64,000 nucleotides of DNA, from NCBI GenBank assembly GCA_003598085.1, contig QZKU01000053.1:1-64000 (forward strand), written 5' to 3'. The position numbers were made by a program, and so were the translations under genes. Positions 1-64,000 of this stretch are shown in pieces (position 1 is the stretch's first letter; every line of letters starts with the position of its first letter). The notes under the pieces were generated by a model. It was given only the letters and a program-made list of their open reading frames with translations. It was not told where the DNA came from and ran no database searches. The DNA is from Candidatus Abyssobacteria bacterium SURF_5 (GTDB lineage: Bacteria; Abyssobacteria; SURF-5).

Positions 1-172
1 TGTCCTCCTCTCTTTGATTTCCCTACAACTACAACCAAAGATTGGAGCACAAAGCTGGCCGCTTTGTCTACTTTTACAGAAATTAGCCTACACTACCCAC
101 AAGGGATGTCTGGCGGCACTGATAGTCTTCGTAACGATCATCGCGTTTCTCGCTCTCATCCTTTTGGCCTAG
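1..172 (+). CDS. possible C-terminal end of a membrane protein (partial)
   Basis: An open frame runs from the left edge to a TAG at 170-172. Its last 22 or so residues are strongly hydrophobic (…AALIVFVTIIAFLALILLA) and would form one membrane helix at the very C-terminus. No family is recognised and the start lies outside the window. The only support is the unbroken frame and the hydrophobic tail, so this may be chance. Against it, bases 1-12 read on the minus strand as a strong ribosome binding site (GAGGAGGACA), as if a minus-strand gene began just left of the window. Confidence 0.25.
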   Translation, partial: VLLSLISLQLQPKIGAQSWPLCLLLQKLAYTTHKGCLAALIVFVTIIAFLALILLA

Positions 173-492
173 ATTGGTTTCATCTCCAAGTTCTTCCAGA
201 CGCCATAGTGTCCACCGGCCGGTGATTGCGTCCAAAAATTTTTTTCAAAGTGTTTCTTATCTCACTCAACAAGCCGCAAATTTCCTCATTTCCGGCATCT
301 CATCACCCGAAATCGTACTTCCCACAGCAAGAGCCCTCGCGTACCAGGCGCCGAAATTTTAGACGCCGTAAGATGTCTGCAAATGGAGGCGCTGAGCAAG
401 AAGGTTAGTAAAGAGGAGCAATCGAGACAGGGTCGCGCTACGATTGCTTTACATGCAGGCAGAGCGGATAAGATTGGAAACAATAAAGACTT
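173..492. other. intergenic stretch with no recognised gene
   Basis: No frame here has codon usage, start site or similarity that I can support. It holds an 8-bp inverted repeat (417-424 and 441-448, 16-nt loop) without a good T tract. It probably forms the tail region downstream of hisC. Confidence 0.5.
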
Positions 493-1542
493 TCACTGTC
501 CGCTCCTCACAATGTCGCCTAATTCCGTCAGAAGCGCATCCACTTCGGCGTCAGTGCCGACAGAAATGCGCAGGCAATTCTCGAGCCGTCGGATCGGGAA
601 ATATCGCACCAGAATCTTTCTTCTCTTCAACTCTTCATATAAAGGGGATGCATTATCGTTGTATTTTGTCAGAACGAAATTGGCGCCGGAAGGATAGACG
701 GTAAATCCTAATCCCCTGAGGCTTGCCGACATTCGCTCGCGAGTCTGAACAATCTTGCGCGCGTTCTCGCGCATATACTCAATGTCCTCGATGGCGGCCT
801 CGGCCGCCAACTGGCTCAGGAGATTCACATTGTAGGAATCCTTCGTTTTCATGAGGTCGGCAATGACGTCCTCAGCCGCAAGCGCAAAGCCAACTCGAAT
901 TGACGCAAGCGAGAATGCCTTTGAAAACGTTCGCAGAATAACCAGGTTCGGGCACTCGGACAGGATTGGAATACTTGAGGTATCGCTGAAGTCGGCATAT
1001 GCCTCATCCGCGACCACCAAACCGGCAAACGAATCGCACAGCCGCCTGATCACGTCGGATTTTACCGGCTTTCCCGTCGGCGAATTCGGATTGGCGATGA
1101 AGAAGAGCTTTCCGCTGCTGCGGAAAACCTCTTCCGACAGATCGAACTGTGCGTCGAGTTCGATCGCTTCGTGCTCGACCGCGTTCAGTCGCGCGAGCGT
1201 TTCGTAAAGCACGTATGTCGGGTACGTGAACAGAACCTTCTCATCCGGGTCCACAAAAGTTCGCACCAGCAGGCTCAGCACTTCATCAGAACCGTTGCCC
1301 ACGAAGACCTGGGCCGGCCGGACACCGTACGCAAGGGCGATCTTCTGCCGCAACCGGCGGAAAACCGGGTCGGGATATTTGCGCATGCGATCGGGGCTTA
1401 TCCGCGTCAAGACCTTGACGACGCGGGGAGATGGTGGGTACGGGTTTTCATTGGTGTTCAACTTAATGAAACCCTCTTCCTGCGGCTGCTCGCCCGGCAC
1501 ATAACCTTGCACGAGGTCGAGATGTCTTCGTCCAAATTTCAT
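493..1542 (-). CDS. hisC: histidinol-phosphate aminotransferase
   Basis: PLP-dependent class I/II aminotransferase of 349 residues that converts imidazole acetol phosphate to histidinol phosphate in histidine synthesis. Visible marks are the N-terminal NTNENPYPPSP segment, NPNSPTG at about 151-157, DEAY at about 179-182, and the PLP lysine in TFSKAFSLASIR (Lys208). The length is normal for the family. The start codon overlaps the hisD stop by 4 bp (ATGA), so the two are translationally coupled. It is the last gene of the long minus-strand run. Homologous aromatic-acid aminotransferases are the main alternative, but the hisD neighbour supports HisC. Confidence 0.93.
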   Translation of the reverse strand: MKFGRRHLDLVQGYVPGEQPQEEGFIKLNTNENPYPPSPRVVKVLTRISPDRMRKYPDPVFRRLRQKIALAYGVRPAQVFVGNGSDEVLSLLVRTFVDPDEKVLFTYPTYVLYETLARLNAVEHEAIELDAQFDLSEEVFRSSGKLFFIANPNSPTGKPVKSDVIRRLCDSFAGLVVADEAYADFSDTSSIPILSECPNLVILRTFSKAFSLASIRVGFALAAEDVIADLMKTKDSYNVNLLSQLAAEAAIEDIEYMRENARKIVQTRERMSASLRGLGFTVYPSGANFVLTKYNDNASPLYEELKRRKILVRYFPIRRLENCLRISVGTDAEVDALLTELGDIVRSGQ

Positions 1543-2837
1543 TTTTCGGTTCTTACCCTGATCGCGTTGGCGTGCGCGGTCAGTCCTTCAAGCTCGGCAA
1601 TGAGGACGATGTCGCGAGCGTCGGCTCTCAATTTTTCGGAAGTATAGCTGACGACATTGGTGACCTTGAGAAAATCCTCAGCGGACAGCGGCGATGAGAA
1701 TCTTGCGCGGCCGCCGGTGGGAAGCACGTGGTTTGGTCCGGCGAAATAATCGCCGACAGCATTCGGAGTGTGTTCTCCGAGGAAAACGACTCCGGCGTGC
1801 TCTATCTTTTCCAGCAGGCGCTGCGGGTTTCTGACGAGCAGCTCCAGGTGTTCCGGCGCTCGTCGATTTGCGAGCTCGACGGCCTCATCAATCGTTCGGC
1901 AAACGAGAACCAATCCGTTTCTGCGGAGCGACTCGCTGATGATGTGTCGCCGCTCCATCGCCTTCATTTGCATTCGGAGCTGGCGCAGCACGTTTTGAGC
2001 GAGCGCATCAGAGGTAGTAAGAAGGATGGCAGACGCCAGTTCATCGTGTTCGGCCTGTGAGAGCATGTCGGCGGCGACAAAGCGTGCCGAGGCCGAAGAA
2101 TCGGCGATGATTACTATCTCGCTCGGGCCGGCCTCCATGTCAATGGCCACCTCTCCCGTCACAAGCCGCTTGGCATATGTTACGAAGATGTTTCCGGGCC
2201 CGACGATCTTATCTACTTTCGGAATTGTTTCGGTGCCGAATGCCAGAGCCGCGACAGCCTGCGCCCCGCCGACGCGGTAGATATCAGTTGCGCCCGCGAT
2301 ATCGGCTGCGACCAGGAGTGCCGGATGAATTGACCCTCCGCTCGATGGCGGGGAAACCATCACAATGCGGCTGCAGCCGGCCACCTTTGCCGGCACGACA
2401 TTCATCAATACGGAAGACGGATAATACGCTTTCCCGCCGGGACAGTAGACGCCAACATTCGCGATCGCGGTTATCTTTTGTCCGAGAAATGAGTTGTCTC
2501 GTGCACGAGAGCCCCAGCTCGCGCGAAGCGATTTCTTATGAAACGCGGTTATATTGGCGTGCGCTCTCTTCAGCGCGCGACGGGTATCCGGCGGAATTTT
2601 CCCATAGGCCGCCTCAATCTCACGGTGCTCTATTCGAAATTGATCGGGCCTTAGCGTGATTCCGTCGAATTTTTTCGTCAGCCGAACGAGCGCCTTGTCG
2701 CCATCGCGCCGGACCGAGCGGACAACGGATTTTACGACCACTTCAATCCTGGCAGATTCCTCTTCGGCAAGTCTCGAGAAGAGTGCTTTTTCGAGATGCG
2801 AGCGCGACAGGTTTGACGTATCCAGTTTTGTCAGCAT
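1539..2837 (-). CDS. hisD: histidinol dehydrogenase
   Basis: Zinc- and NAD-dependent enzyme catalysing the last two oxidations of histidine synthesis, cytosolic. The 432-residue length is standard. Family marks include the metal-site segment QAEHD (261-265), the catalytic pair in APEHLEL (Glu329, His330), and GPNHVLPTGG (about 368-376). It lies 5 bp downstream of murA and overlaps hisC by 4 bp. Having only hisD and hisC at the end of a translation/cell-wall operon means the other his genes lie elsewhere. Confidence 0.95.
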   Translation of the reverse strand: MLTKLDTSNLSRSHLEKALFSRLAEEESARIEVVVKSVVRSVRRDGDKALVRLTKKFDGITLRPDQFRIEHREIEAAYGKIPPDTRRALKRAHANITAFHKKSLRASWGSRARDNSFLGQKITAIANVGVYCPGGKAYYPSSVLMNVVPAKVAGCSRIVMVSPPSSGGSIHPALLVAADIAGATDIYRVGGAQAVAALAFGTETIPKVDKIVGPGNIFVTYAKRLVTGEVAIDMEAGPSEIVIIADSSASARFVAADMLSQAEHDELASAILLTTSDALAQNVLRQLRMQMKAMERRHIISESLRRNGLVLVCRTIDEAVELANRRAPEHLELLVRNPQRLLEKIEHAGVVFLGEHTPNAVGDYFAGPNHVLPTGGRARFSSPLSAEDFLKVTNVVSYTSEKLRADARDIVLIAELEGLTAHANAIRVRTEK

Positions 2838-2842
2838 GCGAT

Positions 2843-4099
2843 TCAGTCGGCCACCCGTCTTATGTCGGCCCCCAGCGATTTCAGTCGGCGCTCGATCTGA
2901 TCGTATCCTCTATCGATGTGATAAATACGGGAGATCTTGGTCTCGCCGCGCGAGACCAGGCCCGCCAGCACGAGCGCCGCGCTTGCCCGCAGATCCGAGG
3001 CCATCACTTCCGCGCCGGAAAGATGACTGACTCCATTGATAATAGCGGTATTGCGCTCGATACGGATGTTCGCGCCCATCCGGTTTAATTCGGCAACCTG
3101 CATGAAGCGGTTCTCGAAAACCGTCTCGGTTATCGAGCTGATTCCCGGTGTTACCGACATCAGCGCCATAAACTGAGCCTGCATATCGGTGGGGAATCCG
3201 GGATACGGCATAGTTCGAATCTTCACCGGCTTCAGCCCGTCAGGCACGGAGACCGTGATCGAAGGCCCGTTGGCTTCGATATTCGCGCCGGCGTCGCCCA
3301 GCATCTTCAGAAATTCGCCCAGGTGTTCCTCGATCACTCCATCAACGGTGACGCGCCCATTGGTGATGGCGCCCGCCGTAAGATAAGTCCCGGCTTCGAT
3401 GCGGTCGGGGATAATACAGTGCGTGGCAGAACCAAGGCCGCTGACGCCTTCTATCACTATTCGTGAAGTTCCCTCGCCCGTGATTTTCGCGCCGAGCGCC
3501 TTCAGAAATTTCGCCAGATCCTGCACCTCGGGCTCGCGGGCGGCATTTTCGATCACACTGGTGCCTTTGGCGAGAACGCATGCCATCAACAGATTCTCCG
3601 TCGCGCCGACACTCGCGTAGTCCAGGCAGATTTCCGCCCCGTGCAGCTTGCGGGCGGAAACCTGAACATAACCGCGGCCCGATTTCACCGATGCCCCGAG
3701 CGCCTCAATCCCTTTCAAGTGCAGGTCGATCGGGCGCAACCCGATGGCGCATCCGCCGGGAAGGGCGACTTTGGCTTTTCCCAGCTTGGCAAGGAGCGGG
3801 CCCATTACGAGCACGGAAGCGCGCATCGTCCGCACGAGTTCATACGGCGCGATGTGGTCCTTCAGGAGTTTGCAATCGACAGTGAGGGTTCCGGTGCCGA
3901 CATCATGGACCGTTGCTCCCATATGCTCGAGCACTTTGCTCATGGTCACAATGTCACGCAGGACCGGTACATTTTCAATGACACATGGCTGATCGGCAAG
4001 AATCGAGGCGGTCATAATCGGGAGAACCGCATTCTTCGCCCCCCTGATTTTGACCCGCCCCTTGAGGGGCCGTCCACCGCGAATGAGAAAAGCATCCAT
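2843..4099 (-). CDS. murA: UDP-N-acetylglucosamine 1-carboxyvinyltransferase
   Basis: MurA transfers enolpyruvate from PEP to UDP-GlcNAc, the first committed step of peptidoglycan synthesis. The start is set at the ATG giving MDAFLIRGGRPLKG (418 residues), because the frame upstream to 4162 adds a tail that does not look like MurA. Visible features are the GAKNA substrate motif (Lys22, Asn23) and the flexible loop PGGCAIGLRP with the catalytic Cys near residue 117. That Cys is the residue alkylated by fosfomycin, so the enzyme should be the sensitive type. It follows secG after 83 bp. Confidence 0.95.
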   Translation of the reverse strand: MDAFLIRGGRPLKGRVKIRGAKNAVLPIMTASILADQPCVIENVPVLRDIVTMSKVLEHMGATVHDVGTGTLTVDCKLLKDHIAPYELVRTMRASVLVMGPLLAKLGKAKVALPGGCAIGLRPIDLHLKGIEALGASVKSGRGYVQVSARKLHGAEICLDYASVGATENLLMACVLAKGTSVIENAAREPEVQDLAKFLKALGAKITGEGTSRIVIEGVSGLGSATHCIIPDRIEAGTYLTAGAITNGRVTVDGVIEEHLGEFLKMLGDAGANIEANGPSITVSVPDGLKPVKIRTMPYPGFPTDMQAQFMALMSVTPGISSITETVFENRFMQVAELNRMGANIRIERNTAIINGVSHLSGAEVMASDLRASAALVLAGLVSRGETKISRIYHIDRGYDQIERRLKSLGADIRRVAD

Positions 4100-4182
4100 A
4101 GAGATCGCCCGGCACGAATTGGACAGGTACAAAAACTGCGGGAAAGAAAGGTGACTTCCCATCCCGCATTCGAGTTCTTCGG

Positions 4183-4614
4183 TTATTCTTCGGCTTGCGC
4201 GGGTGCCGGCTGAGTTCCGGCGGCGGGCTGCTCCGGCGGCTGGGGAACGCTTTCTGCTCCGGGTTCCGCCGGCGGCGTCACGTCACCGGAGAAGGTTTCG
4301 ATTGGCACACCCTGCAAAGGAGACGGGGGCACCGCCTCTTCCTGCAGAATATCGCTCTGCGGGACAGCAGTTTGATCGCCCCACGGCGAAATAATCGCCA
4401 ACAGCAGCGAGGTCGTCATGAAAACAGCGGCAAGAACCCATGTGAGTCTGCCAATAAAGGTAGCACTCCTTGCGCCGAAGACAGTTTGGCTGGCGCCGCC
4501 CCCGAAGGCGGCTCCCAGCGACGCACCCTTGCCTGCCTGCAACAGGACGATGAGAATCAAACCGGTGCAGGCCAATACGTGTATGATCAAGAGAAGAATT
4601 CCAATCCAGGTCAT
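4183..4614 (-). CDS. secG: preprotein translocase subunit SecG
   Basis: Small inner-membrane subunit of the SecYEG channel. It has two membrane helices (about residues 4-25 and 55-77) separated by the typical Gly/Ala-rich loop LLQAGKGASLGAAFGGGASQ. At 143 residues it is longer than many SecG proteins because of a C-terminal Pro/Ala/Glu-rich tail. It lies 21 bp after tpiA; the tpiA-secG order is common in bacteria. Confidence 0.93.
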   Translation of the reverse strand: MTWIGILLLIIHVLACTGLILIVLLQAGKGASLGAAFGGGASQTVFGARSATFIGRLTWVLAAVFMTTSLLLAIISPWGDQTAVPQSDILQEEAVPPSPLQGVPIETFSGDVTPPAEPGAESVPQPPEQPAAGTQPAPAQAEE

Positions 4615-4635
4615 CCTATACGCTCTCCATATGAT

Positions 4636-5406
4636 TCATGATACGGCGGCTTCGCCCGCGCGTACTATTTGTACAAATGAGTCCGCAGTTAAACTCGCTC
4701 CGCCAATAAGGCCCCCATTGATATCCGGCTGCAGAAACAATTCCAATGCGTTTTCGGGTTTCACGCTCCCTCCGTACAGAATGGGAAGGTCGGACGCTGT
4801 GGCTGCCTTGAATCTATCCCGGACCAGCCGCCGGATTAGCGCGTGCACTTCTTGGGCCTGCCCGGGCGTTGCGTTCTTGCCAGTGCCGATGGCCCACACG
4901 GGTTCGTACGCAACAATCACCTGTGCAAATTGGTCCACCGCCACGTCATTCAACCCGCCTTCCACCTGTCTGACGATTACGGCTTCTGTCTGACCTTGTT
5001 CGCGTTGCGCTTCCGTCTCACCAACGCACATGATCGGCTTCAATCCAACTTTGAGGGCGGCATGAACCTTCTTGTTCACGGTCGCATCCGTTTCCCCGAA
5101 ATACTGCCGCCGCTCCGAATGGCCAATGATCACGCAGGCGCAGCCGGCATCCTTCAGCATGGCGGCGGAGACTTCGCCGGTATAAGCTCCCTGTGTCTCC
5201 CAATGCATGTCCTGACCGCCCAGCAGGAGCCGCGAGCCTTTAATAATGGAAGCGACCTCGGCCAGGGCCGTAAAAGGCGGACACACGACAGGAGTAACAG
5301 CCGGTTTGATCTTGGAAAGTTGCTTTTTTAACTGCGTTGCCAGCTTGCCGGCTTCGTCAATGAGCTTGTACATTTTCCAATTGCCGGCCACTATCATCGG
5401 TTTCAC
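4636..5406 (-). CDS. tpiA: triosephosphate isomerase
   Basis: TIM-barrel glycolytic enzyme of 256 residues interconverting dihydroxyacetone phosphate and glyceraldehyde 3-phosphate. All catalytic marks are present: GNWKMYK with the active-site Lys near the N-terminus, IIGHSERR with the catalytic His, [11 protein letters not shown] with the catalytic Glu, and GGASL near the C-terminus for phosphate binding. It sits between ribF and secG on the same strand. Confidence 0.97.
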
Positions 5407-5459
5407 GTCGCGCTTCTCCTCTGCGCCATCCGTTCCGGGTTCACAATCATAAAATTATA

Positions 5460-6401
5460 TCACACGCTTTTGCTTTGTTCAACAAGGATGTTCCGGGCCT
5501 TCTCAACATCCTTTTTGATCTGTTCCACGAGGGCATCGACGGAAGGAAATTTCCTTTCGTCGCGCAGTTTCGCGACAAAAGTCACCTCGACCTTCTCATT
5601 ATAGATGTCGTGATAGAAATCCATGATATGGACTTCAATCGTCCGCTTGCGCTCATTCGAGACGGTCGGGCGGAAGCCTATGTTCAGGGTGCCCGGCTTG
5701 CAGACATCCAGCACATTCACCCATACTGCATAGATACCATCGGGCGGAATAGCCTCGTGGCGCGGCTCGATATTGGCTGTCGGGAATCCCATCTCTCTTC
5801 CGAGACGTGCGCCTCCGACAATATCTCCGGTGATCGAGTACTTTCGCCCCAAGTACTTCTCGCTCGCTTGCAGATCGCCACAAAGCACGAGTTCTCGAAT
5901 GAGCGTGCTGCTTATCGGCTGGCCTTCGATCTCCACCGGTTCGACTTGCTCGACTTCATACTGATATTTCCGGCTCAATTCGTCGAGCAATGCGATATTC
6001 CCTTTTCGGCCCTTGCCGAATACCCAGTTATAGCCTTCGATGATAGCCCTCATGCGGAGCGACCCAACAAGAAAATCCTCGACAAAAGCGCGCGCCTCGG
6101 TATTCGCGAATTCGGGCGTGAACCTGACCAGACACAGCGCGTCAATCCCGAGTTGCTCGATCAGTTGCGCCTTCTTATCGGTGGTCGTAAGCAAATTGGG
6201 AGCGTCATGCGGGCTGAGCACTTCGCGCGGATGAGGGTCGAATGTCACAACACAGCTCTCGCCGCCATACTTGCGAGCCTTCTCTAGTACCCGTCGAATG
6301 ATTTTCTGATGCCCCAGGTGGACGCCGTCGAAAACCCCCAGCGTCACGCACGCGTTCTTCAATTGCGGAAGCGGATTGTCAAGATTAGAGAATATCAACA
6401 T
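5460..6401 (-). CDS. ribF: bifunctional riboflavin kinase / FAD synthetase
   Basis: Makes FMN and FAD from riboflavin. The N-terminal nucleotidyltransferase domain (about 1-180) carries GVFDGVHLGHQKII with the HxGH-type motif, and the C-terminal half is the riboflavin kinase barrel (KYSITGDIVGGARLGREMGF onward, including FPTANI). The 313-residue length is normal. Its place directly after truB is typical of many bacterial rbfA-truB-ribF operons. Confidence 0.95.
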   Translation of the reverse strand: MLIFSNLDNPLPQLKNACVTLGVFDGVHLGHQKIIRRVLEKARKYGGESCVVTFDPHPREVLSPHDAPNLLTTTDKKAQLIEQLGIDALCLVRFTPEFANTEARAFVEDFLVGSLRMRAIIEGYNWVFGKGRKGNIALLDELSRKYQYEVEQVEPVEIEGQPISSTLIRELVLCGDLQASEKYLGRKYSITGDIVGGARLGREMGFPTANIEPRHEAIPPDGIYAVWVNVLDVCKPGTLNIGFRPTVSNERKRTIEVHIMDFYHDIYNEKVEVTFVAKLRDERKFPSVDALVEQIKKDVEKARNILVEQSKSV

Positions 6402-6431
6402 CGTTCCATTCGATTCTGCGACCTAAATTGC

Positions 6432-7340
6432 TCAGGAGCTCAATACCTTCCTCGGCTGGAAGAATATTTCTTCGCCTTCTCGTGTCAATTTTCCAACAGC
6501 GAGGACTCTGCCGTCGGGTGCGGAGGCGCTGACCCAGCCTTCATGAGCCTCAAACCGCCCGCCCGCCGGGATCCGCATGCCATGCAGGATCCGCTCGGAT
6601 TGCTCATCCGTGCATACGACGTTCGGCAGATGCGCAAGTGCCTGCGGAAGCGGCAGCACATTCTTCACCACGTCGCCGGCTTCGGCAAGTTGAGCAAAGG
6701 GAACCGCATCGGCAACAGAGAAGCGGCCAATCGAGAGTCGTCGAAGAGATTGCATGCATCCGCCTGCGCCAAGCCGGTCGCCGAAATCGCTGCACAAGGT
6801 GCGCACATATGTCCCCTTTGAGCATTCGACGACAAATTCGATCGATGGAAGGCGAACCTCCTCGATCTGGAATCTTCTGATCTCGATCCTTCTCGGCTCC
6901 AGCGATACTTTTTCATGCCGCCTGGCGAGGCGGTAAGCCCGAATGCCGCCGATTTTTACCGCGGAGAACTGCGGAGGCTTCTGCGCAATCGACCCGGTGA
7001 AGAAGCGGGCGGCTTCCTCGATCCGCTCGATCGGAATCTGGCCTGCCGGCCGCTGCTCCAAAACCGCGCCCTCGATGTCCTGCGTTTCGGTCCGAACCCC
7101 CAGCAGGACCGAAGCTCGATAAACTTTGTGCTCCGATTGAAGCAGGTCCGCTATTCGGGTGGCTTTCCCGATGCACAGAATCAGCAAGCCGGTCGCCAGC
7201 GGATCGAGCGTGCCTGTGTGCCCAACGCGAACCGGCCGAATCAGCTTCCTCACGCCGGCTACCACGTCGTGGGAGGTCATTCCAGGGGGCTTATCAACAA
7301 GCAGGATCCCGCTGATGTCCAGGCCGCCGCTTTCCCTCAT
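6432..7340 (-). CDS. truB: tRNA pseudouridine(55) synthase
   Basis: TruB forms pseudouridine 55 in the T loop of tRNAs. The start at 7340 (MRESGGLDISGILLVDKPPG) gives 302 residues; its ATG overlaps the nrnA stop by 4 bp, and the longer upstream frame is a shadow of nrnA. The catalytic Asp lies in the conserved VGHTGTLDPLATGLL motif, followed by the KVYRASVLLGVRTETQD segment typical of the family and a C-terminal PUA-like part. Confidence 0.95.
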   Translation of the reverse strand: MRESGGLDISGILLVDKPPGMTSHDVVAGVRKLIRPVRVGHTGTLDPLATGLLILCIGKATRIADLLQSEHKVYRASVLLGVRTETQDIEGAVLEQRPAGQIPIERIEEAARFFTGSIAQKPPQFSAVKIGGIRAYRLARRHEKVSLEPRRIEIRRFQIEEVRLPSIEFVVECSKGTYVRTLCSDFGDRLGAGGCMQSLRRLSIGRFSVADAVPFAQLAEAGDVVKNVLPLPQALAHLPNVVCTDEQSERILHGMRIPAGGRFEAHEGWVSASAPDGRVLAVGKLTREGEEIFFQPRKVLSS

Positions 7341-8320
7341 GATCGCGAAGCGGAATGTGATTTTTCCAGTGCGCGCTCGACCTCGGCAAAGATCAGCCGC
7401 CTGGCCTGCTCCATATCCGCCTGAATCGTGCAACCGGCGGCGCGAATATGACCGCCCCCGCCAAATCGGGCTGCGATCTCGCTCACATTGACTCGCGATT
7501 TCGATCTGAGGCTCACCTTGATTCCTTGCTCCATTTCGCGCAAAAGGACGGCCACCTCGATACTTTCTATATTCCTGCCATAATTCACAATCTCGTGTGT
7601 ATCCTCGGCGGTGGCGCCCGTCTCCTTCAGCATTGCGCGCGTTACGGTAACGCACGAATAGCCGTCGAGTATCTCGAGCGTGGCGTGCGCCCTGGCGTTT
7701 ATGAGAGCCGCAGGCTTGCTCAGATTTTCATATATCCGCTGGTAAATTTCGTGCGGTTCGATTCCCAGCCCGATGAGTTCGGCCGAGATCACGTGCGCCC
7801 GCGGCGTCGTATTGGGGAACCTGAAAGAGCCCGTATCAGTCATGATGGCTGCATACAGGGCCTCCGCGGTCATGCGGTCAAGCGGTTCCTGCAGAAGTTG
7901 GAAGACCTCGTACACCAGTTCGCCTGTCGCCGACAGCTGGGGATCAACAATGTTCAAGTGTCCAAAATTGCCGTTGTCCCTGTGATGATCGATATTGATC
8001 CACAGGGGAATCTTCTCGACCAGAGCCGCGGCATTTTCGCCCGCCCGCCCCACATTGGGACACTCGACAAAAATGGCGGCGTCAAATCCGTCAGGCGTTT
8101 CCAGCGACGAGTGAATGTTTTCGGAGCCTCTGAGGAAGCGGTAGATCTCCGGGACCCCGTCACGGTCATACGCAACGGCCCTTTTCCCCCTGCGCTCGAG
8201 CAGCGCGTGAAGAGCTATCAGAGACCCGACGGCGTCACCATCAGGATCAACGTGGGACAACAGGAGGAAACGGTCGTTCGAAAGCAGTGCTTCAGTTAGT
8301 TGCTTCAGTTTATTCCTCAT
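7337..8320 (-). CDS. nrnA: DHH/DHHA1 phosphoesterase, NrnA-like (nanoRNase / pAp phosphatase)
   Basis: Cytosolic phosphoesterase of 327 residues expected to degrade very short RNAs and dephosphorylate pAp. The N-terminal DHH domain has SHVDPDGDAVGSLIAL and the NIDHHRDN motif; the C-terminal DHHA1 domain ends with ARFGGGGHIRAAGCTI. It sits between rbfA (11-bp overlap) and truB (4-bp overlap), the usual place for this gene in rbfA-nrnA-truB operons. Which of the two activities dominates cannot be told from sequence. Confidence 0.9.
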   Translation of the reverse strand: MRNKLKQLTEALLSNDRFLLLSHVDPDGDAVGSLIALHALLERRGKRAVAYDRDGVPEIYRFLRGSENIHSSLETPDGFDAAIFVECPNVGRAGENAAALVEKIPLWINIDHHRDNGNFGHLNIVDPQLSATGELVYEVFQLLQEPLDRMTAEALYAAIMTDTGSFRFPNTTPRAHVISAELIGLGIEPHEIYQRIYENLSKPAALINARAHATLEILDGYSCVTVTRAMLKETGATAEDTHEIVNYGRNIESIEVAVLLREMEQGIKVSLRSKSRVNVSEIAARFGGGGHIRAAGCTIQADMEQARRLIFAEVERALEKSHSASRS

Positions 8321-8675
8321 CGGCGGGCTCGGTTTTCTTCTCCACCACCGAATCGATCAACTCGAGAATATGAGAGCCGTGCTCGATCGAATTATCATAC
8401 AGCACGCTCAGTTCCGGCACGTACTTCAACCGAAGCCGGCTTCCGATTTCGCGGCGCATGAAGCCGAGCGCGCTTCGCAGGCCGGCTATCGTGGACTTGC
8501 GCTCGCTCTCAGTTCCCAGGACACTGATGAAGACTTTGGCGTGCCGAAGGTCGGAGCTTACTTCGACGTCCGTGATAGACACAAATCCAATGCGCGGGTC
8601 CTTGATTTCCCGCAGGATCAGGTCGCTGATTTCATGCTTCAGCAATTCGCTGAGGCGCTTCTGTCTGTTTTCCAT
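8310..8675 (-). CDS. rbfA: 30S ribosome-binding factor RbfA
   Basis: KH-like late maturation factor for the 30S subunit. The start is placed at MENRQKRLSELLKHEIS (121 residues), since the frame upstream to 8741 has no RbfA character and overlaps ylxP. The body shows the standard pattern LILREIKDPRIGFVSITDVEVS followed by FMRREIGSRLRLKYVPEL. It lies in the infB-ylxP-rbfA-nrnA order expected of this operon. Confidence 0.93.
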   Translation of the reverse strand: MENRQKRLSELLKHEISDLILREIKDPRIGFVSITDVEVSSDLRHAKVFISVLGTESERKSTIAGLRSALGFMRREIGSRLRLKYVPELSVLYDNSIEHGSHILELIDSVVEKKTEPADEE

Positions 8676-8727
8676 CAATATCAACTCCAAAGAGAGAACG
8701 CAGCCTGTCCGGAGGCTTCGCTTCCGA

Positions 8728-9009
8728 CTACAGGATTTCAATTTGGTAATCGAGGAGTTCGATCGGAAAATTGCTCTCGATGAACTTCACGACCTCCGAG
8801 AGCATCTGGTTGACGTGGATTTTGTCATTCGAGACACAGCAGACTGCAAGGACCGCGCGCTGCCACAGGTCGTGGTGATCCACTTCCGCGACCGAGATGT
8901 TGAATTTCCGCCGGGTTCGATCTTTGATGCTCTTCAGGGTCTGGCGCTTTTGCTTCAGCGATGTGTTGCCGCGCAACAAAAGATCTATTTGAAGGACGCC
9001 CACAAACAT
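8728..9009 (-). CDS. ylxP: DUF503 family protein, YlxP-like
   Basis: Small protein of 93 residues matching the YlxP/DUF503 family (MFVGVLQIDLLLRGNTSLKQKR, then FNISVAEVDHHDLWQRA). These proteins are encoded between infB and rbfA in many bacteria and have been linked to ribosome maturation, but the biochemical role is poorly defined. It is 3 bp downstream of infB here. Confidence 0.88.
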   Translation of the reverse strand: MFVGVLQIDLLLRGNTSLKQKRQTLKSIKDRTRRKFNISVAEVDHHDLWQRAVLAVCCVSNDKIHVNQMLSEVVKFIESNFPIELLDYQIEIL

Positions 9010-9012
9010 TAT

Positions 9013-11361
9013 TTACAGCTTTCGAGCTATCTCCTCGATCCGATAGCTCTCGATCGCGTCCCCGATCTTGATATCGTTAAAGTTCTCTAGACTGAGCCCG
9101 CATTCCGTGCCTGCCGCACACTTCTGGACCGAATCCTTGTACCGCTTGATGGAGATGATCCTGCCGTCCCAGACTACAACGCCGTCCCGGATCAGCCGCG
9201 CCCTCTGGTTGTTCACAAGCTCTCCATCGCTCACCCTGCAGCCGGCGACCATTCCGACCGTGCTGATCTTGAAGGTCTGTATCACTTCCGCGCGGCCCAC
9301 GAAGATCTCCTTGCGCTCCGGCTCCAGAAGGCCTTCCATGGCGGCGCGCACATCATCGATCACATCATAAATGACCCGGTAGAGGCGGTAATCCACGCCT
9401 TCTTTCTCGGCCAAATCGCGTGCCTTCGCGTCCGGTCTCACGTTAAAACCGATCAGAAGCGCGTTCGAAGCCGAGGCCAAAATAACGTCGGATTCATTGA
9501 TTCCACCGACACCTGCGTGAATGACGTTCAGCTTCACGTTCTCCGTGGGCAGTTTCTGCAGCGAATCCTGCAATGCGGTAACCGATCCCTGCACGTCGCC
9601 CTTGAGAACGATGTTCAATTCCTTGATCTCGCCGGCCTGAATTTGCTGGTACAGGTCCTCGAGAGTCACACGCTTTTGCCGAATCATTTCCTTCTGCCGC
9701 TGCTTCAAGGCGCGGGCATCGGCTATTTGGCGCGCTTTTTTCTCGTCTTCAAGGGCAATAAATGCGTCGCCTGCCTGCGGGACGCCCGCGAATCCAAGCA
9801 CTTCCACCGGCACGGACGGTCCGGCTTCGGGAAGAGGCTTTCCCTTGTCATCGATGAGTGCGCGAACCTTGCCGTATTGCGAGCCGGCGACGAACGCATC
9901 GCCCACGCGTAATGTACCCTCCTGAACCAGCAGGGTTGCAACCGCGCCGCGCCCGCGGTCGAGCTTGGCCTCAAGAACGATACCCCGAGCAGGCTTATCC
10001 GGATTCGCTTTCAGTTCCAGAAGCTCGGCTTCAAGCAAGAGCATCTCGAGAAGGTCATTCAAGCCTTCTCTTGACTTTGCGGATACGGGCACGGTAATCG
10101 TTTTCCCTCCCCAATCTTCGGGAAGCAGATCGATCTTTGCCAGTTGCTGTTTCACCCGATCGACGTTTGCCGTCGGCTTGTCAATCTTATTGATGGCGGC
10201 CACTATCGTGACGCCGGCCGCACGCGCATGATTGATCGCTTCAAGAGTCTGCGGCATGATTCCGTCATCGGCGGCAATTACCAGCACAACAACATCGGTC
10301 ACCTGGGCACCCTGCGCCCGCATCGCAGTAAAAGCCTCATGGCCGGGAGTATCCAGAAAAACCACGTGCCCCTTATCGAGCTTAACATCATAAGCGCCGA
10401 TGTGCTGGGTGATCCCGCCCGCTTCCTCTTCAATGACGTTTGTTCTGCGGATCGCATCGAGCAGTGCGGTCTTTCCATGATCGACGTGCCCCATAACCGT
10501 GACCACAGGCGCGCGCGGTTTCAATTTTTCCGGGGCCTCTTCCTCTTCGGCTTCCTCCAGCAGGTCTTCCGGCGACGTGGCGACCTGCACCTCATATCCA
10601 TGTTTCTCGGCCAGTTGCCGCACGATATCCAATTCGAGCGGCTGGTTCTTTGTCGCCATGATATTCATCTGCATCAGTTCAAGGATGAGCGCCGACGCCT
10701 TGACCTTGAAGATCCTGGCCAATTCATCAACGGTGATGACCTCATCGACGGTAATAACCGGCACGCGCGGTCCGCGCGCTTTTCTTCGCAGGAGTCGCTC
10801 AGAAGGCGGCGGCGGCTCGGGCGCCTTCTTCTCTTCGAGCTTCTTGAGCCGTTCCTTTTCGCGTTCCCGCCTGCGCTTGCGGCGGTCGCGCCGTTTCGTC
10901 CTCCATTCGATGCGTCTTTTCTCTTCCTGAAGGAGATCGGTTTCATCCTCGATAGCCGTTCCGCCAGCCGCTGTATCTTCGACAAGAGGCCCCTTCTCTT
11001 CAACAATCTCAGGGGGAGGCTCGGCAAGCGGCGTTTTGACCGGTGCGTCGGCAACGGCGGCCGCCACCCGGACAGGCGCTTCCTCAGGCTTTTCCTGCGG
11101 CGGGACCTTCACCTGCTCCTTTTCCGGGGAGACAAGCGGCCTCTCCTGCTCTTTCTTTTTTTTCGGTTTCGCTTTCTTCGCTTCGACCTTTTTCGCCGTT
11201 CTCAGGTGTCCAAGCTTCTTTTCGAGGAGCTTTACTTCTTTTTCTTCCAAAGTAGACATATGGGAAGTGATGGCAAAGCCGAGTTCCTGAAGCTTTGCCA
11301 TCAACTCTTTACTCGAGAGCCCCAGCTCTTTGGCAAGTTCGAAAACCCGCACTTTACTCAT
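9013..11361 (-). CDS. infB: translation initiation factor IF-2
   Basis: GTPase that places fMet-tRNA on the 30S subunit. The 782 residues contain an N-terminal IF2N helical module ([20 protein letters not shown]), a long charged Lys/Glu/Arg-rich linker (about 70-200), a second IF2N module, then the G domain with [12 protein letters not shown] (G1), [10 protein letters not shown] (G2), DTPGHEAF (G3) and NKID (G4). Domains II to IV follow, with the C-terminal tRNA-binding domain ending [20 protein letters not shown]. The start overlaps the end of nusA by 8 bp. Confidence 0.97.
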
Positions 11362-12637
11362 TCAATATCTCCTCCCCATCATCTTGATTCGGCGACGCCA
11401 GGCGTGCCGCAGCGGACTCGATCAGGCGTTCCGCCGTTTTCCTGCCGATGCCGGGCAGTGCTGCAATATCCTCAATGGACGCATTGGCGATTTTGCGGCA
11501 ATTAAGGTAGCCGGCTTCCCGGAGAATTTGGGCGGTTTTCTCGCCAACACCGGGCAACTCCATCAGTTCGTCGATAATATCGCTCTCGAAGAGTGCGGTC
11601 TCTTCCTTCAACCGCTTCTCGTCGATAACATCAACCTTCCAGGCAGTCAGTTTCGAAGCCAGACGGGCATTCTGGCCCCGCTTCCCGATCGCAATGGATA
11701 ATTGATCCGTCGGAACGGTCACCAGAATGCTCTTGGTTTTCTCGTCTATGATTATATTGGATATGGTCGCCGGACTCAATGCATTGGCGACAAAAGTCTT
11801 GATATCCTCGCTCCATTTGATGACGTCGATCTTCTCGCCGCGCAATTCATCCACGATTGTCCGGACACGCATGCCTTTCATGCCGACGCACGCGCCGACG
11901 GCGTCCACGTTTGTATCATGAGAGACGACCGCTATCTTGCTCCGGTATCCGGGTTCTCGAGCGAGCGAACGGATTTCTACAATGCCGTCATACACCTCCG
12001 GCACTTCCATCTCGAAGAGATGACGCACCAGTTCCGGCGCGGCGCGCGAAAGGATGATCTGGGAGCCGCGCTCGCTCTCGGAGACTTCCTGAACGTGAAA
12101 CTTCATGCGCTGGCCGAACCGGTAAATATCGCGTGGTGACTGCTCTTTCGCAGGCAATACCCCCTCGGCTTTTCCAAGATCAACGATCACGCTTCCGTGA
12201 GCCTGCTTCTTTACTACCCCCGCTATGATGTCGCCCTCGCGCTTTTTGAATTCGGCAAAGATATTTTTTCGCTCCGCCTCTTTGAGCTTCTGGATAATCA
12301 CCTGCTTGGCCGTCTGGGCGGCTATCCTGCCGAAATTGCCGGGGGCGATTTCGATCCGCACAAAGTCGCCTACACCCGCCTTCGGATCGAGCGCGCGGGC
12401 GGCATCAAGAGTAACCTCGGTTTTGGGGTTTTCCACCCTTTCTACGACCTGCTTCTTCTGATAGACACGAAAATCCCACTTGTTCTCATCAAAATCAATT
12501 TCAATGAGACCGTAGTTCTCAAAACTTTTTTTGCTTGCCGTCTCTATAGCCGAGCGAATCGCTTCTATCAGCACTTTTCGGTCTATGTTGCGCTCACTCT
12601 GCAATTGCTCGAAAATCGGCAATAAGTCTACCTTCAT
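11354..12637 (-). CDS. nusA: transcription termination/antitermination factor NusA
   Basis: Binds RNA polymerase and nascent RNA. Domain order over 427 residues: N-terminal RNAP-binding domain (about 1-125), S1 domain (about 130-200; GDIIAGVVKKQAHGSVIVDLGKAEG), two KH domains (VGACVGMKGMRVRTIVDEL and IAIGKRGQNARLASKLTAWKV), and a short C-terminal helix-hairpin-helix part with two repeats (ELPGVGEKTAQIL and ALPGIGRKTAERLI). The repeated hairpins are the usual extra C-terminal extension of some lineages. It is 55 bp after rimP. Confidence 0.96.
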   Translation of the reverse strand: MKVDLLPIFEQLQSERNIDRKVLIEAIRSAIETASKKSFENYGLIEIDFDENKWDFRVYQKKQVVERVENPKTEVTLDAARALDPKAGVGDFVRIEIAPGNFGRIAAQTAKQVIIQKLKEAERKNIFAEFKKREGDIIAGVVKKQAHGSVIVDLGKAEGVLPAKEQSPRDIYRFGQRMKFHVQEVSESERGSQIILSRAAPELVRHLFEMEVPEVYDGIVEIRSLAREPGYRSKIAVVSHDTNVDAVGACVGMKGMRVRTIVDELRGEKIDVIKWSEDIKTFVANALSPATISNIIIDEKTKSILVTVPTDQLSIAIGKRGQNARLASKLTAWKVDVIDEKRLKEETALFESDIIDELMELPGVGEKTAQILREAGYLNCRKIANASIEDIAALPGIGRKTAERLIESAAARLASPNQDDGEEILNE

Positions 12638-12692
12638 TAAAGCCCCTCCCTTTATTCAGAGCTTTTCAGCAGGACGTACTTCCCCGGGTCTT

Positions 12693-13169
12693 TCACAGAA
12701 TCTGGAGATTGGCGCGCAGTATATTGCCGAACGCCACCCGTTGAGCCGGTTTGCCCGCATCCTCACTCACGACGACGTTCTCGCCTTCAACGCCCTCTAT
12801 GATGCCGGTGATTTTCCTGCGCCCGTTCTGAGGAGTACGCAGGTGGATTTTGACTTTGGCGCCGGCGAATTTCTCGAAATCGCTCTTCTTCCTGATGCGC
12901 CGATTGATTCCGGGCGAGGAAACTTCGAGAAAATAGCGCCCCTGAATAATATCCTCTACGTCGAGCAGGGAACTGATCAACCGGCTGGCTTGTTCGCAGT
13001 CATTGAGGGTGATCCCTCCTTCGGGCCTGTCAATAAACAGCCGGAGCGTCCCGCCGCCCGCGCTGCTGATAAACTCAAGATCCACAAGGAGATACCCCTC
13101 CGCCTCAAGTGCCGGTTCAACCACTTCGGCAACCCTTTCAACGGTCGATTCCATTGCCAAAACATCCAA
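12693..13169 (-). CDS. rimP: ribosome maturation factor RimP
   Basis: Early assembly factor for the 30S subunit, 158 residues. Family marks are YLLVDLEF, the LRLFIDRPEGGITLNDCEQASR segment and YFLEVSSPGINRRIRKKSDFEKFAG. It is the first gene of the long minus-strand operon. A second possible start five codons in (MESTVERVAEV) cannot be excluded. A leader hairpin and a candidate promoter precede it. Confidence 0.94.
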   Translation of the reverse strand: MDVLAMESTVERVAEVVEPALEAEGYLLVDLEFISSAGGGTLRLFIDRPEGGITLNDCEQASRLISSLLDVEDIIQGRYFLEVSSPGINRRIRKKSDFEKFAGAKVKIHLRTPQNGRRKITGIIEGVEGENVVVSEDAGKPAQRVAFGNILRANLQIL

Positions 13170-13260
13170 CCCCGGAGTCTCTATAACAAAGGCGGCACCC
13201 GCCGCCTCCGAATACTTGTCCGCTAAACTTGTTTGAACGAGCCGTCCCCATCAATGCAAA

Positions 13261-13281
13261 AGAGTGGGACGAACCCACTCT
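13261..13281 (-). promoter_or_regulatory. leader hairpin upstream of rimP
   Basis: A perfect 8-bp stem, AGAGTGGG/CCCACTCT, with a 5-nt loop, is followed on the minus strand by TTTTGCATT. It lies about 92 bp upstream of the rimP start inside the expected transcript. It looks like a short attenuator or RNA element; the T tract is only four bases. Confidence 0.5.
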
Positions 13282-13302
13282 CACGTACCGCGGCTCTTAT
13301 TC

Positions 13303-13332
13303 AGTATACTACAGTTCTTCGACAAAATGCAA
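13303..13332 (-). promoter_or_regulatory. candidate promoter of the rimP-nusA-infB operon
   Basis: Minus-strand TATACT (13303-13308) and a weak -35 TTGCAT (13327-13332) with 18-bp spacing. It would start transcription upstream of the leader hairpin. The -10 is good, the -35 poor. Confidence 0.4.
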
Positions 13333-13383
13333 ATCCCGCCAGAATCCGCGAAAAAGCAAAAAAATTGCGCCGGAAATCCTTTT

Positions 13384-13412
13384 TTGTCTATTTTCGCACC
13401 TCGTGCTATAAT
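13384..13412 (+). promoter_or_regulatory. promoter of cysK
   Basis: TTGTCT (13384-13389), 17-bp spacer, TATAAT (13407-13412), with TGC immediately before the -10 (extended -10). It lies 60 bp upstream of the cysK ATG and is divergent from the rimP promoter. Confidence 0.75.
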
Positions 13413-13472
13413 AGATTCTTGTTTCAAAATTTTCCGGAAGATTTAGCTGGACGAGGGGGGCAATCTTGAAGT

Positions 13473-14402
13473 ATGGGAGTCTATGAAAACATCTTGGAAA
13501 CAATCGGAGCAACGCCGCTTGTAAAGATCCGAAAGGTAGTAAAAAACACTAAAGCGATCCTTTACGTCAAATTGGAAGGACAGAATCCGGGCGGGTCGGT
13601 CAAAGATCGTATAGCGCTCAGCATGGTCGAGGCGGCAGAGAAGGATGGATCTTTGACAAAGGAAAAGATCATCCTCGAACCGACCAGCGGCAACACAGGC
13701 ATCGGACTGGCAATGGTCGCTCTGGTGAAAGGTTATCGGCTTCATGTCACCATGTCTGCCGCCATGAGCGAAGAACGCAAGAAAACGCTTCTTGCGCTTG
13801 GAGCCACGCTGATTTTGACAGATCCGGGCAAGGGCACCGACGGCGCGATTCTGAAAGCGCAAGAACTCCTGAAAGAGAATCCGGATAAATACTGGCAGCC
13901 AAATCAATTCAATAATCCCGCCAACCCTGAGATTCATTATCGGACCACAGCCGAAGAAATCTGGCGCGACCTGAGCGGTAACGTCGATGTCTTCGTTGCC
14001 GGGCTGGGCACATCGGGTACTCTCATGGGTACGGGCAAGCGCCTGCGCGAGTTGAACCCAAAGATAAGGATCGTGGCAGTTGAACCGGTATTGGGCCACA
14101 AAATTCAGGGTTTAAAAAACATGAAGGAAGCTATCGTCCCCGGCATCTATTCAGAGGACGGATGGGACGAGAAGGTAACGGTGGACGATGTTACCTGCCA
14201 CATCTATACCCGGAGATTATCGCGCGAAGAAGGCATTTTTGCGGGAATGAGCGCCGGAGCCGCGTTTTATGCCGCGGTTCAGATAACAGAACAACGGGAA
14301 AGCGGAAATGTTGTCTGCATTATTCCCGATCGAGGCGATAAATACCTCAGCACCGCCCTCTTCACCAAGGAGGACGTCGGCCGAATCATTCAGGCTTATT
14401 GA
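13473..14402 (+). CDS. cysK: cysteine synthase A (O-acetylserine sulfhydrylase)
   Basis: PLP enzyme of 309 residues making cysteine from O-acetylserine and sulfide. The N-terminus GVYENILETIGATPLVKI, the PLP lysine in GGSVKDRIALSM, the PTSGNTGIGLAMV substrate loop, and the C-terminal GMSAGAAFYAA region are all family-typical. It has its own extended -10 promoter, and a GT9 glycosyltransferase follows after 21 bp. CysM or cystathionine beta-synthase-like activity is a less likely alternative. Confidence 0.93.
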   Translation: MGVYENILETIGATPLVKIRKVVKNTKAILYVKLEGQNPGGSVKDRIALSMVEAAEKDGSLTKEKIILEPTSGNTGIGLAMVALVKGYRLHVTMSAAMSEERKKTLLALGATLILTDPGKGTDGAILKAQELLKENPDKYWQPNQFNNPANPEIHYRTTAEEIWRDLSGNVDVFVAGLGTSGTLMGTGKRLRELNPKIRIVAVEPVLGHKIQGLKNMKEAIVPGIYSEDGWDEKVTVDDVTCHIYTRRLSREEGIFAGMSAGAAFYAAVQITEQRESGNVVCIIPDRGDKYLSTALFTKEDVGRIIQAY

Positions 14403-14423
14403 ACCCCGCACGTCTCTTCGGAA

Positions 14424-15452
14424 ATGGACCGCATCCTTGTCATACATAGAGGATCGCTGGGCGATTTTCTCCTGCTGACGCCGGCGCTCGCGCTGATGAA
14501 AAACAGAGCTCGCGGCTGCAAGATCGAGGCGCTCGGCCGCCCCGAGATTCACACTCTGGTGGTTCCAAAGCTCATAAAGGCTACTTATTCCGCAGAGCGC
14601 GCGCTTTTTCTTCCCGTTCTTGAAAATCTTGAGGGCATCCCTCCGGAAGCTGCAGCTTTTTTCCAGCAGTTTGAAGCAGTACTTGCTTTCGTCAGCGACC
14701 CTGCCGGGAATCTTGAGCGAAATCTGCGGCGAATATGCGTCAGGCATGTGCTCGTCCGCCCGCCTTTCCCGCCGGAGAACGAGCGCATGCATGTCGCTCT
14801 CTATTTGCTCAATGAGGTCTCATCTTTTCTCGGACAACAAACATTGGGCGAAAGTTCCGGCAATATTCCGCACGTGTCCGAAGACATTTTTGCAATTACC
14901 GAGCCCGAGCTTCAAGAAGCGGATTCAAGACTTGGACGACTTGGGTCACCGCCGGTTGCGCTTCATCCCGGCAGCGGCAGTAATCAAAAATGCTGGTCCA
15001 TACAGCAATTTGGCGCGTGTGCGCGACGCCTGGCCAGGAACGGCCGAAACATGGTTTGGATCCTTGGGCCGGCCGACCAGCGGCTGAAGCTAACCGCGAC
15101 GGCTCTGGCGAAAGAGACGAATTCGCCGATTGCCGATTCGCTCCCGATCAGGCAGGTAGCGGCTTTGCTTTCCAGATGCGGCGCATATGTGGGCAATGAT
15201 TCCGGGGTGACTCATTTGGCGGCGCTGTCCGGCGTTCCAACAGTCGCAGTCTTCGGGCCGACCGATCCGGCGGTGTGGGGGCCGGTGGGGCCGAACGTCC
15301 GGATCATTCAAGCTGTCCCCCAATGCGGCCCGTGCACGCGTGCGAGCATGAACCGATGCAGCCGAAGGATTTGCTTCGAAACGCTGAGCGCGAATACGGT
15401 GGAAAAGGAACTGAAAAAATGCTACCGGCGCAAGGACTCGCTTACTTCTTGA
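14424..15452 (+). CDS. glycosyltransferase family 9 (ADP-heptose:LPS heptosyltransferase-like)
   Basis: 342 residues in the two-lobed GT-B pattern of family 9, which adds heptose or related sugars to lipopolysaccharide cores at the inner face of the inner membrane. N-terminal MDRILVIHRGSLGDFLLLTPAL is the classic family start; the C-terminal lobe has VALHPGSGSNQKCWS and GNDSGVTHLAALSGVPTVAVFGPTDPAVWGP. The acceptor cannot be told from sequence. It is probably co-transcribed with cysK. Its stop overlaps the stop of the convergent DUF2905 gene by 11 bp. Confidence 0.9.
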   Translation: MDRILVIHRGSLGDFLLLTPALALMKNRARGCKIEALGRPEIHTLVVPKLIKATYSAERALFLPVLENLEGIPPEAAAFFQQFEAVLAFVSDPAGNLERNLRRICVRHVLVRPPFPPENERMHVALYLLNEVSSFLGQQTLGESSGNIPHVSEDIFAITEPELQEADSRLGRLGSPPVALHPGSGSNQKCWSIQQFGACARRLARNGRNMVWILGPADQRLKLTATALAKETNSPIADSLPIRQVAALLSRCGAYVGNDSGVTHLAALSGVPTVAVFGPTDPAVWGPVGPNVRIIQAVPQCGPCTRASMNRCSRRICFETLSANTVEKELKKCYRRKDSLTS

Positions 15453-15684
15453 AGAAAGCAACCAGGTTCAGGATCACTGTGAGCAGGATGCTCAGGATAA
15501 TGCTGATGAGGATGGAAGTGGCGATGGGGAAATCGATCCGGTAGTTTTTACCCCTGATTTGGATGTCGCCGGGCAGCTTGCCGAGCCATGGTATCTTCGG
15601 CGCAATAAAGATAAGCACACCTATAACAAAGATGATCAGGCCGAAGATCATCAGGGATTTTGCTACGACTGATCGCGGTTCCAT
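15442..15684 (-). CDS. DUF2905 family small membrane protein
   Basis: An 80-residue protein starting at MEPRSVVAKSLMIFGL; the upstream frame to 15804 overlaps the monophosphatase gene and is not family-like. Two membrane helices flank the hallmark WLGKLPGDIQIRGKNYRIDFPI segment of DUF2905. Function is unknown. DUF2905 genes are often found near DNA repair and tRNA modification genes (ruv, queA) in other bacteria; here such genes lie several kb away. Confidence 0.85.
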   Translation of the reverse strand: MEPRSVVAKSLMIFGLIIFVIGVLIFIAPKIPWLGKLPGDIQIRGKNYRIDFPIATSILISIILSILLTVILNLVAFFKK

Positions 15685-15704
15685 CTTTTTGTGGAGTTGC
15701 GGAA

Positions 15705-16655
15705 TTACCGAAAGGAGTCCACATCGGGTCGAAATGACGCCATGCGCTCCTCTATATAGTCCAACAGCTTTTCGTACAGCTCCATATTGGCGGCGGCAAC
15801 GCATGAGCGCAAATTTTCCGGCGACGCATCGAATATCTTCATGTCGTCGAGAGGCCGGCCGTACGCGTCACTGATGATGATTCCCGCCTGCTTTGCAATG
15901 AGATGGGCGGCGGCGATATCGTACGAACTGAATCCCGTGAGTCTGCCGCCGGCGATTCTGCGAAACAGGAATTCTGTCTGCGGGAAATCACGAGCGATTC
16001 GATTCGCGATGTCCAGATACGCGTCAAGCTGACCGGTCAAAATCCTGCTGATCGAGTAGCACGTGCTGTTGCATGAAAAAAACCCGCCTTTGACCGAACA
16101 GGAGTCGATCAGGTCGGCCGTCAATCCGAAAATAAGCGAGGCGGGCCGGCCGGGAACGGTCAAGCTCCACCTGAGCAGATCGAAGCTGGTTATGCTCGAA
16201 AGCACAGGCTTTTTCGGATTTCCATCAGCCAGAATCTCTGCTGACTGCCCTTTCTCCGCATAAAAGATATTTTCGCCGACAATCTCCCGCAACAGCCCGC
16301 AGGAGACATCGGCAAGCGTCACGTCGTCCCGGTACGGAGCAATTGCCAGCGAAACCATGCAGCCTTCGAAGCCGCTTTTGGCGTTGCGGCTGCCGTCGAT
16401 GGGATCAACGATCAAGAGCCACTCCGGCTTGGCCGAGCGCGGCAAAACCAGTCCCTTGTCTTCTGAGAAGCACGCGATCCGCAAATGGGACTCTTGCAGA
16501 AACTCCAGCAGGCGATCCTCAGCGACCTCATCGACCCTGAACGTCGCGTCGCCGCTGTGCGCTCGACCGACTACCTCGCCTCCCCGCGCCTCGAGCACCC
16601 AGGGACGGACCGACTCCCGAATGGACTCCGACAATTGAAAGAGTAATTTTTTCAT
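15705..16655 (-). CDS. inositol monophosphatase family phosphatase
   Basis: Mg-dependent phosphatase of the IMPase/FBPase superfamily, 316 residues. Metal-site motifs are CFSEDKG (Glu/Asp), LLIVDPIDGSRN at about 98-109, and a C-terminal YDIAAAHLIAKQAG. The usual WDxAA box reads YDIAA. Substrate could be inositol phosphate, fructose 1,6-bisphosphate or PAP and cannot be resolved. It sits 32 bp after thiL on the same strand. Confidence 0.85.
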   Translation of the reverse strand: MKKLLFQLSESIRESVRPWVLEARGGEVVGRAHSGDATFRVDEVAEDRLLEFLQESHLRIACFSEDKGLVLPRSAKPEWLLIVDPIDGSRNAKSGFEGCMVSLAIAPYRDDVTLADVSCGLLREIVGENIFYAEKGQSAEILADGNPKKPVLSSITSFDLLRWSLTVPGRPASLIFGLTADLIDSCSVKGGFFSCNSTCYSISRILTGQLDAYLDIANRIARDFPQTEFLFRRIAGGRLTGFSSYDIAAAHLIAKQAGIIISDAYGRPLDDMKIFDASPENLRSCVAAANMELYEKLLDYIEERMASFRPDVDSFR

Positions 16656-16687
16656 GCGATTTCGGGCCCTTCAAAATCGTATCCGGC

Positions 16688-17722
16688 TCACAGGCCCGGC
16701 TTGCTGTGCCGCGGGCCAAAATGATCGAACGAGAGCGCCGTCAATGGACGCTCCTGATTGTCAGCAGAGACAAGACGAATGACCCCGGCAGCACCGTCTA
16801 TTTCACCGATATGAGAAAGGGGGACATCAAATTCATCATACCACTGCTTGCGAAGCCGGTCGAGCTCATTGGGATCGAGCGTGAACAGCAGCTCGTAATC
16901 TTCTCCGCCGGACAGAGCGAACTGGAGCGGGTCGAATGCGGCGGCGCGGCACATCTGCTCGAGGGACTGAGACAGCGGGATTTTATCACTCCAGATTCGG
17001 GCGCCGACTCCGCTCATCTCGCAGATGTGCCGGAGGTCGCCGGCCAGCCCGTCACTGACATCAATCATGGAATGCAACTCGAAATGCTGCGCGAGAAACA
17101 ATCCTTCACGCGAACGCGGCTCCGGCGCCAGATGCGCCTCCACCAGGTGGCTGCGCCGCTCGGTGTCGCACTCGGAAATGTTGCCGTTCAGCAGCTCGAG
17201 CCCGGCCGCCGAATCGCCCAAGGCGCCGGTAACAACGATGGCGTCACCTGCTTTTGCGCCGGACCGAAGAATATATTTTCCGTGCGGGCACTCACCTATC
17301 ATGGCAATGTCGATGACCACTTTGTCTGGGGACCGCACCGTATCGCCGCCAAGCACCGCGACATGATAGTCTCGGCAAATCGAGCGGATGCCGATATAAA
17401 CATCCTGTGCGAATTCAACCGGCGTGGCCGAGGGCAGTGCGATCGATGTCAACGCAAAGAGCGGCTTCCCGCCCATGGCAGCGATGTCGCTCAGACTGCT
17501 GGCTATCGACTTGCATCCAATGAAGAAGCCGGAAGCCCATTTCCGGGAGAAATGAACGTCCTCGACCAGCATGTCGCAGGTCGAGAGGATATAGTTGCCT
17601 TTGGTAATCTCGTAGACAGAACAATCGTCGCCGACACCGACAATCGTTCGCTCATCGTAAACCGAGTCGCTGGTAAGAAGCCGGATCAGCTCGAATTCGC
17701 CTATCCCGCCTACCTGTTTCAC
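16688..17722 (-). CDS. thiL: thiamine-monophosphate kinase
   Basis: Converts thiamine monophosphate to the diphosphate. The start is a GTG at 17720-17722 giving MKQVGGIGEFELIRLL (344 residues), preceded by GGGAGAGAAAGTGAC as ribosome binding site; the longer frame upstream is a shadow of the DUF1318 gene. Family marks are VGVGDDCSVYEI, LVEDVHFSRKW, SLSDIAAMGGKPLFAL, GGDTVRSP and SGGEDYELLF. The upstream DUF1318 stop is 1 bp from this start, so the two are coupled. Confidence 0.92.
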   Translation of the reverse strand: MKQVGGIGEFELIRLLTSDSVYDERTIVGVGDDCSVYEITKGNYILSTCDMLVEDVHFSRKWASGFFIGCKSIASSLSDIAAMGGKPLFALTSIALPSATPVEFAQDVYIGIRSICRDYHVAVLGGDTVRSPDKVVIDIAMIGECPHGKYILRSGAKAGDAIVVTGALGDSAAGLELLNGNISECDTERRSHLVEAHLAPEPRSREGLFLAQHFELHSMIDVSDGLAGDLRHICEMSGVGARIWSDKIPLSQSLEQMCRAAAFDPLQFALSGGEDYELLFTLDPNELDRLRKQWYDEFDVPLSHIGEIDGAAGVIRLVSADNQERPLTALSFDHFGPRHSKPGL

Positions 17723-17723
17723 G

Positions 17724-18368
17724 TCACTTTCTCTCCCAGCCGCCGGCCGCCGCCTCGAGCGGCGTTCCCGCCCATGCCTTTCGACGAATCTGCTCCGCGA
17801 ATATCTCCTCAATGCCGACCAGACTTGAATCGCGCAGATGGAGCGCCTCGATGAACTCCTTATAGATGCTGCGCCGATCGCGATTCTCGAGCAGAATGAT
17901 GTAAGAAATGCGGTCTCGTTCGCGTCCCCCGCCCGAACACGACTTCGCCTTCATATTCTCCAGATATCCCCTGCGGCCTTCGCCGAGGCACCCCCTTTGC
18001 TGAAACTCATAGACCGCCGGCCGACGCAATATTCTACCCCGTATGGCCGAGAGCATCACCTCTGTGTCCGCATGAAGTTGGGCCAGCGCCGGTACTTTCT
18101 GCCTTATCTCTTCGTCCCCGATTAGAAGCTCGATCGGCTTGAATTCACCGACAACTTCCCCCGTGTCCTCGTTGATCTGATAGTCAGTCACGGCTGCGGG
18201 TTTGGCTGAATCGATATACAGGACAGCTTCCTCTATTTGTCCGGCCACAAGAGCGATCTGCTCCTCGGGGATCTGAGCATCGGTCTGGGCAAAAAGACCG
18301 TTTGCACAGGAGGTAAGCGAGACGAACGGAAACAAAAGCATCACGAACTTGATTTTCAAATATGCCAT
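17724..18368 (-). CDS. DUF1318 (YdbL-like) putative lipoprotein
   Basis: 214 residues from MAYLKIKFVMLLFPFV, preceded by a good GGAGAAGGAA site. A signal peptide ends in LTSC, a lipobox, so the mature protein is likely lipid-anchored. The C-terminal half (about 120-214) has the YdbL pattern GCLGEGRRGYLENM, then ENRDRRSIYKEFIEAL and a final GGWERK. In enterobacteria YdbL is encoded with YdbH and YnbE, which act in envelope phospholipid transport; neither partner is visible here. Function in this organism is inferred only. Confidence 0.7.
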   Translation of the reverse strand: MAYLKIKFVMLLFPFVSLTSCANGLFAQTDAQIPEEQIALVAGQIEEAVLYIDSAKPAAVTDYQINEDTGEVVGEFKPIELLIGDEEIRQKVPALAQLHADTEVMLSAIRGRILRRPAVYEFQQRGCLGEGRRGYLENMKAKSCSGGGRERDRISYIILLENRDRRSIYKEFIEALHLRDSSLVGIEEIFAEQIRRKAWAGTPLEAAAGGWERK

Positions 18369-18423
18369 TTCCTTCTCCTGCCGGGAAGCGATAACATTTA
18401 TTCGCATCCCTCAGCATGCGACC

Positions 18424-18451
18424 ATTTTAAATGTAAGTTATTCTATATCAA
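18424..18451 (-). promoter_or_regulatory. promoter of the DUF1318-thiL genes
   Basis: Minus-strand TTGATA (18446-18451), 16-bp spacer, TAAAAT (18424-18429), about 56 bp upstream of the lipoprotein start. Confidence 0.55.
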
Positions 18452-18484
18452 CGACTTAAAAAACATTTCTCTATCCATTTTTTC

Positions 18485-18513
18485 TTGACGTGCTTGGCTC
18501 CGAATGCTAAAAT
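18485..18513 (+). promoter_or_regulatory. promoter of the 31-residue membrane peptide gene
   Basis: TTGACG (18485-18490), 17-bp spacer, TAAAAT (18508-18513) with TGC just before the -10. The next start codon downstream on this strand with a good ribosome binding site is at 18585. Confidence 0.65.
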
Positions 18514-18584
18514 TAAAGAGGAAAAAGTGGATTGCGGTGGAGTGTACGGATGCAAACACTAGAGATGGAGAAGGAGGCGCCGGC

Positions 18585-18680
18585 ATGAAACGGTTAATAG
18601 ACATATTCGATTTCCGGATCATGTTTTCGCTGGTGATTCTAGGATTATATTTCATGTTGCTGGGGTTTATCATTGCCTAG
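18585..18680 (+). CDS. 31-residue single-pass membrane peptide
   Basis: ATG to TAG encodes MKRLIDIFDFRIMFSLVILG and then YFMLLGFIIA after one Leu, a short basic/acidic head followed by about 18 hydrophobic residues forming one helix, inside-out orientation likely. A very strong ribosome binding site (AGAAGGAGG) lies 8-9 nt upstream and an extended -10 promoter about 70 bp upstream. No known family is recognised. It is an independent transcription unit between two unrelated clusters. Confidence 0.6.
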   Translation: MKRLIDIFDFRIMFSLVILGLYFMLLGFIIA

Positions 18681-18797
18681 GCAAGAGAATCCTCCATCGC
18701 CGGCGGCAGTTCTTACTATAACCGGATTATACCATCGGCTGTGTTCGAATTCAACCGGAGGATAGTGCTAACAACAAGTTTTTCAAGTGCTTGAGGC

Positions 18798-18826
18798 TTG
18801 ACAATCAAGGCAGCCGAACATATAAT
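18798..18826 (+). promoter_or_regulatory. consensus promoter of the tRNA-Arg/tRNA-His unit
   Basis: TTGACA (18798-18803), exactly 17 bp, TATAAT (18821-18826): a perfect sigma-70-type promoter 53 bp before the tRNA-Arg gene, as expected for stable RNA. Confidence 0.85.
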
Positions 18827-18878
18827 TAAAAAGGCAGTTAGCGGCTGCTTTTTCTTTTGTGTGGCCGCGGGAGGAAGA

Positions 18879-18952
18879 GCGCCAGTAGCTCAATCGGATA
18901 GAGCAACGGCCTTCTAAGCCGTAGGTTGAGGGTTCGATTCCCCCCTGGCGCG
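18879..18952 (+). tRNA. tRNA-Arg (anticodon TCT)
   Basis: Acceptor stem GCGCCAG/CTGGCGC (18879-18885 with 18945-18951), D arm GCTC…GAGC, anticodon stem ACGGC/GCCGT around the loop CTTCTAA (anticodon TCT at 18913-18915), and T loop TTCGATT. One T-stem position is an A-C mismatch. The 3' CCA is not encoded. Confidence 0.95.
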
Positions 18953-19069
18953 CGGAAAGTGAAAGCTGGCGTTTCACCTGCGTTTCCGTCTGCTAAGAAG
19001 AAGCCGACACATTCGGCGATAGAAGTTTGAAGGCCGCCGCTCCTCACATATTTGGCGGTCGATTTTAAT

Positions 19070-19148
19070 GGTGGGTGTAGCTCAGTCCGGTAAGAGCACC
19101 AGGTTGTGGCCCTGGGGGCCGCGGGTTCAAATCCCGTCACTCACCCCA
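19070..19148 (+). tRNA. tRNA-His (anticodon GTG)
   Basis: Acceptor stem GTGGGTG/CACTCAC with one G-T pair, anticodon stem CCAGG/CCTGG around TTGTGGC (anticodon GTG), T arm GCGGG TTCAAAT CCCGT. The extra 5' G (19070) faces C73, the identity pair of tRNA-His. CCA is encoded at 19146-19148. Confidence 0.95.
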
Positions 19149-19216
19149 CTTTCTTGCCTCTTTTCTCCCCCCTTATCCCCACCAATGAGAGCAAGGCGCA
19201 ACGGCTGTGGAATGAT

Positions 19217-22066
19217 TCAATTAGTTAATGCTGCCTTGCGGTGAAGCGATGCTGCTTTCGAATTGCCGATTGTCTCATAATAATCGGCGAGCTGCAGCCG
19301 CATCTCGCTCGAATCGGGGAACGATTGCAGCCCCTCTTCCATTACAGCAATAGCGGGCGCGAATTCTCCAAGCTGATAGTAAAAATCGGCGAGAAGAGAG
19401 AACCTGTCAGGTGAAGGTTTTTCGCGGATGGACGCGACTATCCGCTCCTGCTGTTTGCGAAGCAATACTTCCGAATAGGGAAGCAGCCATCGAGCCACAA
19501 CATCCGAGGGATTCAGCTTGAGCGCCGCCTGATTGTACCGCCACCTTTGCACTGCTTCTTTTGCCTCATCACAATGAAGTGTAAGGATTATGTAATTTGC
19601 TATGTTGAGATGGTCCTCGATCTTTTTGCGAACGAGAGCCTCTTCCTCCGGAGTTTTTCCCAGATTCGTCAGTTTCGGCATCCCTTTTCGCTCGATGAGA
19701 GGCTGGCATCTCACCGTCTCCCCGGCATTATATTTGAAAAATTCAAGCACGGGCATGTCGTACGTGTTTAACTTTGGCGCCTCGGACGCCAGTTGCCGGA
19801 AAGCATCGGTATCTGCCGCGAAACAATAAAGAAATTGGGCCGGGTCAGTGAGATGGATGACACGCAAGTCGTCCGCGATCTGCGCATCCGACATCCGTTC
19901 ACTCAAGCGCTGGTAATCGATCTCCAGTTCATGGTTGCTTCCGACCATCAAGAAATAGGTGAAGTGCCGGTTGAACCACAGGGTCGGATATTCGAAGACG
20001 GACGCAAAACTTGCAAAGACAGCGGAGAGTTCCCGGCACGTGAGCCAGCTGAATGGAAGCCACTGGACCATGATTCCGTCGGGATTCAAGCGCTGCCGGC
20101 ACAGCTCATAGAAATCGCGGGAATACAGATTGCTGCTGCCATAATGTTTCGGATCGATGGTATCGACGGATAAAACGTCATATGTATCTTCCGACGTCAG
20201 AAGAAAGGTCCTGCCGTCATCCAAAGTGACGTTATAGATAGGCGACGAAAGCACTCCGTGGTTCACTTCATCGAAAAAAGGAGCTGCCTTGAGCACGGAG
20301 GGGACAAATTCCACGCAATCGATTCGATCGGGCTGATAAAGCGACATGCTGTAAGATGTGCCGCCCGCACCGAAACCAACTATCAGCACCGTCCGCGGAT
20401 CGTCGTGAAGCAGCATGGGGAGATGCGCAAGCATCTTCTGGTTGGTCTGCATGATCTCACCGGTGCCCGCAAGGGTGTCCCCATCGATACTTAAGACCGT
20501 GCGCCCGTCTTCCGTCCGGAACACCTTAACAAGCGCCATGCTGTCTTCCTCATAAAAAAGCAAAGATTCCCATTGCTCCCAGGGCGCCCGCAAAACAACA
20601 TCTCTTGAAGAAAATATCAAGACGATTGCCGCCGCGCCGCCCGTAGCCGCCAAAGCCAGCGCTTTCCGCCGAGCCGGAATCGTGCTCATGAATAATGCAA
20701 CCATCGCAATAAGAATATTCACTGCCCCGATCAAAACGATCCCTTTTTGCGTGCCGAGCAGGGGAATAATGACCAGCCCTGCTGCCGCCGATCCGACTAT
20801 GGCGCCCACTGTGTTCGCCGAATAAACAGCAGCGACATCCCGGCCGAGCTTTTTCAGATCCGATGTGAAAATCCGGCAAACAACGGGAAAAGCGGCTCCC
20901 ATCAACGTAGTCGGCAGAATCATTACAAGAAATGCCTTTAAGAATTTATAGTGAAACGTGTACTCCCAGGACAGGTCGATGTTCACATAATATTCCCAAC
21001 GCTCCTGCAGTTTATAGAAAGCCCAGGTGAACAGCGGAATGGAGAGAATCCCCCATAACCCAATGACAGCTTCGATTTTGAAGAACAGGAAATACCGGTC
21101 ATTTGATTTGTCGGCTATTCGGGAGAACAAGAAACTTCCAAGCGCAAGCCCCAGCAGAAAAGTCGTGAGCATCGCGCTGAACGCATACGTCGAAAAACCC
21201 ATGAAGAATACCAACGCCCTGGTCCAGAGGACTTCATAGCAGAGCGAGGCGAATCCGGCAAGGGCAAAACAGAAAACAATAATGCGCGATTTACCCGAGT
21301 CATAATTTTCCAGCGGCCTTTCAGCGACCGGCGCCGCCTCACCTCCCATCGTATCTTCATTCGCAACTCGCACGTACAGGAAATGCGCTAGACAAGCGGC
21401 TCCCATGATCACCAGGTTTACGAGCACGGCAACATGCATCGTTCGCGTCACGCCTAACGAGGCTATGAGATGAAAGCCCGCAAGATAGCAGCCGATCACC
21501 GCTCCGGCTGTGTTCGTTGCATACAGAATTCCGAGGCCGCGGCCGACTGTTTTGAATTGCCTTACCAGAAATTTGGCAAGCAACGGCAGGGTGGCGCCCA
21601 TCATCGTCGTTGGCAGCAACAGTATGACCAGGCAGATGACGAACCGAATGAGAATGAAGAGCCAGGAGCCGGGCTCATAATTCCTGTAAATGGCGACGTG
21701 CAGAGACTCAACTGAGGAAAGCAGGTGTGGCAGGGCAAAAGCATACGCGCCAATGGCTCCCTCAAGAATACCGTAAAAAAGAAGCGATTGCCTCTTATAA
21801 CGGTCCGCCACAACTCCAAAGACATAACTGCCAAGAGCCAATCCCGCCATGAAAGCAGCGAGCACGGTGGAAACGGCTATGGTCGTGCTTCCAAATATGT
21901 GCGTGAACATTCGCACCCATGCAACTTGATAAATCAATCCGGAAGCGCCTGAGAAGAAAAACAGCAAAAAGACGAAGAGCTTTTCCGTTGTTGCCGTAGA
22001 AGAAGCGACTTCCGCTCCGATATCTTTTCTTCCTGCAACAAGGCAAGCCTGAGGCGAGTTAACCAC
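19217..22066 (-). CDS. fused MFS-type membrane protein / spermidine-synthase-like domain with C-terminal TPR
   Basis: Large protein of 949 residues if it starts at the GTG of 22064-22066, which has GGGAGG 8 nt upstream; the frame extends to a TTG at 22144 with a less convincing N-terminus. Roughly the first 480 residues hold 12 or more membrane helices in two halves, each beginning with a GxxSLxYEVxW-like signature (SGASGLIYQVAWVRMF and FASLCYEVLWTRAL). A Rossmann methyltransferase-like domain follows, with VGFGAGGTSYSMSLY, DDGRTFL and YDVLSVDTIDP as in the spermidine synthase fold. The last ~100 residues form TPR-like repeats. Whether it makes polyamines is doubtful: the fold matches but catalytic residues were not verified. 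Confidence 0.8.
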   Translation of the reverse strand: MVNSPQACLVAGRKDIGAEVASSTATTEKLFVFLLFFFSGASGLIYQVAWVRMFTHIFGSTTIAVSTVLAAFMAGLALGSYVFGVVADRYKRQSLLFYGILEGAIGAYAFALPHLLSSVESLHVAIYRNYEPGSWLFILIRFVICLVILLLPTTMMGATLPLLAKFLVRQFKTVGRGLGILYATNTAGAVIGCYLAGFHLIASLGVTRTMHVAVLVNLVIMGAACLAHFLYVRVANEDTMGGEAAPVAERPLENYDSGKSRIIVFCFALAGFASLCYEVLWTRALVFFMGFSTYAFSAMLTTFLLGLALGSFLFSRIADKSNDRYFLFFKIEAVIGLWGILSIPLFTWAFYKLQERWEYYVNIDLSWEYTFHYKFLKAFLVMILPTTLMGAAFPVVCRIFTSDLKKLGRDVAAVYSANTVGAIVGSAAAGLVIIPLLGTQKGIVLIGAVNILIAMVALFMSTIPARRKALALAATGGAAAIVLIFSSRDVVLRAPWEQWESLLFYEEDSMALVKVFRTEDGRTVLSIDGDTLAGTGEIMQTNQKMLAHLPMLLHDDPRTVLIVGFGAGGTSYSMSLYQPDRIDCVEFVPSVLKAAPFFDEVNHGVLSSPIYNVTLDDGRTFLLTSEDTYDVLSVDTIDPKHYGSSNLYSRDFYELCRQRLNPDGIMVQWLPFSWLTCRELSAVFASFASVFEYPTLWFNRHFTYFLMVGSNHELEIDYQRLSERMSDAQIADDLRVIHLTDPAQFLYCFAADTDAFRQLASEAPKLNTYDMPVLEFFKYNAGETVRCQPLIERKGMPKLTNLGKTPEEEALVRKKIEDHLNIANYIILTLHCDEAKEAVQRWRYNQAALKLNPSDVVARWLLPYSEVLLRKQQERIVASIREKPSPDRFSLLADFYYQLGEFAPAIAVMEEGLQSFPDSSEMRLQLADYYETIGNSKAASLHRKAALTN

Positions 22067-22185
22067 CGCTCCTTCCTCCCTTTTCGAATTCCCACATGCC
22101 AGTATTTCAGGAAGGGTGGCTCCATTGCCGGCGAGAGCTGTCAAGGTTCTGCTGACAAAACTTTTCCAACGAGTCCCGCGGCACG

Positions 22186-22374
22186 TTAGCCGAACATAAA
22201 TGATTAGAAATTGAGTGCCTTAATCGGAAGTATTATAAAACTTTCTGACCGAAAGTCAACTGAAAAATCTGATCTCGAAGCACCAAACGCTGCTGCACGT
22301 AGAACCAATCAATATAATTGATTCGCGACAACCGGAAGCTCTTTGCAAGCATCCCTTATCTTAGCCGAACATAA
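22186..22374. repeat. 14-bp direct repeat pair in a divergent intergenic region
   Basis: TTAGCCGAACATAA occurs at 22186-22199 and 22361-22374, one copy on each side of the minus-strand promoter at 22232 and the second just upstream of the plus-strand promoter at 22418. Eleven of the bases (AGCCGAACATA) recur at 18812-18822 over the tRNA promoter. No other gene is seen in the 482-bp gap. Confidence 0.5.
22232..22259 (-). promoter_or_regulatory. promoter of the MFS/spermidine-synthase-like gene
   Basis: Minus-strand TTGACT (22254-22259), 16-bp spacer, TATAAT (22232-22237). It predicts a leader of roughly 160 nt before the GTG start. Confidence 0.65.
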
Positions 22375-22417
22375 GCCCTGTTGTGTCTCATTGACTTTAT
22401 GCTAATTTTATCGTCAC

Positions 22418-22446
22418 TTGATTTGATTTCCTGTTTCACATATAAT
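22418..22446 (+). promoter_or_regulatory. promoter of the GNAT-like gene
   Basis: TTGATT (22418-22423), 17-bp spacer, TATAAT (22441-22446), about 100 bp before the start codon at 22549. Confidence 0.6.
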
Positions 22447-22548
22447 TAACCTATCGGTAATATTAAACCGGTTTCGTAATGCCAATCGTTTCTATCCAAT
22501 CAGGAAACGTCGCTTGCTCCCATGCGATGGAAGGAGGCAGTGTGACTT

Positions 22549-23673
22549 ATGCAGAAACCGGATGTCACGCCACTTAAGACTCATGAACAATTAGAAGACT
22601 TTCTGGAGCAGTGGGGAGTGCGGGAATATCGCCCGGGCGACGAAATCCAGATGAACGAGCTGTTCAACAAGATTTTTAACGAAAACCGATCGCTGGATTA
22701 CTGGTACTGGAAATACACCGACACTCCGTGGTTTAAAGACAAAGTCATGGCCCTCAGAGAAGTCGACGGTAAAATTTTCGGGCAGTTCTGCAACGTAGGG
22801 GTGAAGTTCAAGGTCAAAGATTCCGAATACGTATTCGCACAAACGGTGGAGAACTGTGTCGACTTCGACCACTGGGGAAAAGGGATCATCAAATCCCTCT
22901 ACTGCGGCGTCCTGGGCGTGGGGTACTTCTACAAGATTAATCTGGCAATGGGTTTTCCGAACGAAATGTACTATCCCATAGTGACATCGATCTTCAACAG
23001 CGTGGATCTCGTTTCGCTGCCGGTTTTTTTCTGCAGAACCACCTGGAGGTCTGCGGTCGAAAAACGCTTTTCTTCAGCGTTCTTGTCAGACCTGATCTCC
23101 GGTATCTCACGTCTGCTGATTCGTCTGCAACTGTTCTTTAAAAAGCCCATCCTGAAGAAGAACCTGAGGATAGAAGTGTCAAAGGATTTCGATGACGACT
23201 TCACCCTGCTCTGGAAATCCCTCGCGCCCTCCTTGGCGATTTGCGGCATTCGCGACAGGGAATATCTCGAGTGGCGCTACAAACGGAACCCACTCGCGAT
23301 CTTTCACGTCCTCAAATGTTCCGACGAGCAAATGATGGTGGGATACGCAGTGCTTGCTGTTGAGGAATCGAAGTCAGGCCACCGCATCGGCCACATTATG
23401 GATATTTTCTGCTACGACTCAGAACGAGTCATCGGCTGTATTGTGAAAGCAGCTCTGCGATTCTTTCTGCGCAACCATGCCGACTACGTCAAGTGTGGTG
23501 TTCTCGAGCACGCGCCGCAGCACAAGGTATTGCGAAAATACGGTTTTTCTTTTCGCGGGGAGAAAAAACCGTTCGTTCTCCAAGAGGTTGACCCGGCGTT
23601 TCCACATTACGGATTTTTCGAGACCGCGCAGAATTGGTATCTTACTCTCGGCGATACTGATTTTCTGGGATAG
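22549..23673 (+). CDS. GNAT-like acyltransferase family protein
   Basis: 374 residues. The N-terminal part (about 20-180) follows the GNAT pattern: REYRPGDEIQMNELFNKIF, a WYWKY segment, then FAQTVENCVDFDHWGKGI resembling the acetyl-CoA-binding strand and loop. The C-terminal half repeats the plan (REYLEWRYKRNP, MVGYAVLAVEE), suggesting two GNAT-like domains. Substrate is unknown; similar proteins occur near polysaccharide genes. AAGGAGG lies 11 nt upstream. It is a single-gene unit behind its own promoter. Confidence 0.6.
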   Translation: MQKPDVTPLKTHEQLEDFLEQWGVREYRPGDEIQMNELFNKIFNENRSLDYWYWKYTDTPWFKDKVMALREVDGKIFGQFCNVGVKFKVKDSEYVFAQTVENCVDFDHWGKGIIKSLYCGVLGVGYFYKINLAMGFPNEMYYPIVTSIFNSVDLVSLPVFFCRTTWRSAVEKRFSSAFLSDLISGISRLLIRLQLFFKKPILKKNLRIEVSKDFDDDFTLLWKSLAPSLAICGIRDREYLEWRYKRNPLAIFHVLKCSDEQMMVGYAVLAVEESKSGHRIGHIMDIFCYDSERVIGCIVKAALRFFLRNHADYVKCGVLEHAPQHKVLRKYGFSFRGEKKPFVLQEVDPAFPHYGFFETAQNWYLTLGDTDFLG

Positions 23674-23762
23674 CTAAAACTCGGAGGCGCCTCACCTCCC
23701 GGTCAATGCCCTGGTACATCACTCCGCTCGTCAATTTGCCTTCGAAACGCCGCCCAACCTCA

Positions 23763-23791
23763 TTGAAAAACTCCGCCCTATCTGCTATAAT
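23763..23791 (+). promoter_or_regulatory. promoter of yebC-ruvCAB
   Basis: TTGAAA (23763-23768), 17-bp spacer, TATAAT (23786-23791) preceded by TGC. It is about 100 bp upstream of the yebC start. Confidence 0.75.
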
Positions 23792-23891
23792 TCAGCGTGA
23801 AAGATTGCTGTTATGGTGTGCATGACGGCGGTTTTGCGGCGCGTATGCCGTGGAGGCGGGTTTTTAAATCTCGTCGGAGGAAGGGACTTGT

Positions 23892-24641
23892 ATGTCGGGT
23901 CATTCAAAATGGAGTAAAGTTAAGCACGTCAAGGCGAAAGAGGATGCCAAGCGAGGAAAGGTATTTTCGAAGCTCATCCGGGAACTGATGGTAGCGGCAC
24001 GCGATGCCGGAGGCGACCCCGCATTCAACCCGCGCTTACGAACCATTATCGCCACCGCAAAAGCCGCGAATATGCCGAACGACAACATCGATCGCGCAAT
24101 AAAGAAGGGAACCGGCGAACTCGGCGGCGCCTCGTTCGAGGAAATCACGTACGAAGGCTACGGGCCCGGCGGAATTGCGATCCTGGTGGACGTGCTGACC
24201 GACAACAAGAACCGAACCGTCTCGGAGATCAGGCACATCATGACTCGCAACAACGGCAACCTCGGCGAGACCGGCTGCGTCTCGTGGAATTTCGAGAAAA
24301 AGGGCCTGATCATGGTGGACGTCTCGAAGATTTCCGAGGAAAAACTGTTTGACGCCGCGCTTGAAGCGGGTGCCGAAGATATTCGTACCGAAGGCGATAC
24401 CTATGAAATCGTGACGGCGGCAAATGATGTTATGGACATCAAGGATGCCTTGGAGGCCAAGCAAATCCCCATATCAAGCGCCGAACAGACAAAGTTGCCG
24501 AAAAGCACGGTGCAGGTGGACGGAAAAACGGCCGAGGCGGCTTTGAGGCTGGTGGATGCTCTCGAAGAGCACGACGACGTGCAGCACGTATACTCCAATT
24601 TCGATATCCCCGAAGAGATCATGGCCAAAATCGGAGCGTAG
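23892..24641 (+). CDS. YebC/PmpR (TACO1) family protein
   Basis: 249 residues with the family N-terminus MSGHSKWSKVKHVKAKEDAKRGK and the GYGPGGIAILVDVLTDNKNRT core. Family members act either as transcription regulators (PmpR) or as translation factors that relieve ribosome stalling (TACO1/YebC); sequence alone does not decide. It is the first gene ahead of ruvC, as in many bacteria. GGAGG lies 12 nt before the ATG. Confidence 0.92.
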   Translation: MSGHSKWSKVKHVKAKEDAKRGKVFSKLIRELMVAARDAGGDPAFNPRLRTIIATAKAANMPNDNIDRAIKKGTGELGGASFEEITYEGYGPGGIAILVDVLTDNKNRTVSEIRHIMTRNNGNLGETGCVSWNFEKKGLIMVDVSKISEEKLFDAALEAGAEDIRTEGDTYEIVTAANDVMDIKDALEAKQIPISSAEQTKLPKSTVQVDGKTAEAALRLVDALEEHDDVQHVYSNFDIPEEIMAKIGA

Positions 24642-24702
24642 CGCGCTCCCGAAAGGCGGCTGCCCAATCGCTCATATTAAACGCGCGCCGACTTATAGAA
24701 TT

Positions 24703-25209
24703 ATGGGCATCGATCCGGGCCTTGCCGCGACCGGCTACGGCATCATTGAAACCTGCGGCCGCGTTCCCTCCCTCATCGAAGCCGGGGTCGTGCGTGCTCG
24801 CGCGAAAGACCCCCTCGAGAAACGACTTCTCGATTTGTTCACTGGAACAACCGAGATCATCGCCGAATTTGAGCCCACCGTCGTCGTAATAGAGGAACTC
24901 TACAGCACGTATGCGCACCCGCGTACTGCTATCATGATGGGACACGCTCGCGGAGCGATTTTTACGGCGGCGGCATCACGAGGCCTTCCCGTCGTCAGTT
25001 ATGCGTCAACCCGCATCAAAAATTCGCTAACCGGTCACGGCAGGGCCAGCAAGGAACAGGTCCAGAAAATGGTTCAGCATGCATTCGGGCTGCCCGAACT
25101 GCCGAATCCGCCCGATGTGGCCGATGCCCTCGCCGTCGCTCTATGTCATCATAACGCGCTCCTGCACCAACTTCAGGCCCGCGGCGCCGCCGCGCGGAGA
25201 GGCCGATGA
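24703..25209 (+). CDS. ruvC: Holliday junction resolvase RuvC
   Basis: Endonuclease that cuts Holliday junctions in the RuvABC complex. From the first ATG in frame it is 168 residues: MGIDPGLAATGYGIIETCG, with acidic catalytic residues in GIDPG, VVIEELYSTYAHP and the C-terminal PPDVADALAVAL. Most RuvC proteins have three or four more residues in the first strand; upstream codons read TYRI before this ATG and no ATG, GTG or TTG occurs close by, so an ATT start or the shorter form must be used. Its stop overlaps ruvA. Confidence 0.92.
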   Translation: MGIDPGLAATGYGIIETCGRVPSLIEAGVVRARAKDPLEKRLLDLFTGTTEIIAEFEPTVVVIEELYSTYAHPRTAIMMGHARGAIFTAAASRGLPVVSYASTRIKNSLTGHGRASKEQVQKMVQHAFGLPELPNPPDVADALAVALCHHNALLHQLQARGAAARRGR

Positions 25210-25841
25210 TTGCGAGAATTACAGGAAAATTGATTGGGCTGCGAGAAGACCGGGCGACGGTCGAGCATAATGGGATCGCCTATGACCTGTTGATCCCAAG
25301 CGCCTCAATGCACCGGTTGCGCGAACTGCGCGGAAAACAAGCCGTTTTCTATACGTTCCACTACCTCGAAGGCGGCATGGGCGTCTCCAACGCGATCCCG
25401 CGTCTGGCTGGATTCTCCTGCGAACTTGACCGGGAATTCTTCGAGAAGCTGATCACGGTGCCCGGAATGGGAATCAAGGGGGCGCTCAAGGCCATGTCGG
25501 CGCCGGTGCAGTCGATAGCGCGCGCAATAGAAGGCAAAGATGTCGCGGCTCTGTGCTCGCTTCCCGGCATTGGCAGGCGCACAGCGGAAAAGGTCATCGC
25601 GGAACTCAATGGAAAACTGGCCAAATTCGCCCTCATCCGTGATGAAGGGGTGGTAAGCGGCCCCGTCGAAGAACCCGACTTCAAGGATGAGGTCGTCGAG
25701 GTGCTTCTGCAGCTCGGCTATTCCACCGGTGAAGCAGACGTGCTGCTCCGGCAGGCGCTCGGTTTGGGCGAACGTATAGAGACGGCAGAAGAAATGATCC
25801 AGTTGATCTTCAAACAACTCCACGGAAAGAAAGAAAAGTAA
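25206..25841 (+). CDS. ruvA: Holliday junction branch migration protein RuvA
   Basis: DNA-binding subunit that targets RuvB to Holliday junctions. 211 residues: N-terminal OB fold (MIARITGKLIGLREDRATVEHNGIAYDLLIP), two helix-hairpin-helix motifs (TVPGMGIKGALKAM and SLPGIGRRTAEKVI), and a C-terminal three-helix domain that contacts RuvB (about 155-205). The start overlaps ruvC by 4 bp and ruvB follows after 8 bp. Confidence 0.95.
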   Translation: MIARITGKLIGLREDRATVEHNGIAYDLLIPSASMHRLRELRGKQAVFYTFHYLEGGMGVSNAIPRLAGFSCELDREFFEKLITVPGMGIKGALKAMSAPVQSIARAIEGKDVAALCSLPGIGRRTAEKVIAELNGKLAKFALIRDEGVVSGPVEEPDFKDEVVEVLLQLGYSTGEADVLLRQALGLGERIETAEEMIQLIFKQLHGKKEK

Positions 25842-25849
25842 CCCCCAAA

Positions 25850-26875
25850 ATGACGCGCGAGCGAATCGTGGACGGCCGGCCGGTTTCACCGGTCGACGAG
25901 ACGTTTAATTGGAGCCTGCGTCCGAAAACGCTTTCGGACTACATCGGGCAGAAGCTCGTGATCGAGAAGCTGAACATCTCGATACAGGCGTCGAAAGCGC
26001 GAGGGGAGCCGCACGAGCACGTCCTCTTTTATGGTCCGCCCGGCCTCGGCAAAACCACGCTTGCAAACATCATCGCGAACGAGATGGAAACGAAGCTGGT
26101 GGCAACCTCCGGGCCGGCCCTCGAGCGCACCGGAGACCTGATGGGGCTCCTCACGAACCTCGAAACGGGCGATGTCCTCTTCATTGACGAAATCCATCGG
26201 CTGCCGCGCATCATCGAGGAGTTCATCTATCCCGCGATGGAGGATTTCCAAGTCGATTTCCTGGTGGATAAAGGAGCTTTCGCAAAGACGATCAAGGTGC
26301 AGCTCAAGCGCTTTACGCTGGTTGGCGCGACCACGCGTGCCGGCTTCCTCACCGCGCCATTCAGGGAACGGTTTGGTATCTATCACTATTTGGATTTTTA
26401 TCCGCCCGATGAGATCGCGCTGATCATCGAGCGCTCTGCGCGCATTCTCGGAATCGAAATAGATCAAGCGGCTATAGCCCAGGTGGCGGAGCGCTCCAGA
26501 GGCACACCGCGCGTGGCGAACCGGCTGCTGAGGCGCGTGCGCGATTTCGCCGACGTCAGACACGACGGGCGGGTGAACGAGCGCGTGGCTGTCGAGGCGC
26601 TCGAGCTCGAAGGAATAGACAGAAGAGGACTTGACGAACTTGACCGCAAGTTCCTGAATATAATCATCAAGCACTACAGCGGCGGCCCCGTCGGAATAAC
26701 CGCGCTCTCGGCGTCATTAAATGAAGAGGTGGATACCCTGGAGGATATGGTCGAGCCTTACCTGCTGAAAATCGGATTTCTTCAGCGCACTCGGCAGGGA
26801 AGAGTTGCGACCGGAAACGCCTTTGAGCATCTTGGACATAAGAAAGACGGAACACAACAGAAGGAACTTTTTTAG
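25850..26875 (+). CDS. ruvB: Holliday junction branch migration ATPase RuvB
   Basis: AAA+ motor of 341 residues. Seen are DYIGQ near the N-terminus, Walker A FYGPPGLGKTTLANII, Walker B LFIDEIHRL, sensor 1 GATTRAG, and the C-terminal winged helix (GGPVGITALSASL). No clear ribosome binding site precedes the ATG, which fits coupling to ruvA 8 bp upstream. Confidence 0.97.
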   Translation: MTRERIVDGRPVSPVDETFNWSLRPKTLSDYIGQKLVIEKLNISIQASKARGEPHEHVLFYGPPGLGKTTLANIIANEMETKLVATSGPALERTGDLMGLLTNLETGDVLFIDEIHRLPRIIEEFIYPAMEDFQVDFLVDKGAFAKTIKVQLKRFTLVGATTRAGFLTAPFRERFGIYHYLDFYPPDEIALIIERSARILGIEIDQAAIAQVAERSRGTPRVANRLLRRVRDFADVRHDGRVNERVAVEALELEGIDRRGLDELDRKFLNIIIKHYSGGPVGITALSASLNEEVDTLEDMVEPYLLKIGFLQRTRQGRVATGNAFEHLGHKKDGTQQKELF

Positions 26876-26954
26876 ATTTGCCGGGTTCGCAGCCTGATAA
26901 CAATCACCCCTTTAAGCCGTTCCTCGTTTTATCTGTAATTGGAATTTTTCACCT

Positions 26955-27512
26955 ATGAAGCTTTTACTCCACATCTGTTGCGGCCCCTGCGCCACCTATC
27001 CGGCCGCCGCCCTGCTCGAAGCGGGACATGAAGTTTCCGGATTCTTCTACAACCCAAACATTCACCCGCTGGCTGAATACAACCTGCGACTGACCTCGGC
27101 ACGCTCACTGCTCACTCACATGAATATCCCGGCGATCATCGCCGAAGAATACGACATCGAAGAGTACTTCAGGGCGGTCGCCTATCGCGAGCGGAATCGA
27201 TGCGCGGCCTGTTACTATCTGCGGCTTAAAAAAGCCGCCGAACATGCGCGCTCGCGGAATCTCGATGCATTTTCAACGTCTTTGCTGGTCAGCCCATATC
27301 AGAAACACGATCTGATCAGGGAAATCGGGCGGAACATTGGGCTGGAGTGCGCAATCGAGTTCTATTATGAGGATTTTCGGCCCGGCTGGCCGCAGACGCG
27401 GCGACTGTCACGTCAATTGGAGTTATATCGCCAGAAGTATTGCGGCTGCATCTATAGTGAGCGCGAGCGGTTCCTCTCTTCGGAATCCGGTTCCGGGTCA
27501 CAAAACCTTTAA
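26955..27512 (+). CDS. queH: epoxyqueuosine reductase QueH
   Basis: Last step of queuosine synthesis, reducing epoxyqueuosine in tRNA. 185 residues with the cysteine motifs of QueH: LHICCGPCATYP at the N-terminus, NRCAACYYLRL near 80, and YCGCIYSERER near the C-terminus. These bind the metal and iron-sulfur centres in the family. QueH is the non-homologous replacement for cobalamin-dependent QueG. queA and tgt follow directly, giving three queuosine genes in a row. Confidence 0.93.
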   Translation: MKLLLHICCGPCATYPAAALLEAGHEVSGFFYNPNIHPLAEYNLRLTSARSLLTHMNIPAIIAEEYDIEEYFRAVAYRERNRCAACYYLRLKKAAEHARSRNLDAFSTSLLVSPYQKHDLIREIGRNIGLECAIEFYYEDFRPGWPQTRRLSRQLELYRQKYCGCIYSERERFLSSESGSGSQNL

Positions 27513-27521
27513 ACGAAATTC

Positions 27522-29701
<2,180 letters not shown>

Positions 29702-29721
29702 CCCATTTTGAGAGAGAATCG

Positions 29722-30066
29722 ATGACCTTAGGCCTGTTTCAATCACTTGCATACGCACAAGGAAACGAGGGGGGCGTCACCTCCCCCATAGGCGGATTCC
29801 TGTTTCCACTCATCCTGATGTTCATCATCTTCTACTTCCTGCTGATCCGGCCGCAGTCAAGAAAGCAGAAGCAGCATCAGGAGATGTTGAGGAATCTGAA
29901 AAAAGGCGACAAGGTTATAACCTCGGGCGGCCTGTACGGTGTTGTGGTAAAGGTCAGCGAGAAGGATGTTATTATCGAGGTGGCCGAAAAGGTGAATCTC
30001 CGGTTTACTCTCGGCGCCATAGCGACGGTGAGAGAAAGGGAGGAAACCGAGAAAAAAGGATCGTAA
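29722..30066 (+). CDS. yajC: Sec translocon accessory protein YajC
   Basis: 114-residue single-pass inner-membrane protein that associates with SecDF. One helix (about 23-43, FLFPLILMFIIFYFLLIRPQ) is followed by the family segment RPQSRKQKQHQEMLRNLKKGDKVITSGGLYG. It follows tgt by 20 bp with a GAGAGAG ribosome binding site. Confidence 0.95.
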   Translation: MTLGLFQSLAYAQGNEGGVTSPIGGFLFPLILMFIIFYFLLIRPQSRKQKQHQEMLRNLKKGDKVITSGGLYGVVVKVSEKDVIIEVAEKVNLRFTLGAIATVREREETEKKGS

Positions 30067-30214
30067 AAGCAGATAATATCCCTGCTCTATTATCCGCATA
30101 CGTTGTGCGACTAAGACGATCCTGACGTTTGATGGGAGCAGGGTTTCGTTTTACCGGAAGCACGTCCTGCCCTTGAAACGTGACGCTGTCCGGTCTTTCT
30201 TTTGGAGGGATTCC

Positions 30215-32863
30215 ATGCGCAAGAAATTAGGCTGGCGATTCGGCATTATCATCGCGGCCGTCCTGCTGACGTTCTGGTATATCTATCCGACATTCAAATG
30301 GGCCTCGCTTGACAAGTCAGAGCGAGAAGCTCTGATGGATCAATACCGGCTCTACGACTCCGAGCATCCGAATCCAAGCTTTGGCGAAGAGATAGGGACA
30401 TACTTCAAACGCTGGTATCAGGGCGACAAGACGAAAGCCCTGAACCTGGGGCTGGATCTCCAGGGTGGCATGCACCTTGTGCTGCAGGTGGATTCCGATG
30501 CGGCGATTACCAACGAACTCGTCCGCCTCAAGAATAACTTGCGCAAATATTTTATTGATAACGGCGTCATCGTCGGCTCGATGACAGTCCAGAACCAGCG
30601 GATTGTCATCCCTCTCTCCGGCTCGTCCAGCGCCGAGGTGGAAAAAGCCGTCGATGACTTCGCCGAAAACCTTCTCAATGTAACCGCATTTGAAAACAGG
30701 GTCCTGGTTTCCCTCCCTGAGGATCGCGTCGAAGGCATTCGGTCGATGTCGGTCAAGCAAGCGCTCGAGACCATCCGCAATCGCATTGATGAGTTCGGAG
30801 TGGCCGAGCCGATCATTCAACGGCAGGGAGATGACCGCATCGTCGTGCAACTGCCGGGTGTGGAGGATCCGGATCGGGTAAAGGATCTTCTGGGAAGGAC
30901 CGCGCAGCTTTCTTTTCATATCGTCGTCGCCGGTCCGGCGCCCAGAGAGAATCTGCTTGCGCAGTATAACCAGAATCTCCCATCAAATACCTTCCTTGCT
31001 CCGCTCCGCGGCCAGCGCGAGCGCGGCCAGGAGCTTTATTATTTGCTCCAGCGCGAGGCGCCGGTTACGGGAGCCGACCTGACGGATGCCCGCATCAGCC
31101 AGGACGAACTCGGCGCTCCGGCGGTGAACTTCCAGCTTAACAGGGCCGGAGGGGTCGCCTTCGGAAAACTGACCGAGGCAAATATCAATAAGCAGCTCGC
31201 CATCGTGCTCGATGAGGAGGTCGAATCGGCGCCCACTATCCGCTCGCGCATTACGACTAACGGGCAAATTACCGGCAGCTTCACCCCGCAAGAGGTGGAA
31301 GACCTCGCCATCGCTCTCCGATCGGGCGCCTTGCCTGCGCCGGTGAACATCATTGAACAGCGAACGGTCGGACCGACTCTCGGGATCGAATCCATCAACG
31401 AGGGATTCAAAGCCGCGGTATTAAGCCTGATCATAGTCAGCCTGTTCATGATTGTCTACTATCGAACGGCCGGGGCCATCGCCGACCTGGCGCTTTTCAT
31501 GAACATCTTCATGCTGCTGGCATTCCTTTCCTATTTCCGGGCCACCCTCACGCTGCCCGGCATCGGCGGCCTCATTCTCACGATCGGCATGGCGGTGGAC
31601 GCAAATGTGCTCGTCTTCGAGCGGATCCGCGAAGAATTGAAGAAGGGCAAAACACTACGCTCGGCCGTGGACACGGGATATTCGAAGGCTTTCCTTACCA
31701 TCCTCGATGCCAACGTCACGACGTTGATAACCGGCGCCGTCCTCTTCCAGTTTGGGACAGGGCCCGTCAGAGGATTTGCGGTCGTCCTGTGCGTCGGCAT
31801 TCTCATCAGCATGTTCACCGCTCTGTTTGTTACACGAACGATCTTCAACCTGCTCACCCAGCGCAAATGGCTCAAGAAAATCAACATGATGCAAGTGATG
31901 GGTGAGACACACCTCGCCTTTATTCCCAGAAGATTTGTCGCAATAGGAGTTTCACTCGTTGCAATTGTAATCGGCATGGGAACGTTCGCCGTGCGCGGCG
32001 ACGACAATTTCGGAATCGACTTCACCCAGGGCACGATCCTGCAGGTACGCTTCGATAACCCGGTAACAACGGGCGAAGTACGCAACGCGCTGACGAGCGG
32101 CGGACTCGGTGAAACCATTGTGCAACAATATGGCAGCCCAAGGGATATCCTCATTCGCACATCGCTCGAATCGGTTAATGGCGACCAAAGCGAAGAGAAA
32201 GGAACCGCCGCCCTTGTCGGCGAGAAGATCGAGGAAATCCTGCGGCAAAACCTGAATAACCCATTCGAGGTCGAGCGGACGGAAGAGGTGGGCGCGGCAA
32301 TGAGCGCAGACCTGCGCAATAAGGCGGTGCTTTCCATCCTTTACTCGGCAATCGGCATCCTCATCTATATCTCACTGCGATTCGAATTTAGATTTGCGCT
32401 CGGAGCGGTGGTTGCAGTCTTCCACGATGTCCTCATCACCATGGGGGCGCTCGCCCTTGCCGGCAGAGAAATTCAACTGCCGGTCGTGGCGGCCTTGCTT
32501 ACTATCTTCGGTTATTCAATCAACGACACCATCGTCGTCTTTGACCGCATCCGGGAGAACATGCGCCTGAGGCGCGGACAGGATTTCAAGAAACTGGTCG
32601 ACAGCAGTATCAATGAAACGCTTTCGCGCACCATTATCACAGCTCTGACCACCATGTTTGCCGTCGTTGTTCTTTATTTCGTCGGAAGCGAGGTCACGCG
32701 CGATTTCGCTTTTGCCCTCTTCTTCGGAATCGCTGTGGGAACATATTCCTCCATCTTCATAGCAAGCCCAATCCTGATTTTCTGGCAGGACCTTTTCGGG
32801 CGGGGCCGATTGCGCTCCACGGAGCAGAAGCCTCAGAAAAGAAAAAACGCACTGAAGGTCTAG
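30215..32863 (+). CDS. secDF: protein-export membrane protein SecDF (fused)
   Basis: A single 882-residue chain containing both SecD and SecF, the proton-driven helper of Sec export. The start MRKKLGWRFGIIIAAV is chosen because GGAGG lies 6 nt upstream; the frame begins 14 codons earlier. SecD marks: GLDLQGGMHLVLQV, the large periplasmic P1 part, and GIGGLILTIGMAVDANVLVFERIREEL (TM4 region). SecF marks after about 575: FGIDFTQGTILQVRF and the second VLVFDRI-type motif, INDTIVVFDRIRENM. The junction of the two halves lies near residues 555-570. Confidence 0.96.
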   Translation: MRKKLGWRFGIIIAAVLLTFWYIYPTFKWASLDKSEREALMDQYRLYDSEHPNPSFGEEIGTYFKRWYQGDKTKALNLGLDLQGGMHLVLQVDSDAAITNELVRLKNNLRKYFIDNGVIVGSMTVQNQRIVIPLSGSSSAEVEKAVDDFAENLLNVTAFENRVLVSLPEDRVEGIRSMSVKQALETIRNRIDEFGVAEPIIQRQGDDRIVVQLPGVEDPDRVKDLLGRTAQLSFHIVVAGPAPRENLLAQYNQNLPSNTFLAPLRGQRERGQELYYLLQREAPVTGADLTDARISQDELGAPAVNFQLNRAGGVAFGKLTEANINKQLAIVLDEEVESAPTIRSRITTNGQITGSFTPQEVEDLAIALRSGALPAPVNIIEQRTVGPTLGIESINEGFKAAVLSLIIVSLFMIVYYRTAGAIADLALFMNIFMLLAFLSYFRATLTLPGIGGLILTIGMAVDANVLVFERIREELKKGKTLRSAVDTGYSKAFLTILDANVTTLITGAVLFQFGTGPVRGFAVVLCVGILISMFTALFVTRTIFNLLTQRKWLKKINMMQVMGETHLAFIPRRFVAIGVSLVAIVIGMGTFAVRGDDNFGIDFTQGTILQVRFDNPVTTGEVRNALTSGGLGETIVQQYGSPRDILIRTSLESVNGDQSEEKGTAALVGEKIEEILRQNLNNPFEVERTEEVGAAMSADLRNKAVLSILYSAIGILIYISLRFEFRFALGAVVAVFHDVLITMGALALAGREIQLPVVAALLTIFGYSINDTIVVFDRIRENMRLRRGQDFKKLVDSSINETLSRTIITALTTMFAVVVLYFVGSEVTRDFAFALFFGIAVGTYSSIFIASPILIFWQDLFGRGRLRSTEQKPQKRKNALKV

Positions 32864-32870
32864 AATTTGA

Positions 32871-33749
32871 ATGAATCTTCTGCAGGTAAGCCAGATAATC
32901 GATCAGGCGCTCTCCGAGGACATAGGCGCCGGTGATCTTACCACCGATTCGGTCATTGCGCCCGACGCCCTGGCGACCGGTGAAATCATCTGCCGCGCCG
33001 CGGGAGTCGCCGCCGGCATCCCGATAGCAGGTCTCTGTTTCCGGCGGCTCGATTCGCGCATCACCTTCGAGCAGCTTGTTGATGACGGCGCCAGGGTCAC
33101 CCGCAATCGCGTTCTCGCGCGCATCTCGGGATCCGCCCAGCCCATCTTGAAGGCGGAACGAGTCGCATTGAACTTTATTCAGCGGCTATCCGGTATCGCG
33201 ACGCTCACTGCGCGATACGTTGCCGCCGTCAGTGATTATCCGGTCAAAATCCTCGATACCCGCAAAACGACCCCCGGCCTGCGAGTGCTTGAAAAATATG
33301 CGGTCCGCGCCGGCGGCGGGTTCAACCACAGATTCGCACTGTTCGACGGCATCCTCATTAAGGATAACCACCTGATCTTTCAGCACGAAGACGGCTCGCA
33401 AAGCGGCTCCAATCAGATCGAGAGAGCGGTTGCTCGCGCCAAACGTCTGGCGGGCCACCTTCGTAAGATCGAAGTCGAAGCGGAAACCCTCGACCAGGTC
33501 AAACAGGCGCTTCGAGCCGGCGCCGATGCGATTCTGCTGGACAATATGGATGTTGCTACGCTTGCCAAGGCGGTGGAAATCACCCGGAATTCGCGCCGAC
33601 CGGTAATCCTGGAGGCATCCGGCAACGTCTCTTTGAGTAACATCAAGAAGATAGCCGCCGCCGGAGTCGACGTTATCTCAATCGGCGCGCTTACTCATTC
33701 CGCCCCCGCCCTGGATGTCTCTCTCGAGCTTCAATCCGTCGTGGGATAG
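32871..33749 (+). CDS. nadC: nicotinate-nucleotide pyrophosphorylase (quinolinate phosphoribosyltransferase)
   Basis: Converts quinolinate and PRPP to nicotinate mononucleotide in de novo NAD synthesis. 292 residues with EDIGAGDLTTD, ERVALNFIQRLSGIAT, the active-site segment DTRKTTPGLRVLEKYAVRAG, and the C-terminal barrel motif EASGNVSLSNI. It is 8 bp after secDF, followed by birA and coaX, forming a small cofactor cluster. Confidence 0.96.
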   Translation: MNLLQVSQIIDQALSEDIGAGDLTTDSVIAPDALATGEIICRAAGVAAGIPIAGLCFRRLDSRITFEQLVDDGARVTRNRVLARISGSAQPILKAERVALNFIQRLSGIATLTARYVAAVSDYPVKILDTRKTTPGLRVLEKYAVRAGGGFNHRFALFDGILIKDNHLIFQHEDGSQSGSNQIERAVARAKRLAGHLRKIEVEAETLDQVKQALRAGADAILLDNMDVATLAKAVEITRNSRRPVILEASGNVSLSNIKKIAAAGVDVISIGALTHSAPALDVSLELQSVVG

Positions 33750-33760
33750 TCTGCAACCAT

Positions 33761-34768
33761 ATGGAGAAACAAATCCTGCAAATGCTGCGTCAACATGGCG
33801 ACGCCTATGTTTCCGGGCAGATGATGAGCCGCGAGCTCGGCGTCTCGCGCACCATGGTCTGGAAGACGATCGAGGCGCTGCGAAAGCAGGGATTTGTCAT
33901 TGATTCCTCGGCTAACCGGGGATATAAACTCGTAAGAGGCCCGAATAAGCTCCTTGGCTTCGCTCTCGAAGTCGGATTGAATACGAAGGCGATCGGCAAG
34001 TCGATTGTTTCTTTCGATTCGATACCGTCTACGATAGACGCCGCCGGCTCGCTCGCCGCAGGAGGCGCGGAGGAGGGAACTGTCGTCGTGGCTGAATCGC
34101 AAACAGGAGGTCGCGGTCGACTGGGGCGCGCGTGGAGCTCCCCGCGCGGCGCCGGCATCTGGACCTCGATTATCCTGCGGCCGCCGATCCCGCCGCGAGA
34201 TGCGCCGAAACTGACGCTGCTTGCCGCCGTTGCGGTCGCCGCCGTTTTGCAGGAAACCTATCACATCGACGCCCGGATCAAATGGCCGAACGACGTCATC
34301 GTCAATAACAGGAAAATCTGTGGCGCGCTCACCGAGCTTGTCGCAGAGCAGGATCAAGTAAAGTATGCCATCGTCAGCTTCGGCCTCAATGTCAACCAGA
34401 TTCCTTCCACGTTCCCGCCCGATGTCGCCGATCTGGCCACATCGATGAGAATGGAGACCGGAAAACGGCTCGAACGGGCAGAGGTATTCACGCACGTCAT
34501 GAGCGAGCTCGACCGTCTGTATCTCACCTTCAGACAGGATAACGGGATCGATATCATGAATCGCTGGCGAGCGCGTTCCTGCACGCTGGGCAAACAGGTA
34601 ACCGTCCGTTTGCGTGATGAACTGGTGGAAGGAATCGCACGCGATCTCGCTGAGGACGGTTCGCTGGTTGTCGAAGTCGCCGGCGGACGGCTGCGGCACA
34701 TTTCCTATGGTGATGTCACGATACTGCGTGATATGAAAAACGGCGAAAGCCGGGAGAAGGAGCGATAG
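33761..34768 (+). CDS. birA: biotin-[acetyl-CoA-carboxylase] ligase, bifunctional repressor type
   Basis: Attaches biotin to its carrier protein. The 335 residues begin with a winged helix-turn-helix (about 1-60: AYVSGQMMSRELGVSRTMVWKTIEALR), so it may also repress biotin genes. The ligase domain has QTGGRGRLGRAWSSPRGAGIW and IKWPNDVIVNNRKICG; the C-terminal SH3-like part follows. No biotin genes are in this window. coaX follows after 2 bp. Confidence 0.95.
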   Translation: MEKQILQMLRQHGDAYVSGQMMSRELGVSRTMVWKTIEALRKQGFVIDSSANRGYKLVRGPNKLLGFALEVGLNTKAIGKSIVSFDSIPSTIDAAGSLAAGGAEEGTVVVAESQTGGRGRLGRAWSSPRGAGIWTSIILRPPIPPRDAPKLTLLAAVAVAAVLQETYHIDARIKWPNDVIVNNRKICGALTELVAEQDQVKYAIVSFGLNVNQIPSTFPPDVADLATSMRMETGKRLERAEVFTHVMSELDRLYLTFRQDNGIDIMNRWRARSCTLGKQVTVRLRDELVEGIARDLAEDGSLVVEVAGGRLRHISYGDVTILRDMKNGESREKER

Positions 34769-34770
34769 TT

Positions 34771-35538
34771 ATGTTGCTCGTCCTCGACGTTGGAAACACA
34801 CAGACAGTTCTGGGCGTCTATGAGGATAGCCGCCTGCGCGTCAGCTGGCGCATTTCAACTGATATCCGCAAGTCGAGCGATGAGTTCTGGGTCATTCTGC
34901 GCAGTCTCTTCAGGGAATCCGATCTGGACACCGGCCTCATCGACGGAGTATGCATCTCTTCTGTCGTCCCGCCCCTGCAGAGCATGCTCGAGGAGGTCTG
35001 CGACAAGTACTTTAAGACCGAGCCTGTCGTCGTCGAGCCGGGCATCAAGACCGGGCTATCCATTTTATACGACAACCCGCGCGAGGTCGGAGCCGACAGA
35101 ATCGTCAATTCGGTCGCCGGCATCAGCCTGTACGGCTGCCCCCTGATCATCGTGGATTTCGGCACTGCCACCACCTTCGATGCGGTCTCCGGCAAGGCGC
35201 AGTATCTGGGAGGAGCGATATTCCCCGGCATCGGAATATCGGCCGAGGCGCTGTTTCAAAGAACGGCCAAACTTCCCCGAGTCGAATTGGTCGCCCCGAA
35301 AACGGTTATCGGCAAAGACACCGCTTCCAGCATCAAATCCGGCATGATATTCGGGTATGCCGAAATGGTGGATGGGATGGTGCGGCGGATTAAGAAAGAA
35401 ATGGAAGGAGCGCCGAAAGTGATCGCCACAGGCGGTCTTTCGGCGGTAATAGCAGAGCATTCTCAGGAAATTGAAACCGTCGATCCTTTACTGACGCTGG
35501 AAGGCTTGCGGATCATTTTCGCCAAGAACAGGGGCTGA
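34771..35538 (+). CDS. coaX: type III pantothenate kinase
   Basis: First step of coenzyme A synthesis. The 255 residues show the ASKHA-fold marks MLLVLDVGNTQTVLGVYE (phosphate 1), GADRIVNSVAG and IVDFGTATTFDAVS (phosphate 2). AAGGAG lies 8 nt before the ATG. The birA-coaX order is very common. Confidence 0.96.
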   Translation: MLLVLDVGNTQTVLGVYEDSRLRVSWRISTDIRKSSDEFWVILRSLFRESDLDTGLIDGVCISSVVPPLQSMLEEVCDKYFKTEPVVVEPGIKTGLSILYDNPREVGADRIVNSVAGISLYGCPLIIVDFGTATTFDAVSGKAQYLGGAIFPGIGISAEALFQRTAKLPRVELVAPKTVIGKDTASSIKSGMIFGYAEMVDGMVRRIKKEMEGAPKVIATGGLSAVIAEHSQEIETVDPLLTLEGLRIIFAKNRG

Positions 35539-35679
35539 AGAGAACTTGTAATGCCGAGTTCAACGCCGTCTCATCAATATTGCCCACAGCGGTCAGCCAT
35601 GCGCTCTTGTTCTCTATAGAACGCTCTCGTAGGATGTGTCCCGGTTTATATCAAGTCGTCCTCCTGAGGTCCGTCTCGC

Positions 35680-35708
35680 TTGCTAAAGCTAAAGCCATTG
35701 TTTACAAT
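35680..35708 (+). promoter_or_regulatory. candidate promoter of lptC-lptA-lptB
   Basis: TTGCTA (35680-35685), 17-bp spacer, TACAAT (35703-35708). The lptC ATG lies only 6 bp after the -10, so transcription from it would yield a leaderless mRNA. Confidence 0.35.
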
Positions 35709-35714
35709 AAGCTC

Positions 35715-36284
35715 ATGGCAAAAATACTGTCGATCGCAAGTATAATTTTAAGCGCGGCATTGGCGCCGACTTTTGCGACGTGCGGAAATGCGCCCGACAA
35801 ATTGGCCGCTGAATCGACCGAAGTCGCCCCCGGCGACAACAGCATGCAGGAACTGGCGCAGGAACTAAGCAATATCAAGTACACCCAGAACAAGGACGGC
35901 AGATTGCAATGGGAATTGACGGCGGCCGGCGCTCAACAGGCGCTTGACGGGCCGGCCAAACTCCAGCAAGTTAAGATCACCTATTTCTCCGCCAACGGGA
36001 AAACGACGGTAGTGACCGGCGATGCCGGAACTTACGACACCGCCACGAATTCCGCGCAGTTGCTCGGAAATGTGTTGGTGAGTAGTTCTGACGGAATGTC
36101 TCTTTCCACTGATAGTCTGCAGTGGGATCAAAAAACCGAATTGTTGTCAGGCAGCGGAGAGGTCCGAATTTCCCGCGACCAATCCGTAGTGAGGGGAAGA
36201 GGATTTGAGTTGTCACCTGAGGACGAAAGTCTTAAGATATTTGAGGTGAACGGCGTCATCCACAAGAAGGAGATGAATTTATGA
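35715..36284 (+). CDS. lptC: LptC-like LPS export protein
   Basis: 189 residues from MAKILSIASIILSAALAP. The N-terminal hydrophobic segment is a signal or anchor; a Cys follows (TFATC) but it is a poor lipobox. The rest has LptC/OstA-like beta-strand repeats: LQQVKITYFSANGKTTVVTGDAGTYD, then LLGNVLVSSSDGMSLSTDSLQWD. LptC carries LPS between LptB2FG and LptA. No good ribosome binding site precedes this ATG. The lptA start overlaps its stop. Confidence 0.8.
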   Translation: MAKILSIASIILSAALAPTFATCGNAPDKLAAESTEVAPGDNSMQELAQELSNIKYTQNKDGRLQWELTAAGAQQALDGPAKLQQVKITYFSANGKTTVVTGDAGTYDTATNSAQLLGNVLVSSSDGMSLSTDSLQWDQKTELLSGSGEVRISRDQSVVRGRGFELSPEDESLKIFEVNGVIHKKEMNL

Positions 36285-36817
36285 GGATCCGCCTTTGGGT
36301 GGGAGTGTTCGGCTTCCTGATGCTCTTTCTGTCGCAGGCAGCCGCTGCGGCAGAACAGAAGCAAACGGACGCGCCTGCAGATGCGGTTTTGCCGGAAATC
36401 GAAGAGTTTCGCCTGATTCACGCGGAAACGATGACTCTGACACGGCAGAAATCCAAACCGCAGGTGTTCGAGGGCGATGTTGACATTATTATGACGGATG
36501 AGGCCGGAAATGAAACGCAAATTCAGGCCCAGAAAATCACCATCTATTATAAACAGGATCAGAAAAAACTCGACCGAATGGAGGCCGAGGGACAGGTCAA
36601 AATTAAACGCGCCGGCACCGTGGCCACCACCGAACTGGCGGTATATCGGGGAGACAGCGACTTGATAGAGCTTCTGATTGATCCTCATGTGAAAGATGCG
36701 CGCGGAGAGGTAATTGCAAATAAGATATCCATCTTTATGAAAACAGACGAAGTCGTCGCCACAGGTAATGTGAGAGGCCTTCTCCATCCAAAAACCTTTG
36801 AACAAGCATCCAAATGA
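36281..36817 (+). CDS. lptA: LptA/OstA-like periplasmic LPS transport protein
   Basis: 178 residues with a cleavable signal peptide (about 1-23, FLMLFLSQAAAAAE) and an OstA beta-jellyroll domain: ETMTLTRQKSKPQVFEGDVDIIM, QAQKITIYYKQDQKKLDRMEAEGQVKI. It forms the periplasmic bridge for LPS. AAGGAG lies 9-10 nt before the ATG, and the gene overlaps both neighbours by 4 bp. Confidence 0.88.
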   Translation: MRIRLWVGVFGFLMLFLSQAAAAAEQKQTDAPADAVLPEIEEFRLIHAETMTLTRQKSKPQVFEGDVDIIMTDEAGNETQIQAQKITIYYKQDQKKLDRMEAEGQVKIKRAGTVATTELAVYRGDSDLIELLIDPHVKDARGEVIANKISIFMKTDEVVATGNVRGLLHPKTFEQASK

Positions 36818-37608
36818 ACGTCTCTTCAAAAGCATCCCTCGTCGCCACATCACTTGTCAAGCGTTTTAAGAAGCGAACGGTGGTGAATTCGGTCTCGCTC
36901 GAACTGCGTTCGGGCGAAATAGTCGGCCTGCTTGGACCGAATGGAGCCGGAAAGACCACCACCTTCAATATGGTCATCGGGCTGACCACGCCCGACGGCG
37001 GCGATATCTTCTTGAATGGCCGCGTAATCACGCGAGATCCCATATACAAGCGAGCGCGCATGGGCATCGGCTACCTCCCGCAGGAATCCTCGGTTTTCCG
37101 AAAGCTGACCGTCGAGCAAAACCTCCTTGCCATCCTGGAATATTCCGATATCTCTTACCGCCAGAGGCGCGAGCGTACGGACGCGCTCCTTCACGAGTAC
37201 TCGCTCGCTCACCTCTCCAAGCAGCCTGCCTACACACTCTCCGGCGGAGAACGAAGAAGACTTGAAATATGCCGCTCGCTCATCAATTCTCCCCTTTTTA
37301 TCATGCTCGACGAACCATTCTCCGGCGTCGATCCCATCTCGGTCGCCGGCCTGCAGGAGCTGATCATCAAACTCAGAAACAGCGGCATCGGCATTCTGCT
37401 GACCGACCACAGTGTGCGCGAAACCCTGGAGGTAGTCGATCGCGCCTACCTTATCTATGAAGGGCGGGTGGAAGTCTCAGGCACCTCGAATGAGCTGGTA
37501 ACCAATCAGCGAGCGCGCAAACTGTACCTGGGGGAACGATTCGAATTTCAGGCGCCGGCGAGCCGGAGCGACCTTTGGCAGTACCGGCCCAAAAAACCCG
37601 AAAAATAG
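36814..37608 (+). CDS. lptB: LPS export ABC transporter ATPase LptB
   Basis: 264-residue ATPase driving LPS extraction. Walker A LLGPNGAGKTTTFNMV, Q-loop PQESSVFRKLTVEQN, signature LSGGERRRLEICRSL, Walker B FIMLDEPFSGVDP, and H-loop LTDHSVRE are all present. It overlaps lptA by 4 bp. The partner permeases LptF and LptG are not in the window. Confidence 0.96.
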   Translation: MNVSSKASLVATSLVKRFKKRTVVNSVSLELRSGEIVGLLGPNGAGKTTTFNMVIGLTTPDGGDIFLNGRVITRDPIYKRARMGIGYLPQESSVFRKLTVEQNLLAILEYSDISYRQRRERTDALLHEYSLAHLSKQPAYTLSGGERRRLEICRSLINSPLFIMLDEPFSGVDPISVAGLQELIIKLRNSGIGILLTDHSVRETLEVVDRAYLIYEGRVEVSGTSNELVTNQRARKLYLGERFEFQAPASRSDLWQYRPKKPEK

Positions 37609-37653
37609 GGTTCTCCCCTGTTCTTTATTACCTCACTCTGCAACCGTTTCAAA

Positions 37654-37683
37654 TTGACATGCCTTTTTAGGAAGTGCTATAAT
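37654..37683 (+). promoter_or_regulatory. strong promoter of hpf
   Basis: TTGACA (37654-37659), 18-bp spacer, TATAAT (37678-37683), with TGC before the -10. It sits about 145 bp upstream of hpf, after the lptB stop. Confidence 0.85.
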
Positions 37684-37733
37684 TTGTTGTAGGTTAGGAA
37701 GTTCTGTGACCGCCTTTCTTTCAAAAATGTTCA

Positions 37734-37772
37734 CCTATCCTCCCGGATAGGCAGAATTTTTCTTTGTTTTTT
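37734..37772 (+). promoter_or_regulatory. hairpin with T-rich tail in the hpf leader
   Basis: A 7-bp stem CCTATCC/GGATAGG with a TCCC loop is followed after five bases by TTTTTCTTTGTTTTTT. It resembles a terminator and lies between the hpf promoter and its ribosome binding site, so it may attenuate hpf. The gap between stem and T tract is longer than in a standard terminator. Confidence 0.45.
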
Positions 37773-37827
37773 CACCAACGGCATGTGAGCCGGGACGCGC
37801 GGGAAACTAATCTAAAGGAGCACAGGC

Positions 37828-38391
37828 ATGCAATTGATGATAACCGGAAGGCATGTGGATATCACCGAACCTTTGCGTACGCACATCGAAAAGAAGATGC
37901 AGAAAATCAAGGCGTATTTCGACCGCATAATTGAGGTACGCGTTGTGCTCTCAGTTGAAAAATACCGGCAGTTTGCCGAAATCACCATTCTCGGAAGTGG
38001 AATCCACTTCCACAGCACTGAGTCGACGGAAGATATGTATGCGTCTATAGATAAGGCCCTTGAAAAGATCGAGCGCCAGTTGCGCCGCCGAACGACCAAA
38101 GTGCGCCAGTCCAAGCGTAAAAAGGGCGCGGAGCCCGCAGTAGCCGCAGCGGAGCTCGAAGAGGAAGTCGCCGAGGCGCCCGAGCAAGAACTGATTGAGC
38201 AATACGGCCAGTATCGAGTAACAGTAGCCAACTCGATTTTGCCTAAGCCTGTTTCGGTGGAAGAGGCGATCATGCAGCTTGACGTATCAGATGGCGAATT
38301 TCTCGCTTTCGTGAACCAACAGACCGACGAGGTCAATGTCGTGTTCAGAAAGAAAGAGGGCGGATACGGCCTTCTCAGACGTCCGTTTTGA
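37828..38391 (+). CDS. hpf: ribosome hibernation promoting factor, long form
   Basis: 187 residues. The N-terminal domain (about 1-105) matches HPF/YfiA (MQLMITGRHVDITEPLRTHI, VRVVLSVEKYRQFAEITI), an acidic linker rich in Glu and Ala follows, and the C-terminal domain (about 130-187; MQLDVSDGEFLAFVNQQTDEVNVVFRKKEGGYGLL) is the dimerisation part that pairs 70S ribosomes into 100S. AAAGGAG lies 8-9 nt upstream. In proteobacteria rpoN usually lies between lptB and hpf; it is absent here. Confidence 0.95.
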   Translation: MQLMITGRHVDITEPLRTHIEKKMQKIKAYFDRIIEVRVVLSVEKYRQFAEITILGSGIHFHSTESTEDMYASIDKALEKIERQLRRRTTKVRQSKRKKGAEPAVAAAELEEEVAEAPEQELIEQYGQYRVTVANSILPKPVSVEEAIMQLDVSDGEFLAFVNQQTDEVNVVFRKKEGGYGLLRRPF

Positions 38392-38409
38392 TGACCGGGG
38401 GTCATTCCC

Positions 38410-39372
38410 ATGATCAAGAGCTTGAGTGTCGGCGAATTCATCGAGAGGACAAAAGAAAACCTCAAAATCCAGATTGTAGCTGGTGAAAGCGGGCTGGATC
38501 GCACTATCGCGATCTCTGACATTAACCGGCCAGGTCTCGCTCTGACCGGCTATCTGGATTTTTTTGCTTTTGACCGGGTGCAGGTCATGGGACTGACGGA
38601 GATAAACTACATGCGCCAGCTCGAAAAAAAGACGTTGATCGAGCGGCTGCAGCGCGTTTTCAAATACGAGATCCCGTGTTTCATTATCACACGCGGGTTG
38701 ACCGCTTCCGACGAATTCCTCGAACAGGCGGAGCGCGCCTCGGTGCCTATCCTGAGGTCGCTCTTGACGACCACAAAAGTCGTCAGTAAAATCATCGTCT
38801 TTCTCGACAACCAATTCTCGCCGGAAACCAGTCTGCACGGGGTCCTTGTGGACGTTTACGGAGTGGGAGTGCTGATAATGGGACGCGCCGGAGTGGGCAA
38901 GAGCGAGTGCGCTCTGGAACTTATCGAGCGCGGCCATCGCCTCGTTGCCGACGACGTCGTCTTTATCCGACGAAGGGGCGACCGTTATCTGTATGGGGAA
39001 GGCTCAAGCCTGCTGCGCCATCACATGGAGATCCGCGGCTTGGGCATCTTCGACGTGAAGAATATTTTTGGAGTCGGCGCGATCAGGAACACGAAGCGCA
39101 TCGGCCTGATTATGGAATTGGAGGACTGGGACGCCTCGAAGGAATATGACCGCGTGGGCGTCACTCAGGATTCACATACCGTACTCGAAGTGAAGCTTCC
39201 GAAGATAACGGTGCCGGTAAGGCCGGGAAGGAACATGGCTATCATCGCCGAGGTCGCCGCTCTGAATCATCGACTCAAGGAGATGGGGATGGATAGCGAA
39301 CAGCTTCTGAGCGATCGCCTTACGCAGGCGCTAACGGCCGGCGAGAAAGCTTCGGAAGATTTCGACCTATGA
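38410..39372 (+). CDS. hprK: HPr kinase/phosphorylase
   Basis: Phosphorylates and dephosphorylates the regulatory Ser of HPr. 320 residues: an N-terminal DRTGG-like domain (about 1-130), then the kinase with Walker A GRAGVGKSECALELIERGHRLVADD and the conserved EIRGLGIFDVKNIFG stretch. The HPr gene 1.8 kb downstream carries the target Ser. rapZ overlaps its end by 4 bp. Confidence 0.95.
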   Translation: MIKSLSVGEFIERTKENLKIQIVAGESGLDRTIAISDINRPGLALTGYLDFFAFDRVQVMGLTEINYMRQLEKKTLIERLQRVFKYEIPCFIITRGLTASDEFLEQAERASVPILRSLLTTTKVVSKIIVFLDNQFSPETSLHGVLVDVYGVGVLIMGRAGVGKSECALELIERGHRLVADDVVFIRRRGDRYLYGEGSSLLRHHMEIRGLGIFDVKNIFGVGAIRNTKRIGLIMELEDWDASKEYDRVGVTQDSHTVLEVKLPKITVPVRPGRNMAIIAEVAALNHRLKEMGMDSEQLLSDRLTQALTAGEKASEDFDL

Positions 39373-40232
39373 GACGGAGCCACTTTATCGTTGTCACCGG
39401 CCTCTCCGGCGCGGGAAAAAGCCAGGCTATCAAATGTCTCGAGGATCTTGGCTTTTTCTGCGTGGACAATCTGCCGACGATGCTGATCCCCAAGTTCGCC
39501 GAGGTGTGCACGGAGTCCGGCGGACGCCTGAAACGAGTGGCACTGGGCATCGACATTCGAGAAGGCGGTTTTTTGAACCGGCTCTTCGATGAGCTGAAAT
39601 ACCTGAAGAAAGAAGAATTCAGTTACGAGATTCTTTTCCTGGAGGCGCGCGCGGAAGTTCTTGTCAATCGATACAGTGAGACGAGGCGAAAGCATCCTCT
39701 CAGCGGCCACACGTCGCTGCCGGCAGCGATCGAGGGCGAGCGCAGGAAGATGGCGAAATTGCGCCGGCTCGCCGATTACATCGTCGATACGAGCGACCTG
39801 AATATCCATCAGTTGAAGGACCGCCTCTTCAAGATTTTCTCAGCGAATGAGATGCGGCCCATCATCGTGAATGTGCTCTCGTTCGGATATCGATACGGCG
39901 TTCCGCAGGAAGTGGATATGCTTTTTGATGTCAGATTCCTGCCGAACCCGAACTACGTCCCCGCTCTCAAACACTGCACGGGGAATCAGAAAAACGTCGC
40001 CAAATACGTCCTCGATTCGGCGGCGGGCGAAAAGTTCGGTCAGAAGCTGGAGGACATACTTGATTTTCTCCTGCCTCTCTTCGAACGGGAAGGCAAGAGC
40101 TATTTGACAGTCGCGTTCGGGTGCACGGGCGGCCGCCACAGGTCGGTTGTCTTTGCTAACAAGATGGGCAGATTCCTCAAGGAAAAAGGGATCGAGGCCA
40201 GCGTGATACATCGGGATATACGGAAGAAATGA
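39369..40232 (+). CDS. rapZ: RapZ/YvcJ family nucleotide-binding protein
   Basis: 287 residues with Walker A VVTGLSGAGKSQAIKCLEDLGF, CVDNLPTMLIPKF, and a C-terminal domain with GCTGGRHRSVVFANKM. In E. coli RapZ is an RNA adaptor sensing glucosamine 6-phosphate; in Bacillus YvcJ is a GTPase. The role in this organism is not fixed by sequence. It overlaps hprK and the HPr gene by 4 bp each. Confidence 0.93.
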   Translation: MRRSHFIVVTGLSGAGKSQAIKCLEDLGFFCVDNLPTMLIPKFAEVCTESGGRLKRVALGIDIREGGFLNRLFDELKYLKKEEFSYEILFLEARAEVLVNRYSETRRKHPLSGHTSLPAAIEGERRKMAKLRRLADYIVDTSDLNIHQLKDRLFKIFSANEMRPIIVNVLSFGYRYGVPQEVDMLFDVRFLPNPNYVPALKHCTGNQKNVAKYVLDSAAGEKFGQKLEDILDFLLPLFEREGKSYLTVAFGCTGGRHRSVVFANKMGRFLKEKGIEASVIHRDIRKK

Positions 40233-40540
40233 GAAGACCACGGAAACCGGAAAACAAAATCCTCAAACGAAAGGTAATCGTCCGAAACGAAGTTGGCCTG
40301 CATGCCCGGCCGGCTAAGAATCTTGTCACCGAGCTCAATAAATACAGCTCAGACGTTTTTATCGAGAAAGACGATTACAGGGTGAATGCCAAGAGCATCA
40401 TCGGCGTGCTCACGCTTGCGGCGGTGAAAGGGACCGAATTGCTCATCACCGCAGAAGGCGACGACGCCGAAGAAGTGCTCGATCTTGTCGAGCGCATGTT
40501 CCAGGAATGTCTTGGTGAGAATCCGCAGGTGGTTACGTGA
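40229..40540 (+). CDS. ptsH: phosphocarrier protein HPr
   Basis: 103 residues. The phosphoryl-carrying His is His25 in VGLHARPAKN and the regulatory Ser is Ser56 in NAKSIIGVL, spaced as in canonical HPr (His15, Ser46). It therefore has a basic N-terminal extension of about 10 residues (RRPRKPENKILKRK) absent from standard HPr. It overlaps rapZ by 4 bp and the EI gene by 4 bp. Confidence 0.95.
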   Translation: MRRPRKPENKILKRKVIVRNEVGLHARPAKNLVTELNKYSSDVFIEKDDYRVNAKSIIGVLTLAAVKGTELLITAEGDDAEEVLDLVERMFQECLGENPQVVT

Positions 40541-42303
40541 AAAAGTTAAACGGTATAGGGGCATCCCCCGGTATAGTGATCGGAAAGGCGTTCGTCATTT
40601 CCAGTGAGGGATTTCAGATCATCTCGCGCGACCTCTCGGAAGACGAAGTGGAACGCGAGATTGAAAGATTTCAGCAGGCAATATCTGAAAGCAAGCAGGA
40701 AATCCTCTCGATCAAAAGGCAATTCGGGCAGGACTCGAACGAGCCCGGACTCGCCGAGATATTCGACACCCACGTCCATCTGCTGGAAGACGTGCTGCTG
40801 ATGGGGGAAACCATTGAACACATCCGCAGAGAACGCAAGAACGCCGAACACGTCTTTGCCCGAACTGTCCAGGCCCTCGAGGAAAAATTCAATTCGGTGG
40901 ATGATGAGTATTTCCGGCAAAGAGTCCATGATATTCAGGATGTTAGCGGTCGCATCCTCAGGAAGCTTCTCGGGAAGGAACGGCGGACGCTTGCGAATCT
41001 TCGGGAAAAGGCCATCCTCATCACGCGCAACCTGACTCCGGCCGAGACCGCCAGCATGGATCGACGCAACGTGCTCGCCTTCGCCACCGATTTCGGCGGA
41101 CGGACTTCGCATGCATCTATCATGGCCAAGGCGCTTGGCATTCCGGCCGTGGTCGGCCTGCAAAATATCACGGCACAGGTGCGTAACGACGACGTCCTCA
41201 TTATCGACGGCCAGCACGGAATAGCCATTATCGATCCCGACGAACAGACCCTCAACGAGTATCAGATGCGGAGGGAACGCGTCCTTGAATCGGAACGGCT
41301 CCTCGCGCAGTTGCGACATCTGCCGGCGCAGACGCTCGATGGGGTTACGGTCGTCCTTTCCGCCAACATCGATTTGCCCGAGGAAGTCGAGCGGGCGATG
41401 GAGCACGGCGCCGAAGGCGTCGGCCTTTTGCGCAGTGAGTTTCTGTATCTGAACAGAACGCTTCCGCCAGACGAAGACGAGCAGGTCGAGGCATATGCCA
41501 AAGTCGTGAAAGCGGTTGCCCCCAACAGCGTCATCATCCGCACACTGGACCTCGGCGGCGACAAGGTCCCGGGACATTTCCCCTATCATGAAGCAAATCC
41601 CTTCATGGGGTGCCGCGCCATCAGGTTATGTCTCAACCACCCTGAAATCTTCAAGCCTCAGCTCAGGGCTATCCTGCGCGCCGGCGCGGCCGGAAACGTG
41701 AAGTTGCTCTTCCCGATGATCACGGGTCTCAATGAGCTGAGGCAGGCAAAGCAGATTCTCGACGAGGTGAAGCAGGAACTGCGCGCCGAGGGCGCCGCCT
41801 TCAATGAAAACACACCCGTCGGCGTTATGATTGAGACGCCGTCGGCCGGCATCATCGCCGACCTGCTGGCGCCGGAAGTGGATTTTTTCAGCATCGGCTC
41901 GAATGATCTGATCCAGTACATGCTGGCGATCGACCGGGTAAACGAGCGCATCGCGCACTTGTACGAGCCCACCCACCCGGCCGTGCTGCGCATGCTCAAA
42001 TCGATCATTGATGCGTCCGAACGCGCGGGAGTAGAACTCAGCATCTGCGGCGAAATCGCAGGCGATCTGCCGCTGGCGCTCGTGCTGCTGGGGTTCGGCA
42101 TAAGGAAGTTCAGCATGGCCGCAACCATCATTCCTGAAGTAAAAAAACTGATTCGCTCGATCTCGTTCGGGGATGTCAAGAACATGGCTCACCGCCTGCT
42201 CACATTTTCGACCCCGGACGAAGTGCGAAGTGAAATTCAGCGGAGCATGGCGAAACTGGTAACCAACTACAGCGACTACGAACTCTTTGTCTCTCGAACC
42301 TGA
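40537..42303 (+). CDS. ptsI: phosphoenolpyruvate-protein phosphotransferase (enzyme I)
   Basis: Transfers phosphate from PEP to HPr. 588 residues from a GTG start (MKKLNGIGASPGIVIGKAFV). The phosphohistidine lies in GGRTSHASIMAKALGIPAVVG; the PEP-binding barrel has GVGLLRSEFLYL, DLGGDKVPGH and FSIGSNDLIQYMLAIDR. The length is normal. No EIIA, EIIB or EIIC is encoded nearby, so the phosphate acceptor beyond HPr is unknown. Confidence 0.96.
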   Translation: MKKLNGIGASPGIVIGKAFVISSEGFQIISRDLSEDEVEREIERFQQAISESKQEILSIKRQFGQDSNEPGLAEIFDTHVHLLEDVLLMGETIEHIRRERKNAEHVFARTVQALEEKFNSVDDEYFRQRVHDIQDVSGRILRKLLGKERRTLANLREKAILITRNLTPAETASMDRRNVLAFATDFGGRTSHASIMAKALGIPAVVGLQNITAQVRNDDVLIIDGQHGIAIIDPDEQTLNEYQMRRERVLESERLLAQLRHLPAQTLDGVTVVLSANIDLPEEVERAMEHGAEGVGLLRSEFLYLNRTLPPDEDEQVEAYAKVVKAVAPNSVIIRTLDLGGDKVPGHFPYHEANPFMGCRAIRLCLNHPEIFKPQLRAILRAGAAGNVKLLFPMITGLNELRQAKQILDEVKQELRAEGAAFNENTPVGVMIETPSAGIIADLLAPEVDFFSIGSNDLIQYMLAIDRVNERIAHLYEPTHPAVLRMLKSIIDASERAGVELSICGEIAGDLPLALVLLGFGIRKFSMAATIIPEVKKLIRSISFGDVKNMAHRLLTFSTPDEVRSEIQRSMAKLVTNYSDYELFVSRT

Positions 42304-42323
42304 GGAACGCCCGGCATTTCTCG

Positions 42324-43223
42324 ATGCAAAGCATCCGGAAACTCCTGAAAATCAGTGCTCTCGTCCTGCTGGGCGTCTTGTTGGCAATGATAAGCGCCAC
42401 GCTCGCAACGGCGGGTTCTTTTCTTATTCTTGCATCGGTCTCCGGTTCTTATATCATCCGGCGCTATGAGATCCTGAATACGCCGCCCCCCAATTTCAGC
42501 TTTGCCGGAACTGATCCGCGTGAAAGATTCCTCGGGGTGATCGGAGAAGCGGCCGCGGCATTCGCATGCGCACTCCTTTATCCGTTTGGCTACTTCACGA
42601 GCGCGTACTCCCGAAATCGGCTTGTGCCCGGCGAGCGCCCGCTCATCCTGTGCCACGGCTATATGGCCAATCGCTCAAACCTGCTGTGGCTCGGCTGGCG
42701 ACTCAGGAGAGCCGGCCGGCATAACGTGTTTATCCCCAACTTTCGCCCGGCATCAGCTCCCATCTCGCAATTCGCCGAAATGTTATCGCGTGAGGTAACA
42801 GCCGCGCTCGAGATGACGGGCGCCGAGAAAGTGGATCTTGTCGGGCACAGCATGGGCGGATTGGTGATTCGATATTATATTGAGCGCCTGGGCGGAGCGC
42901 GATTTGTTGAAAACGCGATAACGATCGGCGCGCCGCATTGCGGCACGAAAACCGCCGTCTTGAGCCTGTTCAGAACCGCCAGCCAGTTCTGCCCAAATGC
43001 CCCCTTTATTGAAGAATTCAACGCCGCCGCCCCCGCCGGTTCGGTGAATATGGTTGCGATTTGGTCGGAATTTGATAATATTGTTCTTCCGCCGCAGAAC
43101 GCGATGCTGCCGGAGCCCTACAAGAACGCTATGGTGAAAAACGTCGGACATGTGGCATTGCTGTTCTCCGGACAGGTTTTCTCTCAGGTGCGCCGCGCTC
43201 TGAACGAAAAACATGAAACATAA
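42324..43223 (+). CDS. membrane-anchored alpha/beta hydrolase (lipase-like)
   Basis: 299 residues. One or two membrane helices lie at about 8-45 (LVLLGVLLAMISATLATAG), followed by a hydrolase domain: LILCHGYMANRSNLLWLGWRL (oxyanion loop HG) and the nucleophile elbow VDLVGHSMGGLVIRYY with the active Ser. NVGHVALLF near the end offers the catalytic His. It resembles triacylglycerol or phospholipid esterases. Start ATG is 20 bp after ptsI. It overlaps the next ATPase gene by 11 bp, so it belongs to that cluster. Confidence 0.8.
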   Translation: MQSIRKLLKISALVLLGVLLAMISATLATAGSFLILASVSGSYIIRRYEILNTPPPNFSFAGTDPRERFLGVIGEAAAAFACALLYPFGYFTSAYSRNRLVPGERPLILCHGYMANRSNLLWLGWRLRRAGRHNVFIPNFRPASAPISQFAEMLSREVTAALEMTGAEKVDLVGHSMGGLVIRYYIERLGGARFVENAITIGAPHCGTKTAVLSLFRTASQFCPNAPFIEEFNAAAPAGSVNMVAIWSEFDNIVLPPQNAMLPEPYKNAMVKNVGHVALLFSGQVFSQVRRALNEKHET

Positions 43224-44214
43224 GATAATAATGAACACAAAAATCTTCGAAAAACGCCTGTTGCTGATCTCGGGAAAGGGCGGCGTCGGCAAGAGCACTG
43301 TCTGTGCCTCGTTCGCCCTTACTGCGTCAAGAATGGGCAAAAAGGTGCTGGTCGTTGAGATGGACGAGAAGGAGCGCATCTCGCGCCTCTTCGGCCATGC
43401 CAACGTCGGATACGAAGGCGCAGCCGTATATCCGAATATTCATGTCAAGAATCTCCTGCCGGACCTGGCCCTCAATGAGTTCGTCGAAGTGCAGGTGAAA
43501 CCGAAAGCGGTGGCGAGACAGATAATCAACAGCCAAATTTACAAGTACTTTGCCGCCGCCGCCCCCGGCCTGAAGGAGTTCGTGACGCTGGGGAAAGTGA
43601 TGCTGCTCGAGGACGAGACCGGACGGGGCGGCCGGCCGATCTATGACCTTATCGTCGTGGATGCGCCTGCGACCGGTCACGGGGTGCAGTTCCTCCGCGT
43701 TCCCTTCGCGGCCGCCGAATTAGTGAAAATGGGATGGGTCCGCAAACAGGCGGAACGCATTATCGACCTCCTTACCGATCCGGAACGCACTCTGCTTAAC
43801 ATTGTCACGCTTCCCGAGGAGATGCCGGTGAACGAGACGGTGGAGCTGTGTCAGAGTGTTGACCGGCTGCTGGGTATCCCGATCGGGTACATCATCATCA
43901 ACTCGGTCTTTCCGCAGGTGCTGAAGAAAAAGAACCTGAAAGTGTTCGAGGCAATGAAGCAGCGGGCGGGAGCCAACAGCCGCAGAAAACTGTCGCGCGA
44001 GGAACAGGAAGCGGCCGGCATGATGTTCACCTGCTATGAGGCCGCAAACCGGCGAAGACAACTGAATGAGTTTTATATCACCAGACTCAAGCGGCAGCTC
44101 AAATACGATTGTCTAAGGATCCCCTTTGTCTTCACAAAAGCATTCGATTTCAATCTGATCGATGAGGTGAGCTCACACCTGGTGCGGGCGCTTCAGAAAG
44201 ATGGCGGGGAGTAG
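43213..44214 (+). CDS. ArsA/Get3-family ATPase, subunit 1
   Basis: 333 residues. The deviant Walker A ISGKGGVGKSTVCASFA keeps the signature Lys (Lys22) as in ArsA and Get3. The switch II region reads LIVVDAPATGHGVQFLRVP. A second in-frame ATG six codons in (MNTKIFEKRLLL) is an equally good start. No ars genes are near, so arsenite export is unlikely. It directly precedes a second homologous ATPase, making a likely heterodimer. Confidence 0.85.
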   Translation: MKHKIIMNTKIFEKRLLLISGKGGVGKSTVCASFALTASRMGKKVLVVEMDEKERISRLFGHANVGYEGAAVYPNIHVKNLLPDLALNEFVEVQVKPKAVARQIINSQIYKYFAAAAPGLKEFVTLGKVMLLEDETGRGGRPIYDLIVVDAPATGHGVQFLRVPFAAAELVKMGWVRKQAERIIDLLTDPERTLLNIVTLPEEMPVNETVELCQSVDRLLGIPIGYIIINSVFPQVLKKKNLKVFEAMKQRAGANSRRKLSREEQEAAGMMFTCYEAANRRRQLNEFYITRLKRQLKYDCLRIPFVFTKAFDFNLIDEVSSHLVRALQKDGGE

Positions 44215-44215
44215 G

Positions 44216-45388
44216 ATGGAACTGGACGAACTGGTCGACCGGCGCGAGATCATCATTTGCTGCGGCAGCGGCGGAGTCGGCAAGACGACGACCGCGGCGG
44301 CAATCGCCATGCACGCCGCCATCAAAGGTAGAAAAACGATCGTGCTCACGATCGATCCTGCGAAACGCCTTGCGAATTCGCTCGGCTTGCCCGAATTGGG
44401 AAACGAGGAGCGCAAAATCCCTCCGCACAAGTTCGTTGAGGCCGGCATTCGACCGAAAGGCGAATTGTATGCGATGATGCTCGACACGAAGCGCACCTTC
44501 GACGATCTCATCGCGAGATTCTCCCTGAACCCCGACATGCGGGAGAAAATCCTGTCGAATCCGCTCTATAGAAGTATTTCAGATACCTTCGTCGGCTCGC
44601 AGGAATACATGGCGATGGAAAAACTCTACGAGATCTATTCGGAAGGCGACTACGATCTCATTGTCCTCGATACCCCGCCCACCAAACACGCGCTCGATTT
44701 TCTCGATGCGCCCAGACGCCTCACCGATTTCCTCGACGGCCGCATCCTCAAATGGTTTCTCAAACCATATTTTTCGGCGGGACGCGCAGGCATCCGCCTG
44801 TTCCAGCGCGGAACTTCCGTTATCCTGCGAACACTCGAGAGAGTCACCGGCATCACCGCCCTCAAAATAGTTTCCGATTTCTTCATCGCATTCGAAGGCT
44901 TGTACGACGGCTTTAAAGAGCGTGCCGAGGCGGTCTACGACCTGCTGCACGATCGGGTGACCGCATTCGTTCTGGTCACCAGTCCGGAAGACCTCACCAT
45001 CGAGGAAGCCATCTATTTCCACGACAAGCTGATCGAGTACGAAATGCCTTTTTGCGGTCTCATCATCAACAAGGTGCACAATGACTTTTCCGCCGAAAAC
45101 GTCAAAGAGGCGGACGTTCGGCGCCTCGCGCGAAGGGTAGTCGCCGCGCTGGCCAGAAACGAGGATGAGAGGAAGGCGATGCAAACGGTTGCCGAAGACC
45201 TGGCGGAGAACCTGCAGAATTTCCGCAATCTCGCCGCCATCGACCAGGAAAATATCCGCAGCTTGACCGACAGCATTGATTCGCAAGCATCGGTCCGCAT
45301 TGTACCGTTCTTCGATACCGACGTCTATGATATACAAGGATTGCTGCTCATCAACGAATACCTTTTCGGCCCCGACGGAAAAAAGTGA
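44216..45388 (+). CDS. ArsA/Get3-family ATPase, subunit 2
   Basis: 390 residues from the ATG preceded by GGGGAG; an ATG 5 codons earlier is possible. Motifs: IICCGSGGVGKTTTAAAIA, where Ser18 replaces the signature Lys of the deviant Walker A; switch I LTIDPAKRLANSLG; switch II VLDTPPTKHALDFLDAPRRL, as in ArsA and Get3. Residues 110-190 are a hydrophobic helical insertion that could bind a lipid or tail-anchored helix. It starts 1 bp after the subunit 1 stop. Confidence 0.85.
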   Translation: MELDELVDRREIIICCGSGGVGKTTTAAAIAMHAAIKGRKTIVLTIDPAKRLANSLGLPELGNEERKIPPHKFVEAGIRPKGELYAMMLDTKRTFDDLIARFSLNPDMREKILSNPLYRSISDTFVGSQEYMAMEKLYEIYSEGDYDLIVLDTPPTKHALDFLDAPRRLTDFLDGRILKWFLKPYFSAGRAGIRLFQRGTSVILRTLERVTGITALKIVSDFFIAFEGLYDGFKERAEAVYDLLHDRVTAFVLVTSPEDLTIEEAIYFHDKLIEYEMPFCGLIINKVHNDFSAENVKEADVRRLARRVVAALARNEDERKAMQTVAEDLAENLQNFRNLAAIDQENIRSLTDSIDSQASVRIVPFFDTDVYDIQGLLLINEYLFGPDGKK

Positions 45389-45407
45389 GAGGATGCGGGA
45401 GGGGAAT

Positions 45408-45851
45408 ATGACAAAGGCAACGTTCAAGAGCAAGAAAGAATTCAAGGAAGTGATGGATAAGCTGTTCACCATCATGAGCACCGATCCGAAGGTCGGCCCC
45501 AAACTTGCCGTCGCGCGCGTGCCGCAACGGTGGGAGTTCACCGACATGGGACTCGTGCTCAACGCGACTTTCGCTGACGAGAAAGCCGCCCGGAAAGGAC
45601 ATTTCCTCAAGTGGGTTTGGGGCGATGAGGAGTGCGACTGGGAATCTGAAGTCGAGATGAAAATGAAATCGGATGTCGCAAATAAGTACTTCCAGGGAAA
45701 AGAGAATGTGCCCGTTGCCGTCGCCACGGGCCGTATCAAGACCAGGGGCAATTTCGCCAAGGCGCTCAAGCTTATCCCGATAACCAAGCCCATCTATGAA
45801 AAATATCGGCGGATGCTGGAAGAAGAAGGGTATGAGCACCTTCTCCTCTAA
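45408..45851 (+). CDS. SCP2-like lipid-binding protein
   Basis: 147 residues beginning MTKATFKSKKEFKEVMDKLF after GGGAGGGG. The pattern of a KEVMDKLF helix, VARVPQRWEFTDMGLVLNATF and ANKYFQGKENVPVAVATGRI resembles the SCP2 sterol-carrier fold, which binds acyl chains. Similarity is judged by eye only. It lies 19 bp after the second ATPase and overlaps the next gene by 20 bp, placing it in the same transcript. Confidence 0.6.
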   Translation: MTKATFKSKKEFKEVMDKLFTIMSTDPKVGPKLAVARVPQRWEFTDMGLVLNATFADEKAARKGHFLKWVWGDEECDWESEVEMKMKSDVANKYFQGKENVPVAVATGRIKTRGNFAKALKLIPITKPIYEKYRRMLEEEGYEHLLL

Positions 45852-47535
45852 TCAGGAAGTACTTCCGCAAACGCCTGGCCGGGACGACGGTCGGTCAGAA
45901 GTGCACAGTTCGTCTACATCTCGCTTTCTGCGGCCGCTCTTGTTTTTTCTTATAATCCCTGCTCTGCTGTTTCTCGTCCTCTACTCCCCGAACGTGCACG
46001 GGCCGGTCGACCTGTTTCACGAAGGCGAGGCGCTCGCGCCTGCATTTGAAATCTCGCACGGGAAACTGCCGTTCCGCGACGTATACCTGCAGCACGGGTG
46101 GGGTGTCAATGCCTTTCGAGCACAGCTTGCTTTCCTCCTTTTTGGCGAGTCCGTGGCCGCACACCGAAGGCTTTCCTATGGCGCAAGCGGCCTTCTTGTT
46201 CCCATAGCCTGGATCGGGGTGTACCTGCTCCTCTATTCGCTATTCGAGAAGAAAGTGTGGATTCTGCCCATATTACTTCTGCTCGCGCTTGCAGATGTTC
46301 TGATCACCGATCGCCACCTGCTGCCCTTCCTCAGCTTCGCATTGCTCATGTCCGCCGTCCGAGGTCGGCGAAGATTTCTTTTGATTGCGGGAGCACTGGC
46401 CGGTGCAGCTATCTTTTACAGCCTCGACACCGGCGTTTATGCCTTTGTGATAGGTATCTTATTTCTTGCCGCCTGTTCTATCGGCGACAGGTCCCGTTCC
46501 GCTTCAGACTTCGGAAAGTCAATTGTTGTTTTTCTCGCGGGCGCAATCGCGGCCAGTCTTCCGTTTCTCCTCTATCTCCTGGGGCATGGGCTGCTCGATG
46601 ATTTCTTCAGCAACATCTACCTGCAACTCCGGTATCAGCAGGAGACATGGGGAATTGCGCCGCCGTCTGCCGCATCGCTGCTCGGTCCTTTTGAAAATGC
46701 CACAGTCCGTAATAGAACTTTTTATGTTTTCATCAAGTGGTACTTCCCGGCGCTCGTCTATGTCATCACCCTGATCGCATTGCTGCCGGTATTGCGTTCC
46801 CGCTCGCTCCACAAGAAAGACCTCCCCATCGCTCTCGTCCTGCTCATGGGAATCGTTTTCTACCCGTCGGCGCTGGGGCGCGCGGATGAAGGGCACCTGA
46901 TGTACGCTGTCGCGCCGTTTTGGATATTGGGCGTCTGCTTTCTGAGCCGAGCAGGAGGACTGAAGAATGAAGAGGTGAACGCGCAATCTGCTTTTCGATA
47001 CCGGCGCCTTCTTTTTTCCCGAACTGCCGCAATCCTTGTTATTGTGGGATTTGCCCTCTACTTCTGGGCCACGTGCCGCAACGGAGGCGCACTGCAGCAA
47101 CGGTATCACTTGGCGAGATGGAAACAGTCAGGAATGCCGGGATTTGTCGAATTGAATATAGAACGAAGCGGTGGAATCAAGGTTCCCGCGCAACAGGCTA
47201 AGGATATCGAAGAAACAGTTGCCTTTATTAACCAACATACTCAGCCCGATGATCCGGTTTTCGATTTCTCGAACCAGGGCATCTACTACTTCCTCAGCGG
47301 CCGCCAAAACTCCACCATGTTTTGTCAGACAGCCTATGCAATACCCGCCAGATTACAGGCGAAAGCTCTCGAACAGTTGCGGGCGTCACCCCCCGCCGTA
47401 GTCATCATGCGAGAGGAAGCCGCTTACAACCCTCGCCGGCGACAGCCCGCCATTGACGAATGGCTTCAAACGGAATACGAAGAGGCCGCGCGCATCGGGC
47501 CAAACATCATCCTCCTGCCGGCCCAAAGGTCTTAG
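45832..47535 (+). CDS. polytopic membrane protein, possible GT-C-type glycosyltransferase
   Basis: 567 residues from MSTFSSNQEVLPQTP. About ten membrane helices: one at 30-50, then a conserved-looking acidic loop (VDLFHEGEALAPAFEISHG, FRDVYLQHGWGVN), several helices to about 400, and a soluble C-terminal part (VAFINQHTQPDDPVFDFSNQGIYYFL). This layout, with an acidic motif after the first helix and a soluble tail, is that of GT-C enzymes such as GT39/GT83. The assignment is tentative. It is the last gene of the cluster and converges on a cNMP-binding gene 10 bp away. Confidence 0.55.
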   Translation: MSTFSSNQEVLPQTPGRDDGRSEVHSSSTSRFLRPLLFFLIIPALLFLVLYSPNVHGPVDLFHEGEALAPAFEISHGKLPFRDVYLQHGWGVNAFRAQLAFLLFGESVAAHRRLSYGASGLLVPIAWIGVYLLLYSLFEKKVWILPILLLLALADVLITDRHLLPFLSFALLMSAVRGRRRFLLIAGALAGAAIFYSLDTGVYAFVIGILFLAACSIGDRSRSASDFGKSIVVFLAGAIAASLPFLLYLLGHGLLDDFFSNIYLQLRYQQETWGIAPPSAASLLGPFENATVRNRTFYVFIKWYFPALVYVITLIALLPVLRSRSLHKKDLPIALVLLMGIVFYPSALGRADEGHLMYAVAPFWILGVCFLSRAGGLKNEEVNAQSAFRYRRLLFSRTAAILVIVGFALYFWATCRNGGALQQRYHLARWKQSGMPGFVELNIERSGGIKVPAQQAKDIEETVAFINQHTQPDDPVFDFSNQGIYYFLSGRQNSTMFCQTAYAIPARLQAKALEQLRASPPAVVIMREEAAYNPRRRQPAIDEWLQTEYEEAARIGPNIILLPAQRS

Positions 47536-47545
47536 CCGGTTCTTT

Positions 47546-48004
47546 TCAACCCATCCACTCGACCTCTTTCGGATATGATTCGCCGTACTTCGCCTTCATG
47601 TACATCATGTTCGTCAGGCGGAGGCGGTGGCAGAGAACACCGATAATATTGGTCAAGAAGCCTTTCGGTATTTTCTTCTCAAGCATCTTGTTCAGCACGT
47701 CTTCACTCAGCACGAGCACCTGTGACGGCTCCCTCACCAGCGCATGGGCTGACCGGATATGCCTCCCAAACATCGCCATTTCCCCAAAAATCTCACCCGC
47801 ACCAAGCTCGGCCAACACTTTCTTATGTGTATCGTATTCGTCAATGATGTCTATTTTCCCTTTGATCAGGATGAACATCTCATGGGCGACGTCGCCCTTC
47901 TTAAACAACAACTTTCCCTTGTCGATTGGGCGGATCATCCCCAGGTCGATAATGCTGTTGATTTCCGATTTACTCAGCCCTTTGAATACATCAAAACCCG
48001 GCAT
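47546..48004 (-). CDS. cyclic-nucleotide-binding domain protein
   Basis: 152 residues starting MPGFDVFKGLSKSEIN after AGGAGAGAGAGCT; an earlier ATG at 48046 lacks a site. A single cNMP fold: FKKGDVAHEMFILIKGKIDI and the phosphate-binding cassette LGAGEIFGEMAMFGRHIRSAHALV. No DNA-binding or output domain follows, so it is not a CRP regulator; the C-terminal helices may pair with a partner. Confidence 0.85.
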   Translation of the reverse strand: MPGFDVFKGLSKSEINSIIDLGMIRPIDKGKLLFKKGDVAHEMFILIKGKIDIIDEYDTHKKVLAELGAGEIFGEMAMFGRHIRSAHALVREPSQVLVLSEDVLNKMLEKKIPKGFLTNIIGVLCHRLRLTNMMYMKAKYGESYPKEVEWMG

Positions 48005-48058
48005 AGCTCTCTCTCCTGAGGATGTTAGGAATGTCTGCAGTTTCAAAAATTATATGAA

Positions 48059-48111
48059 CTCGTGCAGGCGGATGTCAATCATTTTCCGGCGGGATCATCC
48101 GCCTGCACGAG
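48059..48111. repeat. 16-bp perfect inverted repeat
   Basis: CTCGTGCAGGCGGATG (48059-48074) and its reverse complement (48096-48111), separated by 21 bases. It lies just upstream of the cNMP gene start, on the far side from its coding region. No T tract follows on either strand, so it is not a standard terminator; it may be a repeat element or binding site. Confidence 0.6.
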
Positions 48112-48413
48112 AGTGAAGGGCCACGAGCCCAGCGAAGGGAACTGGCTCCATTTACGGAATCCACGCCTTCTTGGATTCTAGAACGGGGCCTGTCCCCCAA
48201 GCAAGAGCCAGCGCTTGATGATCGAACAGCATCCCCCCCTTCCACGACGATAGCGATGGGACTGTCCCAAGAATTACGGGCCGCGTCTTTTCGGCCGTAG
48301 ATTCGGGGCCGTCCCCATCGCAACGAAACCGCCCGAATCAACCTTCGGACAGGCTTCCTGTCCCCAAAGCAAGAACCGGCCGCGATCGTCCGACACTCTC
48401 TCCGGCCTCGAAG
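48112..48413. repeat. intergenic cluster of GGGACAG-type palindromic repeats
   Basis: Four related palindromic units lie at 48185-48198, 48257-48269, 48305-48316 and 48347-48365, all built on GGGGacaGTCCCC-like cores. Two are followed by the near-identical tail CAAGCAAGAGCC/AAAGCAAGAACC. No coding gene is supported; short minus-strand frames here look like chance. The pattern resembles REP-type elements moved by Y1 transposases, though no transposase is in the window. Confidence 0.5.
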
Positions 48414-50573
48414 TTATTCCTTCCGGAATCGCCACACTTCCTCGCTCGGTATGATCACATGAGCGGTCTGATCCCGGTCCGTCCCCTGGACCCTCCAGTA
48501 TATCCAGATGCCGGAAGGAATCCGGTTCCATATGGCAGCGGGCATTGTCCAGAAGTTCTCCGTTATGACCAGATGAAGATCCTCAAAGGTCGACCATATC
48601 CGGCCGCCCGGCGAAACCGCAAATTCGACCGAAAAAGCATTTCGCGAACCCCCATCCACAATCCACGAGAAAGTTGGAGCCGCGGGGAGAACCGCGTTGT
48701 TCGCAGGCGCAAGAAGAGTGATCGTCTCAAGGATCGGGTTTTTGCACAGTTCCACGATTCGCAGATAACCGAAGCCGGTAACATAAAGATATTGAGGCGT
48801 AATGGCAATTCCATAAAGCTCATCACCCAAGCCAAGCGATCCTAAAGAAACGGGAAGCACAGGATCGCTTATGTCCAAAAATATCAGATCCCCGTAATTT
48901 AGAACGTACGCCTGCGATCCAAGGACGGCTATATCTGTCGCGTAAGCCCCTATCTCCAGAGAATGCAGGAAAATAGGGGAGGCCGGATCGGAAATGTCGA
49001 TGACCGCAACTCCTGAGAAAAGATCGGCCACATATGCGGTCGACCCGGAAATCGCAATATCGAGCGCCAGTCCGGGTGTCTCGACAGAACCCATCATCAC
49101 CGGAGAGAGCGGGTTCGAGACGTCGATTATGTGCATGCCATATGCCTGATCGGCGACGTAAACCAGGGAACCTGCCATGGTCACGCCGCTCGCAATCCCC
49201 GGCGTATCCACTACAGCCGCTAGCTGCGGGGCCACCGGATCGGAAATATCGGCAACCACTAAACCCGCCCCCTCGCAGGCTATGTACGCATAATCACCCG
49301 CTGTCGTTATCGCCGCCGCCGGACCGGGTGTCGCCAGCATGCCGGCGCCGTCAGGCGCCGATGGGTCCGAAATATCAACCACCAGCATCCCCCAATCATA
49401 ATCGGCAACGTACGCGTAGGAACCGGAAACGGCCACACCGGTTGAGGGCGCAGGCAAGGAGATCCATCCAACGGTAATGGGATTGGCGGCATCAGATACA
49501 TCTTCTATCACAAGCGTAAATGACGAGGCTATGACGGCGTAGTTCCCGTTAATGACGACGTCACTGCTCATATCAGGAAAACTCTGCGAGCCGACCACGA
49601 AGGGAGAAGATGGAGCCGACACATCGATGAGATCCAATCCTCCCCAACTGCAGGCGACGTAAGCTACAGAACCGGATACTATTACATTTTCCGCAAAACT
49701 CGAAGTGTTTGACGATCCAATTTGAGCCGGCGACGTGGGATCGGATACATCCAGAATCTGCAGGTGCAGGAAACTGTCTGCAACGTAAGCATATGGATCC
49801 GATACATATACACCGGACGCAAAGCCGGGGGTTTCAATTGAACCCACCAGCACAGGATGGGCAGGATCCGATACATCGACAACTCGTAAACCGGCGTCGT
49901 CCGTCAGGTATGCATACGCACCCGACAAACAAACATCGTTTGCTCCCGGAATACTGGCGACCCCAACAACATGAGCTGTCAAGGGGTCGGAAACATCGAC
50001 GATCTCTAATCCGCTCAACCTGCATGCCACATATGCACATGAGCCCGAGACCGCAACCGATGCTGAGTATTGCGGCAAACTCACCGACTTCACCAGAGTG
50101 GGCGAAACCGGATTGGATACGTCGACTATCTCCAGCCCTTGATACAAGTTGGCCACATATGCATAGGAACCGGACACGGCGACATCATCGGCTACTGCGG
50201 GTGAGCCCGGCATCACAATAGAACCGACTATCTGTGGGTCTGAAGGCGCCGAAATATCAACGATCTGCAGACCGGCAGAGGCGTTGGCAATATAGGCATA
50301 TTCCCCCTGGACCACTATCCCAAGCGCCTCATCCGGCGTCCCAAGTGTACCCACGGTGGCAGGCGACGCCGAATCCTCAATGTTAACAACAAACAGCCCC
50401 GCATCCCGGTCCGTCAGATAAGCATAATTTCCCGCCACTGCGACGTCCCAGGCGTTGCCGGTTTCGACAGAACTCAGTATCTCAGGGATACTGATCGGGC
50501 AACCGCCGAACGCGGCCGCCGGAAGAAAAAAAAGAATCAAGAGAAATGATAGAATCATCCTGGCGAATCTCAT
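48414..50573 (-). CDS. secreted LVIVD-repeat beta-propeller protein
   Basis: 719 residues from an ATG preceded by AAAGGAGG, with a signal peptide (FARMILSFLLILFFLPAAAFGG). The body holds 13 complete repeats of about 43 residues and a 14th partial one, each with a YAYVAD-type strand and an LxIVDVSDP strand. Fourteen blades fit two seven-bladed propellers. A C-terminal fibronectin-like domain (about 610-719, LLAPANNAVLPAAPTFSW) ends the protein. The function of LVIVD proteins is unknown; surface location is inferred. The first repeat begins soon after the signal. Confidence 0.85.
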   Translation of the reverse strand: MRFARMILSFLLILFFLPAAAFGGCPISIPEILSSVETGNAWDVAVAGNYAYLTDRDAGLFVVNIEDSASPATVGTLGTPDEALGIVVQGEYAYIANASAGLQIVDISAPSDPQIVGSIVMPGSPAVADDVAVSGSYAYVANLYQGLEIVDVSNPVSPTLVKSVSLPQYSASVAVSGSCAYVACRLSGLEIVDVSDPLTAHVVGVASIPGANDVCLSGAYAYLTDDAGLRVVDVSDPAHPVLVGSIETPGFASGVYVSDPYAYVADSFLHLQILDVSDPTSPAQIGSSNTSSFAENVIVSGSVAYVACSWGGLDLIDVSAPSSPFVVGSQSFPDMSSDVVINGNYAVIASSFTLVIEDVSDAANPITVGWISLPAPSTGVAVSGSYAYVADYDWGMLVVDISDPSAPDGAGMLATPGPAAAITTAGDYAYIACEGAGLVVADISDPVAPQLAAVVDTPGIASGVTMAGSLVYVADQAYGMHIIDVSNPLSPVMMGSVETPGLALDIAISGSTAYVADLFSGVAVIDISDPASPIFLHSLEIGAYATDIAVLGSQAYVLNYGDLIFLDISDPVLPVSLGSLGLGDELYGIAITPQYLYVTGFGYLRIVELCKNPILETITLLAPANNAVLPAAPTFSWIVDGGSRNAFSVEFAVSPGGRIWSTFEDLHLVITENFWTMPAAIWNRIPSGIWIYWRVQGTDRDQTAHVIIPSEEVWRFRKE

Positions 50574-50598
50574 ACAGCCCCTCCTTTGATTAATAATG

Positions 50599-50630
50599 TT
50601 TCGCCTCAACAAATGATAGATTTGGCGAAA
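50599..50630. promoter_or_regulatory. inverted repeat next to the LVIVD promoter
   Basis: TTTCGCC (50599-50605) and GGCGAAA (50624-50630) form a 7-bp inverted repeat with an 18-bp gap. The right arm abuts the -10 of the LVIVD promoter, so a repressor bound there could block transcription. Confidence 0.35.
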
Positions 50631-50658
50631 TGTTATCATCAAGTGAAAAATTTGTCAA
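50630..50658 (-). promoter_or_regulatory. promoter of the LVIVD gene
   Basis: Minus-strand TTGACA (50653-50658), 17-bp spacer, TAACAT (50630-50635), with TGA before the -10. Confidence 0.75.
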
Positions 50659-50711
50659 TAAAAGGAAACGGGAAAGAAAATATTTTAAGATTTTGACAGA
50701 AGGCTTTTCTT

Positions 50712-50740
50712 TTGACAAAGCAACCAAAATCTGCTATATT
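50712..50740 (+). promoter_or_regulatory. promoter of the B12-binding protein gene
   Basis: TTGACA (50712-50717), 17-bp spacer, TATATT (50735-50740) preceded by TGC; divergent from the LVIVD promoter. The ATG follows 41 bp later. Confidence 0.8.
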
Positions 50741-50781
50741 CCCTTATCATCCTGACCTTATTTTATTCGGAACTGGAGCAC

Positions 50782-51192
50782 ATGCCGGAATCGGAAAGAA
50801 AGATACGCGTGCTGGTTGCGAAGCCGGGGTTGGACGGGCATGATCGCGGAGTGAAAGTGGTGGCCGCGGCGCTGCGGGATGCGGGCATGGAAGTGATCTA
50901 TTCCGGACTGCACCAGACGCCGGAAATGGTGGTCGAGACGGCGATTCAGGAGGATGTGGACGTTATCGGCCTGTCGGTGCTTTCGGGCGCCCACATGACG
51001 CTGTTTCGGAAAGTGCAGAACCTTCTTGCCGCCCAAGGGGCTCAGAATATCATCCTCATCGGCGGCGGGATCATTCCTGAGGAAGACCAGGAAGAGCTTC
51101 TCAAATCCGGGGTTGCAGCTCTCTTTGGCCCCGGCGCCACTACAAGAGACATCATCGAATTCATCCGGCGCGCGTGCGCCGGCAAGTCTTGA
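50782..51192 (+). CDS. standalone B12-binding domain, methylmalonyl-CoA mutase C-terminal type
   Basis: 136 residues forming only the cobalamin-binding domain: [10 protein letters not shown] holds the DxHxxG motif whose His replaces dimethylbenzimidazole, followed by [13 protein letters not shown] and [11 protein letters not shown]. It matches the small alpha-subunit domain of acyl-CoA mutases encoded apart from the catalytic subunit. No large mutase subunit or MeaB chaperone lies in the window. Confidence 0.92.
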
Positions 51193-51208
51193 AGCACGCG
51201 CACATAAC

Positions 51209-52162
51209 CTATTGATTTAACCGCACATCGTAGCTTTGCTCGATCGCGTGCACGAGCAAGGTAAGCAATTCATTGGTCGGCGTGTCGATGCCGACTCCGC
51301 CCCCCAGCCATGCCACCGCTCCATTGATCGCGTCAATCTCGGTCCTTCTCTTTGCGACTACGTCCTGCAGCATCGAAGAAACGTTCCTGGCCGTGAGCCG
51401 GCACACTTCCTCAACTTGAGCAAGCGGGTTCTCATGCGCCGGTTGAATGTTCTTTGCCCGGCATACCGCAACCGCTTCCTCGACCGCCTGTCTCATGATC
51501 CGGCGGCTCCCCTCGAAATCAAGCAATCGTCCATTATGCACCCTCAGGATCGCCGTCAGTGCGTTGATGCCGACATTGATGATGAGCTTGCCCCAGATCG
51601 TCGCCTCGAGATTGAACGAGATCTGCGGTTCGAATCCGGCTGATTCCAAAATCGCTTTCGTTTTTTCAAGATATGCCGTCGGCCGATTTGCAGGAGTCCC
51701 GATGACCGTCTTCCCGGTCCCGGCATGGATGATGGAACCCGGCCCGACCAGCGTCGCTCCCTGCGACGTGATGCCGCCGATGGTTTTGTCGCTCCCGACG
51801 GTGCGACTGATCATTTCGACGTTTCCCAAACCGTTTTGCAGAGTTAAGACCGGCGTATTCGGGCCCACCGCGCCCGCAACATCAAGGATTGCCTTTTCGG
51901 TGTCATACGACTTCGTCGCAATAATAACCAGATCCGAATCCGGCAACTCGACCGGACGAGCGGTGGCGCGTACCTTTATCGTACGATTGCCTGAAATCCC
52001 CTCAATGCGAATGCCGTCGCGGTCAATCTTCTCGGCCCGCAAAGGTTCATGATCGAGCATAACCACCTCATGGCCCGCCTCCCGTATGATCCCTCCAAAA
52101 AGGCATCCGATGGCGCCGGGTCCAACCACGATAACGGTATACGCTTTCTTTGCCATCGGCAT
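51209..52162 (-). CDS. panE: 2-dehydropantoate 2-reductase
   Basis: NADPH-dependent reductase making pantoate for coenzyme A. 317 residues: Rossmann start VIVVGPGAIGCLFGGIIREAGHEVVML, substrate-site TLQNGLGNVE and AtIWGKLIINVGINALTAIL near the middle, with the catalytic Lys in WGKL. GGGGAGG lies upstream of the first ATG. Similar ApbA-type reductases act on other keto acids. Confidence 0.85.
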   Translation of the reverse strand: MPMAKKAYTVIVVGPGAIGCLFGGIIREAGHEVVMLDHEPLRAEKIDRDGIRIEGISGNRTIKVRATARPVELPDSDLVIIATKSYDTEKAILDVAGAVGPNTPVLTLQNGLGNVEMISRTVGSDKTIGGITSQGATLVGPGSIIHAGTGKTVIGTPANRPTAYLEKTKAILESAGFEPQISFNLEATIWGKLIINVGINALTAILRVHNGRLLDFEGSRRIMRQAVEEAVAVCRAKNIQPAHENPLAQVEEVCRLTARNVSSMLQDVVAKRRTEIDAINGAVAWLGGGVGIDTPTNELLTLLVHAIEQSYDVRLNQ

Positions 52163-52176
52163 GTCACCTCCCCTAT

Positions 52177-54303
52177 CTAGACTTCTTCAACTCTCAGGTT
52201 TACCGCCCGCTCGACTTCGTGGCCCGCCTCCAACGTCAGCGGCCATACCGCAACAATGCATGAACCCTGGTAGGTCCTCTCGAAACCCGCCTCCGATTGG
52301 GAAACAGTCTCGATCGGAAACCACCACACATCGGCGGCCGGCTTGAATTCCAGAATAATAATCACACCCATCCACCGATCCACCATTTTGACGGCCGGCA
52401 CATCGTCCAGTTCATTGGTGCTGTTCATGCGGTTGCTGCCAATCCTGCGACCCGCTACCTCATAATACCGATCGTCCGCATCGCCCGCCAAAAGCGTGAG
52501 GTTCATCTCGACCGCAAAGGTCGTGCGCCCCGCAGGGATCTCTCCACACCTGATAAGATATTCTGTTTCAATCCCTGCCTCAGAGCTAATTGTATATCGT
52601 TTTTCCACCGATAGCTGAATCCTGCCATTCGACCTCAACAGACGACCATTTCGCTTAAATGTGAGCGCCAGCTTCTTTTGCAGGCTGCGCTTGCCGGCAA
52701 ACTCGTAGGGTTGATCGATAAAATCGCCCTCTTCCCGATAGGCGGCCCCCGCAAAATCCGCAATGCCTGTCTCAGGATGCAGGAAATGGTCCTGAAAATT
52801 GCGCCGATCATATACATCGTAATGAAGCAGGGTCTCCAATCCCCTTTCCTTCGCGCGGACAAGATCGTGAATCGATCGTACCGCGCCGGAGCCCGATTCG
52901 GCCGATGGCGCTCCGACTATTTTTCGGTGGTAAGCTTCCGGATGCCGGCTCATCACGTCGGTGACATTGAAAAACTTCGGCCGGTAATCGATCTCGGCAA
53001 CCGAGCCGCCATAGGCCGGGCTTATATAAACCGCATAGCCGGGATTTGTAATCAGCAACTCCTTGAAGCCGTCGCAGTCGTAATCGATCCGCTCGAACTG
53101 CACGTCGCTGTCGTCGCCAGGATTCTCCGCTATCCGTTCTGCCTGGAGCAGGTGATGATAATTCGCGTGCCTGAGATAATTCAGGTACAGGCCGCCGAAC
53201 AGGCCATGCCAGTACGGGCAGTTGCATTGCCCGCGCCATAATTCGCGTTTCGCCTCGGCGGCGCGCTTGCCGGTTAACCGGTTCACTTTCCTGCTCACCA
53301 CGATCATCTTCTTGTGCATGCGGTTCGCTTCGGGATACTTGACCAGGTAATTGCGCCAGAATCCGCCGCGAATGAAGGGCCTGTATGCAGGATAGGAGCC
53401 TTCCTTCTTCAGCCTTTCGACCATCTCCTGGTACCTGATTCCAGCCTCTACCGGCATCGACCACTCCATCATCTCCTCATAAGAGGCGGCGGGAAGATAT
53501 ACTCTGCCCGCCGGAGCTGAGGAATCAATGAACTCGGAGAATGTCGGCATCTTGATCCAATCGGCGTTCTCCTCGATCTGAGAAAACAGCCGCTCGAGAT
53601 ATTTCTCCTCGTAAACCCATTTGTACGTTTCAGGCCAGACGCCGAACTTCTCGGCGTCATCGCCATAGGTGATCCCTTTCGGGGCGCCCTCAAGACAAAG
53701 CCGGCGCAAATGGGATATCGTGTCTTCCGGCAGTTTGAAGGGGATGTAGTACCGCAACGTCTTGTCAATAGGAAAAACCGCTGTCTTGGCGCCAGAGTTC
53801 TCGACAAAATAATACCCGAATAAGTGCTCCGGTCTGAGCCCCGCATAAATGAAATGAGTATCGTCAAGAAGGGTGTAGTCAAGCCCCGCTTCGGCTATGA
53901 CCGACGGCAGATGCGGCTCCCACACGCGCTCTGCAAGCCACAAGCCGCGCGCTCTTTGGCCGAACCGGCGGCGAATGTAGTCATTCATCATCCGGATTTG
54001 CCCGATCGCATCCTGAAGCGGGATGACCGGCAGAATCGGCTCGTAGAATCCGCCGCTGAGCAGTTCAATTTGGCCGCGCTCGGCCATGCGCGCGATCAGG
54101 TCGATATATGCGGGTTCATTCGCCTCGATCCACTCGAGTAAACAGCCGGAGAAATGGAGAGATGACCGAATACCTGGATGCTCGGATAAGGCCCTGAGGA
54201 AAGGATGATAACACCGCTGGAATGCTTTTCTGAAAACATGATCGAAATTGCCAATGGGTTGGTGCGAGTGAATCCCGAACATCAAGCTGATACCGGCTTC
54301 CAT
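52177..54303 (-). CDS. GH57 4-alpha-glucanotransferase / alpha-amylase
   Basis: Glycoside hydrolase family 57, 708 residues from MEAGISLMFGIHSHQPIGN. The motifs are in order: HSHQP (motif 1), ELLSGGFYEPILP, WLAERVWEPHLP with the nucleophile Glu (motif 3), and YGDDAEKFGVWPETYKWV with the acid Asp (motif 4). The C-terminal half has beta-rich DUF1925/DUF1926-type domains. It most resembles the amylopullulanase-like or 4-alpha-glucanotransferase group. It follows another GH57 gene. Confidence 0.88.
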   Translation of the reverse strand: MEAGISLMFGIHSHQPIGNFDHVFRKAFQRCYHPFLRALSEHPGIRSSLHFSGCLLEWIEANEPAYIDLIARMAERGQIELLSGGFYEPILPVIPLQDAIGQIRMMNDYIRRRFGQRARGLWLAERVWEPHLPSVIAEAGLDYTLLDDTHFIYAGLRPEHLFGYYFVENSGAKTAVFPIDKTLRYYIPFKLPEDTISHLRRLCLEGAPKGITYGDDAEKFGVWPETYKWVYEEKYLERLFSQIEENADWIKMPTFSEFIDSSAPAGRVYLPAASYEEMMEWSMPVEAGIRYQEMVERLKKEGSYPAYRPFIRGGFWRNYLVKYPEANRMHKKMIVVSRKVNRLTGKRAAEAKRELWRGQCNCPYWHGLFGGLYLNYLRHANYHHLLQAERIAENPGDDSDVQFERIDYDCDGFKELLITNPGYAVYISPAYGGSVAEIDYRPKFFNVTDVMSRHPEAYHRKIVGAPSAESGSGAVRSIHDLVRAKERGLETLLHYDVYDRRNFQDHFLHPETGIADFAGAAYREEGDFIDQPYEFAGKRSLQKKLALTFKRNGRLLRSNGRIQLSVEKRYTISSEAGIETEYLIRCGEIPAGRTTFAVEMNLTLLAGDADDRYYEVAGRRIGSNRMNSTNELDDVPAVKMVDRWMGVIIILEFKPAADVWWFPIETVSQSEAGFERTYQGSCIVAVWPLTLEAGHEVERAVNLRVEEV

Positions 54304-54379
54304 AGGACCTCCCCTTAGATCGGGTTCACATGTGCGCGCGCTTGTTAAAGAGGCCTTTCCTCCAGTCGACGCTCCCCTG

Positions 54380-56560
54380 TCACACCATCCACATTTCGCT
54401 GTCAAAATTCTCGTGAGGCACCGTAAACTTCAGCGTGCTCTCGCGGGGCAGGCGAATGATTTCAATCTTGTCGTTCTTCAGGCTGGTGAAAAATTCGACC
54501 TCCTGTCCCGGCCGGAATCCCAGGTCTTCAAACGGGACCGCGAGTTCGAGGATCTTGTCCAGGGCGACAGTGTCATAATCCCGTATTTTGTGGAACAGGC
54601 CGCCGTCGACAAGACGCTCGAGGAAGAATTTCTTCTCCGCCGCGAGATTGAGATACAGCGGCAGCGAAAGTCGCTGAAACTGGCCGCTGTTGAACAGGAC
54701 GTGGAGCCGGATACCGGCGTCTTCCGGCCGGATCTCGCTGCTGGTATCGAGATCGAAACGCAGGTACAGGTTTTGCAGATCGAATCCATAATAAACGTGC
54801 GTCACGTACCTGCAGCCGAGGGCGATCGCCTTGTCGCCTCGGGCGCATTCATAGTACCCCGCGCCTTTCCACTCGAAGTAATCCGAAACGCGCCCGTTGA
54901 TCTTCGGCTTGATCAGCGAAACCGGCTCACTCCCCACCGCCGGCCTTCTCTCGAGCAGGAGCGGCAACAAAAGGTCGTGGGGAATCTCCTCGTTCAACGC
55001 CTTATAGACATTCTGCAGGTGCGATCGGAAGAGCCGGTCGAATTCCGCGTCATTGTCAGTGGAAAAGTCCGGGCCATACCACCAGAACCAGTCGCTCCCT
55101 TCCGCCGCATACAATGACTCCCATGCCTCCTGCAGGCGCGCCTCTGTGTCCGATTTTTTCATGCGAGAAAGAAAGCGTCTGGTGCGATTGATGCAATCCC
55201 AGGCATTGTTTTCTTCCGGCTCGCCGATCCAGATATCGAAGTTGTGCCCGATCCATGAGCCTGAGTACAGATTATCAAGCGTCTGTTGCGGCGGATGCTG
55301 CTCGAGAAAATCGCCGAAAGTCACCGTCGAGAGCGATTCGTCTGCGCTCAATTTCTCATAGAGCCGCGAGAGGAATTCCCGCCCGCCGCATGGATAGTAC
55401 TCCCAGGCGTTCTCCCCGTCTAGAATGATGGAAACCAGCGGTTGCCGGTCCGGCCGCCAATGGTGGTTCGCGATCGAATGAAGACGATTCACCAGATCGC
55501 TGCTGGCATCCGCCGGGTTGTTCCGCGAATATCCGAACGAAATCAGGTCCGACAGGCCGCGATCCCTGAACACAATGTTCATTCCGGACTCGCCGTTGCG
55601 CGCGCGGTAGGGCTGGTAGAGGTGGTCATAGATGTTCCACGCCTGCAGCGTATGCGCGAGAATCGCCTCGTCCGTCGCCATCCACCTGATTCCGGCCTCG
55701 CTCGCCATCGGTATAATTTCAGGACAAACCGATCCCTCCGACGGCCACATTCCGCGCGGGGGCCGGCCGAACAGTTCGGTATGAAACGAGACCGCTTTTT
55801 GTATCTGTGCGCGGGCATCTTCCGGATGTGTAAACCGGTCTGGCAGCTTCGCCCCCGGCATCGAGCGCCATGCAAACTCGGAATCGCACAGCAGCGGCAG
55901 AATCGGATGGTAAAACGGGCTGGTGGTTAGCTCCACCTGCCCCGCTTCCTGCATGCGCCGGTACAGCGGAACCAACTCGCCGATGACCTGCATCTGGAGC
56001 GAGAGCACCTCCTGCTTGTCCTCTTCCGAAAAGTAACCGCCCTTGCGAATGAATTCGGCCAGGGCCGGATGCTTTTCCCGTGCTCTGTACCCGAACCACG
56101 CCAGATTAAACCATACCTGCATGTCGCGATATGCGTTCGTGTTAAACTTGGCCGCCGTCGTGTCGGCGACCGGACCGGGCGGCAGGTGCAGCCCGCGCTC
56201 ATTCATCAATTCCCAGTACCGGCGGTGCGGCCGAATCATGTTGTCCCAATTCGCCTGGAAGAACTCCCGCAGGATGAATTTCCTCTGGTCGAGTGTCAGC
56301 TCGTCGGCGGGTACCAGCGTGTATTGGTAATGAAGGTCCTTCGAGCGGTTCGAGAGTAGCGCGAGCAATTGGGAAATCAGCGAGGGAACAAGGTTGAATG
56401 TCGCCTTGATCTTCGGAAACTCGTCCAGCAGCGACACCATGTCGTAGTACCCCTTGATCGCGTGCAGGCGTACCCACGGCATGGTGACTTCTCCGGTCAT
56501 GCGGTCAAGATAAAACGGCTGGTGCATGTGCCAGAGAAAAGCCACAGAGGCGGAACTCAA
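54380..56560 (-). CDS. GH57 family glycoside hydrolase (COG1449-type)
   Basis: 726 residues. N-terminal HMHQPFYLDR (motif 1), GMWPSEGSVCPEI with the candidate nucleophile Glu, and ILDGENAWEYYPCGG with the acid Asp. A beta-rich C-terminal part follows (about 560-726). This GH57 branch (alpha-amylase/alpha-mannosidase) is different from the neighbour. It overlaps galT by 4 bp (ATGA). Confidence 0.87.
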   Translation of the reverse strand: MSSASVAFLWHMHQPFYLDRMTGEVTMPWVRLHAIKGYYDMVSLLDEFPKIKATFNLVPSLISQLLALLSNRSKDLHYQYTLVPADELTLDQRKFILREFFQANWDNMIRPHRRYWELMNERGLHLPPGPVADTTAAKFNTNAYRDMQVWFNLAWFGYRAREKHPALAEFIRKGGYFSEEDKQEVLSLQMQVIGELVPLYRRMQEAGQVELTTSPFYHPILPLLCDSEFAWRSMPGAKLPDRFTHPEDARAQIQKAVSFHTELFGRPPRGMWPSEGSVCPEIIPMASEAGIRWMATDEAILAHTLQAWNIYDHLYQPYRARNGESGMNIVFRDRGLSDLISFGYSRNNPADASSDLVNRLHSIANHHWRPDRQPLVSIILDGENAWEYYPCGGREFLSRLYEKLSADESLSTVTFGDFLEQHPPQQTLDNLYSGSWIGHNFDIWIGEPEENNAWDCINRTRRFLSRMKKSDTEARLQEAWESLYAAEGSDWFWWYGPDFSTDNDAEFDRLFRSHLQNVYKALNEEIPHDLLLPLLLERRPAVGSEPVSLIKPKINGRVSDYFEWKGAGYYECARGDKAIALGCRYVTHVYYGFDLQNLYLRFDLDTSSEIRPEDAGIRLHVLFNSGQFQRLSLPLYLNLAAEKKFFLERLVDGGLFHKIRDYDTVALDKILELAVPFEDLGFRPGQEVEFFTSLKNDKIEIIRLPRESTLKFTVPHENFDSEMWMV

Positions 56561-57576
56561 ATCTGAATCTCCCGTAAGAACCTCGCGGCCTCCTCAGGAA
56601 TGGTGGGATTGATATAAAAGCCGGTTCCCCACTCGAAACCGGCGACGTGGGTGAGCTTCGGCATGATTTCGATATGCCAGTGGTAATCCACGTCGAGTGT
56701 TACCCAATATCCCATGCGCGCCCAGCGCACCGGCCCGGTGTGCAACACAAAATTGTACTGCGGCGTGTTGAGCGCCAGCGCCAGTTTCTGCATGACGCCG
56801 ATTACCGCATCGCTCAGCGACAACAGTTCTTCATGGTCAATGTTGTAAAAATCGGGGCTGTGCCGCTTCGGGAGCACCCATATCTCGAACGGAAACCGGG
56901 AGGCAAATGGACAAAAGCTTATGAAGCTGCGGTTCTCATAGATGATCCTGATCTCCTGAGATATCTCCTCTCTGATGATGTCGCAGAATACACAACGATC
57001 CTTATAGTTGAAATAATCCTTCGCGCCTATCAGCTCCTCTTTAACACGTTTCGGAGTGATAGGTGTCGCAATAAGCTGCGAATGCGGATGACTCAGCGAG
57101 GCGCCTGCCTGGCGCCCTTCGTTCTTGAAAATCAGGATGTATTTGAGCCGGTTGTCCTTGTTGAGATCTATCAGGCGGTCCTTGTATGCCTGGAACACCT
57201 TCGAGAGGCTCTCGCGCGTGTGCATGTGCATCTTCCGGAAATGGTCCGGCGTCTCGATGATCACTTCGTGTGCACCGATGCCGTTCATCTTGTCGTACAT
57301 GCCAACTCCGGCCTTGCCCATTTCTCCTTCAATGCGCAGGGCAGGGAACTTGTTGGGGACGACGCGGATCTCCCACCCCGGCCCGTTGGCGGCGTGATGA
57401 TTGCCTCGATATGCAAGGATCTCGGGCGGAGTCTTATCTTCATGGCCTTCGCAGAACGGGCAGAATCCCGTGTCGTTTTGAACCGGTTCCGGATTAAAAT
57501 CGGTCGGCCGTTTCCCGCGCTCGGTTGCTATGATTACCCACCGGCCAACGACCGGGTCCTTACGTAATTCCGGCAT
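56557..57576 (-). CDS. galT: galactose-1-phosphate uridylyltransferase-like enzyme
   Basis: HIT-superfamily nucleotidyltransferase of 339 residues. Zinc-type motif CPFCEG near the N-terminus, SLSHPHSQLIATP in the catalytic region (HPH box), CVFCDI, and HWHIEIMPKLTHVAG near the C-terminus. GalT swaps UMP between UDP-glucose and galactose-1-phosphate; related enzymes use ADP (ADP-glucose phosphorylase), which would fit the glg neighbourhood. Substrate is not settled. Confidence 0.85.
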   Translation of the reverse strand: MPELRKDPVVGRWVIIATERGKRPTDFNPEPVQNDTGFCPFCEGHEDKTPPEILAYRGNHHAANGPGWEIRVVPNKFPALRIEGEMGKAGVGMYDKMNGIGAHEVIIETPDHFRKMHMHTRESLSKVFQAYKDRLIDLNKDNRLKYILIFKNEGRQAGASLSHPHSQLIATPITPKRVKEELIGAKDYFNYKDRCVFCDIIREEISQEIRIIYENRSFISFCPFASRFPFEIWVLPKRHSPDFYNIDHEELLSLSDAVIGVMQKLALALNTPQYNFVLHTGPVRWARMGYWVTLDVDYHWHIEIMPKLTHVAGFEWGTGFYINPTIPEEAARFLREIQI

Positions 57577-57744
57577 TAGTTAATTCTCCTCCTAAGAGCC
57601 GGTCAAGCAGCCAGTCCGCCCGAAAACGCTCTCGTCCACGCGACGTTTCGCGCCCATTGGCAATCAGCGCGCGATCCACCTGCTTGCGCTGCCGCCGACA
57701 GGAACACACGCCCGCCGGCAACTGGATGATTCACAGCGGCCCCT

Positions 57745-59205
57745 TCATCCCCTTTTATATGTAATAGCTTTCTTATATAACTCTTCATACTTCCTGGCCG
57801 AGGCGTCCCATGAGAAATCACAGGCCATTCCATTAATCATGATGCGTTCCCATTCTTGTTTGTTCCGGTAAAAACCGCGGGCCTCCTTCAGTTTCTCCAG
57901 CAGAGCCTCGGAGGTGTACTCTTCGAATTTGAAGCCGTTGCCGGCTGTCGAGCGATTGCTTGGATAATCAATGATCGTATCATCCAATCCGCCGGTGGCG
58001 CGCACCAGCGGGACCGTTCCATATTTGAGGCTGTACATCTGGTTCAGCCCGCAGGGTTCGTAGCGGGACGGCATCAGGAAAATGTCGGCGCCCGCCTCGA
58101 TCTTGTGGGCGAGTTCGTTGGAAAAAGCGAGTTTCACGCCGACCCGCTGCGGGTACTTCCGCGCAATTTCCTCGAACAATTTATGGTATCGCTCCTCGCC
58201 CGTCCCGAGAACCACAAGTTGAAAATCTTCCTCAACAATCTGATCGATCACCGGAGTGAGAATGTCAAAGCCCTTCTGATCGGCCAGGCGCGAGATGATG
58301 CCCAGAAGCGGCGCATCATCAATGGGCGGCAAGCCGTATTGCTCGAGCAGGTCTCGCTTGCATCTGGCTTTGCCGCTCAAATCCTTTGAACTGTAAGGCG
58401 CCGCGATATACTTGTCGGTCTCCGGACGCCATTCGTCGTAGTCCACCCCGTTCAACACGCCGTAAAGCCGGTCGGAGCGCTTGCGCAAAATGCCTTCCAT
58501 CCCGCAGCCGAATTCCTTCGTCTGAATTTCATTCGCATAGCGGGTGCTTACCGTATTCACGACTTCCGCGCCTACAATACCTGCCTTCAAAAAATTGATC
58601 TTGCCGTAGTACTCGATTCCCTCGGGATTGAATATATCCCACGGAAGGTTGGTCAAATGCATATCGAGATGCCAGAACAGCCCCTGATATCCGATGTTGT
58701 GAATCGTGAACAGCGAAGCAACCGACCGGAAATTCGGTTCGCCGCGCAACACGCTGTTCAAGAAGATCGGAACCAGTCCGGTCTGCCAATCATTGCAGTG
58801 AATAACATCGGGCTCAAAATCAAGAACATTGCATAACTCGAGGACGGCCTTCGAAAAGAAAATGAAGCGCTCGGCGTTGTCGGGATAATCACCTTTCGGA
58901 GTCCCATACAACTGGTCGCGGTCGAAATAAGCCGCTTTCCCAATGAAGTAAACGTGCGCGTTCCCGGCGAGAGTGGCCTTGAATATCTCGCCAAATTCCT
59001 CTCGATCTGAAATGGGAACGGAGAACGTCGTGTCAATATCCTCAATTTCAGGATGTTTTTCCCTGGTTGTTCTATAGTACGGAACGACCGCCCATACTTC
59101 ATGACCCAGTTTGCTCAATGCCTTTGAAAGCGCTCCCGCCACATCGGCAAGACCGCCGGTTTTCGAGTAGGGAACCATTTCGCTTGAAGCAAGCAGTATT
59201 TTCAT
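57745..59205 (-). CDS. glgA: glycogen synthase (GT5, ADP-glucose type)
   Basis: 486-residue GT-B enzyme extending alpha-1,4 glucan. N-terminal MKILLASSEMVPYSKTGGLADVAGAL carries the KTGGL donor motif, with LFTIHNIGYQG and, in the C-terminal half, the PSRYEPCGLNQMYSLKYGTVPLVRATGGL nucleotide-sugar region. It begins 6 bp after glgC, so they form one unit. A 168-bp gap with no gene separates it from galT. Confidence 0.95.
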   Translation of the reverse strand: MKILLASSEMVPYSKTGGLADVAGALSKALSKLGHEVWAVVPYYRTTREKHPEIEDIDTTFSVPISDREEFGEIFKATLAGNAHVYFIGKAAYFDRDQLYGTPKGDYPDNAERFIFFSKAVLELCNVLDFEPDVIHCNDWQTGLVPIFLNSVLRGEPNFRSVASLFTIHNIGYQGLFWHLDMHLTNLPWDIFNPEGIEYYGKINFLKAGIVGAEVVNTVSTRYANEIQTKEFGCGMEGILRKRSDRLYGVLNGVDYDEWRPETDKYIAAPYSSKDLSGKARCKRDLLEQYGLPPIDDAPLLGIISRLADQKGFDILTPVIDQIVEEDFQLVVLGTGEERYHKLFEEIARKYPQRVGVKLAFSNELAHKIEAGADIFLMPSRYEPCGLNQMYSLKYGTVPLVRATGGLDDTIIDYPSNRSTAGNGFKFEEYTSEALLEKLKEARGFYRNKQEWERIMINGMACDFSWDASARKYEELYKKAITYKRG

Positions 59206-59211
59206 GAAACT

Positions 59212-60492
59212 TCAAATATCCTTCTCTGATCTTACTCTTTTCACCGTAACCGTTACCGGAATCTTGAGCGGCGGAGGCTCGATTTTCATGGCTTTCGATA
59301 TTACAACGATTCCCGAGTCGGTCACCGTAAACTGTTTCTTGTCTTCTTCCAAATCATATCCAATGTCCATGCGCGGGGGAATCTTAACGTATTTGTCGAT
59401 AATAGCTCTCCTGATGCGGCTGTACCGACCGACGTCAACCCCCTCGAACAGGATGGAATCTTCAACATTTGCAAAACTGTTAATTCGGACGCGCGGCGAG
59501 AGGATTGAGCGGCGTACTTTCCCTCCGCTGATGATGCAGCCGCCGCACACCATCGAATCGAGCGCGACGCCAAGGCGCCCGCCCTCGTATTCCTGCGCGA
59601 AAATGAACTTGGCCGGCGGATTCTGAGACTGGTACGTCCGGATCGGCCATTCCGGATCATACAAATTGAAAATCGGACTGACCGAAACCAGATCCATGTT
59701 CGCCTCATAATAGGCGTCAATGGTGCCCACATCCTTCCAATACTGCGCTTCCTTCTTGTTCTCATCAATGAAGTTGTAAGCGTAAACCTTGAACGAATCG
59801 AGCATCGGCGGGATTACATCTTTCCCAAAATCGCGCAGGCGTCGCTCCTTCGAAGCTCCTCCCAAAACATCAATAAGCGCGTCCTTGTTGAAAATGTAAA
59901 TGCCCATCGAACCGAAGCAGATATTCTCCTTGCCCGGAGGCGACTTCGGTTCGGCAGGTTTCTCCTCGAAACCGATCACGCGGTCGTCAGTATCAACCTG
60001 CAGAACCCCAAATCGATGCGCCTCCCGCCGGTCGACCTCCAGCGCACCGACTGTCATGTCGGCCCCTTTCGATTCATGAAAATCCAGCATCTTCGCATAA
60101 TCCATCTTGTAAATGTGATCGCCGGAGAGAATCAGGACGCGTGTGGTCGACCCATGTTCCACGAGGTGCAGGTTCTGGTAAACTGCGTCCGAAGTCCCCA
60201 GATACCATTCCTTTCCCACTCGCTGCTGTGCGGGAATCAACTCGATGAACTCGCCGAACTCATGATGGAAAATGCTCCAGCCGTTTCTCACGTGCTGGTT
60301 GAGCGAATCTGATTTGTACTGCGTGAGAATGTAGACGCGGCGCAACCCGGAGTTCACGCTGTTGCTCAACGTGAAGTCGATGAGCCGGTAAATGCCCCCA
60401 AAGGGGACCGCGGGCTTTGCCCTCTCAAGGGTAAGAGGATACAGTCGTTCACCCTTGCCGCCGACAAGCAGCATTGCCAAAACGTGTCGCAT
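59212..60492 (-). CDS. glgC: glucose-1-phosphate adenylyltransferase
   Basis: Makes ADP-glucose, the regulated step of glycogen synthesis. 426 residues: VGGKGERLYPLTLERAKPAVPFGG holds the nucleotide loop; GVLQVDTDDRVIGFEEKP follows; the C-terminal left-handed beta-helix carries the allosteric part. GGGGGAGAGG precedes the ATG. It leads glgC-glgA from the promoter at 60590. Confidence 0.96.
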   Translation of the reverse strand: MRHVLAMLLVGGKGERLYPLTLERAKPAVPFGGIYRLIDFTLSNSVNSGLRRVYILTQYKSDSLNQHVRNGWSIFHHEFGEFIELIPAQQRVGKEWYLGTSDAVYQNLHLVEHGSTTRVLILSGDHIYKMDYAKMLDFHESKGADMTVGALEVDRREAHRFGVLQVDTDDRVIGFEEKPAEPKSPPGKENICFGSMGIYIFNKDALIDVLGGASKERRLRDFGKDVIPPMLDSFKVYAYNFIDENKKEAQYWKDVGTIDAYYEANMDLVSVSPIFNLYDPEWPIRTYQSQNPPAKFIFAQEYEGGRLGVALDSMVCGGCIISGGKVRRSILSPRVRINSFANVEDSILFEGVDVGRYSRIRRAIIDKYVKIPPRMDIGYDLEEDKKQFTVTDSGIVVISKAMKIEPPPLKIPVTVTVKRVRSEKDI

Positions 60493-60589
60493 TCCTCTCC
60501 CCCGGCTCGGCTTCCGCCTCCAAACTCAGTGAAAATAATGAAAAAGATTGAACTGGTGAAACAGCGGAGATGCTTGTTAAGCACTTTTA

Positions 60590-60619
60590 ATTTTAACAAA
60601 ATCCCAATGCTTTCGTCAA
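60590..60619 (-). promoter_or_regulatory. promoter of glgC-glgA
   Basis: Minus-strand TTGACG (60614-60619), 18-bp spacer, TAAAAT (60590-60595) preceded by TGT. Leader of about 90 nt to glgC. Confidence 0.65.
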
Positions 60620-60771
60620 TGTGGCTTGAGAAATCGGAGAGCCTCTTTACGCCGGGTTGGGAACAGCATAAGCGGTGGGAACATTTGCGCTTCAGAGGGG
60701 ATCGGCCGCATCCCTAAGGAAGCAAGACTCGGCACGCGCAGCGGCATCAGACGGCAGCGCGCTCAGTCATG

Positions 60772-61638
60772 TCAGATTTTTCGCTGGGGGAGGTCGATTT
60801 CGCATTTGACGGCCTTGCTGAAGGAAGTCGCCGCTTCCTTTCGACGACCGAGTTTCTCGAGTGAAACCCCTTTCTTGTACCAGGCATCGTTGTTCTTGGG
60901 ATCGAGCTCGAGCGCGCGACTGTAGCAGGTGATTGCTTCCCGATGCTTCCCGACCGATGCAAGGGTTGCGCCCATGTTATACCATGCCTCGGCTTGATGC
61001 TGATTTAGCTTAACCGCCTTATCATAGCATTTCATCGCCTCAGCGTGCTCTCCTATTTTTTCGAGCGCCGCTCCCTTATTCGACCACACCTCCGAGCGGT
61101 TCGGCTCGATTGCGATAGCGTTGTCGTAACACGTAATTGCTTCCTGATAGTTGCCGAGCTTGGCGAGGATCACTCCCTTGTTCGACCACGCGCCGGCATG
61201 GTCCGGATCGATTCCGAGCGCGCGATCGTAACAGGCGATGGCTTCTTCATTCTTCCCCAACTTGCCGAGCGCAACTCCCTTATTCGACCATGCTCCCGCA
61301 TTTTCAGGTTCCTTCGAGATGATCATGTCGCAGCAATAAATGGCCTCGCGGTACCGCCCCAGGTTTCTCAATGCTATCCCCTTCATAGCCCATTCCTCGA
61401 CATCGGCGGGAGATAACTGAGCAACCCTTTGGAATACCTTCTCCGCCAACTGGCGATTCCCCTGTTTGTTAAGGGTCGACCCGCTCGTGTAGAGGATTTC
61501 GATATCGTCTTCCGCAAGGTTCAGGGCGCCTGCAATCTTGCCTTCCAAAAGGAGTTCCGTGATTTTCTCGATCCTCTCGGCCGGTGTTTCATATTTCAGC
61601 CGTCTCACGGCATCAATCAACTTGTTAATCCAATCCAT
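60772..61638 (-). CDS. tetratricopeptide repeat protein
   Basis: 288 residues from MDWINKLIDAVRRL, chosen over an ATG nine codons upstream because it matches the spacing of a GAAG site. After an N-terminal helical segment, about seven TPR units of 34 residues run from about residue 50 to the end, each with a WSNKG…A…G…EAI..YD.A pattern. No catalytic domain. Probably a scaffold for protein contacts; partner unknown. Own promoter upstream. Confidence 0.85.
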   Translation of the reverse strand: MDWINKLIDAVRRLKYETPAERIEKITELLLEGKIAGALNLAEDDIEILYTSGSTLNKQGNRQLAEKVFQRVAQLSPADVEEWAMKGIALRNLGRYREAIYCCDMIISKEPENAGAWSNKGVALGKLGKNEEAIACYDRALGIDPDHAGAWSNKGVILAKLGNYQEAITCYDNAIAIEPNRSEVWSNKGAALEKIGEHAEAMKCYDKAVKLNQHQAEAWYNMGATLASVGKHREAITCYSRALELDPKNNDAWYKKGVSLEKLGRRKEAATSFSKAVKCEIDLPQRKI

Positions 61639-61819
61639 GTCACTTCTTCCCCTCGCTGCAATCAAAAAGCGTGAGCAACCGGCACAGAGCCTGCGGGGAC
61701 TTCGGAAATCAGGGGGACGCTTGAAACGCGGCTGTGTTGGTTTGAGGATCTCTTATTGCAGACGTATCAAGCTCTGCGGGTCAATTATGGTGAGGGTTGC
61801 AGCCCTTTGCTTCGTGCAA

Positions 61820-61848
61820 AGTGTAGCACACCGCTTTCGCACTGTCAA
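61820..61848 (-). promoter_or_regulatory. promoter of the TPR gene
   Basis: Minus-strand TTGACA (61843-61848), 17-bp spacer, TACACT (61820-61825) with TGC before the -10. It lies just before the PilZ stop codon, so part of it sits in the 226-bp gap. Confidence 0.8.
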
Positions 61849-61864
61849 TAAGATTTGCCTATGT

Positions 61865-62980
61865 TCAGACGCCGGCGGGCAACTTTTGCTTCGCCTTTGA
61901 ATAGATGAGCCGGAAAATCTTTTCGTGCGTATCCGGGCTCATGCCGGCAAACTCAACGTTCATGATGAATTCGCCCGTAGTCCCACGCCGGTTGACCGCC
62001 AAAATTTTGGCGATGACGGGCAGACATCCATCATCCTCGGCAGGCAGTTCGATGTAAACAAGGTCGTTCGCCTTGAGGGGAAGCCGCATTGCAAGAGCCA
62101 GCCCGGCGCCGCTAAGATTGATTACATGACCCGAGAGAGAGGGCTGGTCCCACTTCAACTTCTTCGGGCCTGAGCCCTCGAGCTCCTCTCGCGTAACCGG
62201 AATAACGGTGACCGGAATATTGGTGTCCACACGGTGATACTGCCTCCGCTGGTTGCGCTCAATATCGTCCACGTGCTCAAATCTGGTGATCAACTGGCGG
62301 CCGCCCGACTGGCTGATGACCTGCGACTCAAAGTGGTAGCTGGCGTCGCGGTCGCGCCAAAAGTAGATATTGAATTTTTCCCCCGGCTCGAAATGAACGT
62401 ATTTTCCCTGGGCCTTGGGCGTCACCGCAAGCAGGCCCGTCGGAGCCGCCTCAACCACCGGCGCCATGAACACTTTGCCGTCTGACTGCCGCTTCAGGTG
62501 CAGCCATTGATTCGTTTTCAAGTCACGCGTCGTGCGAACCGGCGGCAGCTTCATTCTTTCGCCGAAGAAAATCTTGTTGCGGATGATCCTCAGCTCCTGC
62601 ACGTCCGACTCGGTGAGTTGCCGCGAGGCATTCGGGCCCATTTCTTCAAGACGACTATTGAAGAACTCGAATGAAACCAGCAGGCGGTCGGGATGCTTTA
62701 TCTGCCCGAGCTTCACCAGCGTCTTCAGTTGCTTGACTTCCTCGGGGGCCAACTGGAAAACGAGCGCCAACCGGCTGAAGTCGTCGCGGCTCTTTTGCAT
62801 GATCCTGGCGGTGCGGATGCGGCGTGAAATCAGTTCGAAAGCGGAAAAGGCGCATACCGCACCAATGATCGCAGCCAGCATCCACCACAATGTGGCTGCG
62901 CTTGGCTTGGGCGGCCGCAGATACGTCAGGAGGGTATGATAATCAAGTTGTTGGGCGGCGAGGAGGACACTGGCAAACAT
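61865..62980 (-). CDS. membrane-anchored PilZ-domain protein
   Basis: 371 residues. One N-terminal helix (about 28-48, LWWMLAAIIGAVCAFSAF), a helical linker, then a YcgR-N-like barrel (about 150-225) and a PilZ domain (about 235-365). The c-di-GMP signatures are visible: NQRRQYHRVDTNIPV (RxxxR) and VINLSGAGLALAM (D/NxSxxG). So it likely binds cyclic di-GMP at the membrane. It starts 1 bp after the kinase-like gene and has no ribosome binding site of its own. Confidence 0.85.
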   Translation of the reverse strand: MFASVLLAAQQLDYHTLLTYLRPPKPSAATLWWMLAAIIGAVCAFSAFELISRRIRTARIMQKSRDDFSRLALVFQLAPEEVKQLKTLVKLGQIKHPDRLLVSFEFFNSRLEEMGPNASRQLTESDVQELRIIRNKIFFGERMKLPPVRTTRDLKTNQWLHLKRQSDGKVFMAPVVEAAPTGLLAVTPKAQGKYVHFEPGEKFNIYFWRDRDASYHFESQVISQSGGRQLITRFEHVDDIERNQRRQYHRVDTNIPVTVIPVTREELEGSGPKKLKWDQPSLSGHVINLSGAGLALAMRLPLKANDLVYIELPAEDDGCLPVIAKILAVNRRGTTGEFIMNVEFAGMSPDTHEKIFRLIYSKAKQKLPAGV

Positions 62981-62981
62981 A

Positions 62982-63818
62982 CTAAATATTAGCCTGCTTC
63001 TGCTGCTGCCTCTGCTGCATTCTGGTCAGGTCGAGGATTAACTCTGAAAGCGAAGAAAAGCGTTTGCGCGGCTTTTTCTCGAGCATTTTCATGACTACTC
63101 GGCTGATGTCGGCGGGCACCTGCGGGTTGATCGTTGAGGGAACCTCGACCACGTTCATCCGGAGGTGCTTGTGCATGATCTCCGCCACCGAGGTCCCGCG
63201 GATCGGCATGACGCGGCTGAACAGATAGAAGAGCACCACCCCCAGAGAGTAAATATCGCTGCGCTCGTCCACCCTTTTCTCTTTCACCTGTTCCGGCGAA
63301 AAGTACCTGACCGACTCCACGCTCGTGTAGCCCCGCCGCTTGCGCCACCGATTAAAGAGTTTCGAAAAATAAAAATCGGACAGCTTGACGTTGAGGTTGT
63401 CGTCGAGCAGAATGTTGCTCGCTTTCAGGTTCTGATGCAGAATCTTTGACACGTGGAGATATTGTATCCCCTTCATGATCTGAAGCGCCACGTGCAGAAG
63501 GTCGGGGAACGGGTGAATCTGGTTCTCAACATATCCTCTTAAATTGATGCCTTCGACGTATTCAGTCAGCAAGAACGATTCCGTATATTTGCCGATCAGC
63601 TTGTGATACTTGACAATGTTGGGCGATCTGAACTGGACGACCCTCTCAAATTCCTGGCTGAAACTCTTGTATTCGCGCTCGCTGTTGAAGAAGTCCATCG
63701 GCAACGCCTTCAGCGCAAACTTCTGTTTGCTCCCTATGTCCTCGACCAGGAAGACCCTGCTCTCCTGCGGGTTTCCGATCACGCCCAGGATCTGATAGTT
63801 TTCAACAATCTTCTTCAT
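62982..63818 (-). CDS. Ser/Thr kinase-like protein, probable pseudokinase
   Basis: 278 residues, only a kinase fold with no membrane helix. The ATP-site Lys is kept (FALKAL, Lys37), and so are the APE-type SPEQ and DERSDIYSLGVVLFYLF. But the catalytic loop reads HQNLKASN (128-135): the HRD Asp is Asn130. DFG is DFY (148-150), and the Gly loop is GVIGNPQES, not GxGxxG. It is therefore expected to lack or have weak phosphotransfer activity. The C-terminus is Gln-rich. It is coupled to the PilZ gene. Confidence 0.85.
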   Translation of the reverse strand: MKKIVENYQILGVIGNPQESRVFLVEDIGSKQKFALKALPMDFFNSEREYKSFSQEFERVVQFRSPNIVKYHKLIGKYTESFLLTEYVEGINLRGYVENQIHPFPDLLHVALQIMKGIQYLHVSKILHQNLKASNILLDDNLNVKLSDFYFSKLFNRWRKRRGYTSVESVRYFSPEQVKEKRVDERSDIYSLGVVLFYLFSRVMPIRGTSVAEIMHKHLRMNVVEVPSTINPQVPADISRVVMKMLEKKPRKRFSSLSELILDLTRMQQRQQQKQANI

Positions 63819-63886
63819 TGCTCCCCCATTTGGTCTGTTTCAGCCCGCATCCCGCCGCTGAGCGCCCGGCGGCACAGGTGCGGTTA

Positions 63887-64000
63887 TCATACAACAAGCA
63901 GAGAATGCGCTTCCAGCAGACCCGTGATCACCTCGTGGTCCTGATGCGTTCCCCCGCGACGGTCGAGCATGATGCCCCGGATGCCGGCGTTTCGAGCACC
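63887..64000 (-). CDS. C-terminal end of a HAD-like hydrolase (partial)
   Basis: A minus-strand frame enters from the right edge and stops at 63887-63889, giving 37 residues: GARNAGIRGIMLDRRGGTHQ then DHEVITGLLEAHSLLVV. The GARxAGIxGIxLDR pattern is typical of the C-terminus of HAD-superfamily phosphatases. The gene's start lies beyond the window. Confidence 0.65.
   Translation of the reverse strand, partial: GARNAGIRGIMLDRRGGTHQDHEVITGLLEAHSLLVV

Follow-up and report, generated by a model that had tools for sequence, protein, structure and literature searches.

What two ArsA/Get3-like ATPases do beside a lipase-like hydrolase and a putative lipid carrier is the question raised by a gene cluster of Candidatus Abyssobacteria bacterium SURF_5. 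The cluster lies in a 64,000-nucleotide stretch of contig QZKU01000053.1 (positions 1 to 64,000), here called the window. A first-pass annotation had read it as five genes for an ATP-driven system that moves or loads a lipid or membrane substrate, and had not recognised the set as described.

Gene organization of the cluster

Five ORFs, all on the same strand, were present at the annotated place in the ORF list of the window, preceded by four genes of the PTS group:

38410..42303, + strand: hprK, rapZ, ptsH and ptsI (in order 38410-39372, 39369-40232, 40229-40540 and 40537-42303), overlapping or nearly so, directly upstream of the hydrolase gene
42324..43223, + strand: lipase-like alpha/beta hydrolase, ORF1 (Pfam, profile search, triad, hydrophobicity scan)
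43231..44214, + strand: BagA-type Get3/ArsA-fold ATPase (NCBIfam, PDB profile, tree)
44216..45388, + strand: BagB-type Get3/ArsA-fold ATPase (NCBIfam, PDB profile, tree)
45408..45851, + strand: stand-alone SCP2-fold protein, 147 aa (AF2, Foldseek against the PDB)
45832..47535, + strand: ORF5, multi-pass GT-C-glycosyltransferase-like membrane protein (low-confidence model), outside the conserved unit

The identity of ptsI was confirmed by Pfam, and hprK, rapZ and ptsH were named from sequence and gene order. The BagA and BagB frames open at 43213 and 44201, and orthologues favor starts at 43231 and 44216; the starts consistent with orthologues are 45408 for the SCP2 gene and 45832 for ORF5. With these start codons most of the apparent overlaps in the gene set vanish, leaving 1 bp between the BagA stop and the BagB start, 19 bp between the BagB stop and the SCP2 start, and a 20-bp overlap of the ORF5 start with the SCP2 end. 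The hydrolase gene starts 20 bp 3' of ptsI, and therefore the gene group reads as the end of the hprK-rapZ-ptsH-ptsI operon; the genes from hydrolase to SCP2 are probably co-transcribed as the tail of this longer operon. The cluster as first delimited contained five real ORFs and left out the PTS genes immediately before it. Convergent with the cluster, a cyclic-nucleotide-binding (CRP-like) gene was observed at 47546-48046 on the - strand, accompanied at 48078-48049 by a promoter-like site that reads as a perfect TTGACA-18-TATAAT.

Assignment of the ATPase pair

Both ATPases matched Pfam ArsA_ATPase (109 and 115 bits), in agreement with their initial description as ArsA/Get3-like. The best NCBIfam match of the first was BagA (165 bits, below the equivalog cut-off of 400) and that of the second BagB (352 bits, below the cut-off of 521). 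The best PDB chain for BagA was 6bs3_A, and the BagB profile matched 6bs3_B at 6e-103; the 6BS3 chains are Rv3679 and its partner. In a tree of 64 proteins, which included actinobacterial Bag pairs and left out the M. tuberculosis sequences themselves, the window ATPases were placed in the BagA clade (support 100/100) and the BagB clade (96/89), both outside the Get3 clade. Other members of these clades are pairs of actinobacterial, myxococcal, desulfobacterial and acidobacterial origin. The window pair is made up of two adjacent same-strand ArsA/Get3-fold ATPases, one per Bag clade.

The signature lysine is kept in BagA of the window (GKGGVGKS) and replaced in BagB (GSGGVGKT). It was found in 78 of 78 parsed BagA sequences and 0 of 92 BagB sequences, and a second set gave 28/28 and 0/30, respectively. 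In the sandwich dimers of ParA, MinD and Get3, this lysine reaches the ATP bound by the partner. The two ATP sites are predicted to be unequal because only BagA has the signature lysine, and the site of BagB should be the complete one.

Judged by profile matches and tree placement, the pair is a member of the known BagA/BagB family, related to M. tuberculosis Rv3679/Rv3680. The suggested relation to the paired ATPases of actinobacteria is borne out by the shared clades; for the ATPases, the impression of an undescribed set had to be given up, BagA/BagB having been described as a family by Hu 2019 and Whitaker 2020, as cited in PMC10597346. The M. tuberculosis pair (Rv3679-Rv3680; PDB 6BS3, 6BS4 and 6BS5) is likewise an adjacent ATPase pair and provides the best solved relatives. 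Its heterodimer is known from the deposited complex 6BS3, whereas the window pair scores below the NCBIfam equivalog cut-offs and sits with a lipase and an SCP2 gene behind PTS genes.

The Pfam name of both proteins, "Anion-transporting ATPase," would point to an arsenite or other anion pump. This is highly improbable, with NCBIfam ArsA scores of 59-62 bits against a cut-off of 650, separate chains placed in the Bag clades, and no arsenic gene recognised on inspection of the neighboring ORFs, as had been stated from the start. That the pair serves, like Get3, to target membrane proteins with a single helix, tail-anchored ones among them, and has the hydrolase and SCP2 protein as mere operon neighbors appears rather unlikely. 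The Get3/ArsA fold, the closest solved relatives, the membrane-anchored ORF1 made next door and the mostly lineage-specific occurrence of the hydrolase and SCP2 neighbors speak for it, but both ATPases, at 108 and 110 bits, fall short of the 135 bits set as cut-off for GET3_arsA_TRC40 and lie outside the Get3 clade, the CxxC motif was found in neither window BagA nor window BagB, and the recurrent neighbors of Bag pairs are soluble PhaR/phasin-type proteins (see below). The ATPase fold is common to the window pair, Get3/TRC40 and Get3d, the last consisting of an ArsA plus an HSP20 domain (PMC10248533); the window pair differs in having no HSP20 domain and in a BagB without the signature lysine.

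Conservation of the gene order

The family comparison comprised the window genome and two other genera (G001 and G002). The order ptsI-hydrolase-BagA-BagB-SCP2 is kept in both and thus in three genera in all, the run in G002 being divided between two contig ends, and the upstream order hprK-rapZ-ptsH-ptsI is kept as well. Identity across the family genera is ~65-74% for BagA and BagB and 76-78% for SCP2. In G001 and G002 the gene 3' of SCP2 encodes a Ser/Thr kinase in place of ORF5, and the ORF5 orthologue of G001 lies on another contig; the conserved unit is therefore four genes, namely, hydrolase, BagA, BagB, and SCP2. ORF5 was ruled out as a cluster member by this lack of a kept position. 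The first-pass annotation had staked its five-gene, operon-like set on an order kept in relatives; the tight spacing and the order of the other four genes stand, and ORF5 does not belong to the conserved set.

Outside the window family, hydrolase-BagA-BagB, touching and on the same strand, recurs in two other lineages (G045 and G289), and no SCP2 gene adjoining BagB was seen. HMM scans of 80 named Bag loci found neither hydrolase nor SCP2 adjoining BagB, the nearest SCP2 ORF being 4.5 kb away and present at locus L125 only; judged by these loci, neither gene is a common companion of Bag pairs at large. The position of the Bag cluster at PTS genes is, as far as seen, limited to the window family. 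In G045, a 251-aa protein with a hydrophobic stretch at its N-terminus and without a Pfam family (L211, 11475-12230) follows hydrolase-BagA-BagB in the place that SCP2 takes in the window.

Hydrolase, SCP2-fold protein and ORF5

The hydrolase scored over the Pfam cut-offs for Palm_thioest, Abhydrolase_1, and Lipase_2 (29.3 versus 20.3 bits for Lipase_2). Its putative triad Ser176-Asp251-His276 is intact and invariant among four aligned sequences, and its closest solved relatives in a profile search are B. subtilis LipA-type lipases. On the strength of the Lipase_2 match and the Ser-Asp-His triad it is classed as a putative class 2/LipA-like lipase. It is like the Bacillus enzymes in these two respects but has an added N-terminal hydrophobic segment (residues 3-40 in a hydrophobicity scan), which agrees with its proposed nature as a membrane lipase-like hydrolase.

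The 147-aa protein gave a sub-threshold match to Pfam SCP2 (PF02036; about 16.6-16.7 bits versus a cut-off of 21.3), a family matched by 12 of its 20 homologues. Its AF2 model reached a pLDDT of 92.4, and Foldseek against the PDB returned 37 matches at E<=1e-3, most of them sterol-carrier/SCP2 entries and the remainder alkylsulfatase/YjcS-type enzymes. The SCP2 fold was confirmed at the level of the predicted model, and the SCP2-like carrier that had been proposed, subject to a profile search, is upheld by structure prediction while the Pfam profile stays sub-threshold. The predicted fold matches solved SCP2 domains as in stand-alone SCP2 proteins, from which the window protein differs in its score below the Pfam cut-off and in its gene lying directly 3' of BagB. 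An SCP2-like domain of the same subfamily was also observed at the N-terminus of an 843-aa ORF in another genome (L202 in G041, 6010-8541).

For ORF5, a Pfam search gave no match, and a distant paralogue matches PMT_2. Its model is of low confidence (pLDDT 67.5), with GT-C enzymes as the top PDB matches at a TM of only ~0.4-0.5.

Linkage of Bag pairs to PhaR and phasin genes in other lineages

Neighbor clustering was performed over 94 Bag loci, and only neighbors supported by HMM or Pfam were counted; the neighbor communities of GC-rich genomes contain wrong-frame ORFs. PhaR, the regulator of PHB/PHA accumulation, surfaced among the Bag neighbors. In Desulfobacteraceae (L073), PhaR and phasin (PF05597), both confirmed by Pfam, lie 5' of BagA, and Bag loci of Myxococcus and Anaeromyxobacter carry PhaR by HMM and a phasin-like gene under the Pfam cut-off. 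At L044 (G058:C610, ~856-5707, - strand), BagA, BagB, Get3d, PhaR, and phasin follow in a row on one strand; this Get3d consists of ArsA plus an HSP20 domain, so both kinds of Get3-like ATPase are joined to granule-type proteins. A Bag/Get3 ATPase was located within ~6 kb of PhaR at 9 of ~49 PhaR loci from diverse genomes, where we estimate that 0.7 to 1.5 would be expected by chance if relatedness is ignored. In G016, a homologue of the window hydrolase is encoded directly 3' of PhaR.

The analysis was extended to the phylum of G133, chosen since G133 already showed the PhaR-Bag arrangement and hence no blind sample. PhaR was present in 43 and BagB in 31 of 46 genomes, and the two lay within ~3.6 kb of each other in 21 of the 28 genomes with both; six of the other seven came from one family and one ended at a contig end. 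Bag genes fell inside the 1.5-kb flanks of 15 of 31 PhaR loci. The usual order in this phylum is PhaR-BagA-BagB, overlapping or touching (L255 in G133:C4, 5814-8399, and L293-L321), with all three genes on one strand at the BagB-centred loci. At L324, L328, and L351, which come from the family of this phylum whose PhaR lies elsewhere, the gene directly 5' of BagA encodes a small helical protein; its phasin-like score is very weak (16-17 bits). With the window family excluded, mostly one genome per family sampled and relatedness ignored, the hydrolase family (p 1.5e-5) and PhaR (p 4.7e-5) each co-occur with BagB. PhaR beside Bag genes was not found in actinobacterial loci.

BagA-BagB are thus physically linked to PhaR/phasin-type genes in several lineages, which is the strongest result of the analysis, though located outside the window. 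Open-access text searches on Get3/ArsA with phasin/PhaR, judged partly by title and term count and with subscription papers outside their range, returned no paper on this link; neither the PhaR/phasin tie nor the union of BagAB with lipase and SCP2 was found described in searchable text.

PhaR and storage lipid genes in the window genome

The window genome has one PhaR gene, on contig C17, followed by a phasin gene and facing a Get3d-type ATPase:

L209 (G000:C17:12000-30000), 6803-9387: PhaR and phasin on the same strand (phasin PF05597, 50.6 bits), with Get3d facing them

This Get3d combines ArsA with an ArsA_HSP20 domain and is also without CxxC. PhaR (PF07879) was not found beside BagAB at the window cluster and adjoins Get3d on C17. 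The PhaR/phasin loci of PHA granules (PF07879, PF05597) flank Bag pairs in other lineages, whereas the window cluster is without PhaR/phasin and its genome without a PhaC match. In a search for PhaC_N, the window family, G132, G133, and G176 were without a match, and 5 of 17 genomes had only weak partial ones (20.9-30.6 bits); this outcome weakens an explanation by classical PHA granules. WS/DGAT scored over the cut-off in five genomes, all of them outside the window family, where it had no match. Because no PhaC was seen in the window genome, PHA synthesis alone does not account for the link; it concerns PhaR/phasin-type proteins, not demonstrably PHA or stored triacylglycerol, and bears on the window cluster only indirectly.

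Proposed role of the cluster

To our knowledge, no cargo has been assigned to BagA/BagB so far. The favored reading, to which we give a probability of roughly 0.4, is that the Bag pair acts at lipid surfaces as a chaperone or targeting factor of the Get3 type, partnered by the hydrolase and SCP2. BagA and BagB of the window organism would form an asymmetric Get3-type heterodimer. This dimer would be controlled by ATP, binding amphipathic or hydrophobic cargo and setting it free at the surface of a membrane or lipid body. The membrane-anchored lipase-like hydrolase and the SCP2 acyl/lipid carrier would act in one pathway with BagAB as its family-specific lipid-handling partners; we infer this common pathway and the type of cargo from gene content, gene order, predicted fold, and co-occurrence. 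Because the Bag pair is co-encoded with a lipase-like hydrolase and an SCP2 carrier, the task in the window family is probably to remodel or turn over lipid, either of membranes or of stores.

The four-gene order in three genera, the return of hydrolase-BagA-BagB in G045 and G289, the co-occurrence of BagB with the hydrolase family and PhaR, the Bag clades, the lysine asymmetry, the SCP2 fold, the lipase triad and the PhaR/phasin linkage of Bag pairs in other lineages count for this reading. Counting against it are the lack of PhaR/phasin in the window cluster and of PhaC_N or WS/DGAT matches in the window family, the sighting of SCP2 beside BagB in that family only, the hydrolase beside 0 of 80 named Bag loci, the actinobacterial Bag loci without a PhaR neighbor, and the phenotypes reported for mycobacterial bagAB, which have to do with glycerol, nitric oxide, citrate, and survival under drugs, not with lipid bodies.

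These phenotypes lead to an alternative that we hold unlikely, in which BagAB serves metabolism or the stress response, as a regulator or as a chaperone, without relation to lipid surfaces, and the PTS position reflects carbon-status control. It agrees with the protection from glycerol and nitric oxide reported for mycobacterial bagAB, as cited in PMC10597346, with the changed antibiotic survival of bagAB transposon mutants (PMC12216072), and with the hprK-rapZ-ptsH-ptsI genes kept upstream in the window family. It does not account for the repeated association of the pair with PhaR/phasin, lipase, and SCP2 genes, and the PTS position is confined to one family as far as seen. Of the initial interpretation, the conserved gene set, the lack of signs of an arsenite pump, the SCP2 fold and the actinobacterial kinship are upheld, whereas the movement or loading of a lipid stays a hypothesis beside protein targeting, the pair proved to be already described, and the multi-pass protein lies outside the set.

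A wider proposal is rather doubtful at present: BagA/BagB, and Get3d in some genomes, may handle phasin/PhaR-type amphipathic proteins and lipids of hydrophobic surfaces, forming with PhaR/phasin, membrane lipase, and SCP2 a lipid-surface homeostasis module that would occur in several phyla independently of classical PHA synthesis. The tie to PhaR/phasin, and here to lipase and SCP2, offers a concrete class of candidate clients for BagA/BagB and may explain why Get3-like ATPases are kept by bacteria without known GET partners.
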